This document shows, one piece after another, positions 1 to 64,000 of a stretch of DNA of 64,000 bases; position 1 is the first letter of the stretch; each line of letters starts with the position of its first letter. Source of the stretch: Undaria pinnatifida (Eukaryota > Sar > Phaeophyceae > Laminariales > Alariaceae); the NCBI GenBank assembly GCA_012845835.1, contig JABAKD010000007.1, positions 7,962,566-8,026,565 of the forward strand, read 5' to 3'. The position numbers and the translations under genes are program-made. The notes below the pieces were generated by a model that had not been told where the DNA came from, ran no database searches, and saw only the letters and a list, made by a program, of their open reading frames with translations.

Positions 1-3000
1 TGCAAGTGGTCGAACGGACTTGAATACCCCACTAGTCTAATACCTTAACAGCGGGCCCCTGGGCCCGGTTCTGGCACTATTACTGGGCCCTTGTGCGAGA
101 ATGCTCGTTGAGTAGCATAACACTGTGCGCTTTGCTTTCGTGCAAGAACGATTGATTGTGGTTGAAGGGCATATAACACGTGTTGTGCATGTTTCCTTTG
201 TGCACCGTTGATTTTACTGCGCGCTCGAGAGCGAGTTGTTATGGTCTAGCTCGCCAGGATGCTTGTTGTGGCAGTAGTGGTGTCAGCGATTTCGCAAGTT
301 CAGTGAACTGTGTATTACGTGATGCTGTCAGATGATGCGTAAACGGCCTTACTTAGGCGGTAGTAGTAGACTTCCCCACAGAAGGGGGGTTATTATATGT
401 TGTTTTACCCCCTTTTGGGCACTTTTTCTTTTCAGTTTGGCTCGGTGTCACGCGCGCGAGTGACCCCCCTGTTCCTTGCGCTGAACATTCTCGGTATTGA
501 TACGAAAAGGTACCAAAATAATCGCCGAACGTGTTTTCGGTCGGTGAGGTACAGATTCATTCGCGCGACTGACTGGTCAACACCCCTTAGTGGATATTGG
601 GCGTACCCTATGATACCCTACCGTGGCCTTGATCGTATGTATGTAGGTGGGATCAGATAGATCTCCCGCCTCGAGCACAGAGCGCTCAGGCCTATGGTTT
701 TTAACGGTGAGTGGTGGTGCAACATATCATGCTTTGTGAAAACCAACCGATCTATTAGTAGTACAAATTCGATTGCGATGGGGTTGTTCCGTGAGTCGGC
801 CGAGGACGAGATTAGGCGGTGGTGTCACAAGGCAGAGGGCCGGTAAGGAGATCAAAACCTCATTTGCTATAATATAGGTACGTTAATGCAGCGCCAATGA
901 CATACGTTACAGGAATGTCCCCTGGTGTGCTTTCTTTCTCTGTATTAAGGTTGAACGGTCGTGCGCGAGGAGGTTATCAATTTCAGCAACGCAGTGATTA
1001 TGCCCCATGCGTTCACCCAAAAATGCAAGCGAGAGCGGACCAAATCCCGGTCAGGTATTACGCCTATCGTGCTTTCTACCTAGTCAATTATCTACGTTAC
1101 GTAGCGTGATAACTATGCGGTTCTGCTATTAATACATACATTAGGTTCCACCCTCTTCTTTTTAGTTAGATATCGCGGTTCTGCCTGCTACATATAGTAG
1201 TTGTAGTTGTGGTACGTGATTCAACGCTCACCGTGGTTGCGATATTTTGCGTCTTTAGCTTGGTGCATCTTTGTTTAGCAATAAAAATGGGTCCCTGTAG
1301 CCAAAGTGTCATCATCCATAACCGACCCAGCTATAATCCATCACCAAAAGCAAGATGCAACCTCTCCCTGTGCGTATACACCGCTGCACGCAGTCGGTTG
1401 TATTGTACGATGCGTGATCACCTAATATACCACCAAACACGCTCGGCCAGGCGAGAGGGGAGAGGCTGCGGCGGCTGGGACAAATATAAAAACAACCGCG
1501 AAATCAATATGCTTACTTTAATAATATTGGTATACGACTTTTGTATGATATTATATGATATATTATAATAATTTAAATGCATCACCGGATAACGTTTAGT
1601 AGCCCACGAGCTCCGCCGTTGCACTGCTGTGCCACCAAAATCGAACTGATTAAGTTGCCACAAAGACGTATGCCATGCTTACATAGATGCGCGCTTTCTT
1701 CTCTGAAAAGTCAAACAGAAGAAGAGATCTACACAGCTGCACAGGCTTCATCCATCCCCGCGACGAAACAAAACAACGAATTACACGTCCATAACTGCAT
1801 GCATGCATCTAAAACATGGCAAAAACGCACTCTCCCATCCTCGCCTGCTGTTTCTCAAGTTCCCACCGGGTATGCTATGCCAGGTGCGCTACTGTACGCC
1901 GATGGATCACGTCGCGAAAGGAAAGAAAGCGTGCAACACGCCGAGAAGGTGGTTCACAGACGCTCAAACGAACACAAACACATACCCGGTATGTATATAT
2001 ATGTATATATATATATATACTTCGACGAGGAGTACACTACTAGTTAGTGCGCGCTTTGCCGAAACCAGCGCGGCTATTCACCAAACGTATCATATACCCC
2101 TTGCGCTCTGGTAGATAGATGTCAGATGCCCAACTCTTTCGCGACTGTCGAGGCACCAACGCTAAGGTAGAGGAGTAAACACCAATTTCTCACTACTACC
2201 GGGTCTGAGCTATCATACTCAACACCACCCCAAGCTTAAGACTGCAAAGGAACAGGGGGGCTGTTACTCGCGCGAGTAACTCCGGGCCACTGAAAAAAAA
2301 GAAAGCCCCCAGAGCCCCCCCCGCCGTCGTAGCATTGCACGAGGGCATGGAAAAAAGTCGACATCGAGCCGCCCGCACGAAATGACTACAAGTCGAGCGA
2401 ACATAGTGCCCTTTATCTATACGCTAGCGGTCGAGTGACTCAAGCAAAGCACTGCGCGCTACGCCATCAGTACCTAACGTTCATCGCAATACCTCCAGTG
2501 AAGCGAGTCAGTGGTTCCCCGTCCATTTCTTCAACCAACATTGTAACAGATAGAAAACGTTCGACAGTATATCTCTCCGATGATATAGTCTCTATATTTT
2601 ATCCTACCCGCTCCTTCCTCGTGTTATCACCGCGATTCTGCCCATAGATTGCCCTGGCGGGCGCGCTTGTTGTGAATCGTACACGAAGGTCTTCGTGGCA
2701 ATTGCTTTGGTCGCCAACTGACATTTATACGCGGCGGGTGCGAGGGGGTTCCAGACAAATATAAAATTATAGAACATTCGAGGTTATTTGGTCCGCCCCG
2801 TGCGCCTTCTTCGTTTCAATTAGTTTGCTCCTCAACATGTTTGTCTTGCTCTTCTTCGTCTTTTTTCTTGCTCGTTGTGCTTTGACAACCCCCGTTTCGC
2901 TTTTTACGCCTGACGTTTGTTGCTCCTCTTAGTTTCTCTCCTCGTCGTCTTGCTCTTTGCCTTTGCTCCTCGTCGTGTTTTACCTCTTCGTGTTTTCCGG

Positions 3001-3119
3001 GGGGGTAGGAGGGTGGGAGGGAGGTTTCTAAACACTCCCTACTAAGGGGACGGTGGTAGTCTGTGTTGTAAATCAATATCGTTGGGCGCACTGACGTTGT
3101 TGCCAAGTCTAGAACTTCT
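1..3119. other. No recognisable gene
   Basis: Several open frames up to 156 codons show no family motif. Near 440-480 and (inverted) 2,235-2,295 is a shared stretch containing CGCGCGAGTGACCCCCCTGT, with a related CACTCGTGCGAGTGG at 7,013. A TA microsatellite lies at about 1,990-2,020. Confidence 0.6.
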
Positions 3120-4660
3120 ATTTCGTGCTGCATTCTTCTGTGCATACACCGATCGTTTATAGTGTTGCATATGAAATACATCAGTGGAGGCCTCTTGCTC
3201 CAGCACAGGGGGGGCTCGCCCGGGATAAACCCCGCGCTGAGTGTGCGCTCAGTGCGGCGCCTATCCGAAAAAGGTTGCAAGCGAAAAGACACTGCTGTAT
3301 GCTAAGCTAGGTGGGTGCTGTGGTCAGTTTTTCTCCCACAACCTCTGTTCTCTGGCTTTGGGTTGGCTGGAAAAGCACAATGACCAGGAGGGCCACCTGC
3401 ACTATCTGCATTGTAGGTGGAAGTTCATGAAAGCTTCCATATAAGCTTCCAACGCCTCCATGGAAGCTTCCACGGAAGCTTTCATCGCTTCCATGGAAGC
3501 TGTGGAAGCTTCCAATGGACGCTTTCGTGGAAGCTTCCGTGGAAGTAACTTCCACGGATATTTTTCGTGGAAGCTCCCACGGAAGTTACTTCCACGGAAG
3601 CGTCCGTGAAACTTCCACGGAAGTTCCTTCCACAGAAATTTCCACGGAAGCTCTCGTGGTAGTAAAATTTGCTTCCACGGAAGCTTTCACGGACGCTTTC
3701 GTGGAAGTAAATTTGCTTCCACGGAAGCTTCCACGGAAGTACACAATACAGTAGAAAGAATAAATAATATATTCTTCCGCGGAAGCTTTCAAAAACAAAT
3801 CCCATGGAAGCTTCCGCGAAAGAAAATTGCTGCCACGAAAGCTTTTGTGAAAGCTTCCGGCAAGTGATTTACAGACTCTTTAATTTGCATATACCCTAAC
3901 CCTCAGCCTAATCCATTGAAACGCAACAACCAACCATTGTACGGTGAAACCCCCTTCGTCTCGTACACAGTGTGAGTCAACCATGTTGTCGAAAAAGTGG
4001 TGGAGGCACAGTAGTAGTGTACAACACAAATATATCCGTGGGAGCTGTCGTGGAAGCCGCTGAGATTCCGTGGAAGCTACGGAAGCTTCCATGGAAGTAT
4101 AACGTAAAATTCCGTGGATGTAGCTAATTCCGTTGATGTAGCTTCCAACGTTTCGTGGAAGCTACTTCGAGAGCTTTCACGAAAAGCTTTCGTGGAAGCT
4201 TTCGTGGAGGCCGCTGAGCTTCTGGCCTTCGGTGGAAGCTGCCGCTTGCTTCCATGGAACAAAAGCCTAAACCCGTGGAAGTGCTTTCGTGGAAGCTTTT
4301 GAATCCGTGGAAGCGCTTCCGTGGAATCTTTCGTGGAAGCTTCCATATCTTCCATGGAAGCTTTCGTGGAAGCTTCCATATCTTCCCTGGAAGCTTTCGT
4401 GGAAGATTCCACGGAAGCAGTGGAAGCTTCCACGGGAGCTTTCATGAACTTCCGCGCAAAAAACAAGCTGTGCAAGAGATCGGATTGCTATTCGTACTCC
4501 ACGTCATATTGGCTCCATCTCATGGAACCACCTCCGCACCTGCGTTTGTTGCTATTTCGTTGCTCCCAATCGTGCTGTTGCATAGTTCTTCGTCTACGCC
4601 GATCATTGAAGGAACCTGTAGGACTTGATGAGGCCTCCTGCCCCAGCCGGCGGTCCGATG
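3120..4660. repeat. AAGCTTCC palindromic array bracketed by a duplicated flank
   Basis: Two blocks (about 3,427-3,866 and 4,028-4,460) are made of a degenerate 12-14 bp unit, TTCCACGGAAGCT, mostly palindromic (AAGCTTCC / GGAAGCTT). About 160 bp of unrelated DNA separates them. Left (3,120-3,230) and right (4,560-4,660) flanks are diverged copies of each other: CACCGATCG / GCCGATCAT followed by GAGGCCTC(T/C)TGC(T/C)CCAGC. Open frames on both strands (Val-Glu-Ala-Ser / Trp-Lys-Leu-Pro repeats) are by-products. Confidence 0.85.
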
Positions 4661-7164
4661 CATAGTTTGCTGTTTTTTTGTTCTCGCTGTTTCCCACTGG
4701 ACTGGGGTTGTCTCTCAACGTTAATAGCATCTAGTATACCGCGGAGTAGGTGCAGGCGAAGAGTCAGTGGGAATGGCCAAGACCAACGTCGCGTGATGGC
4801 TTTTGCGCTCTGCTTAGAGGCACCCTCGGACATTTTCTTAGCGCCCTCCGCAGGGACACCATAATTAAATAGTAGCCGTCCTACAATATGACCCAGGGCT
4901 ACTTGTTATGTCGTCTTCTACTTCCTACCTGCATGGGTCCCACTCACCATAGTATATTCACGCTCGCGATTGCCACGCATACTCTTAGAGAGTATGTGAA
5001 AAGAGGGCATCGAAGTCCAAAGTGAAGTATGCTTAACCACGCTCGCAGCTGTTGCATCCTAAAGAGTGCATTGATATTCTTGTTGCCAAGCGTACACCAA
5101 AAAAAGGTCTTCTGGTTCCCAGAAAGAGAACGAAGGCTAAATTGATATTCGTTTTCAAACGACGCCAGCTGTAAGTTCGACGAATGAAGGGTCGATACTC
5201 ATGTCTGCAAGCTGCGGTCGCTCGTTTGTAGTAAGTTTATTATGGGTCATTATTGTGCACGAGTTAAAATATATTTATGGGGTTTTCCTAAGGCCGAAAA
5301 ACATGTTGATTTTGCAAACAATGTGCACATACATACCTGGTGCCTGGTTACTGTACATGGAACGGCCTGACCGACAGCAGCACGGAAGCTGCACAAAGAA
5401 AAATGCGAGGGATCAGGTCCGGGTACGGACGATACTGACCCGAGAGCCGTCGATCGAGACTTCTGCCTCGCAGGAAATCCTTCGGTACGTGCATACGAGA
5501 TCGGTCGTATGGACAGCCACAGCAAGAATAATGGAAGCTAGCAGATCCCCTCCTCGGGCTGTGTCGGTGCTGCTGGCCAAGAGCACCGGGTCTTGTCGCA
5601 GATATGATCTGGTTGAGTGTGCTTCGAGGCTGTGCACGAGGCAAACGAGAGAGGGAAGCACACGATAGAGGGGTCTCAGAGGGGCGCAATTGCCGGTCCC
5701 AACGTCCTAATTAACCCCCTAAATCATGCCAGTACCAGATAAATAATGCACCACATACATATAGTTCATTCTATAGGATTTGTTAGAAAAATGATTAGAC
5801 AGTCTAGACTATCTACGTGTTTTTTTTATACAGTGGTGTTTTTTTTGTTTTTTAATGAACACAACGAGAGAGCGCGTCGACCCAATCTAGTCGTAACCCT
5901 GGCCCCAACTCCAACACAGGCTAAGGCTCCTACACGAGCGTGGCTCCGGCGCGGGTTTCAGAAAATCTGATAACTTAAACCCGTTCGGATCACCCATGAA
6001 AAAATCGCATTGTTTTAGGCACTGTATCTGTTATGTTTTTTGGGTTGGGAACACCGTGTGTGTGTGTGTTCTTCACATTAAACCGTTCTTCTACTCGTCG
6101 ACATCCAGCACACCCAGTGTCCGTACTGATTCTTCACCCTAGAAAGATCAGCTCTGTGGTCACAAGCCACGACACAGAGATAATGCATCGTAATGCATTC
6201 GACAACGCAACCGTAAAGGAAATGATATACCGACCCCCTTCCTCATGATATCCCCAGTCTTATTATCTCTGATCCCGCCAGAGGTCCACAGTCGTGCTAC
6301 GGTAGCCCCGTGGCCCCCAACGTTTCTTTAACGAAATCGCTGGTTTGGAAACCAGATCCAGGCCGTATCTCCTGGAATACGATGTCCCTTGCACCCGGAC
6401 GTCATAGATAGATAGTTCTCCAGTCCTTTGCAGTCAAGAAAATGGTTGAGGATGTTTTTTTCATAGCATCCTTACTCGTGTCGAGAGCAGCCACATGATT
6501 GATGATGATTGAATCAGATGATGAAACGCCCGTTAAAGAAAATCGCCTTTTTCTGGGGGGGGGGAGCTATCGTAGGATCAGTCTCCACTTCAGGATATGA
6601 AGAACTAAAATCTGGAACCTACAGCATAGATAGCTGTCTTGTCTACGAAAAACGCTATTTACCAGCAATAAACCTCAGACCCGTGTCCCTACAAACTGCA
6701 ACGAATAACGTGCGAATGAATGATGAGAATATGTGAGAGCCACCCTGCACCTACAACCAGGGGGAAAATAGCGGCAAAGCTCTTCTTGCCAAAATCATTG
6801 CCCGTCGACCCAGACTACGGTAGGGGGGTCTCTTTTTGGGCCTTGAATTGCAGTGGCTAGGGGTCACTCTTTGCGAGTAAGCCCGTTGTTATGTTGCAAT
6901 CTTCTTGCGTTTTTTTCATGTTTTGTATTGACGAAATCGATCCGCAATGCAAAGGTAATTTAAGCTGCTCCAAAACAACTGTCTAAACCATTTTCAACCG
7001 TGAGGTACAGAGTCACTCGTGCGAGTGGCTCAAACACACCATTGGTCCAGTGAAAACGGGGATACCCCCCCTACCGAGCGATAATAATAGCTAACGAACC
7101 AAAACCGCAGGGGCCACAAGACGGAAATCCTCGATAACCCCCCCCCCCTAATATATATATATAT
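4661..7164. other. No recognisable gene; one repeat B copy
   Basis: Open frames at 5,201-5,689 on both strands overlap each other and match nothing known to me. The repeat B copy at 6,090-6,185 is the only repeat identified. A palindromic CACTCGTGCGAGTGG lies near 7,013. Confidence 0.55.
6090..6185 (+). repeat. Short dispersed repeat B (type copy)
   Basis: Core CCAGTGTCCGTACTGATTCT, CCTAGAAAGAT, then CTCTGTGGTCACA. Related copies lie at 12,725-12,800, 37,455-37,545, 39,410-39,470, 58,145-58,215 and 60,285-60,360, all on the plus strand. About 80-95 bp; no terminal repeats recognised. Confidence 0.6.
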
Positions 7165-8450
7165 AAATTATAATAAACTCCAGCTGTGAGATCGAATATT
7201 TGTCGAAACTCATCTTTGCAAGCTGTGTGTGATACTCCGATCGCGCGTATCACGGGTTGTGTGTCCTCATTAATGATATAGGTCGACGACTCCCCTTGCG
7301 ACTACAGAGCGGCTCTCAGGGTCAATAGGGTGATGTTAGTCAGTCTGTGCGCGGAAACTATAAATCCCGTTTCTGAGGGGGACAAAATCTGACAGCTGTG
7401 GAAGGAAATGTATCCGTTTATCAATTGAATCCTGTGAGTCGAATAACCGGTGAGGGGAGGCGGAGTTTTGAAAGACGTGGGGGCCTGGTTTTGATCAAAA
7501 GGGGGCGGGGGTGGGGGGGGGGGGGGGGGGGGGGGGGGTACGGGCAGGGCAGCTCAGTTTGTGCGTGGAAACTGAATCATCTGACGGTTTAGGAAGCATG
7601 CACCGGTTTATCATGAGGGGAGGGGGGGGGGGGGGAGGGGCGGAACGGGGGGGGCAGCTCAATATAATATGCGTGCAAAGTATACATCCTTTAAGGGGAT
7701 AAATGTGACGGTTTGGAAATAATGCACCAGTTTATCATGTATATCCTGTAAGTCGTACAACCAGTGGGTATAGGGCCGAGTGTTCGAGGGGGTGGGGGTG
7801 GGGTGGGGGGGGGCGGGGGGTGGGGGAGGGGGGGGGGAGAGGGGGGGGCTTCAGGTCGCATATATGTAGGGGTTTGCGTTACGCGTGGTACTAGGTCTTC
7901 TAGGCGATTGTGCGGGTGGTGGGTAAGTAAGGAGGGGGCGTTGGGGGGGGCGGGGGGGGGGGGGTTGCAGCAGCGGCATGGATGGCTCTAGAAAGATAAT
8001 GAGGTGATATCCAGTGCGTGGAGTGTTTATTACTCTGGCGGATTTCGACATTAGGTGGGGCGTTTGAGCAAGAGAGAGCGAGGAACAAAAAAGAAAAAAA
8101 ATGGGGGGGGAGGGGGAAGGGTTTTCAAGAGGTTTAGGTCACAAATAACATTAAAATACACTCCAGCTGTGAGATCAAGGGTCTGGTCGAAACTCATCTT
8201 CGCAAGATTGTGTGTGATACTCCGATCGCGCGTATTAATAATGTATGTAGGGGTTTGCTATACGCGTGGTGCTAGGTCTAGGTGATCGTGCGGGTGGTGG
8301 GGAAGGAGGGGGTGTTGGAGGGGGGGGGGGGATGAATAAAAGCTACGTTATGGATGGCTAGAAAGATAATGACGGAGTATCTCAGTTGCGTAGAAGTGTT
8401 TACTACTCTGGCCGATTTCGATTGTAAGTGGGGCGTTTGAACAAACTGGG
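7165..8450 (+). repeat. Family A dispersed repeat, copy 1 (two heads)
   Basis: Starts with the family head ACTCCAGCTGTGAGATCGAA, then GATACTCCGATCGCGCGTAT, GGGTCAAYAGGGTGATGTTA and GTGCGCGGAAACTATAAA, followed by several long G tracts (7507-7538, 7620-7650, 7790-7850, 7940-7965). The head occurs again at 8158 after about 980 bp. Short open frames across it are Gly- or Pro-rich artefacts. Confidence 0.85.
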
Positions 8451-8639
8451 CGGGGGAAATATATATATATATAGTAGTTGGCCTCGGTTGACACCGACGC
8501 TGTAAAACATTATATTATGCACATATGGTGGAGTTGACGTTGGTTGGCAATGACGCTGTGAAACATGTCAATTAATACGTGAGCTAGGCAACCAGGGAAC
8601 ACCGTTGTTGCTGTTGTTGTTGTTCTTTCTTCTTTTATT

Positions 8640-8880
8640 TTTGGCGGTCACCATGGTGGTTCTATCGGGTAAGATCATATTGTGCGGGGTGGAGAACCCT
8701 AACTCCGCACAAGGGGAATTTTCGCATCATGTAGTGTCAATATGGTAAGGCACCCACGAGGCAGTTACATAGTATTACGCATTGCAGTCTTTGGAGTGGT
8801 CACAGCATAAAACAAAGCAACGCATTGGCGCTGTCACCCATAATAAGTGAGAAAGTAGGCACACGGTGCCGAAGTACATC
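8640..8880 (+). repeat. Dispersed repeat R, copy 1
   Basis: Shares with 30,925-31,170, in the same orientation, AACTCCGCACAAGG, CACGAGG, AGTTACATAGTATTAC, GGAGTGG(T/C)CACA and GATGTCACCCATAA/GCTGTCACCCATAA. No coding potential seen. Confidence 0.75.
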
Positions 8881-9369
8881 TTACGAGCGATTCTTGGAAG
8901 GATGCTGTTCACCCTTTTAATGCGACTCACCGAACACCCCGCGGCGCTTCGCGCTTGGTGCCCGCAAGCCTGGTTGGTCAAAACCCGACGTGCTCTGTCC
9001 CGGCATAGTAGCGATGCGAGGGTTTATGGTCATACGACTACGGCCAAGCACAAATCGAGTACAACCCCCGTCCACCGCCCAACGTAAGGAGTCATGCTGG
9101 GGGGTTAAACGGTGTTGGGGTTGATATCTGACGCGTTATACGATAGAAGTGCCCCAGTATTTTTCTTGGGTTCCTCAGTGTAGGAGCTTAAGACACTACT
9201 CTCCCAAAAACCGATTGTAGAGGAGAATGCAACTGCTGAGACCGGATGAAAAACCCCATGGCGTTAGGTATACAACACGAGAATCATGTCAACGAAAAAA
9301 AAATGTCATTTTTCCGACGATTTTGGGTTGAGAAAAAAAAAAAAAAAAAACAGCCAAACAGTGCTTACC

Positions 9370-10922
9370 TGCGTCGTAGCAAGCAAGCGGCGTTTTCGGA
9401 TGATTTCGCGGGGATGTCAGAAACACCCGAAGGATTGCAGAAACAAATAAAGAAAGCACTAGAAAAGAGGACACTACTAGGAGATGGAGAGAGTTGCACA
9501 ATCGAGCGTGAATTAATGCGCAGTAAGTTGTATGCAGCGAAGATTAGGTGAGCCCCCCCGTAAACTTCAAATGGATGTGGGGAGAAGATGAACTACCGAT
9601 CGTAGACCAATATATATATATACATATAAATGCCTTGGCCTAGAGATAGCAAAGGACTGCTCTTGGGATGCACACAGAGGGAAAGTAAATAGCTTCGAAA
9701 GCAACTGAGTTAAATCGACACACGACGCGTATGAAAATACGTGGGAGTGTGGTGAGCGTTTTGCCCCATCCGCCAGAGGATAGAAAACAAAAGTAAACAG
9801 GACAAGGGTAAATCACGAGCAGGCAAGATGGATGCCTTCCCGACAGACCCGCACTAGGATTAAATTATGTATCATGATTGATATGATTGTACCAAAGTTA
9901 AGAGTATGCAGGAGAAGTATGGGAAGGGAACGCGAAGTTCGCAACACAACTACAAACAGTGCTGACGACAGCAGCAGCTAAAAAGATACTAGGATGCTCA
10001 AGTAAGACGGGTATCACAGTAGTCTAGTAAGAGCAGAACTAGAAATGCACGCACTTGAAACAAATAGAGGCGCGAGAAAGTTAGTTGAAATGGTAAAATT
10101 TACAAAATGAATATGCCAGAAAAAAAGAGGTTGCCCGCCGTAGATGACAGGGCTGTATGGGAGAAAATGACAAAAGGGTGAGCTGGAATAAGATGGGATA
10201 ACGTACGTAGTCGAGAAAATGTAGAAGGATATCGTATATAGGGGGAGATCAAGAACTGCTGTCCATAGATAAGTTTTGCGGGTACAAGACATGAATAAAA
10301 TCAAGAATGGAAGAAAGGGAAAGGTTGGCGATATGAAATAATATGCAAGAGGAAGTGCACTTAGAAATACACGGGGAGTTGAGGGAATATATTGGAATGA
10401 ATGAAAACGCATCTATCTGCACGGCCCAATGACTACGTGAAAAAGCTGAACGTGCGATTTTGTGTAGGGAACCTGGATCTACCAGAATTATGAGATATAC
10501 AGTAGTCGGTCAGGAGGAGGACGTGGTTACAAACATGTGCCCGTGTGGCACAGCAATAATAGAGAGTAGGACTCAAATATTCAATTGTAGTGGATAATGA
10601 AAATATACGAGGAAGAACGGGATGCGTTCCAGAAGATGATGAAATTAGACGTATGTGACATAAAGATGGTAGACTAGAGAGTAGCGAGAAAATGGTCGTT
10701 ATCCTAGAAGATAGATGGTGGCCGCAGACGGCGAAACAGGACGGGGATAGGATAAGCAAACAGTTTTTATAGTATATGGAAGAAGCGTGATGAGCTCCCA
10801 AACGTTGAAGGTGTCTCTATTAAGGGTAGAAATATTGCTCGGTCTCGAAAGGGATGCGTGGTCAATGGTCAAATGACTTAGGCAAGCAGCAAATGAGTAC
10901 GCCCCCCCCCCCCCCCCCCCTC
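9370..10922 (+). mobile_element. LINE (non-LTR retrotransposon), 3' part of the reverse transcriptase ORF to the tail
   Basis: Begins near the RT catalytic box: FSDDFAGMSETPEGLQKQI is a degraded Y-x-D-D motif with its following helix. Then come LGLEIAKDCSWDAH (thumb region), a DxIVPKL segment, and near 10,530 a C-terminal CPCG zinc-knuckle start, then DRWWPQTAKQDGD just before the end. The frame is interrupted several times, so this copy is dead. It ends with AATGAGTAC and a ~19-base C run. The same 3' end appears inverted at 50,736-51,776. A ~95-bp repeat (9,694-9,785) is inserted in it. The RT palm 5' of the catalytic box is missing. The clade was not determined. Confidence 0.75.
9694..9785 (+). 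repeat. Short repeat nested in the LINE, also at 54,404-54,500
   Basis: The stretch from GAAAGCAACTGAGTTAAATC to CCCATCCGCC occurs almost identically at 54,404-54,500 (TTLL intron 1) without LINE sequence around it. At 9.7 kb it interrupts the LINE reading between its WDAH and IVPKL segments, so it is a younger insertion. No terminal repeats were identified. Confidence 0.6.
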
Positions 10923-11649
10923 CCGCCCCGCCTTTTTACTGCGTGTTTGTTGGCTTGACCATCATTCAATGGCAAGTCTGGATGTACACGAAATCAACGT
11001 GCACGAAAGATGCGCGCAACTCCACCGGAATGAACCGTCTACTCATTGTTTAGTTCTCCCGCACATAATATATAATCCTATGCCAAGATACAATGTCGGC
11101 ATAGATAGCTCAATAAATCCGAACCGGCAAAGCACGACCGGCAAAGAAATTCTAAATGTTTGGCAAAAAAAGCGGAACCCCCATACCGGGCATCAAAGCT
11201 CAAAAACGAAGCATTCGACGCAAAAAGACCCATACAATCATATGGTCGATGATCGAGCGGCTACTACGGCATGCATGTACCCCTGCTAGATTTAAGTCAA
11301 TCGCAAATAGTCAACACGACACGGTCATAGCTCAAGAGACTACCAACAACCTCTGTGGCTTGTAATAAAGTGGCTACGAACCTATAAACAGGGTACCACT
11401 CCCATAGCTTAAAAAATAGAGTCAACGAAGATGCCCAGGGGGGGGCCATTCCAACGAGCAAAACCCTCGACGAAATCCCACTCCCTGCAATCTCAAAATA
11501 TGCTATTGCAATGGCAAAAAATGTTGCAGCAACAGCAGTTGCTCCTCAAGAGCGAGAACAAAAAATGCGACAAAAGCCAAACCAAATGACCCCCCCCCCC
11601 CCCCCCCAGCCAACACGACTATATCCAAAGAAAAGGGATTGTCATCAAT

Positions 11650-11800
11650 AATCAATCGTGTCTTCGTCGGTGTGGGTGCGGTGACGACAGAGGAACCTCC
11701 CGTTGCTTGAATCACCTTTCCAATGTCGTCGTTTCCGGCAACACGCAGGGAGCGGTAGGCCTGCCAGCAGCGGTCTCCGGTCTCCGTAGTTTCGTGCAAT
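11650..11800 (-). pseudogene. Possible armadillo-repeat exon remnant
   Basis: The minus-strand frame contains CWQAYRSLRVAGNDDIGKVI then QATGG, resembling one ARM repeat (CWALxxLAVNxDNxxxIxxAGG). No neighbouring repeat or good splice pair was found and the frame then runs into a C homopolymer. Weak; chance similarity is possible. Confidence 0.28.
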
Positions 11801-13270
11801 CCGACCCTACAGTTTGCGGCAAGTGGCGTACAGGTCTCGACGAAGACGAGGAAGACGTGGAAGACAAGGAAGACTAGGAAGACGAGTAATGAATGAATGC
11901 TACGGGTAGTGGCGTGCCTATAAACAGTGCTTTTTCTTAGGCTCTTCGCTTGAGGAGGTCTGTACTAGTACAGTAGTAATATTAAAACACACCAAAGGAT
12001 GAAACAAATGAAGAAAAGCAAACAACTCAGTGTTTCGTGCCATGGCCTATAGGTATGCAACACACATTGAAAATATGAAGACACCAAGCTTGGCATAGGA
12101 GCCGTAAAGCCGTGGCAGAAAGTATAACACGGCCAGTCGGTTGTCGACGCTCAAGTAACCACCAACCAATCATGGCTGGTGAGTAGGTGGTGGAGGCAAA
12201 AAGGCAAGCGTGTTGGCGTCCGTGGGCCTGCGCATGACAGAGGGCAAGCGTGTCAGTGTCAGTGGGGTTGCGCATGGCATACTTCGTACATGGGGCGAGA
12301 AAGGAAAGTGTAATGACCGCCGAATGTGTACGATCGTCAAAACGGCATATGGACTTGCTGGGAAACTGCGATAAACGCGCGACCGCGTCTGTTTAGTTGT
12401 ATGGATATGGCACACCCACAAGCACGTGGACGGCTAACGGCGTGTGGTCTGACAGCACGATTGTCGACATGATAGTACATGCAGGCGTGTGGATCGGGAA
12501 TATCGAAACACGTGAGCATGCAACGACAAACGATATAAGACACCAATGACAGAAAGTCACAGCAGAGCAGCGGAGGACGGTTGCATGGGCGATGAGTGCA
12601 AACGACAGCTGCTAAATGCAGATCAGCATACGAGCCTTTTGCAACAAACGAAGAAACGCAACGCAATCAACGTGTGCACCGATGACATCCAGCTCAATTA
12701 AAAAAAACAAGCAACATCCTCATGCGGCTCTAGTCTAGTGTCCGTGCCGTTCTCTCATCCTGGAGAGAGACAATCTCTGCGGTCACTGCTTGTTGTCTCT
12801 GACGACAACGACGTCAACACCACAATCATCGCCTCCATCTCCTCCACGGGCACACAAAACGGAACGCGAAAATAACGGGATATATGAATAAGTGAAGAGA
12901 TGAAGAAGGGAAGCGGTTCAGCAATTAATTACAGAGCACACAGAAAAAGTGACGTCGCGGTAAACATTGCAGCAACAACACCGCATAAACAAAACCAAAG
13001 CAAACCACTTCGCTCTATGCCGAGGGCGCAAACAGCCACATCCTTGAGATGCCACAGATTGAAGGTTCCAGGCATGCAAGTAGTAGCACGTAAGATGGCG
13101 CACCAACCAAAACCAGTCTAAACAGGTACGGGGTGGGTGCCTCCAAATATGATAGGAAAAAGCAGTAGCCACGAGGCAGCCGAAACAGTGAAACCTTCCC
13201 GGAAAAGTGCAATGACACATACACGAAGGTGGGCATGCATATAGCGCAACAACTCGGCAGCTTTTCTGTT

Positions 13271-13298
13271 CGTTTGTTTGTTTGTTTGTTTGTTTGTT
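13271..13298 (+). repeat. TTTG microsatellite
   Basis: Seven TTTG units in a row. Confidence 0.9.
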
Positions 13299-14939
13299 CG
13301 TGCTAAGTTGATTCAAGAGCGAACACCTCCAGCTCGATCACGAGCCAGCAACGTGGAATTGAGCTTGATCACGGGCAAACGTGTGCTCGCTCACGGGGCA
13401 AAATACGCGTTTGGTCATGGCCTATAACGTGTGTTTGCTCGTGAGCAAGCGTCGCGTCACCCCCCCGTCAGCAGGGGTTGAAGGGTTTGGGGCAAACGCT
13501 TCTGGCCGGGGTTTAGCTCCTCAAGGGACGAAGCACCAGCTAGTCCGTCCAAAACATTTACGAGCATAAATATTCAGGACCAGCGCGCATAGAGCTGTTG
13601 GTCGGGTTGTGCAAACGAATGCTTTTCGAACGCATGCGCCCAGTGTTTCGGGTAATGAAATGGTGGTGATGACGGTGATTGGTGACGGTGACGGTGGTGG
13701 TGACGGTGACGATGAGATATTCACCTTTTCCTGTTGGGATCTCTCGGAAAATGCATCTGCTCTGCACCCCTACCTTGAGATGCCTCCATCGTCACAGTTT
13801 AATCGCGAACGAAACAGGCGAAGGAAAAAAAACGCGGAAACGAGACCGCCTCTCGATAAAATCTGATTATTAACAAACAACAAGCACTTGCAAGCATCAC
13901 AAGAAAAATCATATGCACTCGGCACATCCACACCAATATTGTGTATTAGGTAAATGATTGAAGCAACATGCAATACAAGAGAGCATGTCGCGACATAAAC
14001 TAAAGCAACTGTTCAAGAACAGCACGTTGAAAAAATCACAGCATGCCACAGCGCCAGAAGTATAGCTCCCGGAGTAACCCAGGAATTACGCCGAATGTGG
14101 GTCGAGCTGGGAGTTCTCTCGGTGACGTGGTAGTCCCAGCACGTAAACCTCATACATTCTGCAGGGCACTCCCCGACGAAAAATATGAATAATTGAAAGA
14201 CGTAATGCTTTGTGATAGGCAGCGTGATGGTACAGCCTCCAACCTTTGAAAACACGATGTTTCTTGTGCAATGCCATACCAGGTATCATGCGATACAAAT
14301 TCGCGACAAAGAGGGCGCTAAGAAAGTGCGGGGCGAGACGAACATGATGCAGACAGTCGCGAGCGCGGGATGAAGACGGCATCGTACGACGAGGGATCTC
14401 GAAACTAGCCCTCCCGCAGAAAGAACGGTCGAGCTGGAAGAAGACGCCACGGAAATGGTACGAGTAGTACCAACCGATCCACGAGAATCAACAACAATAA
14501 CGGCGACAACACGGCTATAAAATCCAGCGGAAACGTCGGAGGACATGAGCAATTTAAGTACACAGGAAGGTACACGCAAACGTCGGCACGGCAACTGTGC
14601 AGGCCGAAGAGAACGTAAGCACAATCGAAGTGAAGGAAAGAACCACCATGTGGTCGATGAAATTTCAGACGCAAGTCAACCGGGAACGGCTGGCGCGACT
14701 GCCTCCATAGCCTATATCGCGCCAGCGAAGTGACGACACGTACCATGTTAGTGCTGCCTGCACAAGGTGAGCTCCGAACGGCAAACTATTTGTCATGCGT
14801 GGTGCACGCGTATTCAGACAACTGCGGAAAAAGACAACATAAAGATATTTGGGTTTTCAGACGACGGCAAGAGTGGTCGACTAGCTTCCGGCCACGTGCC
14901 CGTGCAGGAGGCACCGGTGATAGCGACGCAGGATGAGGT

Positions 14940-15630
14940 CGCTGAAAGGGTGCCGGTGGTGTATTTATGCTTCAGTATACCCCCGGAAACAAATTGACAT
15001 CACCGCCTGCAAACGCGCGGTAAGCATATACCTCTTCCTGGAATAGTGGGCACTTTTGGCTCCACGATAGCTTACATGCAGCCCCTACTCCACGCCAACA
15101 ATCCCCGGCCAGTACTGTGCCCGTGTGTGGAGGGGGGTGCCGCAAATACGCAGCGGCGATATACGTAAGCTTCAGTACACCACCGGTGGTATGCTGGCGT
15201 ACACCCACGTGTCTACTGGAGGGCTGGACCATTCCGGCTCCACGATGGCTTCCATGATAGCCCTGGCATATACCAACACGTTCGTGCTAGCCATATGCCC
15301 GTCGGAGGCGTATGTGGTGAACGCGCGGTGGTGGTGTATTTGAGGATTGAATGCACCACCGGTGGTGTGTGCATTAAATAAATCACCGGTGGTGTGCTTA
15401 GCATTGCCGATGCTAAATACACCACCGGTGGTTTATTCAGTACATACGCCACCGGTGGTGTATTTAAAGCTTAAATACAGCACCACCACCCGTTCACCAC
15501 GCACGCCTCGGACGGGCATATAACTAGCAAGAGCGTGTTGGTATCGGCCAGGGCTATCATGGGCCACCGTGAAGCCGAAACGGGCGAGGACTTGAGTAGA
15601 TACGCGCGTGCCACCATGTGCGTGCTGCAC
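14940..15630. repeat. Inverted repeat with ACCACCGGTGGT palindrome core
   Basis: Arms at about 15,230-15,342 and 15,476-15,600 are inverted copies (GCTCCACGATGGCTTCCATG ... GTGGTGAACGCGCGGTGG). The ~130-bp centre holds several copies of the palindrome ACACCACCGGTGGTGTA. A further partial unit begins at 14,950. The same unit recurs at 16,840-17,060 and 22,860-23,545. Confidence 0.8.
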
Positions 15631-15639
15631 ATTAATTGG

Positions 15640-16640
15640 ACATGCCATGTGGCATGCCACGGTAATGCCATGGACATTGTATGAGCCATGGGTCATATGA
15701 GACCATGGCATGCCATGGCATGGTTATCCGTGACATATTGCCGGGGACATGCCACAGATGCACCATGGCCTTGTCTTGATGAATATGCCATGGCCGCTCG
15801 TGGTTACCCGTGGTCATCCATGGCCGTACCACGAGTAACCATGGTAATACCACGGTCAATCATGGGAATGCCATGGTCACCCATTGGAATGCCATGGTCA
15901 CCCATAGGAATGCCATGGTCGCCTATGGCCACCGTAGTCATGCATGGCCATAACACGAGTAACTATGGACATGCCATGGTTACCCCATGGTCATCCGTGG
16001 TAATGCCACGGTTACCCTTGGCAATGCCACGGTCTCACCCATGGCAATTTAATGGCCAACCTTTGGCAAGCCCATGGCGATATCATGGTCGCTCCTGGTC
16101 ATCCTTGGCCATCCGTGGCACTGCCACGGTCACCCATAGTGCCCAATGCCGTGATTACCTGTGGAAAGCATTCATGGGAATGACATGATCGACCATGGCA
16201 TTACCACGGATGACCATGGGTTGACACGGACGCCTATGGCATTGCCACGGGCGACCATGGCATTGCCATGGTTGCTCGTGGTGTGGCCATGGATGACCAT
16301 GGGTTGCTACGGACGCCCATAGCATTCCCATGGGCGACCACGGCTTTCCACGGCATGCCCATGGGTGACCATGGTATGACCATGGCTTTCCCATGGGCGA
16401 CCATGGCATGACGTATGGTTACTAGTGGTATCGCCATGAGTGACCACGGCTTGCCATGGCATTGCCATGGCATTGCCATGGGCATGACCACGGATGCCCA
16501 TGTTCGTCAGTGGCATTGCCCACAGTCGTTCATGGCATTGCTATCGGCATCGCCATGGCATGGCCATGTATGACCATGGCATTACCATGCACTACCACGC
16601 CACGTCCATGGTTTCTCCAAGGTATGCCATGGTAGGTTGC
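15640..16640. repeat. CCATGG palindromic satellite
   Basis: About 1 kb of degenerate short repeats built around CCATGG (more than twenty perfect copies) joined by GNAT/CACC-type spacers such as GCCATGGTCACCCATGG. A small outlier lies at 16,790-16,860. Because it is palindromic, open frames exist on both strands (Met-Pro-Trp / His-Gly repeats); none looks like a gene. Confidence 0.9.
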
Positions 16641-16839
16641 CTGATAACAAAACAAAGCGTGTACCCGGTACTGGCTGTTCAATTATGGCACTGAACGGTA
16701 GTTCCTCAGTTGAGGTCAAGCGGCAAGGTATACCTTTTTTTGGCTCAAAAAGTGCAACCCCTAACGTGAGATGACTCCAATTGCTGCAGTGTCATGGCAA
16801 TGCCATGTCGCATGATTCATGGCAGTGCCATGGCATGCC

Positions 16840-17060
16840 ATGTCAATTCCCATGGCGTGCGATTCAATGTAATGGGCGGCCGTGGAGCCAAAACGGGTTA
16901 CACTTTTATCCAGAAGACAAGCGTGTACCGCCTGCACGGGTGGTGATATCAGTTTGTTGCCGGTGGTGTATTTAAGCGTAAATACACCACCGCCACGCAT
17001 TGGCCTCGAATGAGCTAAACGGGCAGCATTCCAGGAGGTATTATGCGCTTGCCACGAGCA
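16840..17060 (-). repeat. ACCACCGGTGGT unit, second locus
   Basis: Contains GCCGGTGGTGTATTTAAGCG followed by TAAATACACCACCGCC, with the GGAGCCAAAACGGG flank in inverted orientation. Related to 14,940-15,630. Confidence 0.65.
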
Positions 17061-19504
17061 CAAGGCGGTGCATGTTGTCGTCCTCAGCCACAGCGGCCTC
17101 GTGCATATAATGCATATAATATCCGTGTTACCGGCACCTACTTTTCTAAATCTCTCACCATACTGCATTGACTCGTTGGACACAACAAGGTGGAGAGCAA
17201 ATAAATAAATGGCGATGACGGCACCAACAATATAATATGTATGTCACCATAACAATACTGCAGCAGTGTCGGTTAACACCAGGCCTGCAGTATTAACATT
17301 GTTGTTAGCATTACAGATGGCATGGCAAGAGCAAACCGGCAGCAAATCCCGTGCAGCACAATAGAATAAATCCACAAGAATAGACTATGTATGTACTACC
17401 AGAATGATCGCAAATAAACACAAGAGACTTTTAGAGATGTCCAATAAATGTTTCCAATATGTGTCCGTTTTATTTACGGTCAGACCGGTACGTCGTTTTT
17501 CTCAGCGACATCTGACAATAACGCCGCGTTGCTACTATTCACTTAGCACCTTTTGGTACCATACGTACAGCAGTAGTATCGGTATGTTTCAAAATTACTA
17601 CAAATAAATGGCAATATATATGGAGGGTAGAAGTAACAAGTACATTGGATTAACTACTACTGTAGACTAGGCGACGTCACAAGACAACCGCTAGTAATAT
17701 GAATACTACGCACTACTCGTATAGTCTGCAGCATCAATGTACCAGGTACATGCCACAACGTATCAATCGGTAGAACGTACAAGGTTCCCCTTCGGACGAA
17801 GGGTGTGACGCCAGACTGCTGCTGATGTTTTGCACCTCCTTGCCTTTGCCCGCACGCTTAGGGTAGGCAACGCAAACGGTTCGGGTTTATCGAAATGAAG
17901 TTATAGACATAGGGATGTATGTCATGTTTCAGTCTACGTGGTATGTGCACACAACAAGCTTACCGCAGCGGCGACTTTGACGCAGCCGGCGCAGTAAGCA
18001 GCCGGGTCCATCATACAAGCAGAAGCACTAACTGTGCTTTCAGTTTTTAGTGTGTTCAGTACATTCAGCAGTGCTGCTACAGCACTACTTACTGCTGCAC
18101 CTAAATACTACTGTCACCACTCACAGGAGAAAACCAAAAACCCGGTAAAAGAAGGCGTCATTATCAAAAACAAAGAAAAAAAACGACCCAGCCGTTATTT
18201 TTTTGGCCTGTTTTAACCGGTTAGCCGGAACCGGTTTTAAGAGCATCCGAAACATCGAAAACCATCATACCTCGTTGGTGGTTTTTCTTTTTGTTTTGCA
18301 CCCTTGCTGCGTACTCTTACGTGCACGATTGGTTCTGTTCGCAAATGCGAGACTCTTTGACATATAGAACACCACGCGCACGCTAACCACGCGCATGGGT
18401 GTTATCAAGCGGAAATACAATATTTAGAAATGCACCACGTCAATCGTCAGTGAAGCCGCTACAACGGTGTCTAGACCCGCACACTCCACGTCCCCGAAGA
18501 TCCACAAACCATCACGGCAAAAGCGTCGTGCGACGTTTACAAACAACGGCCGCCCTGCTCTTTAGTTTACCTGGCACGACTTGAAACCTCTGCAAAATCG
18601 GAGGTACCCAACCTGCATGCTGCAAATTAACGAAGGCATGGATCGGTGGGCAGAAGGGACCGGGGGGTACGTATGTATGTTAAGAAATAGGTGACATCAG
18701 CCTATTATCAATACCAATGTTCTGTAGCGAATGTACAACTCCATGTAAGCGCTTTCTGCAGTATCACAGCAGCAGTAGTAGCACGTAGCCTACAGCCTTG
18801 CTCGTCGGTGTGTCAATGCCATCTATATCTCGTAGCGTACTCTTTGTTTGCGTTCTACAATGTGGGTTATCGGCAGATCGTGTTTTGGGACTATTAATAT
18901 TCGAAAGTCCCGTTGACACTGTCTACAGGCTTCTGGAGCATGTGGCTGATAATCTAGACGTCGGTCGAATAGGATTTTGGAACTTAGCGGCTTTTTCGAC
19001 GTCGAGGAAGCAGGTAGAGCCCCCCCCCTCTCCTGCTCACTCTTCTCAACCGCATTTGAGCGTCTTCCCGTTCATCGGTCACAGTAAGCTTTAGTTGGGC
19101 TATCGAGCGCCCCTGTTCACCCGGAAATATGTATCTTCCACACCATATGTGATGCTCGAGTTCGTTTCGCAACGAGTTTGTGAGCAACCCCTGAAAACCG
19201 TCATCGGTCGGCCACCTGAGAGTGTCCTAGTTCCTCAATAACGCATGATATGGGGGAAGACACTTGTGAACACTGCTTTCGCCCGGAAGGCCGATACGTG
19301 TGAACAATTCCCGCGAGTTGAACTGGAAGTAAAAATGCGATACCAGGTAGACTACACCAAAAACAGAAAACTGCTTTATTTCGTAAAAGCTCCAACCGTT
19401 TGAAATAACTACTCTGGTATCTTACCTCCAACACGTCTCAGTATCAACAAATGTAATACGAGTACGATCGTAGTCAATCACAGGTCAAGATAATATTATT
19501 ATAA
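17061..19504. other. No recognisable gene
   Basis: AACCGGTTAGCCGGAACCGG at about 18,219 has a relative, TTAACCGGCTAACCGG, at about 21,308. A frame near 18,900-19,010 has an ARM-like stretch (LLEHVADNLDVGRIGFWNLA) but no second repeat or splice support. Confidence 0.5.
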
Positions 19505-20870
19505 AAATTGAAATAAACTCCAGCTAGCTGTGAGATCGAATATGTTGTCGAAACTCATCTATGCAAACTGTATGTATGAGATACTCCGATCGCGCGTATT
19601 ACGGGTTTTGTGTCCTCATTAAGGATATAGGTCGGCGACTCCCCTTGCAACTACAGTGTAGCTATCAGGGTCAACAGGGTGATGTCAGTCAGTCTGTGCG
19701 CGGAAACTATAAAACCCGTTTCTGAGGGGGAAAAAATCTGACAGCTGTAAAAGGAAATGCATCAGTTTATTATCAAGTGAATCCTGTAAGTCGAATAACC
19801 GGTGAGGGGAGGGCGGAGTTTTTAAGAACCTGGCGGCCTGATTTTGATCACAAGGGGGGGGGGCAGCTCAATTTGTGCCTAGAAACTAAAAATCCTTCAA
19901 GGGGATAAATCTGACGGTTTTGGAAAGAATGCACGGGGGAGGGGGGGGAAGGGGCGGGACGGGGGGGGCAGCTCAAAATATATGCGTGCAAAGTATACAT
20001 CCTTTAAGGGGATAAATCTGACGGTTTCGGAAAGAATGCACCAGTTTATCATGTATATCCTGTAAATCGTACAACCAGTGAGTAGAGTGCGGAGTGTTCG
20101 AGGGGGTGGGGGTGGGGTGGGGACGTGGGGGGGTGGGCGAATGGGGGGGGGGGGGGGGGCTTTAGGTCGCATAGATGTAGGGGTTTGCGTTACGCGTGGT
20201 GCTAGGTCTAGGCGATGGTGCGGGTGGTGGGGACGGAGGGAGCATTGAGGGCGGGGGGGGGAGGGGGGATTGCAGCAGCGGCATGGATGGCTCTAGAAAG
20301 ATAATGGAGTGATATACAGGGCGTGGAAGTGTTTATTACTTCTGGCGGATTTCGATATTAGGTGAGGCGTTTGAGCAAGAGCGAGAAGGATGAGGGGGGA
20401 GGGGGGGGGGAGGGGTTTCAAGAGGTTTAGGTCACATATAACATTAAAATACACTCCAGCTGTGAGATCAAGGGTTTGGTCGAAACTCATCTTTGCAACA
20501 TTGTGTGTGATACTCCGATCGCGCGTATTAATCACAAGTGTAGGTGCTTGATACACGCGCGGTGCTAGGTCTAGGCGATCGTGCGGGTGGTGCGGAAGGA
20601 GGGAGCGTTGGAGGGGGGGGGGGGCGGAGGGGATGAATGAAAGCTACGTCATGGATCGCTAGAAAGATAATGACGTGAGAGATTATATCAGCTGGCTGGT
20701 AGTGTTTACTACTCTGGCAGATTTTTTTTATGTTAGGTGGGGCGTTTGAACAAGAGGGATCGGGGGGGGGGGAGGCGGACGGGACATTTCAATATTATAT
20801 GTGCGCGGAAACCATAAACCCTCAAAGGGGACGAATCTGACGGTTTTAGCAAGAAGTCATCCCTTTAAAT
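19505..20870 (+). repeat. Family A dispersed repeat, copy 2 (two heads)
   Basis: Nearly collinear with the 7.2-kb copy, including the second head at about 20,452, the GTCGCATAGATGTAGGGG module and the CAGCAGCGGCATGGATGGCT module between G tracts. The two-head arrangement was therefore copied as a unit. Confidence 0.85.
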
Positions 20871-21889
20871 AATATATACCACCAGAAATCATGCCAATCA
20901 CACTCGGAATATTTCCACCTCTGCCTGCAGCAACGTACTTAATGTCCTCTTGCGATGATCTGAGCCGTGTTCACATCTTCACAGCAGCTAGATGTGCATT
21001 GACGACTCAGCATGCCAACATTGCAAGCTCCTGTGTCAACGCCAAACTGCATCCACCGACTCTTAGGCTGTCACCTTCCCTCCCCCACACATGTCACGTA
21101 CTATCGTCATTTTGTGCACTGCTGTGCAGTTGTGTGTGTGTGTTGTACACGTTCTAGAGTGTAGCAGTAGCCGCAATGGATGTTGGATCAACCAGCTTTG
21201 ACTGACTGTCGCGTTCACTAGCATGCCATTCAATGTTTCAGGCTCATGGCTAGCTAGCCACTGCAGAACGTTTTGTATAGTGCAGATGGGTTATCCGGTT
21301 TTCCCGTTTTAACCGGCTAACCGGACAACAACAAAGCCTCCTCTTTTTGGAAAAACCGACCAATTACGCACGCCTGCTGGGATTAAAAAAAACACACCGT
21401 TATTCTTTTCGTATTTACCCGGTTCGAATTTCTACCAAAGAGTCGTGAACTGTTGTATGTAGGCGCGGGCAAGAAAGTAACGAACCATTGTTGTTGCTTG
21501 CGGTTTATATTCTTCAACTGCAAGGCCTACAATATTGTGGAAATTGGAGTGCGTTTATCTGACCGCAAGACCTCTACCTCATCAATGCTTTATTTCTCCT
21601 CCGTTATTTCCCCTGATTGCAAGAGACCACAAGTACGGCATTCCATGACGTGAACCGTGTAGCAACACACAACACGGAAGGTAACAGTTTTCCCGCATGT
21701 GTTGCCTACTCGAACCCCCTTCAACAATACATTTCATGGCCAGCTGGGTACGCTCTATAGCATTTCGAACATAAGTTTGTGGTTCTGCATAACGTTCTAT
21801 GTGCGTCGAAGATAGATGTAAAAAACGTGTAACGCGGCAATGGAATATACCGGGTATACTGTAGGCTATATTAACAAAAACCTTAAAAA

Positions 21890-22810
21890 CACTGCTGCAG
21901 CTGTGATATCGAAAGTTTCAAGTTTCTCAACGAAAATCATCTTTGCAAGCTGTGCGTGATACTCCGATCGCGCGTATTACTGGGTGTGTGTGTCTTCATT
22001 AAGGATATTGGTATCGGCGACTCCTCTTAGAACTAGTAATATTAATAGCTTGTACCAGGGTCAACAGGGTGACGTAAATCAATCTGAACACGGAAACCAC
22101 AAAATCCGTTTTTGAGGGGGACAAAATATGACGCAAACTGCAGTGGGATGAATCGGTTTATCATGCATATCCTTTAGTAGTCGTATGACCGGTTGGGGGA
22201 CGCCGGGAGTTCAAAGGCCGGGGGAGGGGGGGGGGGGGGGCGAGGTTCAAGGGGGGGGGAGGATAGAGGGGGCGGGATTTTTCAATATTTTTAGGTCGCA
22301 TAAATGAATAGGTGCGGTATGTAGTGGTAGTGGTGCGAGGTCCCGCATCCGACGGTTAGGGGGAGGGGGGAGGGGGGGTAATTGTAACTTGCAGACCACA
22401 TATTAGTCTAAATGAATTGGAGATAATGCATGTGGATTTCGCTCTCGCTGGGTGTGTGTCCTCATTAGAGATATCGGCCCCGTCGACTCGCCTTAGAAAT
22501 AGCTTGTACCAGGGTCAACAGGGTGACGTTAAACCAGTCCGCGCACGGTAACTATAAATACTGTTTTTTGAGGGCGACAAAATTTGACGGTTGTGGATTG
22601 CACCAGAATATTATTATTGGTATGTCCTGTAGTAGTATGGCGGGTGAAAGGAGGGCGGGGGGGGGGGGTCAAAAGGGGGTGGGGGCGGGCGGGTAGAGGG
22701 GTGGGGGGGAGGGGTTCCTCATTTTTAGGTCGCATAGATGAATAGGAAGCGCGATGCTAGGTCTAGGCGATGGTTGGGCTGGCGGGGAAGGGCGGGGGAG
22801 GGGTTACCAT
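21890..22810 (+). repeat. Family A dispersed repeat, copy 3 (diverged)
   Basis: Head at 21,890 (CTGCTGCAGCTGTGATATCG), GATACTCCGATCGCGCG, a G-tract spacer, then a second partial head near 22,450 (GTGTGTGTCCTCATTAGAGA). More diverged than copies 1 and 2. Confidence 0.75.
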
Positions 22811-22859
22811 AAGTAAATGAATTAGCGCTACTGCATGGAAGGCTCGAAAGGTAAAGAGA

Positions 22860-23545
22860 TGACATCACCTGTTGGGTACGAGCTGGTCTGGCCTCGTTCC
22901 CAACGAGCTGCGTGCGGCAAAATGCAGCGGTGGTGTACACACCACCGGCAACAACCCGGCATACGCCGCCTGTGCTCGCGGCCCACATGTTTCCCCTGGA
23001 CTACTGGCCTGTTTTGGCTACGATGGCTCCCAAGATAGCTTTGGCCCATGCCGACACTGCTATTTATGTGCGCGTCAGAGGCACGTGAGGTGAATGAGTG
23101 ACGGTGATTGTGTATTTTACCACCGACGGAGGAGTATTTAGGAGCAGGTTGATAAGTACGTCACCGGCGGAGTACATACAGCAGTAATCCACCACCGATC
23201 ACAAACTGACCGCACCGCCTGTGCACGCGGTAGGCACATATCTGCTGGAGTAGTAGCCTGTTTTGGCTCCACGATAGCTTGCGCGAAAGCCCTACACCAC
23301 GAAAACAACAGTGCTGTGCCCCTACTACTGTAAGTGCGCGCGGCAAATTCGTAGCGGTGGCGATAAGCTTAAGTACACCACCGACAGTATACTGACGCGA
23401 ACTCGCACGCATCTTACTGTGACGGGTTAGCTCCACGATGGCTTCCAAGATAGCTCCGGGGTCATACCAACACGTCCCGGCTGTTTATGTGCCAGTCCGA
23501 GGCGTTTGTGGTCAATAGGCCGTGATGGTGGTGTCGCTATTTTTA
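22860..23545. repeat. ACCACCGGTGGT unit, third locus (two tandem units)
   Basis: 23,200-23,520 follows 15,000-15,345 nearly base for base (GCACGCGGTAGGCACATAT, GGCTCCACGATAGCTT, AAGTACACCACCGACAGTAT, GATGGCTTCCAAGATAGC). 22,860-23,100 is another diverged unit with GGTGGTGTACACACCACCGG. The palindromes are partly decayed. Confidence 0.75.
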
Positions 23546-25134
23546 TCGTTACCGCTGTTGGAATTACCCCGGCAGTTCATTTTTCCACCCGTTTTTCGTT
23601 GCAGTTGTCACAAGGCACCCATCGTCAACACAGCTCTTGTTTGGAAGCCCACCCTCCCGGGATGTCATGGGTGCGCCCGGAGTCGATTCAATTCTTTGTG
23701 GATGTACCGACTGTAGACTATAGGTGATGCTACTGCTGTGTGACGCGTGCGATTCGTCAAAGCTGTGGAAGCGGATGAGTATAGACTATACCTAAGCGCA
23801 GTACTCGAACATGCGAATCGTTCGACCAGTCATGTAGACTAGTCTTTTCAATTTCGACCGCATTTTTCTGCTTTTTTCAACAAACAAACCAAAGACGGAG
23901 AGCTTCAACTTTGTCCAACCACCTAGTACTCGAGCCTCTCCTACCTTTTCGCCCAACTCAAGTACTGCAATGGACCTCTCGCCCTCTCTCCTCTCCTCCC
24001 CCCTCATCTCTTACTTATGTGTTATCACCTGGTACCCATGTACGGACGGGCATCAACACCAGCAAGCAGAAGCAATCGAAAAGTATCATAAAATTACACA
24101 TTCTGCACAGACGCCGAGGCCGCCTCCGCTTCCCTTCGACCCTAGACCCGGAGCCCGCGCCGAGAGACGGCACCACCATCTAGGGAGCCTGAATCAACTC
24201 CCGCAGGGCGACAGCTAGCAACAGCAACATCAACATCCCTGTCCCTAGCCCCTACTCCAACCCCAACCCTAAACAAGCAGCAGTCCAAAAGCACCACATC
24301 GTACCTGCGGAAGGATTTTACACACAGCTCTCGACAGCCGCTGAGGTTGCCTCTTCCCTTCCCATACGTGGACCCTCGGAGACCGCACTGGGCGACGGGA
24401 CCACCACAAGCCCCCGCCGTCGCCCTCGTCGAACACCCGCGTTTTGCTGCTGTTGGTGCTTCGACTTCCACGAGCCTGAGGGCATAGCTGCCCGATGCAC
24501 CAAAGGAGTTCAGCTGAGCTGCTACGTGCCGCTCACATCAGGATCCACGAGGGAAAACATCACGTACCATCGCCACACCACCATTCCCATGATAATCGGC
24601 GGCTGGTGACACGGCAGTACATGGGACGCTGCCGATAAAGATAACGCCCAGTGACGCGCGTATGCATGCTCATACGGCTGGATGGTGTGGCGAGTCTCCT
24701 CCTGTTAGAGAACAAGGGCGATTGTGTTGAGTAGGGTGCTCGATCCAATGCAATGGAGCAGTCTCCCTGGAAGAGCAGTCTCTGACATTATGTTCCATTT
24801 TTTGCATTGTATCGATGACAACACGTCGAGAACGTTGTCGCCGCCGTCGGAAAACCAAATCTTAAATTTTGTCGAACTCTGTGAACTCTCGCACACCTCC
24901 TGCATGACACACCCTGACGTATGTATGATACCGTACAAGCAATAAAACATAGTTTTTATAACAATGAAATGGTTGGTTGCCGCCGTCGGATAAACGCAAT
25001 GGTTGGCCGCCGCCATCGGATAAAATGATCGGTCTGGGCCTCCGTCGTGCCGGGCCATCGTTAGACTATCTATGCCGGCTGCGGTCATTATGCACTTACT
25101 TACTGTAATGCAACAAAAATAAAAATGAAAATGA
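23546..25134. other. No recognisable gene; small tandem repeat
   Basis: A ~30-bp unit GGTTG(G/C)(T/C)(T/C)GCCGCC(G/A)TCGGATAAA occurs twice at 24,970-25,028, with a related GCCGCCGTCGG at 24,838. No coding motif seen. Confidence 0.5.
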
Positions 25135-25445
25135 AAATACACTCCAGCTGTGAGATCGAAGCTTGAGATTTCGTCAGAACTCATCTTTGCGAGCTGTGTG
25201 GAGGTGTGTGCGATACTCCGATCGCCGTATTACTGTTTGTGAGTGTGTCCTCGATAAGGCTATCTAGGTCGGCGACTCCCCTTGCAACTACAGTTAGTGT
25301 AGCTTGTACCAGGGTCAACAAGGTGATGTTAGTCAGTCTGTGCGCGGAAACTATATAAATAATCTGTTTTTGAGGGGGACAAAATCTGACAGCTGTGTGT
25401 AAGAAAATAAATGCATAATTTTATCAAGTACATCCTGCAAGTCAC
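25135..25445 (+). repeat. Family A dispersed repeat, copy 4 (truncated)
   Basis: Head ACACTCCAGCTGTGAGATCG and the following ~300 bp. Similarity stops near 25,445, shortly before the hAT-type insertion at 25,492, without G tracts. Confidence 0.75.
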
Positions 25446-25491
25446 TTATTTATGATGCCTTCTTTTTTCTTCCCTTTAATTCACAATTTTT

Positions 25492-26446
25492 TAGGGCTGG
25501 GTACTGAACCAGTACGTACTGCCAGTAGTACTAGTACTGGCAGTATCCTGATACTACTGGTAAACCGACCTGCCAGTACACCAGTACATTCGCATATAGA
25601 CGAAGATCCCAATGTACGCCTCAAGAACCAGCGGAAACCCATAGCAGTTCTGCTAGTTTCAGTTTTGTTTTCTCCTGCAGGGTGCTCGTGGCGAAAAGAA
25701 CCGCCATCCTGATGACTCTGTTTGTTGTGCTGGTATCTAGCGGCTGTGATTTATGCGCGGTGTAGGTTTTGGTTGGGTAGGTAGCTTTCGATAGCTGTGG
25801 CACCGTTGTTATCTCGTTGTGTACTCTGTTGCTCTGTTGCTGCCGTTGCACCGCTGTTCGTAGGCACATCAACTGATGGACTGATGATGGTGATCGACTT
25901 GGTTGCTTGCCGTCGTCTTTAGTACTCTTGTCAATCTATAGCTATCAATCTACTTTTTTTCCAATATACGCTGGGTTGAGTATGTGTGACATGGAATGAG
26001 TGCTATCCATTCCAATTCATGCTTATGCATACGCTACGTCACCCATGATCATGGAGTATATGGGCGTTGCAAAGTTAAAGATTTGTGCTACATTCTACAC
26101 ATCCTCCATGTTGAAAATCGGTACATATTTGGGCGTTGAACTCGAATTTTAGTGCCGTTTTCCCCACAAAAGTGCCTCTGTCATATGAGCCAAAATCACT
26201 CATTTTTTATGCTCTAGTGAAGCCAAATCGCGTAAAAATTAGCCTCCGGCGGGGCGCCTCCAGCGGGGCCCTCCGGGGGCGCCTCCGGCGAGGCCCCCTC
26301 ACCAGCCGGGGGGGGCCGATGGTCGCGGCTGCGCCGCGACCGCGCGGCTTCGCCGCGCCACCAGTATACTGACCGGATCCAGTTTACTGGCTGCTGACGC
26401 AGCCAGTATAACTTGTACTGGCGCTGCGCGCCAGTACCCAGCCCTA
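25492..26446. mobile_element. Non-autonomous hAT-type DNA transposon with 8-bp target duplication
   Basis: A 955-bp element with terminal inverted repeats TAGGGCTGGGTACTG, flanked on both sides by CAATTTTT (25484-25491 and 26447-26454). TIRs starting T/CAGGG and 8-bp duplications are hAT hallmarks. Subterminal regions carry many CCAGTA/TACTGG motifs in both orientations, as expected of transposase-binding sites. Inside are two GC-rich hairpins (26321-26341 and 26342-26358). No transposase-like coding sequence was seen, so it depends on an autonomous partner. Intact ends suggest a fairly recent insertion. Confidence 0.85.
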
Positions 26447-26844
26447 CAATTTTTACGAACCAGTCTGAACCTGCATACATAAATTCGCCGACAGCTATGC
26501 TTCGGGTAGGGCAGGGCAGCCCTTGGAATTGTTCGATTCCATACTTGGTGGAAGAGTAAAAAAAGTGACCACACACAATCACAGCAGCAGTCTGCACGTA
26601 CAGTATGTAAGGTAATGCCAAGAGTTCGATAGAGACTAAAATAGTACTAAGTAACAATTTTCCACTAGTAGTAGCTACAGTTTTTTTTTAAGTGAATCCG
26701 ATTCCGAGCCCTCATTCATGAGATTTCGATCGGATGAACCTGAGCACATGCCGACTGATCCTTTAGTCTGGCGACGAGACGTTTCGAGTGCGTTTCTTAT
26801 GATAGTTTAACCCAATCAAGCATCCAGGGGCAGAAAGGTGACTG

Positions 26845-28050
26845 ATGATCATGTCCGCTGTGTGTGATTATAGAGAAGTTGCATGGACCAATTGCATAGG
26901 ACAACAGCTGTCAGTTCCGATCGAGTCGATCGGTGCAACTTGCTTGGGTATCGTATTATTACAGCAGCAGCAGTAATACACTTCACTTTTTTTCGTTTTC
27001 CCATCCCATTTATTGTGGTGTTCGGATTGCTCTTGCCCTCCCAGTAGTATAACTTAGATCCGGGGTCATATAGCGGGCTCCCCTCCCCCCTCCCCACTAC
27101 GGTACCTGTCCTAACTTTTATCGCGAGAAGAATTTAGCATTTTCTTCCCTTGTCGATCCGCGTCGATTTGTACCTACCCTGCTAGGCGATTTCAGCAGTT
27201 AGTTGATCCTTTTTTTCCATTTATTTCTGCAAATAAATAAAGCCAACAAAGCTCACAACGGTGGTTATTTAACACAAGGACCAACACTAGTATTAGTAGT
27301 AGCAGTATTCCAGTGTAACCCCACTAGACCACCGGGGTGACCGGCCCTATATCGCTTACTGCCCCGGTGGCGTATCTGGTTATATCCTCGAGCCTGGTAT
27401 AGGTCAGCTTCGTGAGTTCGAATCTCCCCCGAGTGCGTACTCGTATAATTTTTCGTCTTGTGCACTAATTGACATGCGGAAAACGCGAGAGCGTGAGTTA
27501 GCAACTCGATGAAAAATCGAAGATCAGTGGGTGCTGAACCCTATAAGCAAAAACAAACGAAGGCAATAACCAAGGGGGGGAAGGGAAGGACGACACCTGT
27601 GACCACGGATTGTATGTCCAGAAGCTGGAAAGTAGAAGTGTGCCAAATAAAACAAAAACACTACCGGGTAGAAGAGACTATCAATCAGCAATCAACAGCA
27701 ATAAGAAACACGTCAAGCACGAAGCAACACAAACTTATCTGTCAGTTACGTACCAACACAGGACCGCTTGCACTTGACCGGCAAACGACCACAGCCACGG
27801 AGTCAGGGACCACAGCAACAACAGAGCACGCCATCCTACTGTCTACTTACCACCACCATCGAGTGGCGCAGCTTATCAAACAGGAGGAGCTTGTATGATG
27901 CAACCCCCGAGGCCCCGGGGACGCAGCCACTCGCAATGCTGCTGTGTGGCTTTTCCTGGCGCAGTAATCGTAATCACTACTACCTCCTCCTCGTTTAGTC
28001 ATGCGTGCGCCTGCCACGTCTATATCCATGTGTGAACGTACGTGTACCTA
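26845..28050 (-). repeat. Inverted partner of the 61.8-63.3 kb repeat, with tRNA-like modules
   Basis: Reverse complement of 61,775-63,255 over most of its length. Shared landmarks: GCACCGATCGACTCGAT, CCTCGAGCCTGGTA, CACTTGACCGGCAAAC, ACTACCTCCTCCTCGTTTAG and CACGTTCACAC-proximal sequence. It contains a plus-strand tRNA-like module (about 27,360-27,435; A box TGGCGTATCTGG, B box GAGTTCGAATC) and an opposite one just upstream. Confidence 0.75.
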
Positions 28051-28354
28051 CCGAAATAAAAAAACAAATGCACCAACTGATCCTTACCGCAGTACCATGG
28101 GGATTTTTTAACCGTAATATTTTTCGTTTTGGCACAAAATATGACGCCAATTTGGTAACAGACTAGACTAATGTCTTGCCAAGTTTTATTTTGTCAACCT
28201 CTCCATACATCAAGATCCGGAGAATAACTGGAGAGTACTGTTCAAAATACAAAATTTGGCGCGCTTCTCGCTTGGACGGCGGCCTTCGAACAAAGTGATT
28301 TGACCGAGAAATGCTACTACAGCTCACTGCCCACTGAGCTGTACTTAATTACTT

Positions 28355-28790
28355 GACTCAGTAGCTCAGTGGGTAGTGCTACTACGTATATATGTGTTAA
28401 ACTACTAAAATACACCATTCACAATGTCGTCAGCGCGCACGCTTGAAAAAGACAAATATGAAGTCGGTGAGAATCGAACTCACGACACATAGCACTACAT
28501 ACTTTTGTCACTTGACTCAGTAAAACTCACAGTGAGTGGATTATGCATAAAAACAACCAAACATGTTTTCCAGTTCGTTACTTAATTTTCACCGACGTCG
28601 TAAGAGCGATCTCCGGAGCTATCTCCTCTCCACGTACTACAGTTAGTAGTACTCAGAAGCACACTAAAAACTATCATAACCATTCATAACGTCTCCAGCG
28701 CGCACGCTTCTGAATACCAAATATGATCTGGGTGAGAATCGTACTCACGACACATCCTTCGTTGGTTATATAGCAGTATACCTACTGGCC
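28355..28790 (-). repeat. Two tandem tRNA-derived SINE-like units
   Basis: Two related ~150-bp units (about 28,385-28,530 and 28,640-28,790), each with GTGAGTTCGATTCTCACC or its decayed form on the minus strand (B-box/T-arm) next to AAGCGTGCGCGCTG. A perfect A-box-like TAGCTCAGTGGGTAG lies on the plus strand at 28,363-28,377, so the two promoter halves are in opposite orientations here. Confidence 0.55.
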
Positions 28791-30005
28791 GAAAGGAACC
28801 GACACATAGCAGTAGTAGCTACAATAGGGCAAGCGCTTGGAGGCGGCTATGAAAAGAGCATCGTCGGGAAGAAATTTGGATGTCAATTTCGAAATGATGC
28901 CAAGTCCCTTATTTATTCGTTCAAGCTCTACGTTTGCCAAGATCCAAGAATAGCTCGGGCGTATACCGCCCAAAGTAATAAAAAAAATGCGCACTTATCG
29001 CTTGCCTCGCTCCGCGTCTATCCGTGTTCGCGTCGAGGTGCGGAACGAATACGACAGGGCGAGGGGCGTTGGAGCCGCCCCCCGAAGACGGCGCTCGAAC
29101 GAAGCTATTTGGCCGAGAACTCCAGTTCCGAGAATCCATACTAAGGCCGGGACGGAAAACACTCCTAACCGAATCCCCGAAAAATAAAATGATTACATAT
29201 ATATTTATTCGCCCCCCCCCCCCCACTCCCCCCTCTTCCACTTCAACCCTGCCCGCCCACTTCCCCCCCCTCCCACTCCCCCCCCTCCCATTTTCCCCCC
29301 TCCCACCCACTCCCATCCCACTCCCCCCCCCTCCCACTCCCCCCCCTCCCACTCCTCCCCTCCCGCTCCCCCCCTCCCACTCCTCCCCCTCCCGTCCACC
29401 CCCCTCCCACTCCCCCCCTCCCACTCCCCCCCCTCCCATTCCCCCCCCTCCCCCCCCCCCCCCTCTCAATCCCCTCCCTCCCAACCCCCCCCCTCCCACC
29501 CTCCCCCCTCTCACCCCCCCGCTCCCACTCCCCCCCCCCTCCCACTCCCCCCCTCCCACTCCCCTCCCTTCCACTCCCCCCCCTCTCACTTCCCCCTCCC
29601 CCCCCCCCCGCCTCCCCTATTCTTCAAGCCCCCCACCCCCCCCGCCCCGCCCCCGGCCCCCACGCTCTTATAAACTCCCCCTCCCCTCACCGGTTATTCG
29701 ACTTACAGGATATATACTTCATAAACTGATGCTTTTCAGACGTCATATTTTGTCCCCCTCAAAAACGGGTTTTATAATTTCCGCGCACAGACTGTGACTA
29801 TCATCACCCTGTTGACCCTTTGGTACAATCTACTATTAATACTACACTGTATTTAGTAGTTCTAAGGGGAGTGGACGACCTATATTCTTAATGAGGACAC
29901 ACACCCAGTTATACGCGCGATCGGAGTATCACACACCGCTTGCAAGATGAGTTTCAACGAAATTTTCGATCGTGAGTCACAGATGGAGTGTATTTTCATT
30001 TTTTT
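28780..30005 (-). repeat. Family A + E composite repeat, copy 5
   Basis: On the minus strand: a family A head (30,005-29,690), a ~450-bp G-rich tract (29,660-29,211), then the E module (29,170-28,780) with GCTTCGTTCGAGCGCCGTCT and GGGCGGTATACGCCCGAGCT. The same A, spacer, E order occurs at 58.5-60.2 kb, showing that A and E belong to one element. Confidence 0.75.
29211..29660 (+). repeat. Long CCCTCCCACT polypyrimidine tract
   Basis: About 450 bp of almost pure C/T (A at intervals), a degenerate CTCCCACTCCCCCC unit. It is the spacer of the composite repeat. The minus strand can form many G-quadruplexes. Pro-rich and Gly-rich open frames here are artefacts. Confidence 0.9.
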
Positions 30006-30924
30006 AATATACACTTTTGGCGGATGTACGACTTATTTCTTCTTGAGCTATGATATACCTGATACACGTGTGCCACTTTTCTTTTTAAGCCCGCGCGTGG
30101 GCAGTGAGTGGGTGCTCATGGCTGCTGCTGTTGTTATTCATTGTACATGGCCAAGTTACCTTTTGTTCTTGCAGTTTTCAATGTGAATGTTCGTTTCGTA
30201 TTAATGGTTTGTGTCAAGATACGGCTTCGAAAGGCCTGTAATTATCCGAATGGACATCATTTGGATGGGGTTCGTGCGATAAGGTTAGAGTTTTATATTC
30301 GGGATAGTCAGGAAATAGACCGGAGGCACGAGCATCCGATCTCAGAAACCATCCGGGGCTCTGGTGGAATCGAATAAAGCTACGTCTCTACAAAGGCTAC
30401 GAAAGTGAGTACTCTCCGAGCACCTGCTCAATTGCCACACCTGCAGGGGGCACTCCGTGTTTCGGCCCTATACCATTACACTATGGCGTCGACAGCAGAA
30501 CAATGAGTCTTTGCCCTATACCCTTACATTTGTTACCACGTGGCCACAGAAGAGCTCGTCTCTATAGGAGGCATCGGCACGGACACTGACTGGCTGTATG
30601 TGGTGGATGCAGAGATAGATGCCATATGGCTGAGAGGTAGGCTTAGCGTGAAGAACACACACACAGTTTTTGTATTGGCTTTAATATGATTTTTCTCTCG
30701 GTGTGTATTCTTCCACAACTCCGAAATGACTGGAGCCTGTCCTGCGCTGCTGTGTGACCATGAACACTGGATAATTAATGTATTTTATACTATGGTCTCT
30801 TCAAAAGTTCAAATTAACTCCTCCCCGCGCCCCTCCCACACATCTAGCAACACACGCGCACAGTAAGCTCCTATACATTTTATGTGGCTTAAAAGCGTTG
30901 GAACCCCCTCCCCCCTCCCCCCTT

Positions 30925-31170
30925 TTTTTGGCTGTTACCGTGATGGTTATGGAGTTATATATCTAATACTTGTACGGGGGGGAGGAGAACGCCAACTCCG
31001 CACAAGGAGAATGGTCGCGTGAAAATTATGGTAAAAGGCAACCACGAGGTATTAATAGTTACATAGTATTACCCATTCATGGCCGTCTCTGGAGTGGCCA
31101 CACCAGAAACAAAGGAACTCGTTGGCGATGTCACCCATAAACAAAAAGGTACGCACAGGGTGCCGAAGTC
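30925..31170 (+). repeat. Dispersed repeat R, copy 2
   Basis: Collinear with 8,640-8,880 over about 240 bp, ending AGGGTGCCGAAGTC / CGGTGCCGAAGTAC. Confidence 0.75.
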
Positions 31171-31689
31171 CGTCTGTTGACGAACGGTGGCCGTAAGCCG
31201 CGAGGTCTCAAGGCATGTGATGAGGCAAACATGCATGCATGTAGTCTACTGGCGTTGAAGACTCAGCCTATGTGGAGCACTGTTACCAGAAAGCTTAATG
31301 TCTGACCTCCAGCGGTCCGCCCGAAGTACGGAGCAGCACTTGCCAGTGTCTCATAGAAGCCAGGTGGGCTTCGGGTGCACAGGTGTGCACAGGGGTTGGG
31401 GTCTCTCGTAGAGGAAAGGATGTATGGTAAGTGATTGCTTATCTCTAAGACCGAAATGCTGTGGTCGGAAAGGTCGGGGAGTCGTGTGGTGGCCACTCGA
31501 CTACCGGAGGGGCCGTAAATAACGCGGGCCCCGTTTTTGCGACAACGCCTCTGTCGTCGTAGCTCCTGGAAACGGTTCCGAGCCGTAACATTCCCCCGAG
31601 CATAGTTCGAATGAAAAGAGCACTATGATGCTATAACAGTCCGTCCATGGTACCGGGCACGGTTTTTTACGAACATTCTAGAACATGAG

Positions 31690-34600
31690 GTACCTACGTG
31701 ACACCATGAATGACGAGGACGGCCGTCACGAGGACGTTTGCCAAGGGATCGTCGAGGAAAGACGCCTCTTCGAGGAACAACGAGCTGTTCAAGGGAGCAA
31801 GAGACTGCAAAGGAGGCGGCCCAAACACAAGAGCTGGTGAGAATGATTTTTGAGCTCCTGGGGAAGAAGGATCAGAGTGGGCCGCCGCAAGAAGCGTCGG
31901 CCACGGTTGGCAAGGAGCGAGGTCTTTCGGCGTTACCAACACCCCGAGAAAATCCTTCGAGCACCAGCGAAGGTGCTGTGTCTGACGATGTTGCCTCCCG
32001 AAGAAGTCAGCCTGGCGAGAGTGGAGAAGACAGAGATTACGGTTTACCTGATCAGTCCATTAGAACACGCGGTATTAGTCAGCAATTCATGGGGGTGCCG
32101 AAGACGGTACCCCCGATCGTGACAGACCAAGGTGGTTTTTCCGGAATTTCGAGAACAAGTGGTGGTGTATGCAAAGTACTGCCGTTTTCGCAGAGTGTTC
32201 ACATCGAGTCCGAATTACGCCAAGGGGTATCAGAGGCAATGTATGAGATGCAGTTAGGAGCGGATGGGTTTCTGTCAAAAGTATCCAAGATCAAGACAGA
32301 TATTAGTCATTTACGTTGAAGTGACTCCCGCGGAGAATACTGAGGGGAGACAGAGAAATGGTATGGTGCTAGAACCGCCGGTGAACAGATTGAGCTCAGA
32401 AAGAAGTTGACGTACTTCAACATCGCCAAATGGAGTGATTCCATAGAAAACAATCTGGAGATAGAAGATGTGTGTGAAGAGGTGCGTGATGCTGGGATGG
32501 ATGTCGGTGACCACAAAGAGTTCGTGGTATCTATGTCGCTGCTTCTCGTCCGAGTACGACCTCGAAATCCGAGAGTTGAGCCAGACACAGGTTTTTTTAT
32601 CGTAAGTAGATCATGAAGATAGACCAAGCGCAGTTCGAGCTCCTACGAAAGAAAAAGAAGAGCTTCGTTGGCCCATGCCCTCGTTGCCCATAGCGGGCGT
32701 GGTGGAGGCGGTGGACGAGGACGCGCTGGTGGGAGGCGAGGTGGTACAAGTGGCGGTAAAGGTTCGTGGGGTAAAAACTACGGCAACAGTAAAATCCAGG
32801 AAGCGGCCAGAACAGCCCTGCCGCCGGGGTCCAGAAGCGGCTAAGATGGCAATGTGCTTTAACTGCAGCGGTCGAGGTCAATATGCACGGTGAAGGTGTG
32901 TAGGCCATGAGGAGGTCACGAAGAAAGCAGCTGCCCGCGTCTCCGGCGAAAATGGAGTCTATGATGGCGATTGAGATGCCGGACGCGCGAAACGGTGCCA
33001 TTGCGGCGGCGTGGTTCGGGTCGACTGAGGTGGATGGAAGCGGAGATGCTGAATGTGGGCACCTCCAAGGGAGCCCTGTGGCATCAGGAGAGTCTGGTAG
33101 CGGTTCCATCGGTGGAAAACAGGGATTGGCATTGGCACTGCAACCTGGGGAGGAGTAAACGTCGTTGGAGGCTTGGCGTTTCGACTCCGGGTTGTCCGGC
33201 AATATGTTACACAGTTACGGGAAAATGACCGAGTTCTGCCCGTGAAACAGGTTCGTGCGTGTTGCTAATGGCAAGCATCTTCCGATAGACGGTCACGGGA
33301 ATCTTGTTGTTGAGTTTCAATCTGGCCAGCATTCGGTATGCCTGAAGCTTATCCACGTTGCTCACGTCCCGAGCCTAAGCTAGCGTTTGTTCTCAGGGCC
33401 CGAATGTGTCAAACATGGCCGAGCTACCATGGTGATCACGGACGGGTCACTCAATCTCAAGTTTGATGAGTCGCTGTCTTTTCCTTTGGTCGAAACCTTG
33501 TACTTCTCGTACGGTACTAGCCTTGATTCTGAGACACCTCAAGCTTGCGCCGTTTTCGCCCCTGGGCCATTTTGCTCAGCACTGACGTGAACGTCAACGT
33601 CTACCGTCGCTCCACTGCCCACACACCACCGCCTATTACTAAGGTCTGCGGAGCAACAATGCAGAAGCTGAAGGAGGGGAGCAAGCTACTCCCGTGGGTG
33701 GGGTGTTCAATGGCAAAGGGCATCAGCGCACCAGTCAACAAAGCTAATGAATGACGTTCAAATAAGAAAATGATGAGCGTTTTAGTCGATCTAAGCGGTA
33801 AGAAGGCCGTTCCAAACGGAGGGGGGTAACAGATATGCCATGGTCGTTCGAGGTGGCAAGACTCGGAGGTTGTGAAAATATTTCTGCGCAGTAGGGTCGA
33901 GGCCCTATAAGCTTGAGCAGTGGCTCACTGACATCCTTTCGACAGCATCCTGAGATAATTCGGTCGGACGATGCGAGTGAACAAAAAGAGGGAAGGTTCA
34001 ATGATACCTGCCGGAAACCTCGTGTCAAGCAAGATATTACGTCGGGCTGGTAGGGTCCAGCTAATTGATATTATTGTGGAACGTGGTCTTGATCCCATTG
34101 ATAAGCTAGCGAAAGATTGCGCTTTTCAGGTTAGGGTATCTTCCACAGACGTACTGTTACCGCTATTGCTCCTCTGTGATCCGAATCACAAAATTTCGTG
34201 TGATGTTTTTATCCGCATAGCAACCTCTTCGAACCCCAGATACAAATCAACGTGCGAAATGTGGTATGGTAAGAAGCCATCCCCACCCATGCTGAAGTGG
34301 GTTCAACCCTGTTTTTACGGGACCATCCACGACAGAAAAATTGACGCGCAAGCGACGCCAGGATATTTTCTTGGCCCCGCAACCTAACCATCCTCAATAT
34401 TGCGTACGTGGCTTTGCCAAAGACGGCAGTGAAAATTAAACTAATTTCCCGCAACGTTACCTGGCAATGTGTGCCACCACTCCTTCGTCTGCTGCGCAGA
34501 TGTCCCCTACGTCCGTTTATGTAGGGGGAACCGGCGTTGCCACCAGTGAGGGCAGAGCAGGCACGTCCCGTGCAGGTGGTGGCGGGGAGGATGCGTCTTA

Positions 34601-36790
34601 GGATAGCGATGGTGACCTCGGCGTGACGTGGGTCGGCTCGAGAGGAGCTGCTGACGACATCGACGCCGTCGGCGATGAGACGCCAAAGACGGGAGAGTCG
34701 TGCGGGGGATCGATCGCGAGAGGGAGGCATTGATAGCCCCTTATCTGGTCCCAGCAGCAACTCCAGAAACAGCAGCAGCAGCGGCAGCGGCGGCGGCAGT
34801 AGCAACGACGATACCAGCGGCGTTCGCGCCGATGAACGTGAATCTGAGCTTCCAAGGGGGGAGCGCGCAAGTTGCACAGCTGGTTCACGTCGGAGATAAT
34901 CTCGTCTCGGCCGAGAGGCAGGAACCAAAGTCGTGCCGAGTAACCTGCGTCGGGGTCTTCGCACGCCTTTCTGGGTGACTTAGTACGTCAGGGGGCGGGA
35001 ACGGATTCGGGGGGAGGTTTCAGAGGCTATGATATTGGCGAGTTGTCGGACTCGCTTACCCCTTCGAGCCCGTGGACGTCCGGCGAACGGTCAGACGATC
35101 TGGTCCTGCAGCGGACGACGGCCGAATTCAGCAACTTCCTCTCGCTCGTGAGCAACATCGAGGTCACCCTGGCCGCCCCCAAAACCCAAGGGGATTCTGA
35201 GTTTTGCATGCCTAGTGGTCCTGTTGGCGAAGCAGAGGTACCTCGTGTAACGGTAACAGGTAGGTGTAGACCGGTCGCGTTAAAAGGGGGTGTGGTACCA
35301 GGCTATGGATATAGAATTACTGGGACTTGCAGAATCGACGACATTCACGGTGTTAAACAGCGCCACCCGAAGGGGAACAGGCCGTTGGTCTAGGTGGGTG
35401 CTGTCTTACACGCCTGACAAGAACAATTTGATCACTGTAATGAAGACTAGGCTTGTCGCCAAGGTGTTCATGCTGAGAGAGTGTGCGTGGACTACCGTCG
35501 AACGTCCGCACCCACTCCCGTAGCGGCATCAGTCAAGATTATGATGGCTGTTGGTGGTGAGCTGGATTACAAAGTATACCACCGGGACGTAGCACAGGTG
35601 TTCACAAAGGCTAACTTGCATTGCGTGGTGTACATGAAGCTTCCTGGTGAGCGTGGTGAACTCTCTGGCACGTTATGTGTCTCGAGAAAACTTTGTGTGG
35701 CCTGAGGCAGAGTGGGCTGCTGCTGTGGAACGACCTGCTGGTCGTGAAGTTGGTTACTATGCACAGGATTAAATAGTGCAAGACTGACCCCTGCGTGCTT
35801 CGTCATATTCGATAGGGCAAGGTAGTACTGACCTTGACTGTCCACGTCGACGATATGGCGGTAGCTGGGCTGAAGATTGAAATTGGCTATTTCCTTTTGG
35901 CGTCCAACGAGGAGTTTACGACGAACGAACTCGGAGAGCTTTTGGTGTACGTCTTCGCAGGACTTGAGGATTGGCAAGCTTGGCTTTTTGTTTATACTGC
36001 TTTCACTGAGACCTTTACGGGGCGTTTTGACGTGAACACCACTCCCCTTTGTCCCGCTTCCCTCGGCGCGAACTTAGGAGCGAGGATGGAGAGCGAGTCG
36101 GGTGGCACTTGGGTCTACAGGGAGGCTGTAGGAGGCTAAATGTGGCCAACTGTTATGTTGAAGCCGGACAGCACTAACGCTGCGCCTGCTGTGGCCCCTC
36201 CCTCTCACAACCCAACCGCAAGGCAATGGAAGGCGGTGCTCATGGTCATCAAATACGTGCTCGAAACAAAGGATCTTGGTCTTATGTTTGAACGTGGGTC
36301 GGGAATGAACTTGTCAGTGTTTACACATGCGAATTGCGGCGAGAAGACAGACGAAAGGAGGTGTGTTGCGGAAGTAACGGTTACTCTAGGAAACTCAGTC
36401 GTGAGCAGGGGTAGCAGCACACAAAATGTTGTCACCCGACAACCGAGGCCGAATATGTGGCACTCGGGGATGGAGTTAAGGAGACTCTGTTTGCGAAATC
36501 AGTGTCGTCTTTCGTCGTTCCATCTGTTCCGAAGAAGTGCTTCGAGGTGTCCGTAGACAGCGAAATGGCTATCGATTTAGCCAATAACCCCGGTAATCGG
36601 CAAGGACCAAGCACGCCAGCGTGCGGTTCTATTGCATTCGACAGTTGGTGAGGTTAAAAACGATTTCGGTTGAGTACATTCCAATGAAGGAACAACCCGC
36701 TGTTATTCTGACCCAAGCTCTAACTGGCGCTGAATTCAGGGCCCTCAGTGGTTGTCTGATGAAATTTGTGAGCGCAATGAAACTGCATAT
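31690..36790 (+). mobile_element. Old broken Ty1/Copia LTR-retrotransposon
   Basis: Parts in order on the plus strand: a Gag-like region with a zinc-knuckle start (CFNCSGRGQYA, about 32,850), the integrase C-terminal part (CEMWYGKKPS ... PGYFLGP, about 34,230-34,390), reverse transcriptase (KTRLVAKVF ... DVAQVFTKANL ... VYMKLPGE, about 35,430-35,660), and an RNase H-proximal region (about 35,830-36,640). The order integrase before RT identifies Copia. It is broken in many places (roughly ten or more breaks) and clearly old. No pair of LTRs was recognised by eye, so the ends are approximate. Confidence 0.8.
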
Positions 36791-38292
36791 ATGTATGTAT
36801 CATTGACGCTCTGAATCTTCATGAGTCCACTTTAGTTTGTTTAGCGTAGGGTGATTACTAGGTTCAAAATCATGCGGAAAGACACTGCCATCTCGAATTA
36901 TCGTCGCGACCAGTGTATCTAGAGCGAGTGTAGGGGGGATTGCGACACTTTTGACCGGGAAAACTGGGTCTCTTGCGAACTCTCGGACATGGTGTTTTTC
37001 GTAGTAGTAGGCATGCCACGCCCGAAGAAGTATCAAGCGACAATTCACTGTCCAGGAAATAAGGCTGGCTAACAACTGCTGCGCCTATGCTTCAACGCGC
37101 AGAAGGTTGTGCGGTATTGCTATCCAACACTTATCGGTCGTACCCAGGAGAGAGCCCCCGCCCTCTCGCTCTGTCTATAGCTCTGCCCCGTCACCCCCCC
37201 CCTCCCAACACGACTGTCCCCACTCCTAACCATGCCACCTTCAGCCGCAAGGGACACGCCCCCCCCCATGCAGTAGTAAATCTACGCTTCTTCCACTAAG
37301 TCATACCTGGATCAAAATCATCAGGCTTACGTCACCGAGTTTCCAAAGGGGGGTCTCCCATTGCGATGCGAGTGTATTGTTCGCTGTTGTGTGTGTCTCA
37401 AGTTGAGGTCTCAACTATCAGTTAATACCCTGGGTCGGGTTTGTGTTTTATGTTGCTCATCGACATCCAGCCCCATCCAGTGTCTGTGCCGAATCTCATT
37501 GTGGAGAAATAAAATCCGTCTGCGGTCACGGACTACTGGACAAAAATATGTGCTATTTATGTACGTGGTAGATAGATATGCATCGCAAATATACAGCAGC
37601 ACAGCAGCGCTTGGTTAGGGTTTGGCCATGGCCTTGTCGCAAGCACTGCCAAACGCGTTGGATACGAAAAGCGGAGATTTGACCATGCTTTGCCAAACGT
37701 TCCACGAGCCAAAAGCCACAGCGTGCCCGACTAACTGCATCGGACCCACTCTTCCATCTTGTTTGTCTGCTAGGCATTTGATGTACTTAATGCATCAGTT
37801 AGGATTGTGTTGAGGCTCCTGAAGGTGTTCTTCCACTCCACGCCGGAGGTATTGAAGCCTGTCTTGTGACCATCGTGTAGAATATGGCGATGAGCAGTGG
37901 TACGAGTAACAGTACTGTACCAATAGCAACTGTAATGACCTCGTTGGTCGTGCTGACTCCTTGTACATACTACGCAGACGAACTAAATGCTCGTAATCCT
38001 TGGTGATGGCGGTTCAAAGCAAAGAGGGGAGCGGGTGCACTCATTTCACTCATGGCCGTAGTCTTATAGACGACATAGAACAGGGGGGGGGGGTTGAAAG
38101 GACATACAGAGGGTGGCCCCAAATCGCTCGTAATAAATTGAGGCTCGTTTTCTCGCGCTGAGTAGGCTCAACTCGCGCTAGCGGTGCAGCATAAGTCTCC
38201 GACCTCTTAACAGGCGGAGCTAAATATCTCACCAGGGACATGACTTCGAAGACAGTCGTTCGCACAACCCGACCAGCCCTTTTATGCGCTAG

Positions 38293-38329
<37 letters not shown>

Positions 38330-39567
38330 GTCGTAAAAAGATCATCCTGACCGATATAGTTCCATTCTTCAGGAGCTCAACCGGTCAGAAACTAAATACC
38401 GTATGCATTTTGACCATGCTATAAACCCCACACAACAGCCAGCCAGCCGTAGTCTGGAGGCTATGTGTGCAAAGCTACAGCGGGGTATCCGGTTTAAGAT
38501 CGTCCATGGTAAGGTAAAATGGAGTTGAGACGACACAGATCGGCTTGTATCGCCCCTTGTAATTCCTATACCAAAAACTGTATGATGCCCAATCGGGGGA
38601 AGAGCGGAACGGAGACGATAAGAATGGTTAGTCTGGCGTGCTCCGAGGGGCTCTTGAGTCGGGTGCTGCACTGTTCTGCACCGCCTAAATATGTTTGCAG
38701 TAGGTCGCATAACTTGAATTCTTGCATCGCAGTTTGGGCAACATATCATCGCCTTCACCAAGCAGTGGCCGGCCGGTGCTGCCGTGATCGTCGTTTGTGT
38801 GAGACACAGCTTGCTCGCCAACATTTCTCCTGTCGGTCGAATTAAAGAATGAATCAATCGTGTCGCCGTTCCCCCCTCCTGCCTCTCCTGCTGCTGTTTC
38901 TCCTACCACTGCCGATGCTACTATTAACTCTCCGATGGCGGCGGCATTGGCAGCGGCGGCGACCAACTAACCACTGCTGCTGCTGCATCGAATGTACTCG
39001 CACCGGCGTATGTCCTTCATGGGGTCAAACTCACCTCGTACCACGCGCGATCTAAGTACGATATCACTCGAAGCTTGCAAAGCCAAGTTTCTACCAAGTT
39101 CTGGATCATTTATGGCTGAAATGGAGTGTACCTTTCATGTTTATAAATATAGCGGAAGGCAATTTTTTCGTATCACTTTTTGTCGCCCGAATTTTTGGTG
39201 ATGTTACCATATCTTTGTTGGCACTAACGGTGCACATTGTCGGGTGGCACATGAAATAATGATAGTATCAGGTCAAATTTGTCGCAGTCCCTGCGGGCCT
39301 ATGCACGGCCGGGATATTAATTCAAATTCGACCGCTCCGCCCCGAGTACCCTTACAACTGAACCGATCCGTGTTTTGAGGAGGAAACACAAGTAATTAGA
39401 CCTCAGCTTTTGGGATCCCTCGGCGCTGATTCTTCATCTTAGAGAGAGAGCAAGTCCTGTGGACACAATAGAGCCTTCTTTCCCTCATCCCCTCGCCCTC
39501 GCTTCCTCCCTCGCTCCTTTCTTCCTTCGTTCCCTCCCTCCTTCCACCCTCCACCCCCCCACCCCCG
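36791..39567. other. Region between the Copia remnant and the TTLL gene; no recognisable gene
   Basis: Repeat B copies at 37,455-37,545 and 39,410-39,470, the AT microsatellite, and a CT-rich stretch at 39,475-39,570. A 162-codon minus frame (38,369-38,857) contains a CCPNC motif but resembles no family known to me. Confidence 0.5.
38296..38324. repeat. AT dinucleotide microsatellite
   Basis: About 14 AT units, uninterrupted. Confidence 0.95.
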
Positions 39568-41577
39568 CTAGTTTGGGGACGAGGTGCTCGGGAATATGCA
39601 ACTGGAACGATGTGTGATGGTAGCAAAAGGGTTAGGTTTCCTCGCCCCACTGACAGCCTCCGTTGCCTTTTCCTCCCCCGCCGAGGGAGCAGCATCCGGC
39701 ACGCGCGGTGGCGGTAAGAATATATCTGCTGCGGGTGGCCTAGCGACGGTACCACCACCGCCTTGGCCTTGTGTCGCCATTTTCTGCTCTCTGCTTCCGG
39801 GTCCATTCATCACAAGCCGTTCCCCGATCCGTCCCCTTTCTGGCGCCTTCGTCACCGCAAGCTGTCGTCGCTCCTCCTCCCACATTTCGGCTATATTTCG
39901 CGTGTCGGTTCTGGTTTCCTGCCGTGCCTTGCTCGGTTGTACGATGTCTGCCGCCGGCGTCCTAGAGTTGACACCACCCCCAGTGCCACCTTGAGTCGCC
40001 GTCGTCGTGATGCCCTCCTTGCTGCATGGTCTCCCGTTCACAACGAGTCGTCGTTCTTCCTTCTCCCAAAAGGCGTCGATTTTTCGAGTTTCGATTTTCC
40101 TCGTTTCCATGTTTTGTGTTTTGGTTTCAGCTTCCTCCTGTGCCTTCTCTCCCGCGAGGTGTCCACCACGGGGATTTCCAAAGTTGTCGGAAACGATTTT
40201 GCTTATCCGAGGGGCCGCCGATGATAACAGAGACCAATGTCGCGGGGACATATTGTTGTGTTCGTCACCTAGGGCGTCGTCGATACCGCAGGCTGGTGTC
40301 CGTCTTCTCTCCCTCGCGGGAAGGCGTAGACTCGGCCGCAGCAGTGGCGGCTGGTGGTTTTCTCCAATTCCCACTCCTTCCTCGCCATGGTCGAAGAGCT
40401 TCCGATCTTGTTGCTTCTGGTGGTGCTGCTGCCGCTGATGCACCACTGCTTTCGAAATATCATCCTCACTTGCGCCACGGCGAAGGGAGGAGGAGGAGAA
40501 GGAGAATGAAGGCAAGGAGTTGGGTTTGCACGGTTTTGGCGGCGTTGATGAATCACCGATGTCATCGTTTGCACCCATCCGGCGCCTCCGACCATTTTCA
40601 CCTACCCCGCCCACCCCGCCTGCCCCAAGCGATACCACCCGCACCGCTGGTGGCTTATCTACTGCCAGTGACCCCACACCCGCGGCAGCAGCCAAACTAC
40701 CGGTCGAGTGCAGTCCGGTCCCGCACGCCCCCCCGGCCCCAGCTGCCCCCCTTGCCCTGCCTCTCCCAAGCGATGCCCGCGCCGCTATTTTCTTGTCCTC
40801 AACCAGCACCCCCAGACCCGTGGCCGCAGCAGAGCTACCGGTTGAGTTCCGACCGGCTCCGCCTGCCCGCCCTGCCCGCCCTGTCCCGCCCACCCCGCCT
40901 GTCGCAAGGCGTTCCCGCGCCGTCGATTGCTTCTCCACTACTGGTTCCCCCAGACCTGTAGTAGCAGCAAAGCTACCGGCCGAGTGCCTTCGGACCCCAT
41001 CTTCGCCGCACATAGGAGCCGCGTGACCCGCGCTGCTGCTAAGCCGTGCTCCCGCTCCCTCCATGCCATCGTCCGGAGGTTTTTCATCTCTTCGTTTGTG
41101 CAGCGAAACAGAAAAACAGGCATTCTCCTCTCCCGCACAAATTCGCTTGCAGCCCGGTTCGCAAATCAGCTCGCGGACCGGTTCGCGGACCGGCTCACGA
41201 ACCGGCTCGCGGACCGGCGTGTGGACATGATCGTGACTGCTGTTGTCACGCGGCCCTGCTCCCGCTTCCCCCAGCGTGTCGCCAGGAATAGCTTTCTCCT
41301 TTCCTTCGTGCCCCGAAACAGGAAAAAAGACCACGTCCTCCTTCGCGTGGACCCGGTCGTGGCTGTTGCAGGCGTGACGGCGTTGTTCACGATGTCTCGT
41401 GGAGCCCACAGCGGTGAGGTTTGCGGAGTTACGAGCGGCCCCTGACGCCGCCGTTGTCCCCTTGTTGATCGTTCCTTCTTTAGCACCTCCGCGGAGAGAG
41501 AAACTTCTGAGTTGGATAAGGCACGTCTTTTCGTGCGCCTTGATGGCGGCGACTACCGAACGGACACACGCTTGGAC
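39568..41577 (-). CDS. TTLL exon 10 (long repetitive C-terminal tail)
   Basis: 669 codons plus stop after a GGTGGCAG acceptor. Begins VQACVRSVVAAIKAHEKT. It contains four REPV-type tetrapeptide repeats (near 41160-41215), three diverged copies of a ~45-residue unit with the core HSxGSxAAxxGLG (about 40,600-40,980), and two copies of a unit with FWEKEERRL / MWEEERRQL followed by PAADI (about 39,700-40,150). In-frame repeat units with many silent and conservative differences argue that this is translated. The assignment to TTLL rests on the phase match and on a decayed copy of its acceptor upstream. A separate gene is the alternative. Confidence 0.6.
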   Translation of the reverse strand, partial: VQACVRSVVAAIKAHEKTCLIQLRSFSLRGGAKEGTINKGTTAASGAARNSANLTAVGSTRHREQRRHACNSHDRVHAKEDVVFFPVSGHEGKEKAIPGDTLGEAGAGPRDNSSHDHVHTPVREPVREPVREPVRELICEPGCKRICAGEENACFSVSLHKRRDEKPPDDGMEGAGARLSSSAGHAAPMCGEDGVRRHSAGSFAATTGLGEPVVEKQSTARERLATGGVGGTGRAGRAGGAGRNSTGSSAAATGLGVLVEDKKIAARASLGRGRARGAAGAGGACGTGLHSTGSLAAAAGVGSLAVDKPPAVRVVSLGAGGVGGVGENGRRRRMGANDDIGDSSTPPKPCKPNSLPSFSFSSSSLRRGASEDDISKAVVHQRQQHHQKQQDRKLFDHGEEGVGIGENHQPPLLRPSLRLPARERRRTPACGIDDALGDEHNNMSPRHWSLLSSAAPRISKIVSDNFGNPRGGHLAGEKAQEEAETKTQNMETRKIETRKIDAFWEKEERRLVVNGRPCSKEGITTTATQGGTGGGVNSRTPAADIVQPSKARQETRTDTRNIAEMWEEERRQLAVTKAPERGRIGERLVMNGPGSREQKMATQGQGGGGTVARPPAADIFLPPPRVPDAAPSAGEEKATEAVSGARKPNPFATITHRSSCIFPSTSSPN

Positions 41578-43267
41578 CTGCCACCAGGAATTTGACGTGA
41601 ATAAACGACACCAAATCACAGGTTTGCATGGAGGGAGAAGGAGACAGAGGGAGAGAGATAGATGGATGGAGAGAGGGAGGGAGGGAGGGAGGGAGGGAGG
41701 GAGGGAGGGAGGGAGGGAGGGAGGGAGGGAGGGAGGGAGGGAGCGCGATATACATATTTATATATATATGTATATACATAAAGAGCAGGACACACGCTTT
41801 GACCTGCTTCCAGCAACGGGGCGTACGCGTAGGAACGATTTAAACAAGGAACCGATTGTCGACGCATTCCGTTCAGGAGAGGGGCGCACTACTGTAGATC
41901 ATTATGAAGCTCCTCACTTCGTGAGCTCAGAACCTCACCCACCCAATTACTGGCTTAAAAAAGCCCCGAAAAGGGGGACTCGACGGACGATCTCATGGCC
42001 TAGGTATATAACACGATCGTTTGTTTTGTAAATACTGAGATGCATGCTACGATAGAGGCGCACCGTTTCCCTCGCCAAAGATCCTCCCCTAAGGAGCTCA
42101 ATAGCCCACCGAAAAACTGTCTTTTTTAAATAAATTGTGAGTGGTTTCCCGATGAACAAACCCATGCCCTACGAGACATACAACGACACACGTTGCGAAT
42201 GAAACTGACGTCGAATTCCCGATGATTTTGGGTGAAGGAGCTCCGCCACCAAGGAAATATTCTAGCCAAGAGGGCTACCTCTATCGCAGAACCCTTAACA
42301 AAATACTAGCTATACTGTGACGATGTCGGGCAGCTCCGGGGTTGGAGAGCTCCGCGTGCCGAACCCAAATACGGCCGAAAACGTTACCGGTATCATAGCA
42401 CGCGTCTCATAGAGAGGGAGATAGAGGGATAAACAGCGAGAGCGAGAGAGAGGTGGAGAGGTAGAAATTAAGCAAGCGAAAGAGCGGGCGACGCAAGCAT
42501 GCATCGGACGCACATGGGAGAAGCGTTTTATGCGTGTACTGCTGGCTGGGGGCATTGAAACTTGTTCCAAGGCCAAAATTTAGGCCGGTTTTTTGCGAGC
42601 CCTCGCCTATGCTTCTCTCCTCATGTCGGAAACCGCTTACCTTAGATTCTCTGGCTTGACCCGCGTTGATGTTCTTACTCAGGCATCTGGAGTGATCTCG
42701 ACTGTCGTCGTTGAACGGGAATACTAATTCGAAACCGCACCCCCGGGACCCGACGCTTGCGAAGTCACCCATCAATGTTTCCTTCCCGGTCCAATGACCT
42801 CTCTGGCTGTTATTTTGCAGCATCGCTCTTGTCGAAGCACCCTCCACATCTCCTGTCGGCCAGTGCTTCAACCCCGCCGCCCTCCCCGCCCCCTCGTCCT
42901 CTGCCAGCCAAAGTTTCGAGTCCGCCGCCCCTTCCCCCATCGTGTTCCCCGTCAGCCAACGTTTCGATTCCGTCGTCCCCCACCCTCCATCACTCGCTTG
43001 TTTTCCGCTATCACCTCCGCCACCGTTAACACTGTCGTGGTCGGCGGTAGTGGACTTAACAGGTAACAACAGCCAGGGGGGCGATGACACCGATGGAGAT
43101 GTTGGGCGAGTCCGGGATGATGTCGGTGGCGGCACCTCCCGTACGCTCATCGGGACGGGACTTGAATGCTTCCGCAGCAGCTCCGGTCTCCGATTATTAA
43201 TATTCGGTCTCTGATTATGATCTGGTCGCTGATACGGTCGCTTTTGCGGCTGTTGTTGTTGTTGCGC

Positions 43268-43308
<41 letters not shown>

Positions 43309-46300
43309 GCCGCTGCTGCGGGTGCTTTGACTGAGAATATCCCTCTCGGCCTTCCTCCCGGCCTTCCTGTCCATGGCGGTGTTCTTGGTGCTGCGGCTGC
43401 TGCTGTTGCTGACGTTGCTGCCGCCGCTGCTGCTTAGCAAAATCGTCGCTGCCACGCCGTCGGTGGTGGCGGCGTTCCTGTTCTTGCGCCGGTGGTGAGC
43501 ACGAGGAGGACGACCCTAGGGGCCGGCAGTACCCAGGAAGGCGTTGCGCTCTCGTGCTTTTCGCAGCTCGGGACGCCTCTTCCGCTAGGCCAGCCGACTC
43601 CACGTCGACGAGGTCCAACAGATCCGAAATTAGCGGAAGTTTCACCAGCCTGCGCTTTATTTATTCGAGGTTTCGGGCGTGCGGGTTGTGTATATATTAC
43701 CAGGGTTGGAATGGGTGGGAATGGAGGAAGGTAGCGCTTGGGGGTGTTACAGCGTTTCTTTTTTTTATGCACCATTCCGCGTCGACGATGTCCAGGAGAT
43801 CCGCGATAAACGGCGGGTTCACCCGTTTGCGCTTAGTTGTTCAGGGTTTCGCGCTTGTGTACGGCAGATATGTTATTTTCGAGGTACAGCAGCAGGTCCG
43901 GTCCGCAATTGACCCTTGTACCTCTGCCACTTTTATCCAACTTTAGATTAATGTGGTTTGTTTGTCCCCAAAAACGAGGGTGCAGTTCCATAGGTGTTGA
44001 TTGCTGTTTCGCCAGCCTGCATTTGTTCCTTCGGTGCGTTTGTATTACGGAGAGACATTTTCAATGCAAAAGAGAGGAAGGGCAGGAGGGAACGCTTGCT
44101 GAAGCTGCGTTTCTTGCGTGTACCAGGCATATCGTACTACTAATGTCCATGTAATACAGACTCACCTATCGGTATCTTCGTCAAGTCCTAGAGCAGGGGA
44201 ACAGTTGATCTCTATTAGGTGTGGCCTATCATAGCGGCGTCGACGAGGGCAACAGCAAGCAGTGGGGGAAAGAGAGTTCCAAGGAGGGACCAGGGGAGGG
44301 AATGGGGATCGGTAGGGGTGGAAGGTGGTGAGAGGAGGTCGGGGGGGGGGCGGTGCGGGGAGGGAGCGGGGAAGGTTGGGAAGGTGGGGGGAGGGTCGGG
44401 TAGTCTACTTGAACTTTCATGCGACAGGTGCACGTCAAGATGCGTCGAAGTAAACGAGGCGGTGGCATCGCTTATTTCTTCGGTTCCTTGTCCTGAAAGC
44501 TAAACTACCGCGTCCGATCGCTTAACCTCCGTTGCGCCCTGGAGGGAAAGCATGTCGAAATATTTGATTGGTAGGGTGTGGGTCCGACAGACAGCTTAAC
44601 TGGATGAGAGGCAGGAGAAAAGCTATCAAAGGCAAAAAACGCCTTTTGATCACCTGGAAAGCCGATTGTCCACCATGATGTCGAATCCGAAGAGCTCGAA
44701 GCAGCTCGCGTGGCCCTTTCCGCTGGGAACGACGTCCGCCAACGGCAAGACGGAGAGGCAAACGAGAGAGCGTATCTTCGTCCACAGTCGAGACCATTTT
44801 TCTGTCCCGTTTGCCGTCGACTCTTCTACCCTGCACGCGCAGAAAGAGGGATAAGGAGAGGTGGGAGTGTATTCGCGGGAGACAAAGGAAGAGAGAGACA
44901 GAGAGGAGTAGAGAGGGGGGGGCGTGCAGGGTGGGGTGTACTAATTTAATCATGGCCGTAGTCGTATGACCGTAGACCCTCGCATTCCACAATGCCTGGA
45001 CGGAGCTCGTCGGGTGTTCACTACCAGGCAGAGGTAGGAATTGCGTGCACCAAGTACGGGCAGCGGGAGGCACAGACACAGGGCGACAGAGTCAGAGAAA
45101 GGGGCAGGTAACTGATCCGCGAATTGAACAGCTGCTTTTAGCTGAAGATCTTTTCTTTCACGCTTTACCGCGCGTTGGGCGTGCGAGAATGGTGGCGGAG
45201 AACCTCTGGTCCTGTACGAAAGGCAAGCGCCTAACTCGGACGCAGAGTTCGATGAGGACGGATGCTGCGGCAGGTTGGGAACGTAAAGGTTATGAGCCTC
45301 GTCACGTGAGGAGTGCTATACTTTCCGTGAATATTGACTCCTGGGGGAAAATGGACGGTGGACGGACGTCCGATACCCAATCCCACGGCCTAAGCTGCGT
45401 GGTGATATCTCGCCTGACAACGTCTTTAGCCCTTAGACCTGGGTCCCAATTATTTACGGGCCATTGTACAGCGACCCAAGAAACGACTCTTTCTATATTT
45501 CGTAGCACCCAGGAACAGTGCCTAGCACTACGAGTGTCACCATGCTGCCCGTGTGCCAACAGTAGCTCCTTTACACTGCAGTAAGGACACACCTCCGTAC
45601 CCCAGCGGCCCGGATTGCCTCGCGTGGTCGATATGCTGTGCTCGTCATTTTTTTCCCCGACAAAAATTTGCTTGTGAAGCCCCAAAGAGGTTGACACCCC
45701 GATAAGCGTGAATCACGTTTGTTTGCATCACGCACCACCAGTGTTCCGACGAAAAACAAATATCTAACCTGTTGCAAAAAGTTGCTCCCAAGTAGTACGT
45801 CCAAGAACCGCGAGTGCCCTTCTAAAAAGGGGTTGGTTCACAGCATGGAACAACTAGTATGCAAACGTATTTGAATCGCGTACCAGCGTTGGAGCTTCTT
45901 GAGAGTCCACTTGCAGCCCCCACCAATGACGTCTTTCTCCTGAGAAGCAAAGGGTGACCTCTTGTTGATAGAAGAGTTTGTCAGGTGCCCGAACAGATCG
46001 TCGTGCGGACTTCCCTTGTACCTGCGGTTGTTACGTAGCCGGTCGGGGATGTTCTCTGATTAATGATTGACGCCGCTTGTAGATGGACGGGGGTGGAGCT
46101 TGCCTATTTGAAAAGCATTCGGTGCTTTCGTTTCATTGTGTTCGGCACTCCCCTGTCCGCGTCGCGCGCTCTCCGAATAATGATGGACGATTATTGTAGA
46201 TGGGGGGGGGGGGGGTGGGGACTGTCTACTGTTAAACAAGTTTATTGCTTATCGTTTTGTCCTTTCATTTATGCCCGCCATAGGCTATGACCTATCGGAA

Positions 46301-49300
46301 TCGAATTTTCGGACACCAAGAGTGACCTCTTGTTGATGGAGGAGCTGGTCAGGTACCCGAACAGGTCGTCGTGCGGACTTCCCTTGTACCTGTCATAAGG
46401 TTAGGGGGCGAAACTAGGCTCAAATCCATTGTGTTATCGATAAGACTTCTTTCCGCATTACTCGGCATTTTTAACAACGTTAAAAACGTGTAAATGGTTT
46501 GTCTTTACTTCGAGCATAACAAGTACAAATGGGGCAAAAAGCACGGAAGCAACTTTTTCTGTATCCTCCATCCAGCTAAAAAACATACATTAAAACACCC
46601 TGGTGCAGACAACCGATTCAAACGCTGATACGAACGAACTCTAGGTCCATTTTTTTTCCAGCAACCGATTCAAATGCCGACATGCACTTCTGAAGGCTCG
46701 CCCAGTGTCCGTATGCTAAACGGGTGCTAAGGACCTTCTAAGGTGCTTACTTAGAGGTGGCGAAGCGCACGATGCCGTCCCTGTAGAGATGCACCGTCAT
46801 CGGATGGAGCGAAGTCACCACGGCATAACTGGCAGAGAGGGACCGTCAAAGGAGCAAAACAAAACTGCAACGAATTACACGCAGGGCTGTGGCACCGAAA
46901 CGACATTCCTGTCGTGGGACGTTCAAGGCAGTCACATGGTTTCAAAAAACCTCGGGCAGAGATATGTTACCCAAACTGCATATCTTAGACGAGGCTTGCA
47001 AGAGAGTACAAAAAAACCTACAGCAATTTGTGGACAGGGGATAAGTGTCGCTGTAGAGTTCAACAGTAGCGGGACGTTCAAAAGCGGTCAAAATTCTGCA
47101 ATAAATGGTGGGTACGGGGTCCAAGGCGTAGAACCGTGTCTATAACCACTGTTAGCGGGCTTGGGACGTATGATAGCCCTGCACGATGGATGGCCACGGG
47201 TGTATACGATTCGTTCGGTGCTGTTTTTTCCAAGTTTCGTTTTCCACTTTTTCCAAGTTTTCGTTTTCACACACGCGTGCTACGATAGAGATATCACTTT
47301 TCGTCTGAAATTTTTCCCGAATGACGCAGCTCCTTAAACCAATTTCGTCGAAACTAGCCAAATTTTTTTTCATGATTATCGCTGTGTATCTAGGCCATAC
47401 GAGAATTTTCCATCGGGTATGTAGCAGTTTTATTTTTCCCCAAATCAGTCATTGGGAGAGGTTTTAAGCTCCCAAATTGAGGGGTAGTATTAAGAAAAAA
47501 AGTGGTGCGCCTCTATCGTAGAACGCGCCCACTCGCAGCCGTTAGTCACCTTGTAGTCTCCCACCGACCGCGTCATAGCTAGCGATGCACGATGGACGGC
47601 CAAAACAATACACACAGCGTTGTGCTTCTATGTCCTTGCGTTTTCAGATTTTTCAGACTTTCAAACGATTGGCAACCACTCACATATGTCAGCCAGCCTC
47701 GTAGTCCTCAACCGTTATCCGGTACGCAACGTACGATAGCACTACACCAAGGACGGTCACCGGTAGATAGTTCCGACACAAGTGCAAAACATGTTTTTTC
47801 TCCGAGTTTTTTTTTTCTTTTCTTTTCCTTTTTCATCTAAATCACTCACAGGCGTAAGTCAGCCTTGTAGCCCCCAACCGTGAGCGGGTTCGGAACGTAG
47901 CGCTGCACGATCGAAGGTCGGTCGTAGGCAAGCTCCTCCAGCTCCCGCAAGAGATATACCCCCCGACCCCTGGACGAGTCGCTCGGTTTGACGATCCACA
48001 TTGCACCCCCGTCGCCCGAGTCGCCACCCTTTTCGCCCTTATCGCCCACCCGGCCAGCGTTTCCTGCGCCGCCTCCGCGACAATGTGCACATCGTAAATC
48101 ACTCCAACACCCGCCCTCCGATCGACGTGTTCACAACGCTACGATGCAACGCCCCAAATTAAATAACTATTTCACGACATTCATTGTTATCCGCCGCCGA
48201 AGCAGACGATATAGAACAAGCATGTGCACATGTGTCCTTTAAATGGGGGCTTCCCTTGTTTTCCTCTTTGTTTGTTCGGGTGACTGTGCGTGATTGGCGT
48301 CGAAGCGCGTGCTGCACATTGTTGGGTAGAAAGACTAATAATTATATTGTATTGGTGCATACAGAACACGTATTCTCTTGTCTCTTTTCGTGAGTTACGT
48401 CAGGCGAAAAGCGGGCCGCATCATACACAGAGGAAAACCACCTATCACCCGATCCTTTTTCCCTCCCTGCGTGCACGAGCACCCGCTGGAAGGTTCATCT
48501 GCAGCAAGGCAATACTTAGATCCCACCCTGCTACCTATACTACAATCTCCCCTGAACATGGATTAACACGTAACAGTTTAACTTAGGGGGGAGGGGTGGG
48601 TGGAGAAGGGGGTTAAAGTACGAGCAAGGGCGGTGATAGGACTGAGGTGCGGAGTCGGGGTTGTCGAGCGTGAACAACAGATACGTAGTTTCCTGGTATA
48701 CTTTTGGTTTTCAAGCAGTACGGGATAGTTCACCGCAGCCCGTAGCACCGTTCTCTTACGTGTTGTTGCCGCGACTCACGTACTGCTTTGTATCTGGCAG
48801 TAGCTTTTTGTTCCGTCGGGACGCATCTACAGTTGTTTCAGTGATCCGGGGCTAGATGTCAAGAACATAGCTAAATTGGAAATGCCATCATCATCCGTTC
48901 CTTGGCAACGCGTCTCTGAAATGAGCTAATGTAGGAACATCAACATCATCCTCATTTTTCCATTTCTTGGTCAAAGCTCTCTCACGAAGAGCTTACCGCA
49001 GGATTCTGGGTGGGTGAGCCATTGGTCAGAAATCGGCGCCAACTGTGGGGAAGCAATGCTTTCGGGGACGCCCTTTTTCTTTGCTGCTGCTGCTGCTCCG
49101 CCGTTAGTACAAGAACGGTGCTGTCAGCACGATATGTGTTCACGCGTTGGTTAGGGGAGGGCAGGAAGAGGGGAAATAGGGAGTCAGCGGTTATTTTTTA
49201 TCGGGTTTGGGGCCCTCTACGCGACATACATCTGCTGCATTCCGCCGTCGGTACAAGGACGGTGCTATCGATGCGGTGTTGTAGACGTAAGTACCCCTAC

Positions 49301-52300
49301 TTACTGCTGATGCGAGTTGCTAATGCTTTTTTTTCAAGCCCGACTATCACTTCGTCTTTTCAGATGGGAATCCGATTTAATGCTTCCAACATGTCCGCGC
49401 CGTTCAGGCTTACACACACGTTGATCAGCCTCGCCGGTCGCGAGATATTGCAACCGAAACGCAAGAGCCTGCCAAACGAAGCACGTTTTCGTTTGTGACG
49501 ACCCTTCTACTAAGTTTTTGTTTCAGATTTGCCTGACCCCAGCGACAACGTGGCAATCTTCAGTAGTTGCCGGATACATGCGACTCTAGCGTATTCGCCT
49601 CCTTTCTACTTGGTCGCGACATGAAGTCATTTTTTTTTGCGTGTTTTTAATATCTTTGCCAGTCAGAATTGTTCATCTTACCGTAGTAGGAGCGGTACAA
49701 CACGATGTGTACGTGCATATTTTGGAACGTGCCGTTCGTGGCCAGTTCGACCCTAACGCGCGGTAAAACTTTGCAGGATGTCGTCAACTAACGTTAAACA
49801 GCCGACTAATTTTCTAGGAGACGGTACCAACGCGTCTCAAGTACAGGAGCCACTTCCCACCACGGGCATTGGTTAACAAGTAGGCCCCGAAAACCGGGTA
49901 AATTTAGTTTTCGTCCTCAAATTCTGCTCGATTTGTCTCCATATTCCTCGCTAAATATCAGAAACCCTTCTGATAACATTTCCACCCCAATATGACGTCA
50001 TGAAGCGTCCCGAAACGTATTCTCCAGCTCAAACACTGTAAAATGCAACTGACAGATTGATTGAAGCAGGGCGATATATCCTACTTTTGCTATCCCACCG
50101 CAGCTCTTTACAATTTACAGAGCTACTCCATCACCTCCACTACCCGTTTTAGAAGCTATTTTCGCACCAAAGCTTATAGAAGGGGGCATGGTCTACAACG
50201 AGGACCTCAGACTTCCTCCAAGTCGTCATATGTTCAGCAAACAAATCAAGCTTCCGTCCAGGGCAGCTAGAGTGACAGTTAAATGGGATATTCACTTTTA
50301 TATCCACAGGTTTATTGCGGGGTGGGTTGGGAGAGGCGTCAGTACAAAAGAACGGTGCTACCAACAATTTGATTGGAGGTGGGGGAGGCGAAGCTCAGCA
50401 CAAGGATGATGCCGACAGTAGGGTGTTTGCGGGATGCCAAATGTGATTGGGTAGGAACATTTAACAACAGTATGGAAACCGACGAAGGTCGAATAGCCCC
50501 GTTTCGACCAAACCCACAAAATATTAGGTTAGAACAGCCATATTTGTCCGTTTTTGCCCATTTTTTGGCGGATTGGGTTAGCCTTGGGCTTCGACGTTCG
50601 TCCGTTTAAATGATATTATTATATAAATGATATTATTATACCAGGTATGTTTTTCTACCCAACAAAATTTTGGTATCCCGCAAACACTCTAATGATATCG
50701 TATGCACACGTTTACGCGGAGGGAGGGGGGAGGGGGGGCGTACTCATTTGTTGCTTGTCTTAGTCATTTGGCCATTGACAACGCATCCCTTTCTAGACGG
50801 AGCACCGTTCCTACTCCTAGTAGAGACACCTTCAACGTTTGGGCGCTCTTCACGCTTCTTCCAAATATTACATAGAAACTGTTTGTTTATCCTATCCCCC
50901 TCCTATTTCGCCGTCTGCGGCCACCATCTATCTCCTAGGATAGCGATCGTTTTCTCGCTACTCTCTAGTCTAACTCTTCCATGTCACATACGTCTAATTT
51001 CCTCATCTCCTCCAACGCACCCCGTTCCTCCTTGTGAATTTCACATTATCCTACTATGTGAGTCCTACCCTCTGTTGTTGTGCCACACGGGCACATATTA
51101 GAAGCCACGTCCTCCTCCCGACTACTGGTATACCTCTTTCTTCTTCATGGTAGGTCCAGGTCCCCTACACGAAATCGCATTTTCTACTTTTTCGCGTTGT
51201 CCATTGAGCCGTGCAGATACGTTTTCATTCCAATATCTTCCCTCAAACCCCCGTATATCTCTCAAGTGCTTCCTCTGACACCATATTTCTTAGCGTTTGC
51301 CTTTCCCTTTCTTCTCCTCATTCTTTTACTTATGTCTTGTACCCGCCAAACTTCTCTGTAGACAGTTCCTCTTCTTGGTCTCCCCCTAAATCCTTCCAAA
51401 TTTTTCGACTACGTTATCTTATCTTATTCCAGCTCGCCCTTTAGTTACTTCCTCCCACACAGCAGTTTCAACTATGGCTGGCAACCTCTTTTCTGGCATA
51501 TTCTTTACTTTATATTGCCATTTCAACATCGCACGCCTCTATTTGTTTTAATTGGGTACATTCCTAGTTCTGCTCTTAAAACTGTACCAGGTATTACTCA
51601 TCGTATTTGAGCATCGTAGTATCTTTTTAGCTGCTGTCATCCGCACTTTTTACACTTGTTTTACGAATTTCGCGTTCCCTCCACGTACTTCCCCTGCATA
51701 CTCTAATTTTGGTACAATCACATCCAGCAGGAAACCTATTTTTATCCTAGTGTCTAGGTGCGAAGGAGGAAAGGGGTAGGGGTCAGCAAGAAACGCCGCT
51801 GTCATTTGCGATACGCACGCTTTTTATCGCAGTGCACAGGATGTATACGTGTATGCCGTGTCGCGACGGCACTCACTTGCTGAAGTCGGGTGAATGCGTC
51901 GATGAACCTGGTGTACTCCGTGGGAAGCATGTAGCTGTCCGGGTGGAAGGCGTAGACGTCCCCGTGCACCGCCTTCATCTTACGAAGCACTCGCAGCAGA
52001 AAATCTTTCCTGCATCGGCGAAAAAATGAAGTTTTCATGGTTGCCCCGAAAAGTAATGGGGGGGAGGGGGGTTCCGTGAAAAAGGAAGCTGTGTAATAGT
52101 AAAAATTGAACGGGGGTTTTCTTTGTCCTACGGGGTCCCCGCAGAGGAAAATATTTCCTGCAGCGAAAGGGAAGGATAGTCTTTCCGTACGAGAAGCGAC
52201 GATGGTGCGGGAAGCACCAAAAGATTGCTCGAAAAATCTGGAGCCGCGCGCATGAGTGGTATAAGTCGTGCAGACAGCACACCTACGGATATCTGAATCT

Positions 52301-55300
52301 TCTCGCTAGGCTACCAACCGCGAGCAGGAGCAGCAAACAAAAAAACGGCGACACGCATACATGTACAATTGAGACCCTCCTATATCACCGGCTGAATGGT
52401 ATTGGGTGCCCGCTTTAGCGCCTGTGAAATCGGTTGGCACAGATGGGAACAACTAATTCCTGGCAGAATGGGGAAGCAGCACCGGTTGCCACTATAGTGC
52501 CAGTATTTCCGGCTGAGACAGACCAGCACTCTAGAGGGACCACTACGGAACCTTCACCTGGTGATCAAGGTTGAGCGCGGGAAGTGGTTGAGCCGCTGCC
52601 CCTCTCGCACGTCGCGGTACTCCGACGGCTTGAACCGTCCGGACCTCCACTGAAAGTTCCACTGGCCCAGACCACAGACGCGCGATACAGAGTAGGGCAG
52701 GTGTTGTAGCCAAAGTAGAGAAAAGTGATGGTATGATGGTATCTTGGTATCTATATTCGACGCGTGCTACCGTAAGGGTAGCATCCGAACTGTCCCAGGC
52801 TCCTCAGTTGAAGAACTCTGTAAAACAACGATGCTAGGGCCTGCCATGGGCCGATGGTGCGAACCGGGCCGGGCAGGGGCGATATGAAATAACTCCTGGA
52901 CCGGGCCGGGCCGGGTCGTGGCCCAGAAAATGAAAACTTGAAAAAATGTAAACTGGATGGACCCGGCCTGGCCGTGACCCATGAACTGAATATTTGATGG
53001 GGCGGGTCGGGCCGCTGCCCAATAAATGTAGGCTTCATATGGGCCGCTCTACCCAACCCATGAGGCGGTCAACATATTTTCACGGGTCGGCCCATGAGAC
53101 GGCCCACGCGTTTTCCCGAGGCGTTTAGGACCAAGAACCATGGTATTTGGTGTACTGTAAAATACCAGTAAACGAAAACATGTAACGGCTGCGAATCGGT
53201 ATTTAATATGTACTTGTAATATGTAATAATCAGCTGATAGTAATAAACAACAATTTGCAAAAATGTCAGAGTGCATCTTTTAGTACGGGGGAAAAAAATT
53301 CACGAACCAGGTCACAGACATATAAGGCCCGCGTCTCATGGACCTCGCTGCGAATGCCATGGGTCGGGCCAGGGCGGGACGGGAAAAAGTAAAATTTGAC
53401 GGGCCGGGCCGGGCCGCGGCCCATCCTCTGAAAATTTGATGGAGACGAGCCAGGCCGCGGTTCATGTTCTGAACAATTGATGGGCCGGGCCGGGCCGGAC
53501 CGCGGTCCACTTCGTGGACAAAGGTTGGGCTTGGCCGGGCCGGTTGATGGGCCGGGCCGGGCCGGACCGCGGTCCACTTCGTGGACAAAGGTTGGGCTTG
53601 GCCGGGCCGGACGGCCAGGCCTGGCCCAACCCCGGGCCGGTCCACAAGCATCGGCCGATGACAAGCCCTAAAAAGTACAAGATCAGCCGGATGAAGAATC
53701 CCATGGGGCATGGATAACTATAGAAAAACACGCCTCGCCTTCCGAACATGTTGGGTACTTCCTCAGTTGCGGAACCCCATACGTTGGCACGGCTCGTCCG
53801 CTTAGGAAACTCGGACGCGAACCCGGGCTGTTCCACGGCGATCCCCGCCGTGGTGTAGAGTCAGTACTTGTGTGGAATGCGGCACTGGCTACAATATCGA
53901 TAGTAACATAAATAATTCAACAGCAATGGGACCGAGTTGGAGATGAATTAAACTCCGTACCCGTGTGCGCCAAAATGGCAATCATGATAGCCTCATTACA
54001 CCCAGATTAACCTCTGTTTGGCTTGAGAGGGGAATTATGTCAAAAGGAATAGACGATTACAGCATCAGAGACATGAACCAGCCTGAGCTGTTGGGGTAGG
54101 CGGGGTGTCCCAGTTGTAATATGCGGAGCTGAACCAAGCGTGCACAGGGTGGTGATATCTGTACTGCTGCTCGGTATTGTTACGATACTCGCTTGATAGC
54201 GGGTCGCACTCGTTGTGTTTTTGTTGTCGCTTTATATGTGGAAAAAACAAATCTAAGCAGCTGAACAGATGGAGCTGTGAGGTGGAAACAATGCTAAAAT
54301 GACAAGGTCCACCGTCAGTGGCGGAACGATGTACCCGATAGGGACAGCTTACGCTATACCTACAATGGGACCCGAAGGGTGCGCCAGCTAGCGTTGGGCT
54401 GCGAAAGCAACTGAGTTAAATCGACACACGACGCGTATGAAAATACGTGGAAGTATGGTGAGCTAAAGCTTTATTTTTCCCCATCCGCCGGAGGATAAAA
54501 AAAAAAAAAAAAGTACCCTGGTCGTTTTGCGACGGAACACAGACAGCGCTGGGGGCTATATGAATACAAAAAAAAAGAACTAGTGGCATCAATAATATAA
54601 ACGTGGTACTGGTGTTTACTAGTACGTACACACCTGCCCTGAAATATCTGACCTTTCCCATGTGTACACGATTTCCCTCCTTAACTTTGTCAGCCCCGTG
54701 CACACGCTCCTAGTCAACAAAGTGATCCAGACCATGCAAATCATACGGACAATGGATACGCCTGCCCTCGAAACACTTATTTGCCCCCCCATCCCATATG
54801 TCCACGAGATCCCTACTCACATCATCAGCCCCATGCACACGCGCGTCCCACTCTGTCCACCCCGGCCGCTGCCCGAGCACCATCCTCACCGCCGGGGGCG
54901 TCTGTTCGGGAATGACGTAAATTACTTGTTGTGAACTCGCCGCCGCGCCTCTGTCGGCGCCATTGCACCCCTCGTCGCTTGCTCCTTCAGTAGCTCCGCC
55001 CCCGAGATCCATACCGGAACCCGCTCCCCCCCCAGCTCCGTTGAGCTCCTCGTGGTTTTCCCCTTCCTTAGCTTCGTCGTCGACACCCTTGCAGGAACCA
55101 GCCACCCTCTTTTCTCCGTGACCTGTAGCTCTTTCCTGGCTCGGGTTTCGATCTTCTGCTTCTTTGACATCGCCCCCGACATCCTTACCGGAACTTTCCA
55201 CCCACCCTCCTCCATCTCGATTGCTCGTGATTCTTTGTTGGCGTGTGTCCCGATCGTTAGCACCGGTACTGGCAATGTGGCAGGCGTTCTCGCCGCCGAG

Positions 55301-55606
55301 TTCGAGGTCACCGCTAAGCACCGTGTCGCTGGATTGTATACAACCTTTGGGGTATCCGCAATGGTTATCGGGTGCCACCGGTGCCGGGATTTTCACGCTG
55401 CCTGTCGCCGCCGCCGCGGCAAAGCTACGACTATCGTCTCGCCCAGCGCCGAATCTCCTCCCTTTGAGATCGCCCAAGTCGCAATCAACTCCGTCCTGAG
55501 AAGTTCTGATCGCCAAGTGATCGCCTAGATGGCAATGAACTCCGCCCGGCAAGGGCCCAGTTGCGAATAGCTCGTAGGGTAATGATTCTTGGTCCTTCTT
55601 CGCCAT
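39568..55606 (-). CDS. Tubulin tyrosine ligase-like (TTLL) protein, probable tubulin polyglutamylase; ten-exon gene
   Basis: Proposed join (minus strand): 55606-54821, 52661-52558, 52009-51877, about 48028-47850, 46828-46751, 46021-45884, 44830-44654, 44225-44166, 43649-42641, 41577-39568, giving about 1,557 residues. TTLL enzymes are ATP-grasp ligases that add glutamate (or other amino acids) to tubulin tails in axonemes and cytoplasmic microtubules. Family motifs appear in the right order: LNHFPRS, TRKD, LPTEY, WIVKP with the ATP-binding lysine (about 355), SSRGRG, QRYV, DLRLYA, GIVRFATSK, HLTN, CFELFGFD and LIEIN, whose Glu (about 537) should bind Mg. The order and the RGRG signature resemble TTLL5/TTLL4-type polyglutamylases. 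Reading phase is consistent at every junction except exon 3 to exon 4. The roughly 1,000-residue tail is Gln- and Gly/Ala-rich. The start Met and the final stop are the least certain parts; an upstream exon or later splice is possible. The gene looks intact. Confidence 0.88.
41664..41742 (+). repeat. GGGA microsatellite in TTLL intron 9
   Basis: About 19 uninterrupted GGGA units between exon 10 and the decayed copy of its acceptor. Pro-Ser frames on the minus strand are artefacts. Confidence 0.95.
41787..41850 (-). pseudogene. Decayed copy of the TTLL exon 10 acceptor boundary
   Basis: In intron 9. Plus-strand GGACACACGCTTTGACCTGC matches exon 10's GGACACACGCTTGGACCTGC (19 of 20), covering the CAG acceptor and the VQACV codons; similarity then fades. 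It is separated from the true exon by a GGGA microsatellite. Confidence 0.6.
42641..43649 (-). CDS. TTLL exon 9 (end of TTL domain, Gln-rich tail)
   Basis: 1,009 bp after an AAGCGCAG acceptor. Begins LVKLPLISDLLDLVDVESAG, which matches the helix closing the TTL domain. About 280 residues of low-complexity tail follow: Gln/Arg-rich, with an uninterrupted CAG-type run near 43270-43312, then Pro/Ser- and Gly-rich parts and tandem KxWLxxDxxGxG-like segments. I end it at the strong donor AAG|GTAAGC because the phase (0) matches exon 10. If unspliced, the frame would run on to a stop at 42407. Confidence 0.75.
43781..43880 (-). pseudogene. Decayed copy 1 of the TTLL exon 9 acceptor boundary
   Basis: In intron 8. 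Plus-strand GTCGACGATGTCCAGGAGAT followed by CCGCGATAAACGGCGGG parallels exon 9's GTCGACGAGGTCCAACAGAT and CCGAAATTAGCGGAAG. The similarity continues through the acceptor into the upstream intron (TTTCG...GTGTACGG). Confidence 0.7.
43985..44050 (-). pseudogene. Decayed copy 2 of the TTLL exon 9 acceptor boundary
   Basis: In intron 8, about 200 bp further upstream. Plus-strand GTTTCGCCAGCCTGCATTTG matches the exon 9 acceptor region GTTTCACCAGCCTGCGCTTT. The match is short, but it keeps the CAG acceptor on the minus strand. Confidence 0.55.
44166..44225 (-). CDS. TTLL exon 8 (metal-binding motif)
   Basis: 60 bp between TATGATAG and GTGAGT. Encodes PHLIEINCSPALGLDEDTD, the family's PWLxEVNxSPSL motif, with His in place of the usual Trp; Glu and Asn here coordinate ATP-Mg. 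It is too short to be found except by motif and by the matching phases (2 in, 2 out). Confidence 0.88.
44654..44830 (-). CDS. TTLL exon 7
   Basis: 177 bp between a GCGTGCAG acceptor and a GTGATC donor. Encodes KWSRLWTKIRSLV, a hydrophobic stretch, then GHASCFELFGFDIMVDNRLS. CFELxGFD is the conserved segment leading to the metal-binding Glu-Ile-Asn of exon 8. Phase 2 in and out; AG plus G of exon 8 makes Arg, giving NRLSRPHLIEIN across the junction. Confidence 0.9.
45884..46021 (-). CDS. TTLL exon 6
   Basis: 138 bp between an ACCGCAG acceptor and a GTACGC donor. Encodes YKGSPHDDLFGHLTNSSINK, then a spacer and GGGCKWTLKKLQR. HLTN, the following Ser-x-Asn-Lys and the KWTL segment are TTLL signatures. 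Phase 2 at both ends; TG plus G of exon 7 gives Trp. A near-identical copy of its 5' half lies upstream at 46316-46394. Confidence 0.9.
46305..46396 (-). pseudogene. Recent partial copy of TTLL exon 6
   Basis: By hand comparison 65 of 71 bases match exon 6 (46316-46394 against 45945-46024), including a usable CAG acceptor and an open frame (GYLTSSSINKRS). The conserved HLTN becomes YLTS, removing the His and Asn. No good donor follows, and the KWTL half is absent. It lies in intron 5 upstream of the real exon. An alternative exon cannot be excluded without RNA. Confidence 0.85.
46751..46828 (-). CDS. TTLL exon 5
   Basis: 78 bp between CTCTGCCAG and GTAAGC. Encodes YAVVTSLHPMTVHLYRDG followed by IVRFATSK, the TTLL strand pair normally read as VLVTSxDPLxxYLYxxGLxRFAT. 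Enters in phase 2 from exon 4 and leaves in phase 2; AA plus G of exon 6 gives Lys. Confidence 0.9.
   Translation of the reverse strand, partial: LCRGDFAPSDDGASLQGRHRALRHL
47130..47200 (-). pseudogene. Decayed copy 3 of the TTLL exon 4 donor boundary
   Basis: In intron 4, farther downstream. The minus strand reads CCATCCATCGTGCAGGGCTA then ACGTCCCAAGCCCGCTAACA, matching exon 4's codons for PSIVQRYVPNPL. The match is lost before the donor. Confidence 0.55.
47525..47603 (-). pseudogene. Decayed copy 2 of the TTLL exon 4 donor boundary
   Basis: In intron 4, about 150 bp beyond copy 1. The minus strand reads CCGTCCATCGTGCATCGCTA ... GACTACAAGGTGACTAAC ... GCGAGTGG, aligned to exon 4's PSIVQRYV to DLRL stretch and its donor. 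Confidence 0.65.
47675..47770 (-). pseudogene. Decayed copy 1 of the TTLL exon 4 donor boundary
   Basis: In intron 4. The minus strand reads GACCGTCCTTGGTGTAGTGC ... CTACGAGGCTGGCTGAC ... GTGAGTGG, parallel to exon 4's last ~75 bases including its GTGAGT donor. The reading frame is not conserved. Confidence 0.65.
47850..48063 (-). CDS. TTLL exon 4 (ATP-binding core)
   Basis: Encodes WIVKPSDSSRGRGVYLL, then PSIVQRYVPNPL and GGYKADLRL: the nucleotide-binding Lys, the glycine-rich RGRG loop and the Q-R-Y and D-L-R motifs of the ATP-grasp fold. The donor GTGAGT cuts within a Leu codon; CT joins T of exon 5 to give DLRLYA. The 5' end is unresolved. The best-looking acceptor (CGGCGCAG, exon from 48063) needs one extra base from the previous exon. 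AAG sites giving starts at 48037 or 48028 keep the phase but lack a pyrimidine tract. A small unseen exon in intron 3 would also solve this. Three decayed copies of its 3' boundary follow in intron 4. Confidence 0.85.
50736..51776 (-). mobile_element. LINE 3' fragment inside TTLL intron 3
   Basis: Reverse complement of the 9,840-10,922 LINE segment: the shared tail AATGAGTACGCCCCC, the CPCGTT zinc-knuckle start, the DRWWPQTA-type segment and the VIVPKLEYAG segment are all recognisable on the minus strand. It begins further 3' than the first copy, as usual for 5'-truncated LINE insertions. It is oriented with the host gene. The frame is broken. Confidence 0.75.
51877..52009 (-). CDS. TTLL exon 3
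   Basis: 133 bp between a GATGCAG acceptor and a GTGAGT donor. Encodes KDFLLRVLRKMKAVHG, then FHPDSYMLPTEYTRFIDAF, matching the TTLL segment where a Pro-x-Thr/Ser-Tyr-x-Leu-Pro motif precedes the ATP-binding lysine. Ends in phase 0 after two Gln codons. A decayed copy of its 5' boundary lies upstream in intron 2 (about 52,050-52,160). Confidence 0.88.
52050..52160 (-). pseudogene. Decayed copy of the TTLL exon 3 acceptor boundary
   Basis: The minus-strand sequence TTTCGCTGCAGGAAATATTT and what follows parallels exon 3's GATGCAGGAAAGATTT start. Translated, CRKYFPLRGPRRTKK corresponds to exon 3's RKDFLLRVLRKMK. It sits in intron 2, just upstream of the true exon. Similarity fades after about 50 bases. 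Confidence 0.6.
52558..52661 (-). CDS. TTLL exon 2
   Basis: 104 bp after a CAG acceptor. Encodes WNFQW, a linker, then QRLNHFPRSTLIT and the first two bases of Arg. The NHFP motif is diagnostic of TTLL proteins. The donor is GTGAAG. It starts in phase 0 from exon 1, and AG joins G of exon 3 to make TRKD, a near-invariant TTLL junction sequence. Too short to stand out as an open reading frame; found by family motif. Confidence 0.88.
52850..53110 (+). repeat. GGGCCGGGCC array, block 1 (TTLL intron 1)
   Basis: Degenerate units built on GGCCGGGCCGGG with AAATTTGA-type spacers. Open frames read Ala-Arg-Pro-Gly-Pro repeats and are artefacts of base composition. Confidence 0.8.
53330..53650 (+). 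repeat. GGGCCGGGCC array, block 2, with a ~70-bp direct repeat
   Basis: Same motif as block 1. Within it, TTGATGGGCCGGGCCGGGCC, GGACCGCGGTCCACTTCGTG and GACAAAGGTTGGGCTTGG occur twice in tandem (about 53,478-53,547 and 53,548-53,612), essentially identical, so the last duplication is recent. Part of intron 1. Confidence 0.85.
54404..54500 (+). repeat. Solo copy of the short repeat nested in the 9.7-kb LINE
   Basis: Near-identical to 9,694-9,785 over the GCAACTGAGTTAAATCGACA core, the ACGACGCGTATGAAAATACG part and the CCATCCGCCGGAGGATA end, followed by an A run. It lies in intron 1 of the TTLL gene. Confidence 0.6.
54622..54712 (-). pseudogene. Decayed copy of the TTLL exon 1 / intron 1 boundary
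   Basis: On the minus strand, the stretch from GAGCGTGTGCACGGGGCTGA through AGGGCAGGTGTGTACG aligns base for base, with a few gaps, to exon 1's end and the first ~80 bases of intron 1 (54,740-54,835). The copy's donor no longer reads GTGAGT. It lies directly downstream of its source in the same orientation, as expected of a tandem duplication about 125 bp long. Confidence 0.7.
54821..55606 (-). CDS. TTLL exon 1
   Basis: 262 codons from the Met at 55606 to a GTGAGT donor. The first ~225 residues are low-complexity, rich in Gly, Asp, Glu and Ala. The end enters the TTL domain with IYVIPEQTPPAVRMVLG followed by GWTEWDARVHGADD, matching the family's N-terminal strand and helix before the first Trp-rich segment. 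Ends in phase 0, which fits exon 2. The open frame runs on past the donor to 54710, but the family match continues only if the donor is used. No promoter element was recognised upstream, and the start could be a later Met or lie in an unseen upstream exon. Confidence 0.75.
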
Positions 55607-58519
55607 GCTTGTGCTGCTCGTTGGTGTTCAGGGGGGCCCGCAGAAGACTTTTCTCTGTACATGGGGAAACACGAGGTGAAAAAAAGACCATTCAAGCATT
55701 CATTCATGGCGTGGACGTGGGTGACACTGGTACCCATCGGGTTTGCGGCGGAGGGTCTCACTTGAGGTCGAAAGCCGGAGAGTGCGGGGAGTTTTATTAT
55801 TCGTACTTCAAATCAAATCCAAATATATACTTCGATGTAGTTCATGCCCCAACTGTGGGTGCAGTTCTAAAAGGGTCGAGCATTTTGCGCAATGTATTAT
55901 TCCCCGCCCGCACGATCAATAAAGTCGGGTCCACTGGAACACCAAGGGCAGCGCAAATACCCGTGTATAACAGCGCATAACACCCCCCCTCTGCAGAATT
56001 TTAAAGCCGACATCCTGCCAAACCAGACCGGCAAAAAAAACGAAAGCGGCGGCTTTCGGAATATCTCGCCGAGATTTTTCCATAGATGCGTCGCTTGGCG
56101 TGTGCACTCTACAGGACGTCGACAACATCGGTATTGAAATTCAGATTAGGGGGGTTGTTATAAACCTGTCACGTTCGGCAGGAGGCGGTTCTGACCCGCG
56201 AGGACCACCGCGAATCGCGTTTTTTTTTTTCCTGCCTTGTTGATCACGATTTGTAGACTGAACGATGTTCACACGGGCGAATAAAGAAGAATCGATGACC
56301 GAGCGCATGCGTGCGTTCGAATGCGAACACCGTGCCCTTTGTCGCAGGGCTATCCTCTTTTTTTCCTTTCATCTTTTATCATCAATTTTAGTCTCCAGCG
56401 CAACCCGTACGAGGTTTTTCCCTCGGCGACCTTCTGGACAAGGTCATGCCGTGGTCACAGTTGTCTGTTTTCCCGTTTTTTCCGTCGGTACGTTCCTTTC
56501 GTCTTATCGCGCAAAGAATTCATCATTCGCACTTTTCGGCCATTTATTTTCGTCGATTTTTGGTCCTCCTGTAGCTTGTTAACCCTGCTATTTGGAATAA
56601 TACTTCTATTTTCCACTGTTTTGTCCAAACAAAATTATGTAGCAGTTCCAAAGGATCCCGGTATTATTATAGAACCACTTATACAGATGTCGGGCGCTCC
56701 GGAAGTCGCCCTCGGCATATTCTCCCACCTCGCAGCCATCCTCACTAGGCTCATGAGTGATGACGGTAAAAATGTGTTTTCCGCATCGATCTGCGTATAG
56801 ATCTTTGCTACGATGGTCAAAGGATCAAGACGACACACTTTCAGTTGAGGACGTGAAATCGAGCCTTGCCGCCAGGTAGAGTTGCTTTTATATATCATTT
56901 TTTACGTATGATTTTTCTTTTGTACGAGAACGTTCTTCTGGTTTGTTTACGTATACTTTTTCCTCTCTCCAGGCAGGAATCTCCTCCTGATTTTCCAGCT
57001 CCTAATTTCTTCTTTGACTTGGCTTTTTTTGCTGTGTTATTCGTACCCGTAGTACGCTGATTATTTTATTTGCTTTCCGCCGTTGTTCATATGGATTGGT
57101 CTTGGTTCAATAACCCTTTTCATAGCAGCGTGTACAATCATTTTGGTGTCATTCTCCCCACTTTGTTCCTCGAATGAATGCGTACTACAAGAAAAATTAA
57201 GCGATACCAACAAATTTGGATTTTTTCCAAGTACCGATGACACTGCCGAAAATGATAGAGTCGTTCCTAAACGAAATTTCCCAAACTTGCTGTTTTGGCA
57301 AGAAAAAATTGGCAACACTTACTTTCATGAATTCGACAAAACTTTCTATCGCCAAACACTGCGCATTTGATTTGGCAAGTTTTTGGAAAATATTTGGTAA
57401 GTTTTGTCATCATAACGCCCTCAGATTTTGTTCAAACCCCTCACAGCAGCAGCTGCAGGGAGCCAACGGCACGCCGCCGCTCTCTATGGAGTAAATGCTG
57501 GTGCAGATAGGACTCAAGGCACAGCTCATGTACCTCAGAGGTTGGCAGTCCTCCCAGCCCGGTCAAATTCGCCTGGGAAAAGCTGGAGCGGCTGCTGTTT
57601 GTGATGATGCTTCAGCACCCGCGAAAAACGACGCCCATGTGGCGTTTACGCGGGCCTCACGGCCAATGTCGCCAGCCTTATCACTGCCGCTGACAATGAC
57701 ACCGTCTATCCTCCGTACTTCCCGCTATTCAACAGAATATAGAAGTTAGAGCAAGTCTAACATCGGGCGTCGTAAAGTGGTCTGGTTTGTACAACCTTGA
57801 GTTTGCGTTATTGGCCTAAAACGGCAAATGAAAAGGCTAATCTCACTACTTTCCAAAAACTTGTCAACGAAACGGAACGGAAGTATCCAAAAAAACTTTG
57901 GCAAGTTTTTTGCTATCTTGGCAAGTCCAAATTTCCCAAAACTTGCCGAAAAAGTGTCGTTATTATTGGAAATGACCCCTGCGATGGTCCGCTGTCTAGA
58001 TGTAATGATATTGTTCGAGCATTGACCCGAAAATTCGTCGAATTCAAGGCTGATGTCCTTAAAATATTCTCATAAAATATTGTTTTATATGTGACATAAG
58101 GTGTGACTGACGTGCGTGATTTTGATTAGACTGCTTTTTCCACCCATTGCCATCCGGCACAGCCCTTGTCCGTGCCGAGTCGTCATCCTAGAATGAGAAA
58201 ACAAAAAAAGTTCTGTACTCACTCACTCGTAGTCTCAAACTTCGAGACAGACATATACGCCGCGGGTGATTAAAGCAAGCTACCAGGCGCATACGGTATT
58301 TTAACGCATGCGGCGTCCGGGCTGTTTTTATGGAGCATGGCGGCGGGACTCTTGGCATTGTCAAAGTCACCAACCTGCACCTTGGTTTTTCCATTAATCG
58401 TGAGCTTCTGCCTGCTTCACATAATTTGCGGTATTTTTTATTCCTGAGCGAGCGTAGAGGGCGGCGAATACTGCCCGCGGAGCGAAGCGCCTTGTATGAT
58501 ACGTGTATGATATTATAAA
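55607..58519. other. Upstream of TTLL; no recognisable gene
   Basis: No clear promoter motif. A cluster of AACTTGCC / GGCAAGTTT motifs in both orientations lies at 57,290-57,410 and 57,850-57,960, possibly a decayed inverted-repeat element. A frame near 57,640-57,735 (GVYAGLTANVASLITAADND) looks protein-like but is unrecognised. Confidence 0.45.
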
Positions 58520-60160
58520 AATTAATATACACTCCAGCTGTGAGATCGAAGATTTTGTCGAAACTCATCTTTGCAAGCTGCGTGTGATACTCCGATCGCG
58601 CGTATTACGGGTTGTGTGTCCTCATTAAGGATATAGGTCGGCGACTCCCCTTGCAACTACAGTGTAGCTATCAGGGTCAACAGGGTGATGTTAGGCAGTC
58701 TGTGCGCGGAAACTATAAAACCCTTTTCTGGGGGGGACAAAATCTGACAGCTAGCTGTGGAAGGAAATGCATCAGTTTATCAAGTGAATCCTGGAAGTCG
58801 AATAACCGGTGAGGGGAGGGCGGAGTTTTTAAGGACGTGGGGGCCTGATTTTGATCAAAAGGGGGGCGGGAGGGGGGGAGGGGGGGGAGGGGACGGGTGG
58901 GGCAGGTCAATTTGTGCGTGGAAACTATAAATATTTCTTGTGGGGGAGGGGGAAGAATGTGGCGGGGGGGGGGCGGGGGCGGGGGGGGAGGGCTTTAGGT
59001 CGCATAGATGTAGAGGTTTGCTATACGCGTGGTGCTAGGTCTAGGCGATGGTGCGGGTGGTGGGTAGAAGGAGGGGGCGTTGGGGACGGGGGTGGGGGTG
59101 GGTGGGAATTGCAGCAGCGGCATGGACGGCTCTGAAACGATAACGAGGCGATATCCAGGGCGTGGAAGTATTTTTTTTTACTCTGGCGGATTTCGATAGT
59201 AGGTGGGGCGCTTAAGCAAGAAGAAGCGAGGAAAAAAACAACAACTAATCAATGGTTGTCATCACGCATATCACGAATCAGTAACACATCATAACATTCC
59301 GAATCTCAATCTTGGGGCAACATTCCTGCGTGGATATGACACTTGGTCAGTTACACACATAGTATTAATAGTATCATACCGCTACAAAGATATTTTGTTG
59401 CCAAATACTGGTACAATACAGAACGGAGCACATACATGTCTTCGTTCGAGGATCAAGGAGGGCCAAGCGCGCGTTTTGCGACGATGTCGGGATCCTCGAG
59501 CGTACACGCTGCTGTACGCTTTTTTCGGGTGACCGAGGCAGAGCTTGTTCTTATTTGGGAAAAGGTATGCGTTGTAAACTATTATTAACTTCAGTATAAC
59601 ATATCCGGATTTCTTAACGCAGCTGTTTATTTGTATTTTTCCGACTTTATGTTGCCGTCAGTCGCCGTTTCCGCTGCAACAGCACATTTCAATAATACCA
59701 TTCATGCTATATTCCTATAAATTCCAGACCACCTTTAGTATTATTACTCTGTTTTTTGCTATAAATATATAGATCTATATGATCGTCATTTTTTTTCGAG
59801 GTAGAGTTTCTTTCCGTCTCGGCCTCAGTATGCGATTCTCGGATTTGGATTTCTCGGTCAAATAGCTTCGTTCGAGCGCCGTCTTCGGGGGGCAGCTCAA
59901 ACGGCCCTCGCCCTGCCGTATGCGTTCCGCACCTGGCCGGGATCGGGCACGTGGGCTGAGCGAGACAAGCGAGAAGTAAGTGTGCAATTTTTTTATTTTG
60001 GGCGGTATACGCGCCCGAGCTATTCTTGGATCTTGTCATATGCAGAGCTTGAACCAAAAAACCATACGGGAAAGCATTCATCTCCAAGTTGGCATCACTT
60101 CCAAATTGGCTTCTTATTTCGTCCCCACCACACTTTTTTCATGGTTACACCTCGAAGCCT
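58520..60160 (+). repeat. Family A + E composite repeat, copy 6
   Basis: Family A head at about 58,530, G tracts at 58,860-58,990 and 59,065-59,105, then the E module at 59,790-60,160 with GCTTCGTTCGAGCGCCGTCT. Same order and orientation as copies 5 and 7. An unrelated ~500-bp stretch (59,225-59,780) lies between the modules. Confidence 0.75.
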
Positions 60161-60609
60161 TTGGCCTTTTGTCGTACGGCTGCTGTGTCGTTGCTTTTCG
60201 ATGCCGGCTTTCACGGTTATACACCTTTGTTCGAGCGTTCGTTGTCTTCGAGGGGGGCCGTTTCCTACCCAACGACATAATTACACCCAGTGCCCGTGTT
60301 GATTATTCGGCCTAGAAAGATACAACTTATTATTTTATGGTCACAGACGGTGAGACAAAGTAAACCAAACAATCGCAATTAATCAAGGTGTAAAGCGAGT
60401 GAAATGATAGCGTACCGGGTACGACAACACAACAAAACAGGCCAGACCATGAAAAAAATGGGAAATAAACACCACGAATGGAGTGGTCCCGTTTAAAAAA
60501 CGCGGTAGTACGAGAAACAATGTTTTGTCAGTCTTTTTCGTCGCCGCTCCAAAGAGTCATTCCGTATACTGTATATTTGTCCACGATCAACGATCCATCT
60601 TTCAGGACC

Positions 60610-60656
60610 GCATAATTAATATCAATTTGGAACCGTGGGTTCGAGTCCCACAGAGT
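60610..60656 (+). other. tRNA T-arm-like sequence (B box)
   Basis: CCGTGGGTTCGAGTCCCACA forms a perfect T-stem/loop with a B-box consensus. No D-arm or matching acceptor stem is visible upstream, so a tRNA fragment or SINE remnant is more likely than a gene. Confidence 0.4.
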
Positions 60657-61009
60657 CTTTTTTTCGGGGGGGGAGGAGCCGACTTTTATTCTCGAATGCT
60701 GTATTAATATCAACATATTAGATAACTAGTGATACATACTCTGTATTCGTACTCCTCCCGATACCAAAGCGGGAGAATAAACAAAATAAACCACCTACCA
60801 TACATATGATAGAGCAGTATAGGGGAAACTACAGTAATAAATGTATAAAATAGATATGTTAGATCTAGCTCAAAATTCCCCACCTAAGGTAAAGATACCA
60901 ACAGTAGCCATTATAGTGGAGAAAAACAAAACATATACCAGGTATATATTAAAATAATAAAATAATAAATAAGACCCCTCCTAATAAAAAACTCACCGAT
61001 ATAGTATTA

Positions 61010-61715
61010 TAAAAAATGAAAATACACTCCAGCTGTGAGATCGAAGATTTCGTCGAAACTCATCTTTGCAAGCTGTGTGTGATACTCCGATCGCGCGTAT
61101 TACGAGTTGTGTGTCCTCATTGAGGATATAGGTCGGCGACTCCCCTTACAACTACAGTGTAGCTATCAGGGTCAACAGGGTGATTTTAGTCAGTCTGTGC
61201 GCGGAAAATATAAAACCCGTTTTTGAGGGGGACAAAATCTGACAGCTGTGGAGGAAAATGTATCCATATTACCAGTACCAACAACGCAGATGGCAAATAT
61301 GAGTATTGACCCGTCGAACACACGGCTGACGTCTGTAATATATATATATGTATTATAAAATACCGCACACTAATTCCAAGTATTTTTTCCCCACCAACGA
61401 AACGTGGAATTCGTTTAAAGGTAGGCGTGATTATCAAGGTATTAGTGTTTCGAACGCTTTGTTGTGTGGTTGCAAGAATTGCGCTGGCTACTGACTGTTG
61501 TTGTTGCAGGTCAATCCATTCAGCACCTCGACGTGAACGCGGATGGAGGCTGAGCGAGACAATCGAGAAGCGCGCAAAAAATTGTATTTTGAACGGTACT
61601 CTGCAGTTGTTCTTCGGATCTTGATGTATGGAGAGGTTGATAAAAAAAAAACTTGGCAAGATATTATTTCCAAATTGACGTCATATTTTGTCTCAAAACA
61701 AATAGTAATATTTAC
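61010..61715 (+). repeat. Family A + E composite repeat, copy 7 (short spacer)
   Basis: Family A head at about 61,020, truncated near 61,265 before any G tract. A partial E module follows (61,520-61,715: CTCGACGTGAACGCGGATGG, GAGCGAGACAATCGAGAAGC). This is the most compact copy. Confidence 0.65.
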
Positions 61716-61774
61716 TATTAAAAAAATCCCCATGGTACAGCGGTAGATATCATAGTAGTGCATTTGTTTATTGA

Positions 61775-63255
61775 ATTTCGGTAGGTACACGTACATGCAT
61801 ACATGGATACGGACGTGGCAAGCGCATGCATGACTAAAACGAGGAGGAGGTAGCAGTGGTTACGACTACTGCCTCAGAAAAAGCCACACAATAGCATTTA
61901 AAAAAAATGCGAGTAGCTGCGTCCCCGCGGCCTCGAGGGTGGTATTATACTAGTTCGGGCAAATCGACATGGTTTGTACTCTCGTGCAAGTAATATAGGT
62001 GCGTACGACTAAGACCATACACAGCGATGCTCTATTTCACACAACAGCATGCTTTTCGTCTGTGACATATGTGATGGCATCGGGGGAAGGCGTACCAAAA
62101 AACAGGGAATACATTTTCGACACAAAAAACAAAAAAAAAATGTTCCTCCTGCTAAGCTGCGCCACGCAAAGGTCGTAGTAAGGAAGAAACCAGTGAGTGG
62201 CATGCATTTGTCCCGGTATCGCATCGTTTGGTGTTTTTTTCCTCCGAGAAAACTCTTTGGAGAAATATAGGCGGTGTGCTTTGTTGTTGCTGAGGTCCCT
62301 GACTCCGTTGTTGTGGTAATTTGCCGGTCAAGTGCAAGCAGTCGTGTTGGTACGTAACTGACAAATATGTTTGTGTTGCTTTTTACTTGACGTGCTCCCT
62401 ATTGCAGCTGATGGCTGATTGATCATCTCGTCCAGTGAGTTTTTCTTTTTTTTTGGGGCACAGTTCTACTTTCCAGCTTCTGGACATAAAAGCCGTGACC
62501 ACAGGTGTCGTTCCTTCTCCCCCCCCGGTTACTGCCTTCATTTTTTTTGCGCTTAGGTTTCAGCACCCACTGATCGTCGATTTTTTATCCAGTGTTGCTA
62601 ACTCACGCTCTCGCGCTTTCCGCAATCAATTACCAGGTGCTGGACAAGAGAAAGTCCCACGAAAATTATACGAGTACCCACTCGGGGGGATTCGAACTCA
62701 CGAAATTGACCTGTACCAGGCTCGAGAATAACCTGATACGCCACCGGGGCAGTGAGTGATATAGAGCCGGTCGCCCCGGTGGTCTAGTGGGGTTACACTT
62801 TTAATACTAGCATCGTTGGTCCTTGAGTTGAACACCACCGCGAAAACCACCGCGTTGTGAGCTTTGTTGGCTTTATTTATTTGCAGAAATAAATGGGATA
62901 AAAAGGATCAACTATCTGCTGAAAACGCCTAGCAGCGTGGGTAGGTGCAATTCGACGCGGATCGACGAGGGAAGAAAATGTTGAATTCTTCTCGCGATAA
63001 GAATTAGGGCAGGTACCGTAGTGGTGAGGGGGAAGGGGGGGCCGCTATATGACCCCGGATCTGAGTTATAATACTGGGATGGCAAAAGTATTGCGAGCAT
63101 AAAAATAAATGGGTCGGAAAAATAATGTAAGTGAATTGTATTGCTGCTGCTGTAATTATTCGATACCCAACCAAGTTGCACCGATCGACTCGATCTGTAC
63201 CGACTGCTGTATATTAGACTATGCAATTTGTCCATGTGCAACTTCTCAAATCACA
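61775..63255 (+). repeat. Repeat with two head-to-head tRNA-like modules
   Basis: About 1.4 kb, inverted copy at 26,845-28,050. On the minus strand (about 62,760-62,680), TGGCGTATCAGG (A box) and GAGTTCGAATCCC (B box) form a tRNA-like module. On the plus strand from about 62,770, TGGTCTAGTGG (perfect A box) is followed by a degenerate B box (GAGTTGAACACC). The rest has no coding signal. A tRNA-derived SINE or composite is likely. Confidence 0.7.
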
Positions 63256-63484
63256 GGCCAGCATGAGATGAGAGTCGTCGAACTTGCTGAACTTCTTAGT
63301 CAGTGGGGGTTTCCTCTATCCACGAACGCCGGCCGATCGATCGAAGGTTGGGTTACACTGTGCGGGGTGGTATCGAGGCAGGGGGTCAAAAGAAATGTCG
63401 GCGTACCGCGGGGTTGGGGTATACGCATAAAAATTCAGCAGTAGGGCGAGTTGCCCCATTTTTTCCTTGTTGAAAATACTTTGA

Positions 63485-63990
63485 AGGATTTCTGAACCGG
63501 GGTTGGACGCTGTTCTGTGGTGCTGGCGTTGTATACGAACATCAACTAGCGAAGGCTTCCACACCGTGCGATGTGGTGTTGACCCCGGAGAAGTCGGTTT
63601 TCGTCCCCGGTTTGTTGGAGTTGACGGGGTAGGGAAGGATTTCTGAAACGGCGGTGGAGCCCTATCCTAATCGGGTGCGTCGGAACGCCCCGCGCCCGTT
63701 TGCTGGTCTATCTCCTCCCCGGGGGTCCCTGGCTCTACGAGCTGCACAGCCCCTCAACGATAAGCCAACATGAATAATAGGTGATTGTCGCACCATCGTG
63801 CGGGGCTGTGTCGACCCGCGGGAGAAATCGGTTATCGTCCTCGGCTTGTTGTCAGGATTTCTGAAACGGGCACAGGACTCCATATCCTCCCGTGGTGGCG
63901 TTGCCCTTGTGTCCGAGCCCCAACCAATTAGCGGTAAACGAATATCGTTTGGGTTCCACGTCGTGCGCAGTGGTGGTGTCGACACGGGAG
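63485..63990. repeat. Diverged tandem repeat at the window's right edge
   Basis: GGATTTCTGAA starts a unit at 63,485, 63,639 and 63,855. Each is followed by CGTGCG...GTGGTGT(T/C)GAC(C/A)C and GAGAA(G/A)TCGGTT(T/A)TCGTCC plus GGCTTGTTG-type sequence. The third unit is cut by the window end. Minus-strand frames repeat a Asn-Pro-Asp-Asn-Lys-Pro-like segment; no protein recognised. Confidence 0.6.
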
Positions 63991-64000
63991 GTCATCATTA

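Follow-up and report, generated by a model that had tools for sequence, protein, structure and literature searches.

The window, i.e., the whole stretch of DNA analysed, comprises 64,000 nucleotides of the Undaria pinnatifida contig JABAKD010000007.1. A tubulin-tyrosine-ligase-like (TTLL) gene was predicted on its minus strand, with 10 exons and 1586 codons without a stop. The intron ends were GT/AG, except for the 5′ end of exon 4, which has several in-frame candidate places and is shown at one in-frame AG. The predicted exons are:

54821..55606, minus strand, exon 1, ending at the donor GTGAGT
52558..52661, minus strand, exon 2, without a convincing boundary copy
51877..52009, minus strand, exon 3
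47850..48115, minus strand, exon 4, 5′ end uncertain
46751..46828, minus strand, exon 5
45884..46021, minus strand, exon 6, 138 bases
44654..44830, minus strand, exon 7, without a boundary copy
44166..44225, minus strand, exon 8, without a boundary copy
42641..43649, minus strand, exon 9, donor GTAAG
39571..41577, minus strand, exon 10, open frame without a Pfam match

The 623-residue spliced protein (exons 1–8 and the beginning of exon 9) matched the Pfam family TTL (PF03133, E 1.1e-64), and a 382-residue core of the predicted protein matched the TTLL7 and TTLL6 structures in the PDB. Judged by its sequence, the predicted gene is a member of the TTL-domain family. A first scan of the unspliced single-frame stretches of the gene had given no Pfam match, in our view because the frames were wrong. 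No Pfam family was found at 0.01 in nine other stretches (exon 10 and eight open frames), and among these there was thus no second gene for a repeat of the analysis. A 168-residue part of the protein was searched for relatives in viral contigs, where none of eight pattern stretches was confirmed, and in genome contigs, where 1 of 79 was confirmed, a distant one from a bacterial bin, with 30% identity in the best segment, which was left aside.

The introns of this gene contain degenerate copies of their own exon-intron boundaries. These copies and two further repeats are given below, with fill being the fraction of the offset covered by the match:

54624..54715, minus strand, exon 1 donor copy in intron 1 (source 54853-54752, offset 138, 71/91 identical, fill 0.74)
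52121..52185, minus strand, exon 3 acceptor copy in intron 2 (source 52036-51973, offset 149, 48/61 identical, AG kept, fill 0.44)
47674..47794, minus strand, exon 4 donor copy 1 in intron 4 (offset 163, 83/116 identical, GTGAGT kept, fill 0.72)
47530..47601, minus strand, exon 4 donor copy 2 (56/72 identical to the exon, donor now GC)
47120..47204, minus strand, exon 4 end copy 3, eroded (55/78 identical, score 126 versus a shuffle maximum of 120)
46959..47105, minus strand, exon 5 acceptor copy in intron 4 (source 46949-46807, offset 156, 92/136 identical, fill 0.94)
46312..46392, minus strand, exon 6 start copy in intron 5 (offset 368, 71/81 identical, gapless, starting exactly at the CAG acceptor, flanks without a match)
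46157..46215, minus strand, intron-only copy in intron 5 (source 46098-46039 just upstream of exon 6, offset 117, 44/58 identical)
43725..43875, minus strand, exon 9 acceptor copy in intron 8 (source 43699-43535, offset 176, 106/151 identical, AG lost, fill 0.86)
44006..44115, minus strand, possible second exon 9 acceptor copy (z 1.9 in one test, score 139 in another)
41779..41838, minus strand, borderline exon 10 acceptor copy in intron 9 (source 41608-41554, offset 230, 42/55 identical)
40601..41011, minus strand, coding tandem repeat in exon 10, in frame (unit 138 bp)

The nearest copies had offsets of 138–368. Part of the third exon 4 copy also gave a profile hit (E 0.01). Between the exon 10 acceptor and its borderline copy there was a GGAG microsatellite. 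The coding repeat of exon 10 is the same kind of event, but within an exon.

To each of the 18 boundaries we compared its own intron, with low complexity masked; 288 pairings of a boundary with another intron of the gene served as controls and reached at most 100. Five boundaries scored above all controls: the exon 1 donor (157), the exon 3 acceptor (123), the exon 4 donor (174), the exon 6 acceptor (315) and the exon 9 acceptor (214). The same five exceeded all of 300 dinucleotide shuffles, with z values of 12.3, 5.5, 15.6, 22.7 and 14.4, respectively, and the further exon 4 copies had z values of 9.9 and 6.2. The exon 5 acceptor, overlooked in the first-pass annotation and the seventh boundary with a copy, scored 86 in the matrix, a value reached by 1.7% of the controls; with a longer flank it scored 142, and none of 200 base shuffles exceeded 108. 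The exon 10 acceptor is borderline, with 116 unmasked (shuffle maximum 111) and an ordinary 62 in the masked matrix. The remaining 11 of the 18 boundaries had no convincing copy in matrix and shuffles. Among them, the exon 6 donor scored 90 in the matrix, again reached by 1.7% of the controls, and 98 elsewhere, inside its shuffles.

The existence of boundary copies in their own introns is thus confirmed, for 7 of the 18 boundaries if the borderline one is included. The first-pass annotation had claimed copies in at least six of the nine introns, and this was borne out, with five firm introns (1, 2, 4, 5 and 8) and a borderline one (9). It had named the donors of exons 1 and 4 and the acceptors of exons 3, 6, 9 and 10, of which the last is the only one that did not rise above the controls. 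Its claim that all copies are in gene orientation also held: the firm copies were on the gene strand, and the antisense scores of boundaries against their own introns were 78 or lower. Repeating the matrix and the shift test described below with four alternative exon 4 starts left the conclusions unchanged. A scan of the whole window took in 16 of the 18 boundaries, all except the exon 9 donor and the exon 10 acceptor. Matrix scores of 150 between a boundary and the other side of the same intron reflect, in our judgement, a 30-base overlap of query and target.

For exons 1, 4, 5 and 9 the match of the first copy fills 0.72–0.94 of a 138–176 bp step, a pattern characteristic of tandem duplication in head-to-tail order. 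The fit is poorer at exons 3, 6 and 10, with fills of 0.44, 0.22 (81 bp in 368) and 0.26 (60 bp in 230); the next exon 4 step had 0.56. The exon 4 copies form a regular 163/157 bp array, and intron 4 has copies at both ends, with steps of 163, 157 and 156 bp within 1021 bp. Mismatches peaked at third codon positions (56/173, versus 34/173 and 38/170; Fisher p 0.007, with non-independent copies counted), as is expected if the exon side is constrained. Exon and intron parts of the pairs showed no consistent difference in favour of exon conservation. The earlier proposal of short tandem duplications across splice sites, in which the redundant copy decays within the intron, is supported by the fill at exons 1, 4, 5 and 9 and by the third-position excess; a tandem origin of the exon 6 and exon 10 copies is in doubt.

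A survey of local repeats, with all array regions of the gene taken in, found 27 direct pairs with a score of at least 110, versus 0–4 in ten local dinucleotide shuffles, and 30 with a score of at least 100, versus 2–8 in ten shuffles. One shuffle reached 151, so single weak pairs may be due to chance. At a score of at least 110 there were only 5 inverted pairs, 2 of them inside a GC-rich array. The 30 direct pairs were divided into 11 exon-only, 10 intron-only (5 in the GC-rich array) and 9 boundary pairs. In 9 of the 11 exon-only pairs the main offset was a multiple of three; the other two pairs had the lowest scores (102 and 108). Offsets between 120 and 240 bp were found for 18 of the 30 pairs; in a survey without four array regions, 14 of 24 direct pairs inside the gene had such offsets, versus 5 of 30 outside, and so did 4 of 11 inverted control pairs. 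These two surveys and another, which left out two array regions, were finer ones made after a first survey with a 14% mask had taken in two palindromic arrays. Repeats were also common elsewhere in the window.

Of the 30 pairs, 9 straddled a boundary, versus 5.73 expected by circular shift (p 0.125). Counting one pair per array gave 7/21 versus 3.97 (p 0.106), and leaving out the GC-rich array gave 9/25 versus 4.84 (p 0.053, or 0.052–0.058 with other exon 4 starts). Because this last value is at the edge of significance, there may be a mild boundary bias, or detection may be easier at boundaries. The notion that boundaries are a special place for duplication was not supported, as the same repeats were found in introns and coding exons and straddling was not significantly enriched.

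The boundary copies probably go back to ordinary local tandem duplications that took no account of exon boundaries and were then filtered by selection. Many such duplications, with units mostly of ~130–230 bp, would have struck the gene regardless of its exon boundaries, in keeping with the repeats seen in introns, in exons and across boundaries without a significant boundary excess. Selection would then sort them. A duplication in a coding exon would survive when the reading frame is kept, one inside an intron would be free, and one across a boundary would survive when splicing stays at the site leaving the protein unchanged, that is, at the upstream of two donors or the downstream of two acceptors. 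Because this protein-preserving site stays in use, the spare boundary would be left in the intron, in gene orientation, and would then decay. At the DNA level, the cause might be, for example, replication slippage, or the filling-in of staggered breaks before they are joined. Counted against the tandem account were the low fill at exons 3 and 10, the absence of the 120–240 bp size peak outside the gene and the inverted control pairs in that size range, the lack of consistently better conservation on the exon side of the pairs, and exon 6, which needs a later insertion or another mechanism.

For exon 6 alone, there is a little less than an even chance that the copy is a short templated insertion, copied elsewhere in the intron during break repair and not by tandem duplication. 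Its 81 bp are 88% identical and stop abruptly at both ends, at one of them precisely with the acceptor CAG, and 45943-45600 holds no residual match to the sequence following the copy. Against the templated insertion, a tandem copy into which other sequence was inserted afterwards would look identical, and the 287 bp between the copies have no clear second place in the window. The creation of an intron at exon 6 was dropped, the copy being 358 bp inside intron 5. It is improbable that exon edges are preferentially duplicated by a process linked to transcription or to splice boundaries, with copies of their own ends as the main source of intron growth in this genome. The share of boundaries with a copy, the regular steps at both ends of intron 4 and the straddling without the GC-rich array would agree with it. 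The other two straddling tests and the presence of the same repeats inside exons and introns argue against it, and pairs with an exon side should in any case remain detectable for longer.

Still less probable is that the copies serve as functional alternative exons or splice sites. As we read the alignments, 7 of 10 copies still have their GT or AG (the exon 1 copy only with a shifted base), which would be unremarkable at ~68–88% identity. The exon 6 copy is gapless and open in frame; however, it spans 78 of the 138 exon bases and alters H and N of the HLTN stretch common to TTLL6 and TTLL7. Stops in the frame of the exon were found in three of eight copies read, and frame-breaking gaps in several, including the exon 4 and exon 9 copies. 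With all copies partial, tandemly duplicated complete in-frame exons were rejected. Mobile introner-like elements or another dispersed repeat are a very improbable source: repeats are common in the window, but the firm boundaries match their own intron only, none of the 288 pairings within the TTLL gene reveals similar sequence in other introns, and the matches continue past the exon edge into coding sequence. Similarity by chance or through low complexity has next to no likelihood as a general reading, the failure of the exon 10 copy in the masked test and of the second exon 9 copy in one test notwithstanding, and controls and shuffles refute it for the five firm cases. An assembly error is unlikely too, as the copies differ by 12–32%.

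Intron length is often attributed to transposons. The TTLL gene shows one way for introns to grow, by side-by-side copying across an exon edge with decay of the spare. With selection preserving the exon side, a boundary copy is a legible mark of an old duplication that would fade sooner within an intron. If such copies are common, their genome-wide counts would give the share of intron length that came from tandem duplication, and would show how far splicing tolerates duplicated sites. It is conceivable, though we think it unlikely, that recurrent tandem duplications of about nucleosome or Okazaki-fragment size (130–230 bp) lengthen the genes of this lineage as a main mode of intron growth, with splice-boundary copies as the readable record. 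The offsets of 120–240 bp, frequent in the gene and scarcer outside, are what suggests the size link.

That intron sequence can arise by tandem duplication has been published before (PMC4974935, PMC2891723, PMC3443670). Among the matches listed, we found no publication on a gene with decayed splice-boundary copies in several of its introns, and the new aspect is how plainly one gene records ordinary tandem duplication. In the potato RdRp gene, a genomic segment with existing intron-exon structure was duplicated in tandem, as in the TTLL gene, and an intron was gained there; a further 83 bp tandem duplication is inside an intron of the potato gene (PMC4974935). There, the duplicated boundary is used, giving a new intron and exon piece, whereas the spare boundaries of the TTLL gene appear unused and decaying. 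In the Rogers model, an intron arises when an AGGT segment within an exon is duplicated (PMC3443670, PMC2891723; Hellsten et al. and Gao and Lynch, as cited in PMC4974935). Intronic sequence comes from exons by tandem duplication in both cases, but the model makes introns, whereas in the TTLL gene existing ones were lengthened. A gain of the Rogers type was rejected for exons 1, 4, 5 and 9 of the TTLL gene: their units include intron sequence next to the exon part, and the introns there must predate the duplication.

Tandem-duplication introns at near intron pairs in Drosophila are similar in that duplicated coding sequence became intron, and tandem duplications are noted to be frequent in populations (PMC2891723). 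According to the authors, the footprint of the duplications behind these introns may be lost, whereas that in the TTLL gene is visible at 68–88% identity. Among small duplications in Drosophila, duplication-linked sites in introns were rarer than expected (PMC6380325). Small tandem duplications at staggered breaks, made by Pol alpha-primase and CST, offer a general head-to-tail route and a candidate cause for the TTLL copies (PMC8355091). They were described from breaks that had been induced in cells of mouse and human, and are named there as the commonest short (<100 bp) insertions in the human genome, whereas the units of the TTLL gene are mostly 130–230 bp. The 90-bp exon arrays of Tetrahymena LRR genes have units with exon and intron sequence, as in the TTLL gene, but there whole exons were multiplied and used, whereas the TTLL gene has boundary pieces only (PMC6564038).

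The TTLL gene, a predicted tubulin-tyrosine-ligase-like gene on the minus strand, was rebuilt from splice signals and reading frame. Its ten exons span 55606 to 39571 and are free of stops over 1586 codons. The 623-residue protein from exons 1–8 and the start of exon 9 matched the Pfam TTL domain (E 1.1e-64), and a 382-residue core matched the solved structures of TTLL7 (3.1e-41) and TTLL6 (1.8e-40). For the start of exon 4, several in-frame positions are possible, of which one was chosen; past the TTL domain, exons 9 and 10 are predicted from open frames and splice signals only. Exon 9 carries a CAG-type repeat coding for glutamines (43270–43319), and exon 10 a 46-residue repeat encoded by an in-frame 138 bp unit (40601–41011).

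The first-pass annotation had proposed that introns of this gene hold degenerate copies of their own splice boundaries. We compared 18 boundaries (exon edge plus 30 intron bases) with up to 500 bases of their own intron and with the introns of the other boundaries. Five own-intron scores exceeded all 288 off-diagonal scores (maximum 100), bearing the proposal out, and the outcome was unchanged across four alternative exon 4 starts. Antisense boundaries scored at most 78 against their own introns. When 16 of the 18 boundaries were scanned against the whole window on both strands, the adjacent intron was the top match for four of the five firm boundaries; for exon 1 it came second, after a stretch at 29201–29600 within a simple-repeat region.

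Boundary copies in the TTLL gene (minus strand). z, from 300 dinucleotide shuffles; step, distance from one copy to the next, the first counted from the source; fill, fraction of the step covered by the match.
Exon 1 donor: own-intron score 157, z 12.3; step 138, fill 0.74
Exon 3 acceptor: own-intron score 123, z 5.5; step 149, fill 0.44
Exon 4 donor: own-intron score 174, z 15.6; first copy, step 163, fill 0.72; next copy, step 157, fill 0.56
Exon 5 acceptor: step 156, fill 0.94
Exon 6 acceptor: own-intron score 315, z 22.7; step 368, fill 0.22
Exon 9 acceptor: own-intron score 214, z 14.4; step 176, fill 0.86
Exon 10 acceptor (borderline): step 230, fill 0.26, GGAG microsatellite between the copies

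Among the copies originally listed, those of exons 1, 3, 4, 6 and 9 stood, and that of exon 10 is borderline (score 116, with shuffles reaching at most 111; 62 after masking). The exon 5 acceptor copy, absent from that list, has an offset of about 153–156 and scored 142 against a shuffle maximum of 108 (149 in another alignment), with only 86 for the short query. The other eleven boundaries had no convincing own-intron copy. Searching with a profile built from exon 4 and its first two copies gave a further partial copy at 47197–47146 (E 0.01). The GGAG microsatellite of intron 9 (41664–41743) lies directly upstream of exon 10.

A head-to-tail duplication is expected to leave similarity along the entire step between the copies. 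The exon 6 copy, with the lowest fill, is gapless and identical at 71 of 81 bases; it starts with the CAG immediately before the exon and ends within the exon, and no similarity was found past either end. Either a tandem duplication whose copies were later separated by an insertion, or a templated insertion, could account for it. Directly upstream of exon 6, between the exon and its copy, there is an intron-only duplication (46157–46215 / 46039–46098, offset 117).

Mismatches between exons and copies, pooled over eight pairs (three sharing exon 4, exon 5 left out), numbered 34/173, 38/170 and 56/173 at first, second and third codon positions (Fisher p 0.007). Such a third-position excess is expected if the exon takes mainly silent changes while the copy varies freely. 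Read in the frame of the source exon, three of eight copies contained stops; the copies of exons 4 and 9 had frame-breaking gaps, and the exon 6 copy altered two residues of an HLTN stretch common to TTLL6 and TTLL7. Similarity was lower in the intron part than in the exon part for three pairs (exon 1, 0.77 vs 0.80; exon 9, 0.67 vs 0.72; exon 10, 0.71 vs 0.83) and higher for four: exon 3 (0.92 vs 0.70), two copies of exon 4, and exon 6, the last three having at most 10 intron bases each. These similarities run against a simple decay picture.

Same-strand repeats within about 550 bases were surveyed along the gene. At scores of at least 100 there were 30 pairs (11 exon only, 10 intron only and 9 across a boundary), compared with 2–8 in ten local dinucleotide shuffles; at scores of at least 110 there were 27, compared with 0–4. 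The whole gene is thus rich in local duplications. Half of the intron-only pairs belong to a GC-rich GGGCCGGGCC array in intron 1 (52840–53640), which ends in a perfect 67 bp tandem duplication (53477–53610). The inverted control gave five pairs at scores of at least 100, all intronic, two of them in this array and one in intron 3 (50416–50465 / 50644–50694). Of the 11 exon-only pairs, nine had a main offset divisible by three, to which coding periodicity may have contributed slightly; the exceptions were the two with the lowest scores (108 and 102).

Our main departure from the first-pass annotation concerns whether boundaries are a special site of duplication. By circular shift along the gene, boundary-straddling pairs were 9/30 against 5.73 expected (p 0.125), 9/25 against 4.84 without the GC-rich array (p 0.053), and 7/21 against 3.97 with one pair per array (p 0.106); p values stayed within 0.006 across the four exon 4 starts. 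A mild boundary preference alongside general local duplication is compatible with these values, but is not needed, since a constrained exon side should keep a pair recognisable for longer.

Local tandem duplications, whose products are found all along the gene, would be filtered by selection for an intact protein. In-frame duplications in loose coding regions and any in introns would be retained, as would boundary duplications when splicing continues at the upstream site of a duplicated donor or at the downstream site of a duplicated acceptor. Such splice-site use would leave donor copies downstream and acceptor copies upstream, in gene orientation, so the arrangement reported initially would follow from the proposed retention.

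Offsets of 120–240 bases accounted for 18 of the 30 pairs, and several larger ones resemble two steps. In a second survey this range held 14/24 pairs in the gene vs 5/30 outside it, and 4/11 inverted control pairs. A link of unit size to nucleosome or Okazaki-fragment length is speculation. Introns are lengthened appreciably, as three steps (163 + 157 + 156) make up 476 of the 1021 bases of intron 4, and one step 176 of the 516 bases of intron 8. For comparison, Ectocarpus introns have a median length of 524 bp on autosomes and a transposon content of 20.1% (PMC12477816).

Tandem duplication is an established route of intron gain, and the only proposed one shown in vivo according to PMC3443670 (2012). 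Drosophila cases are described in PMC2891723; in potato RdRp a tandem duplication copied an intron-exon structure, and an 83 bp duplication within an intron is also recorded (PMC4974935). Among the literature matches listed, no title or abstract opening dealt with degenerate splice-boundary copies in multiple introns of a single gene.

Elsewhere in the window, short palindromic units of GGAAGCTTCC-like and CCATGGCATG-like sequence form arrays at 3300–4700 and 14800–17000, with self-matches on both strands. The segments 7200–8430 and 19500–20730 probably represent two copies of a single repeat element, since the offsets of their local repeats are similar (322/370 and 286/368) and their reading frames have peptide stretches in common.
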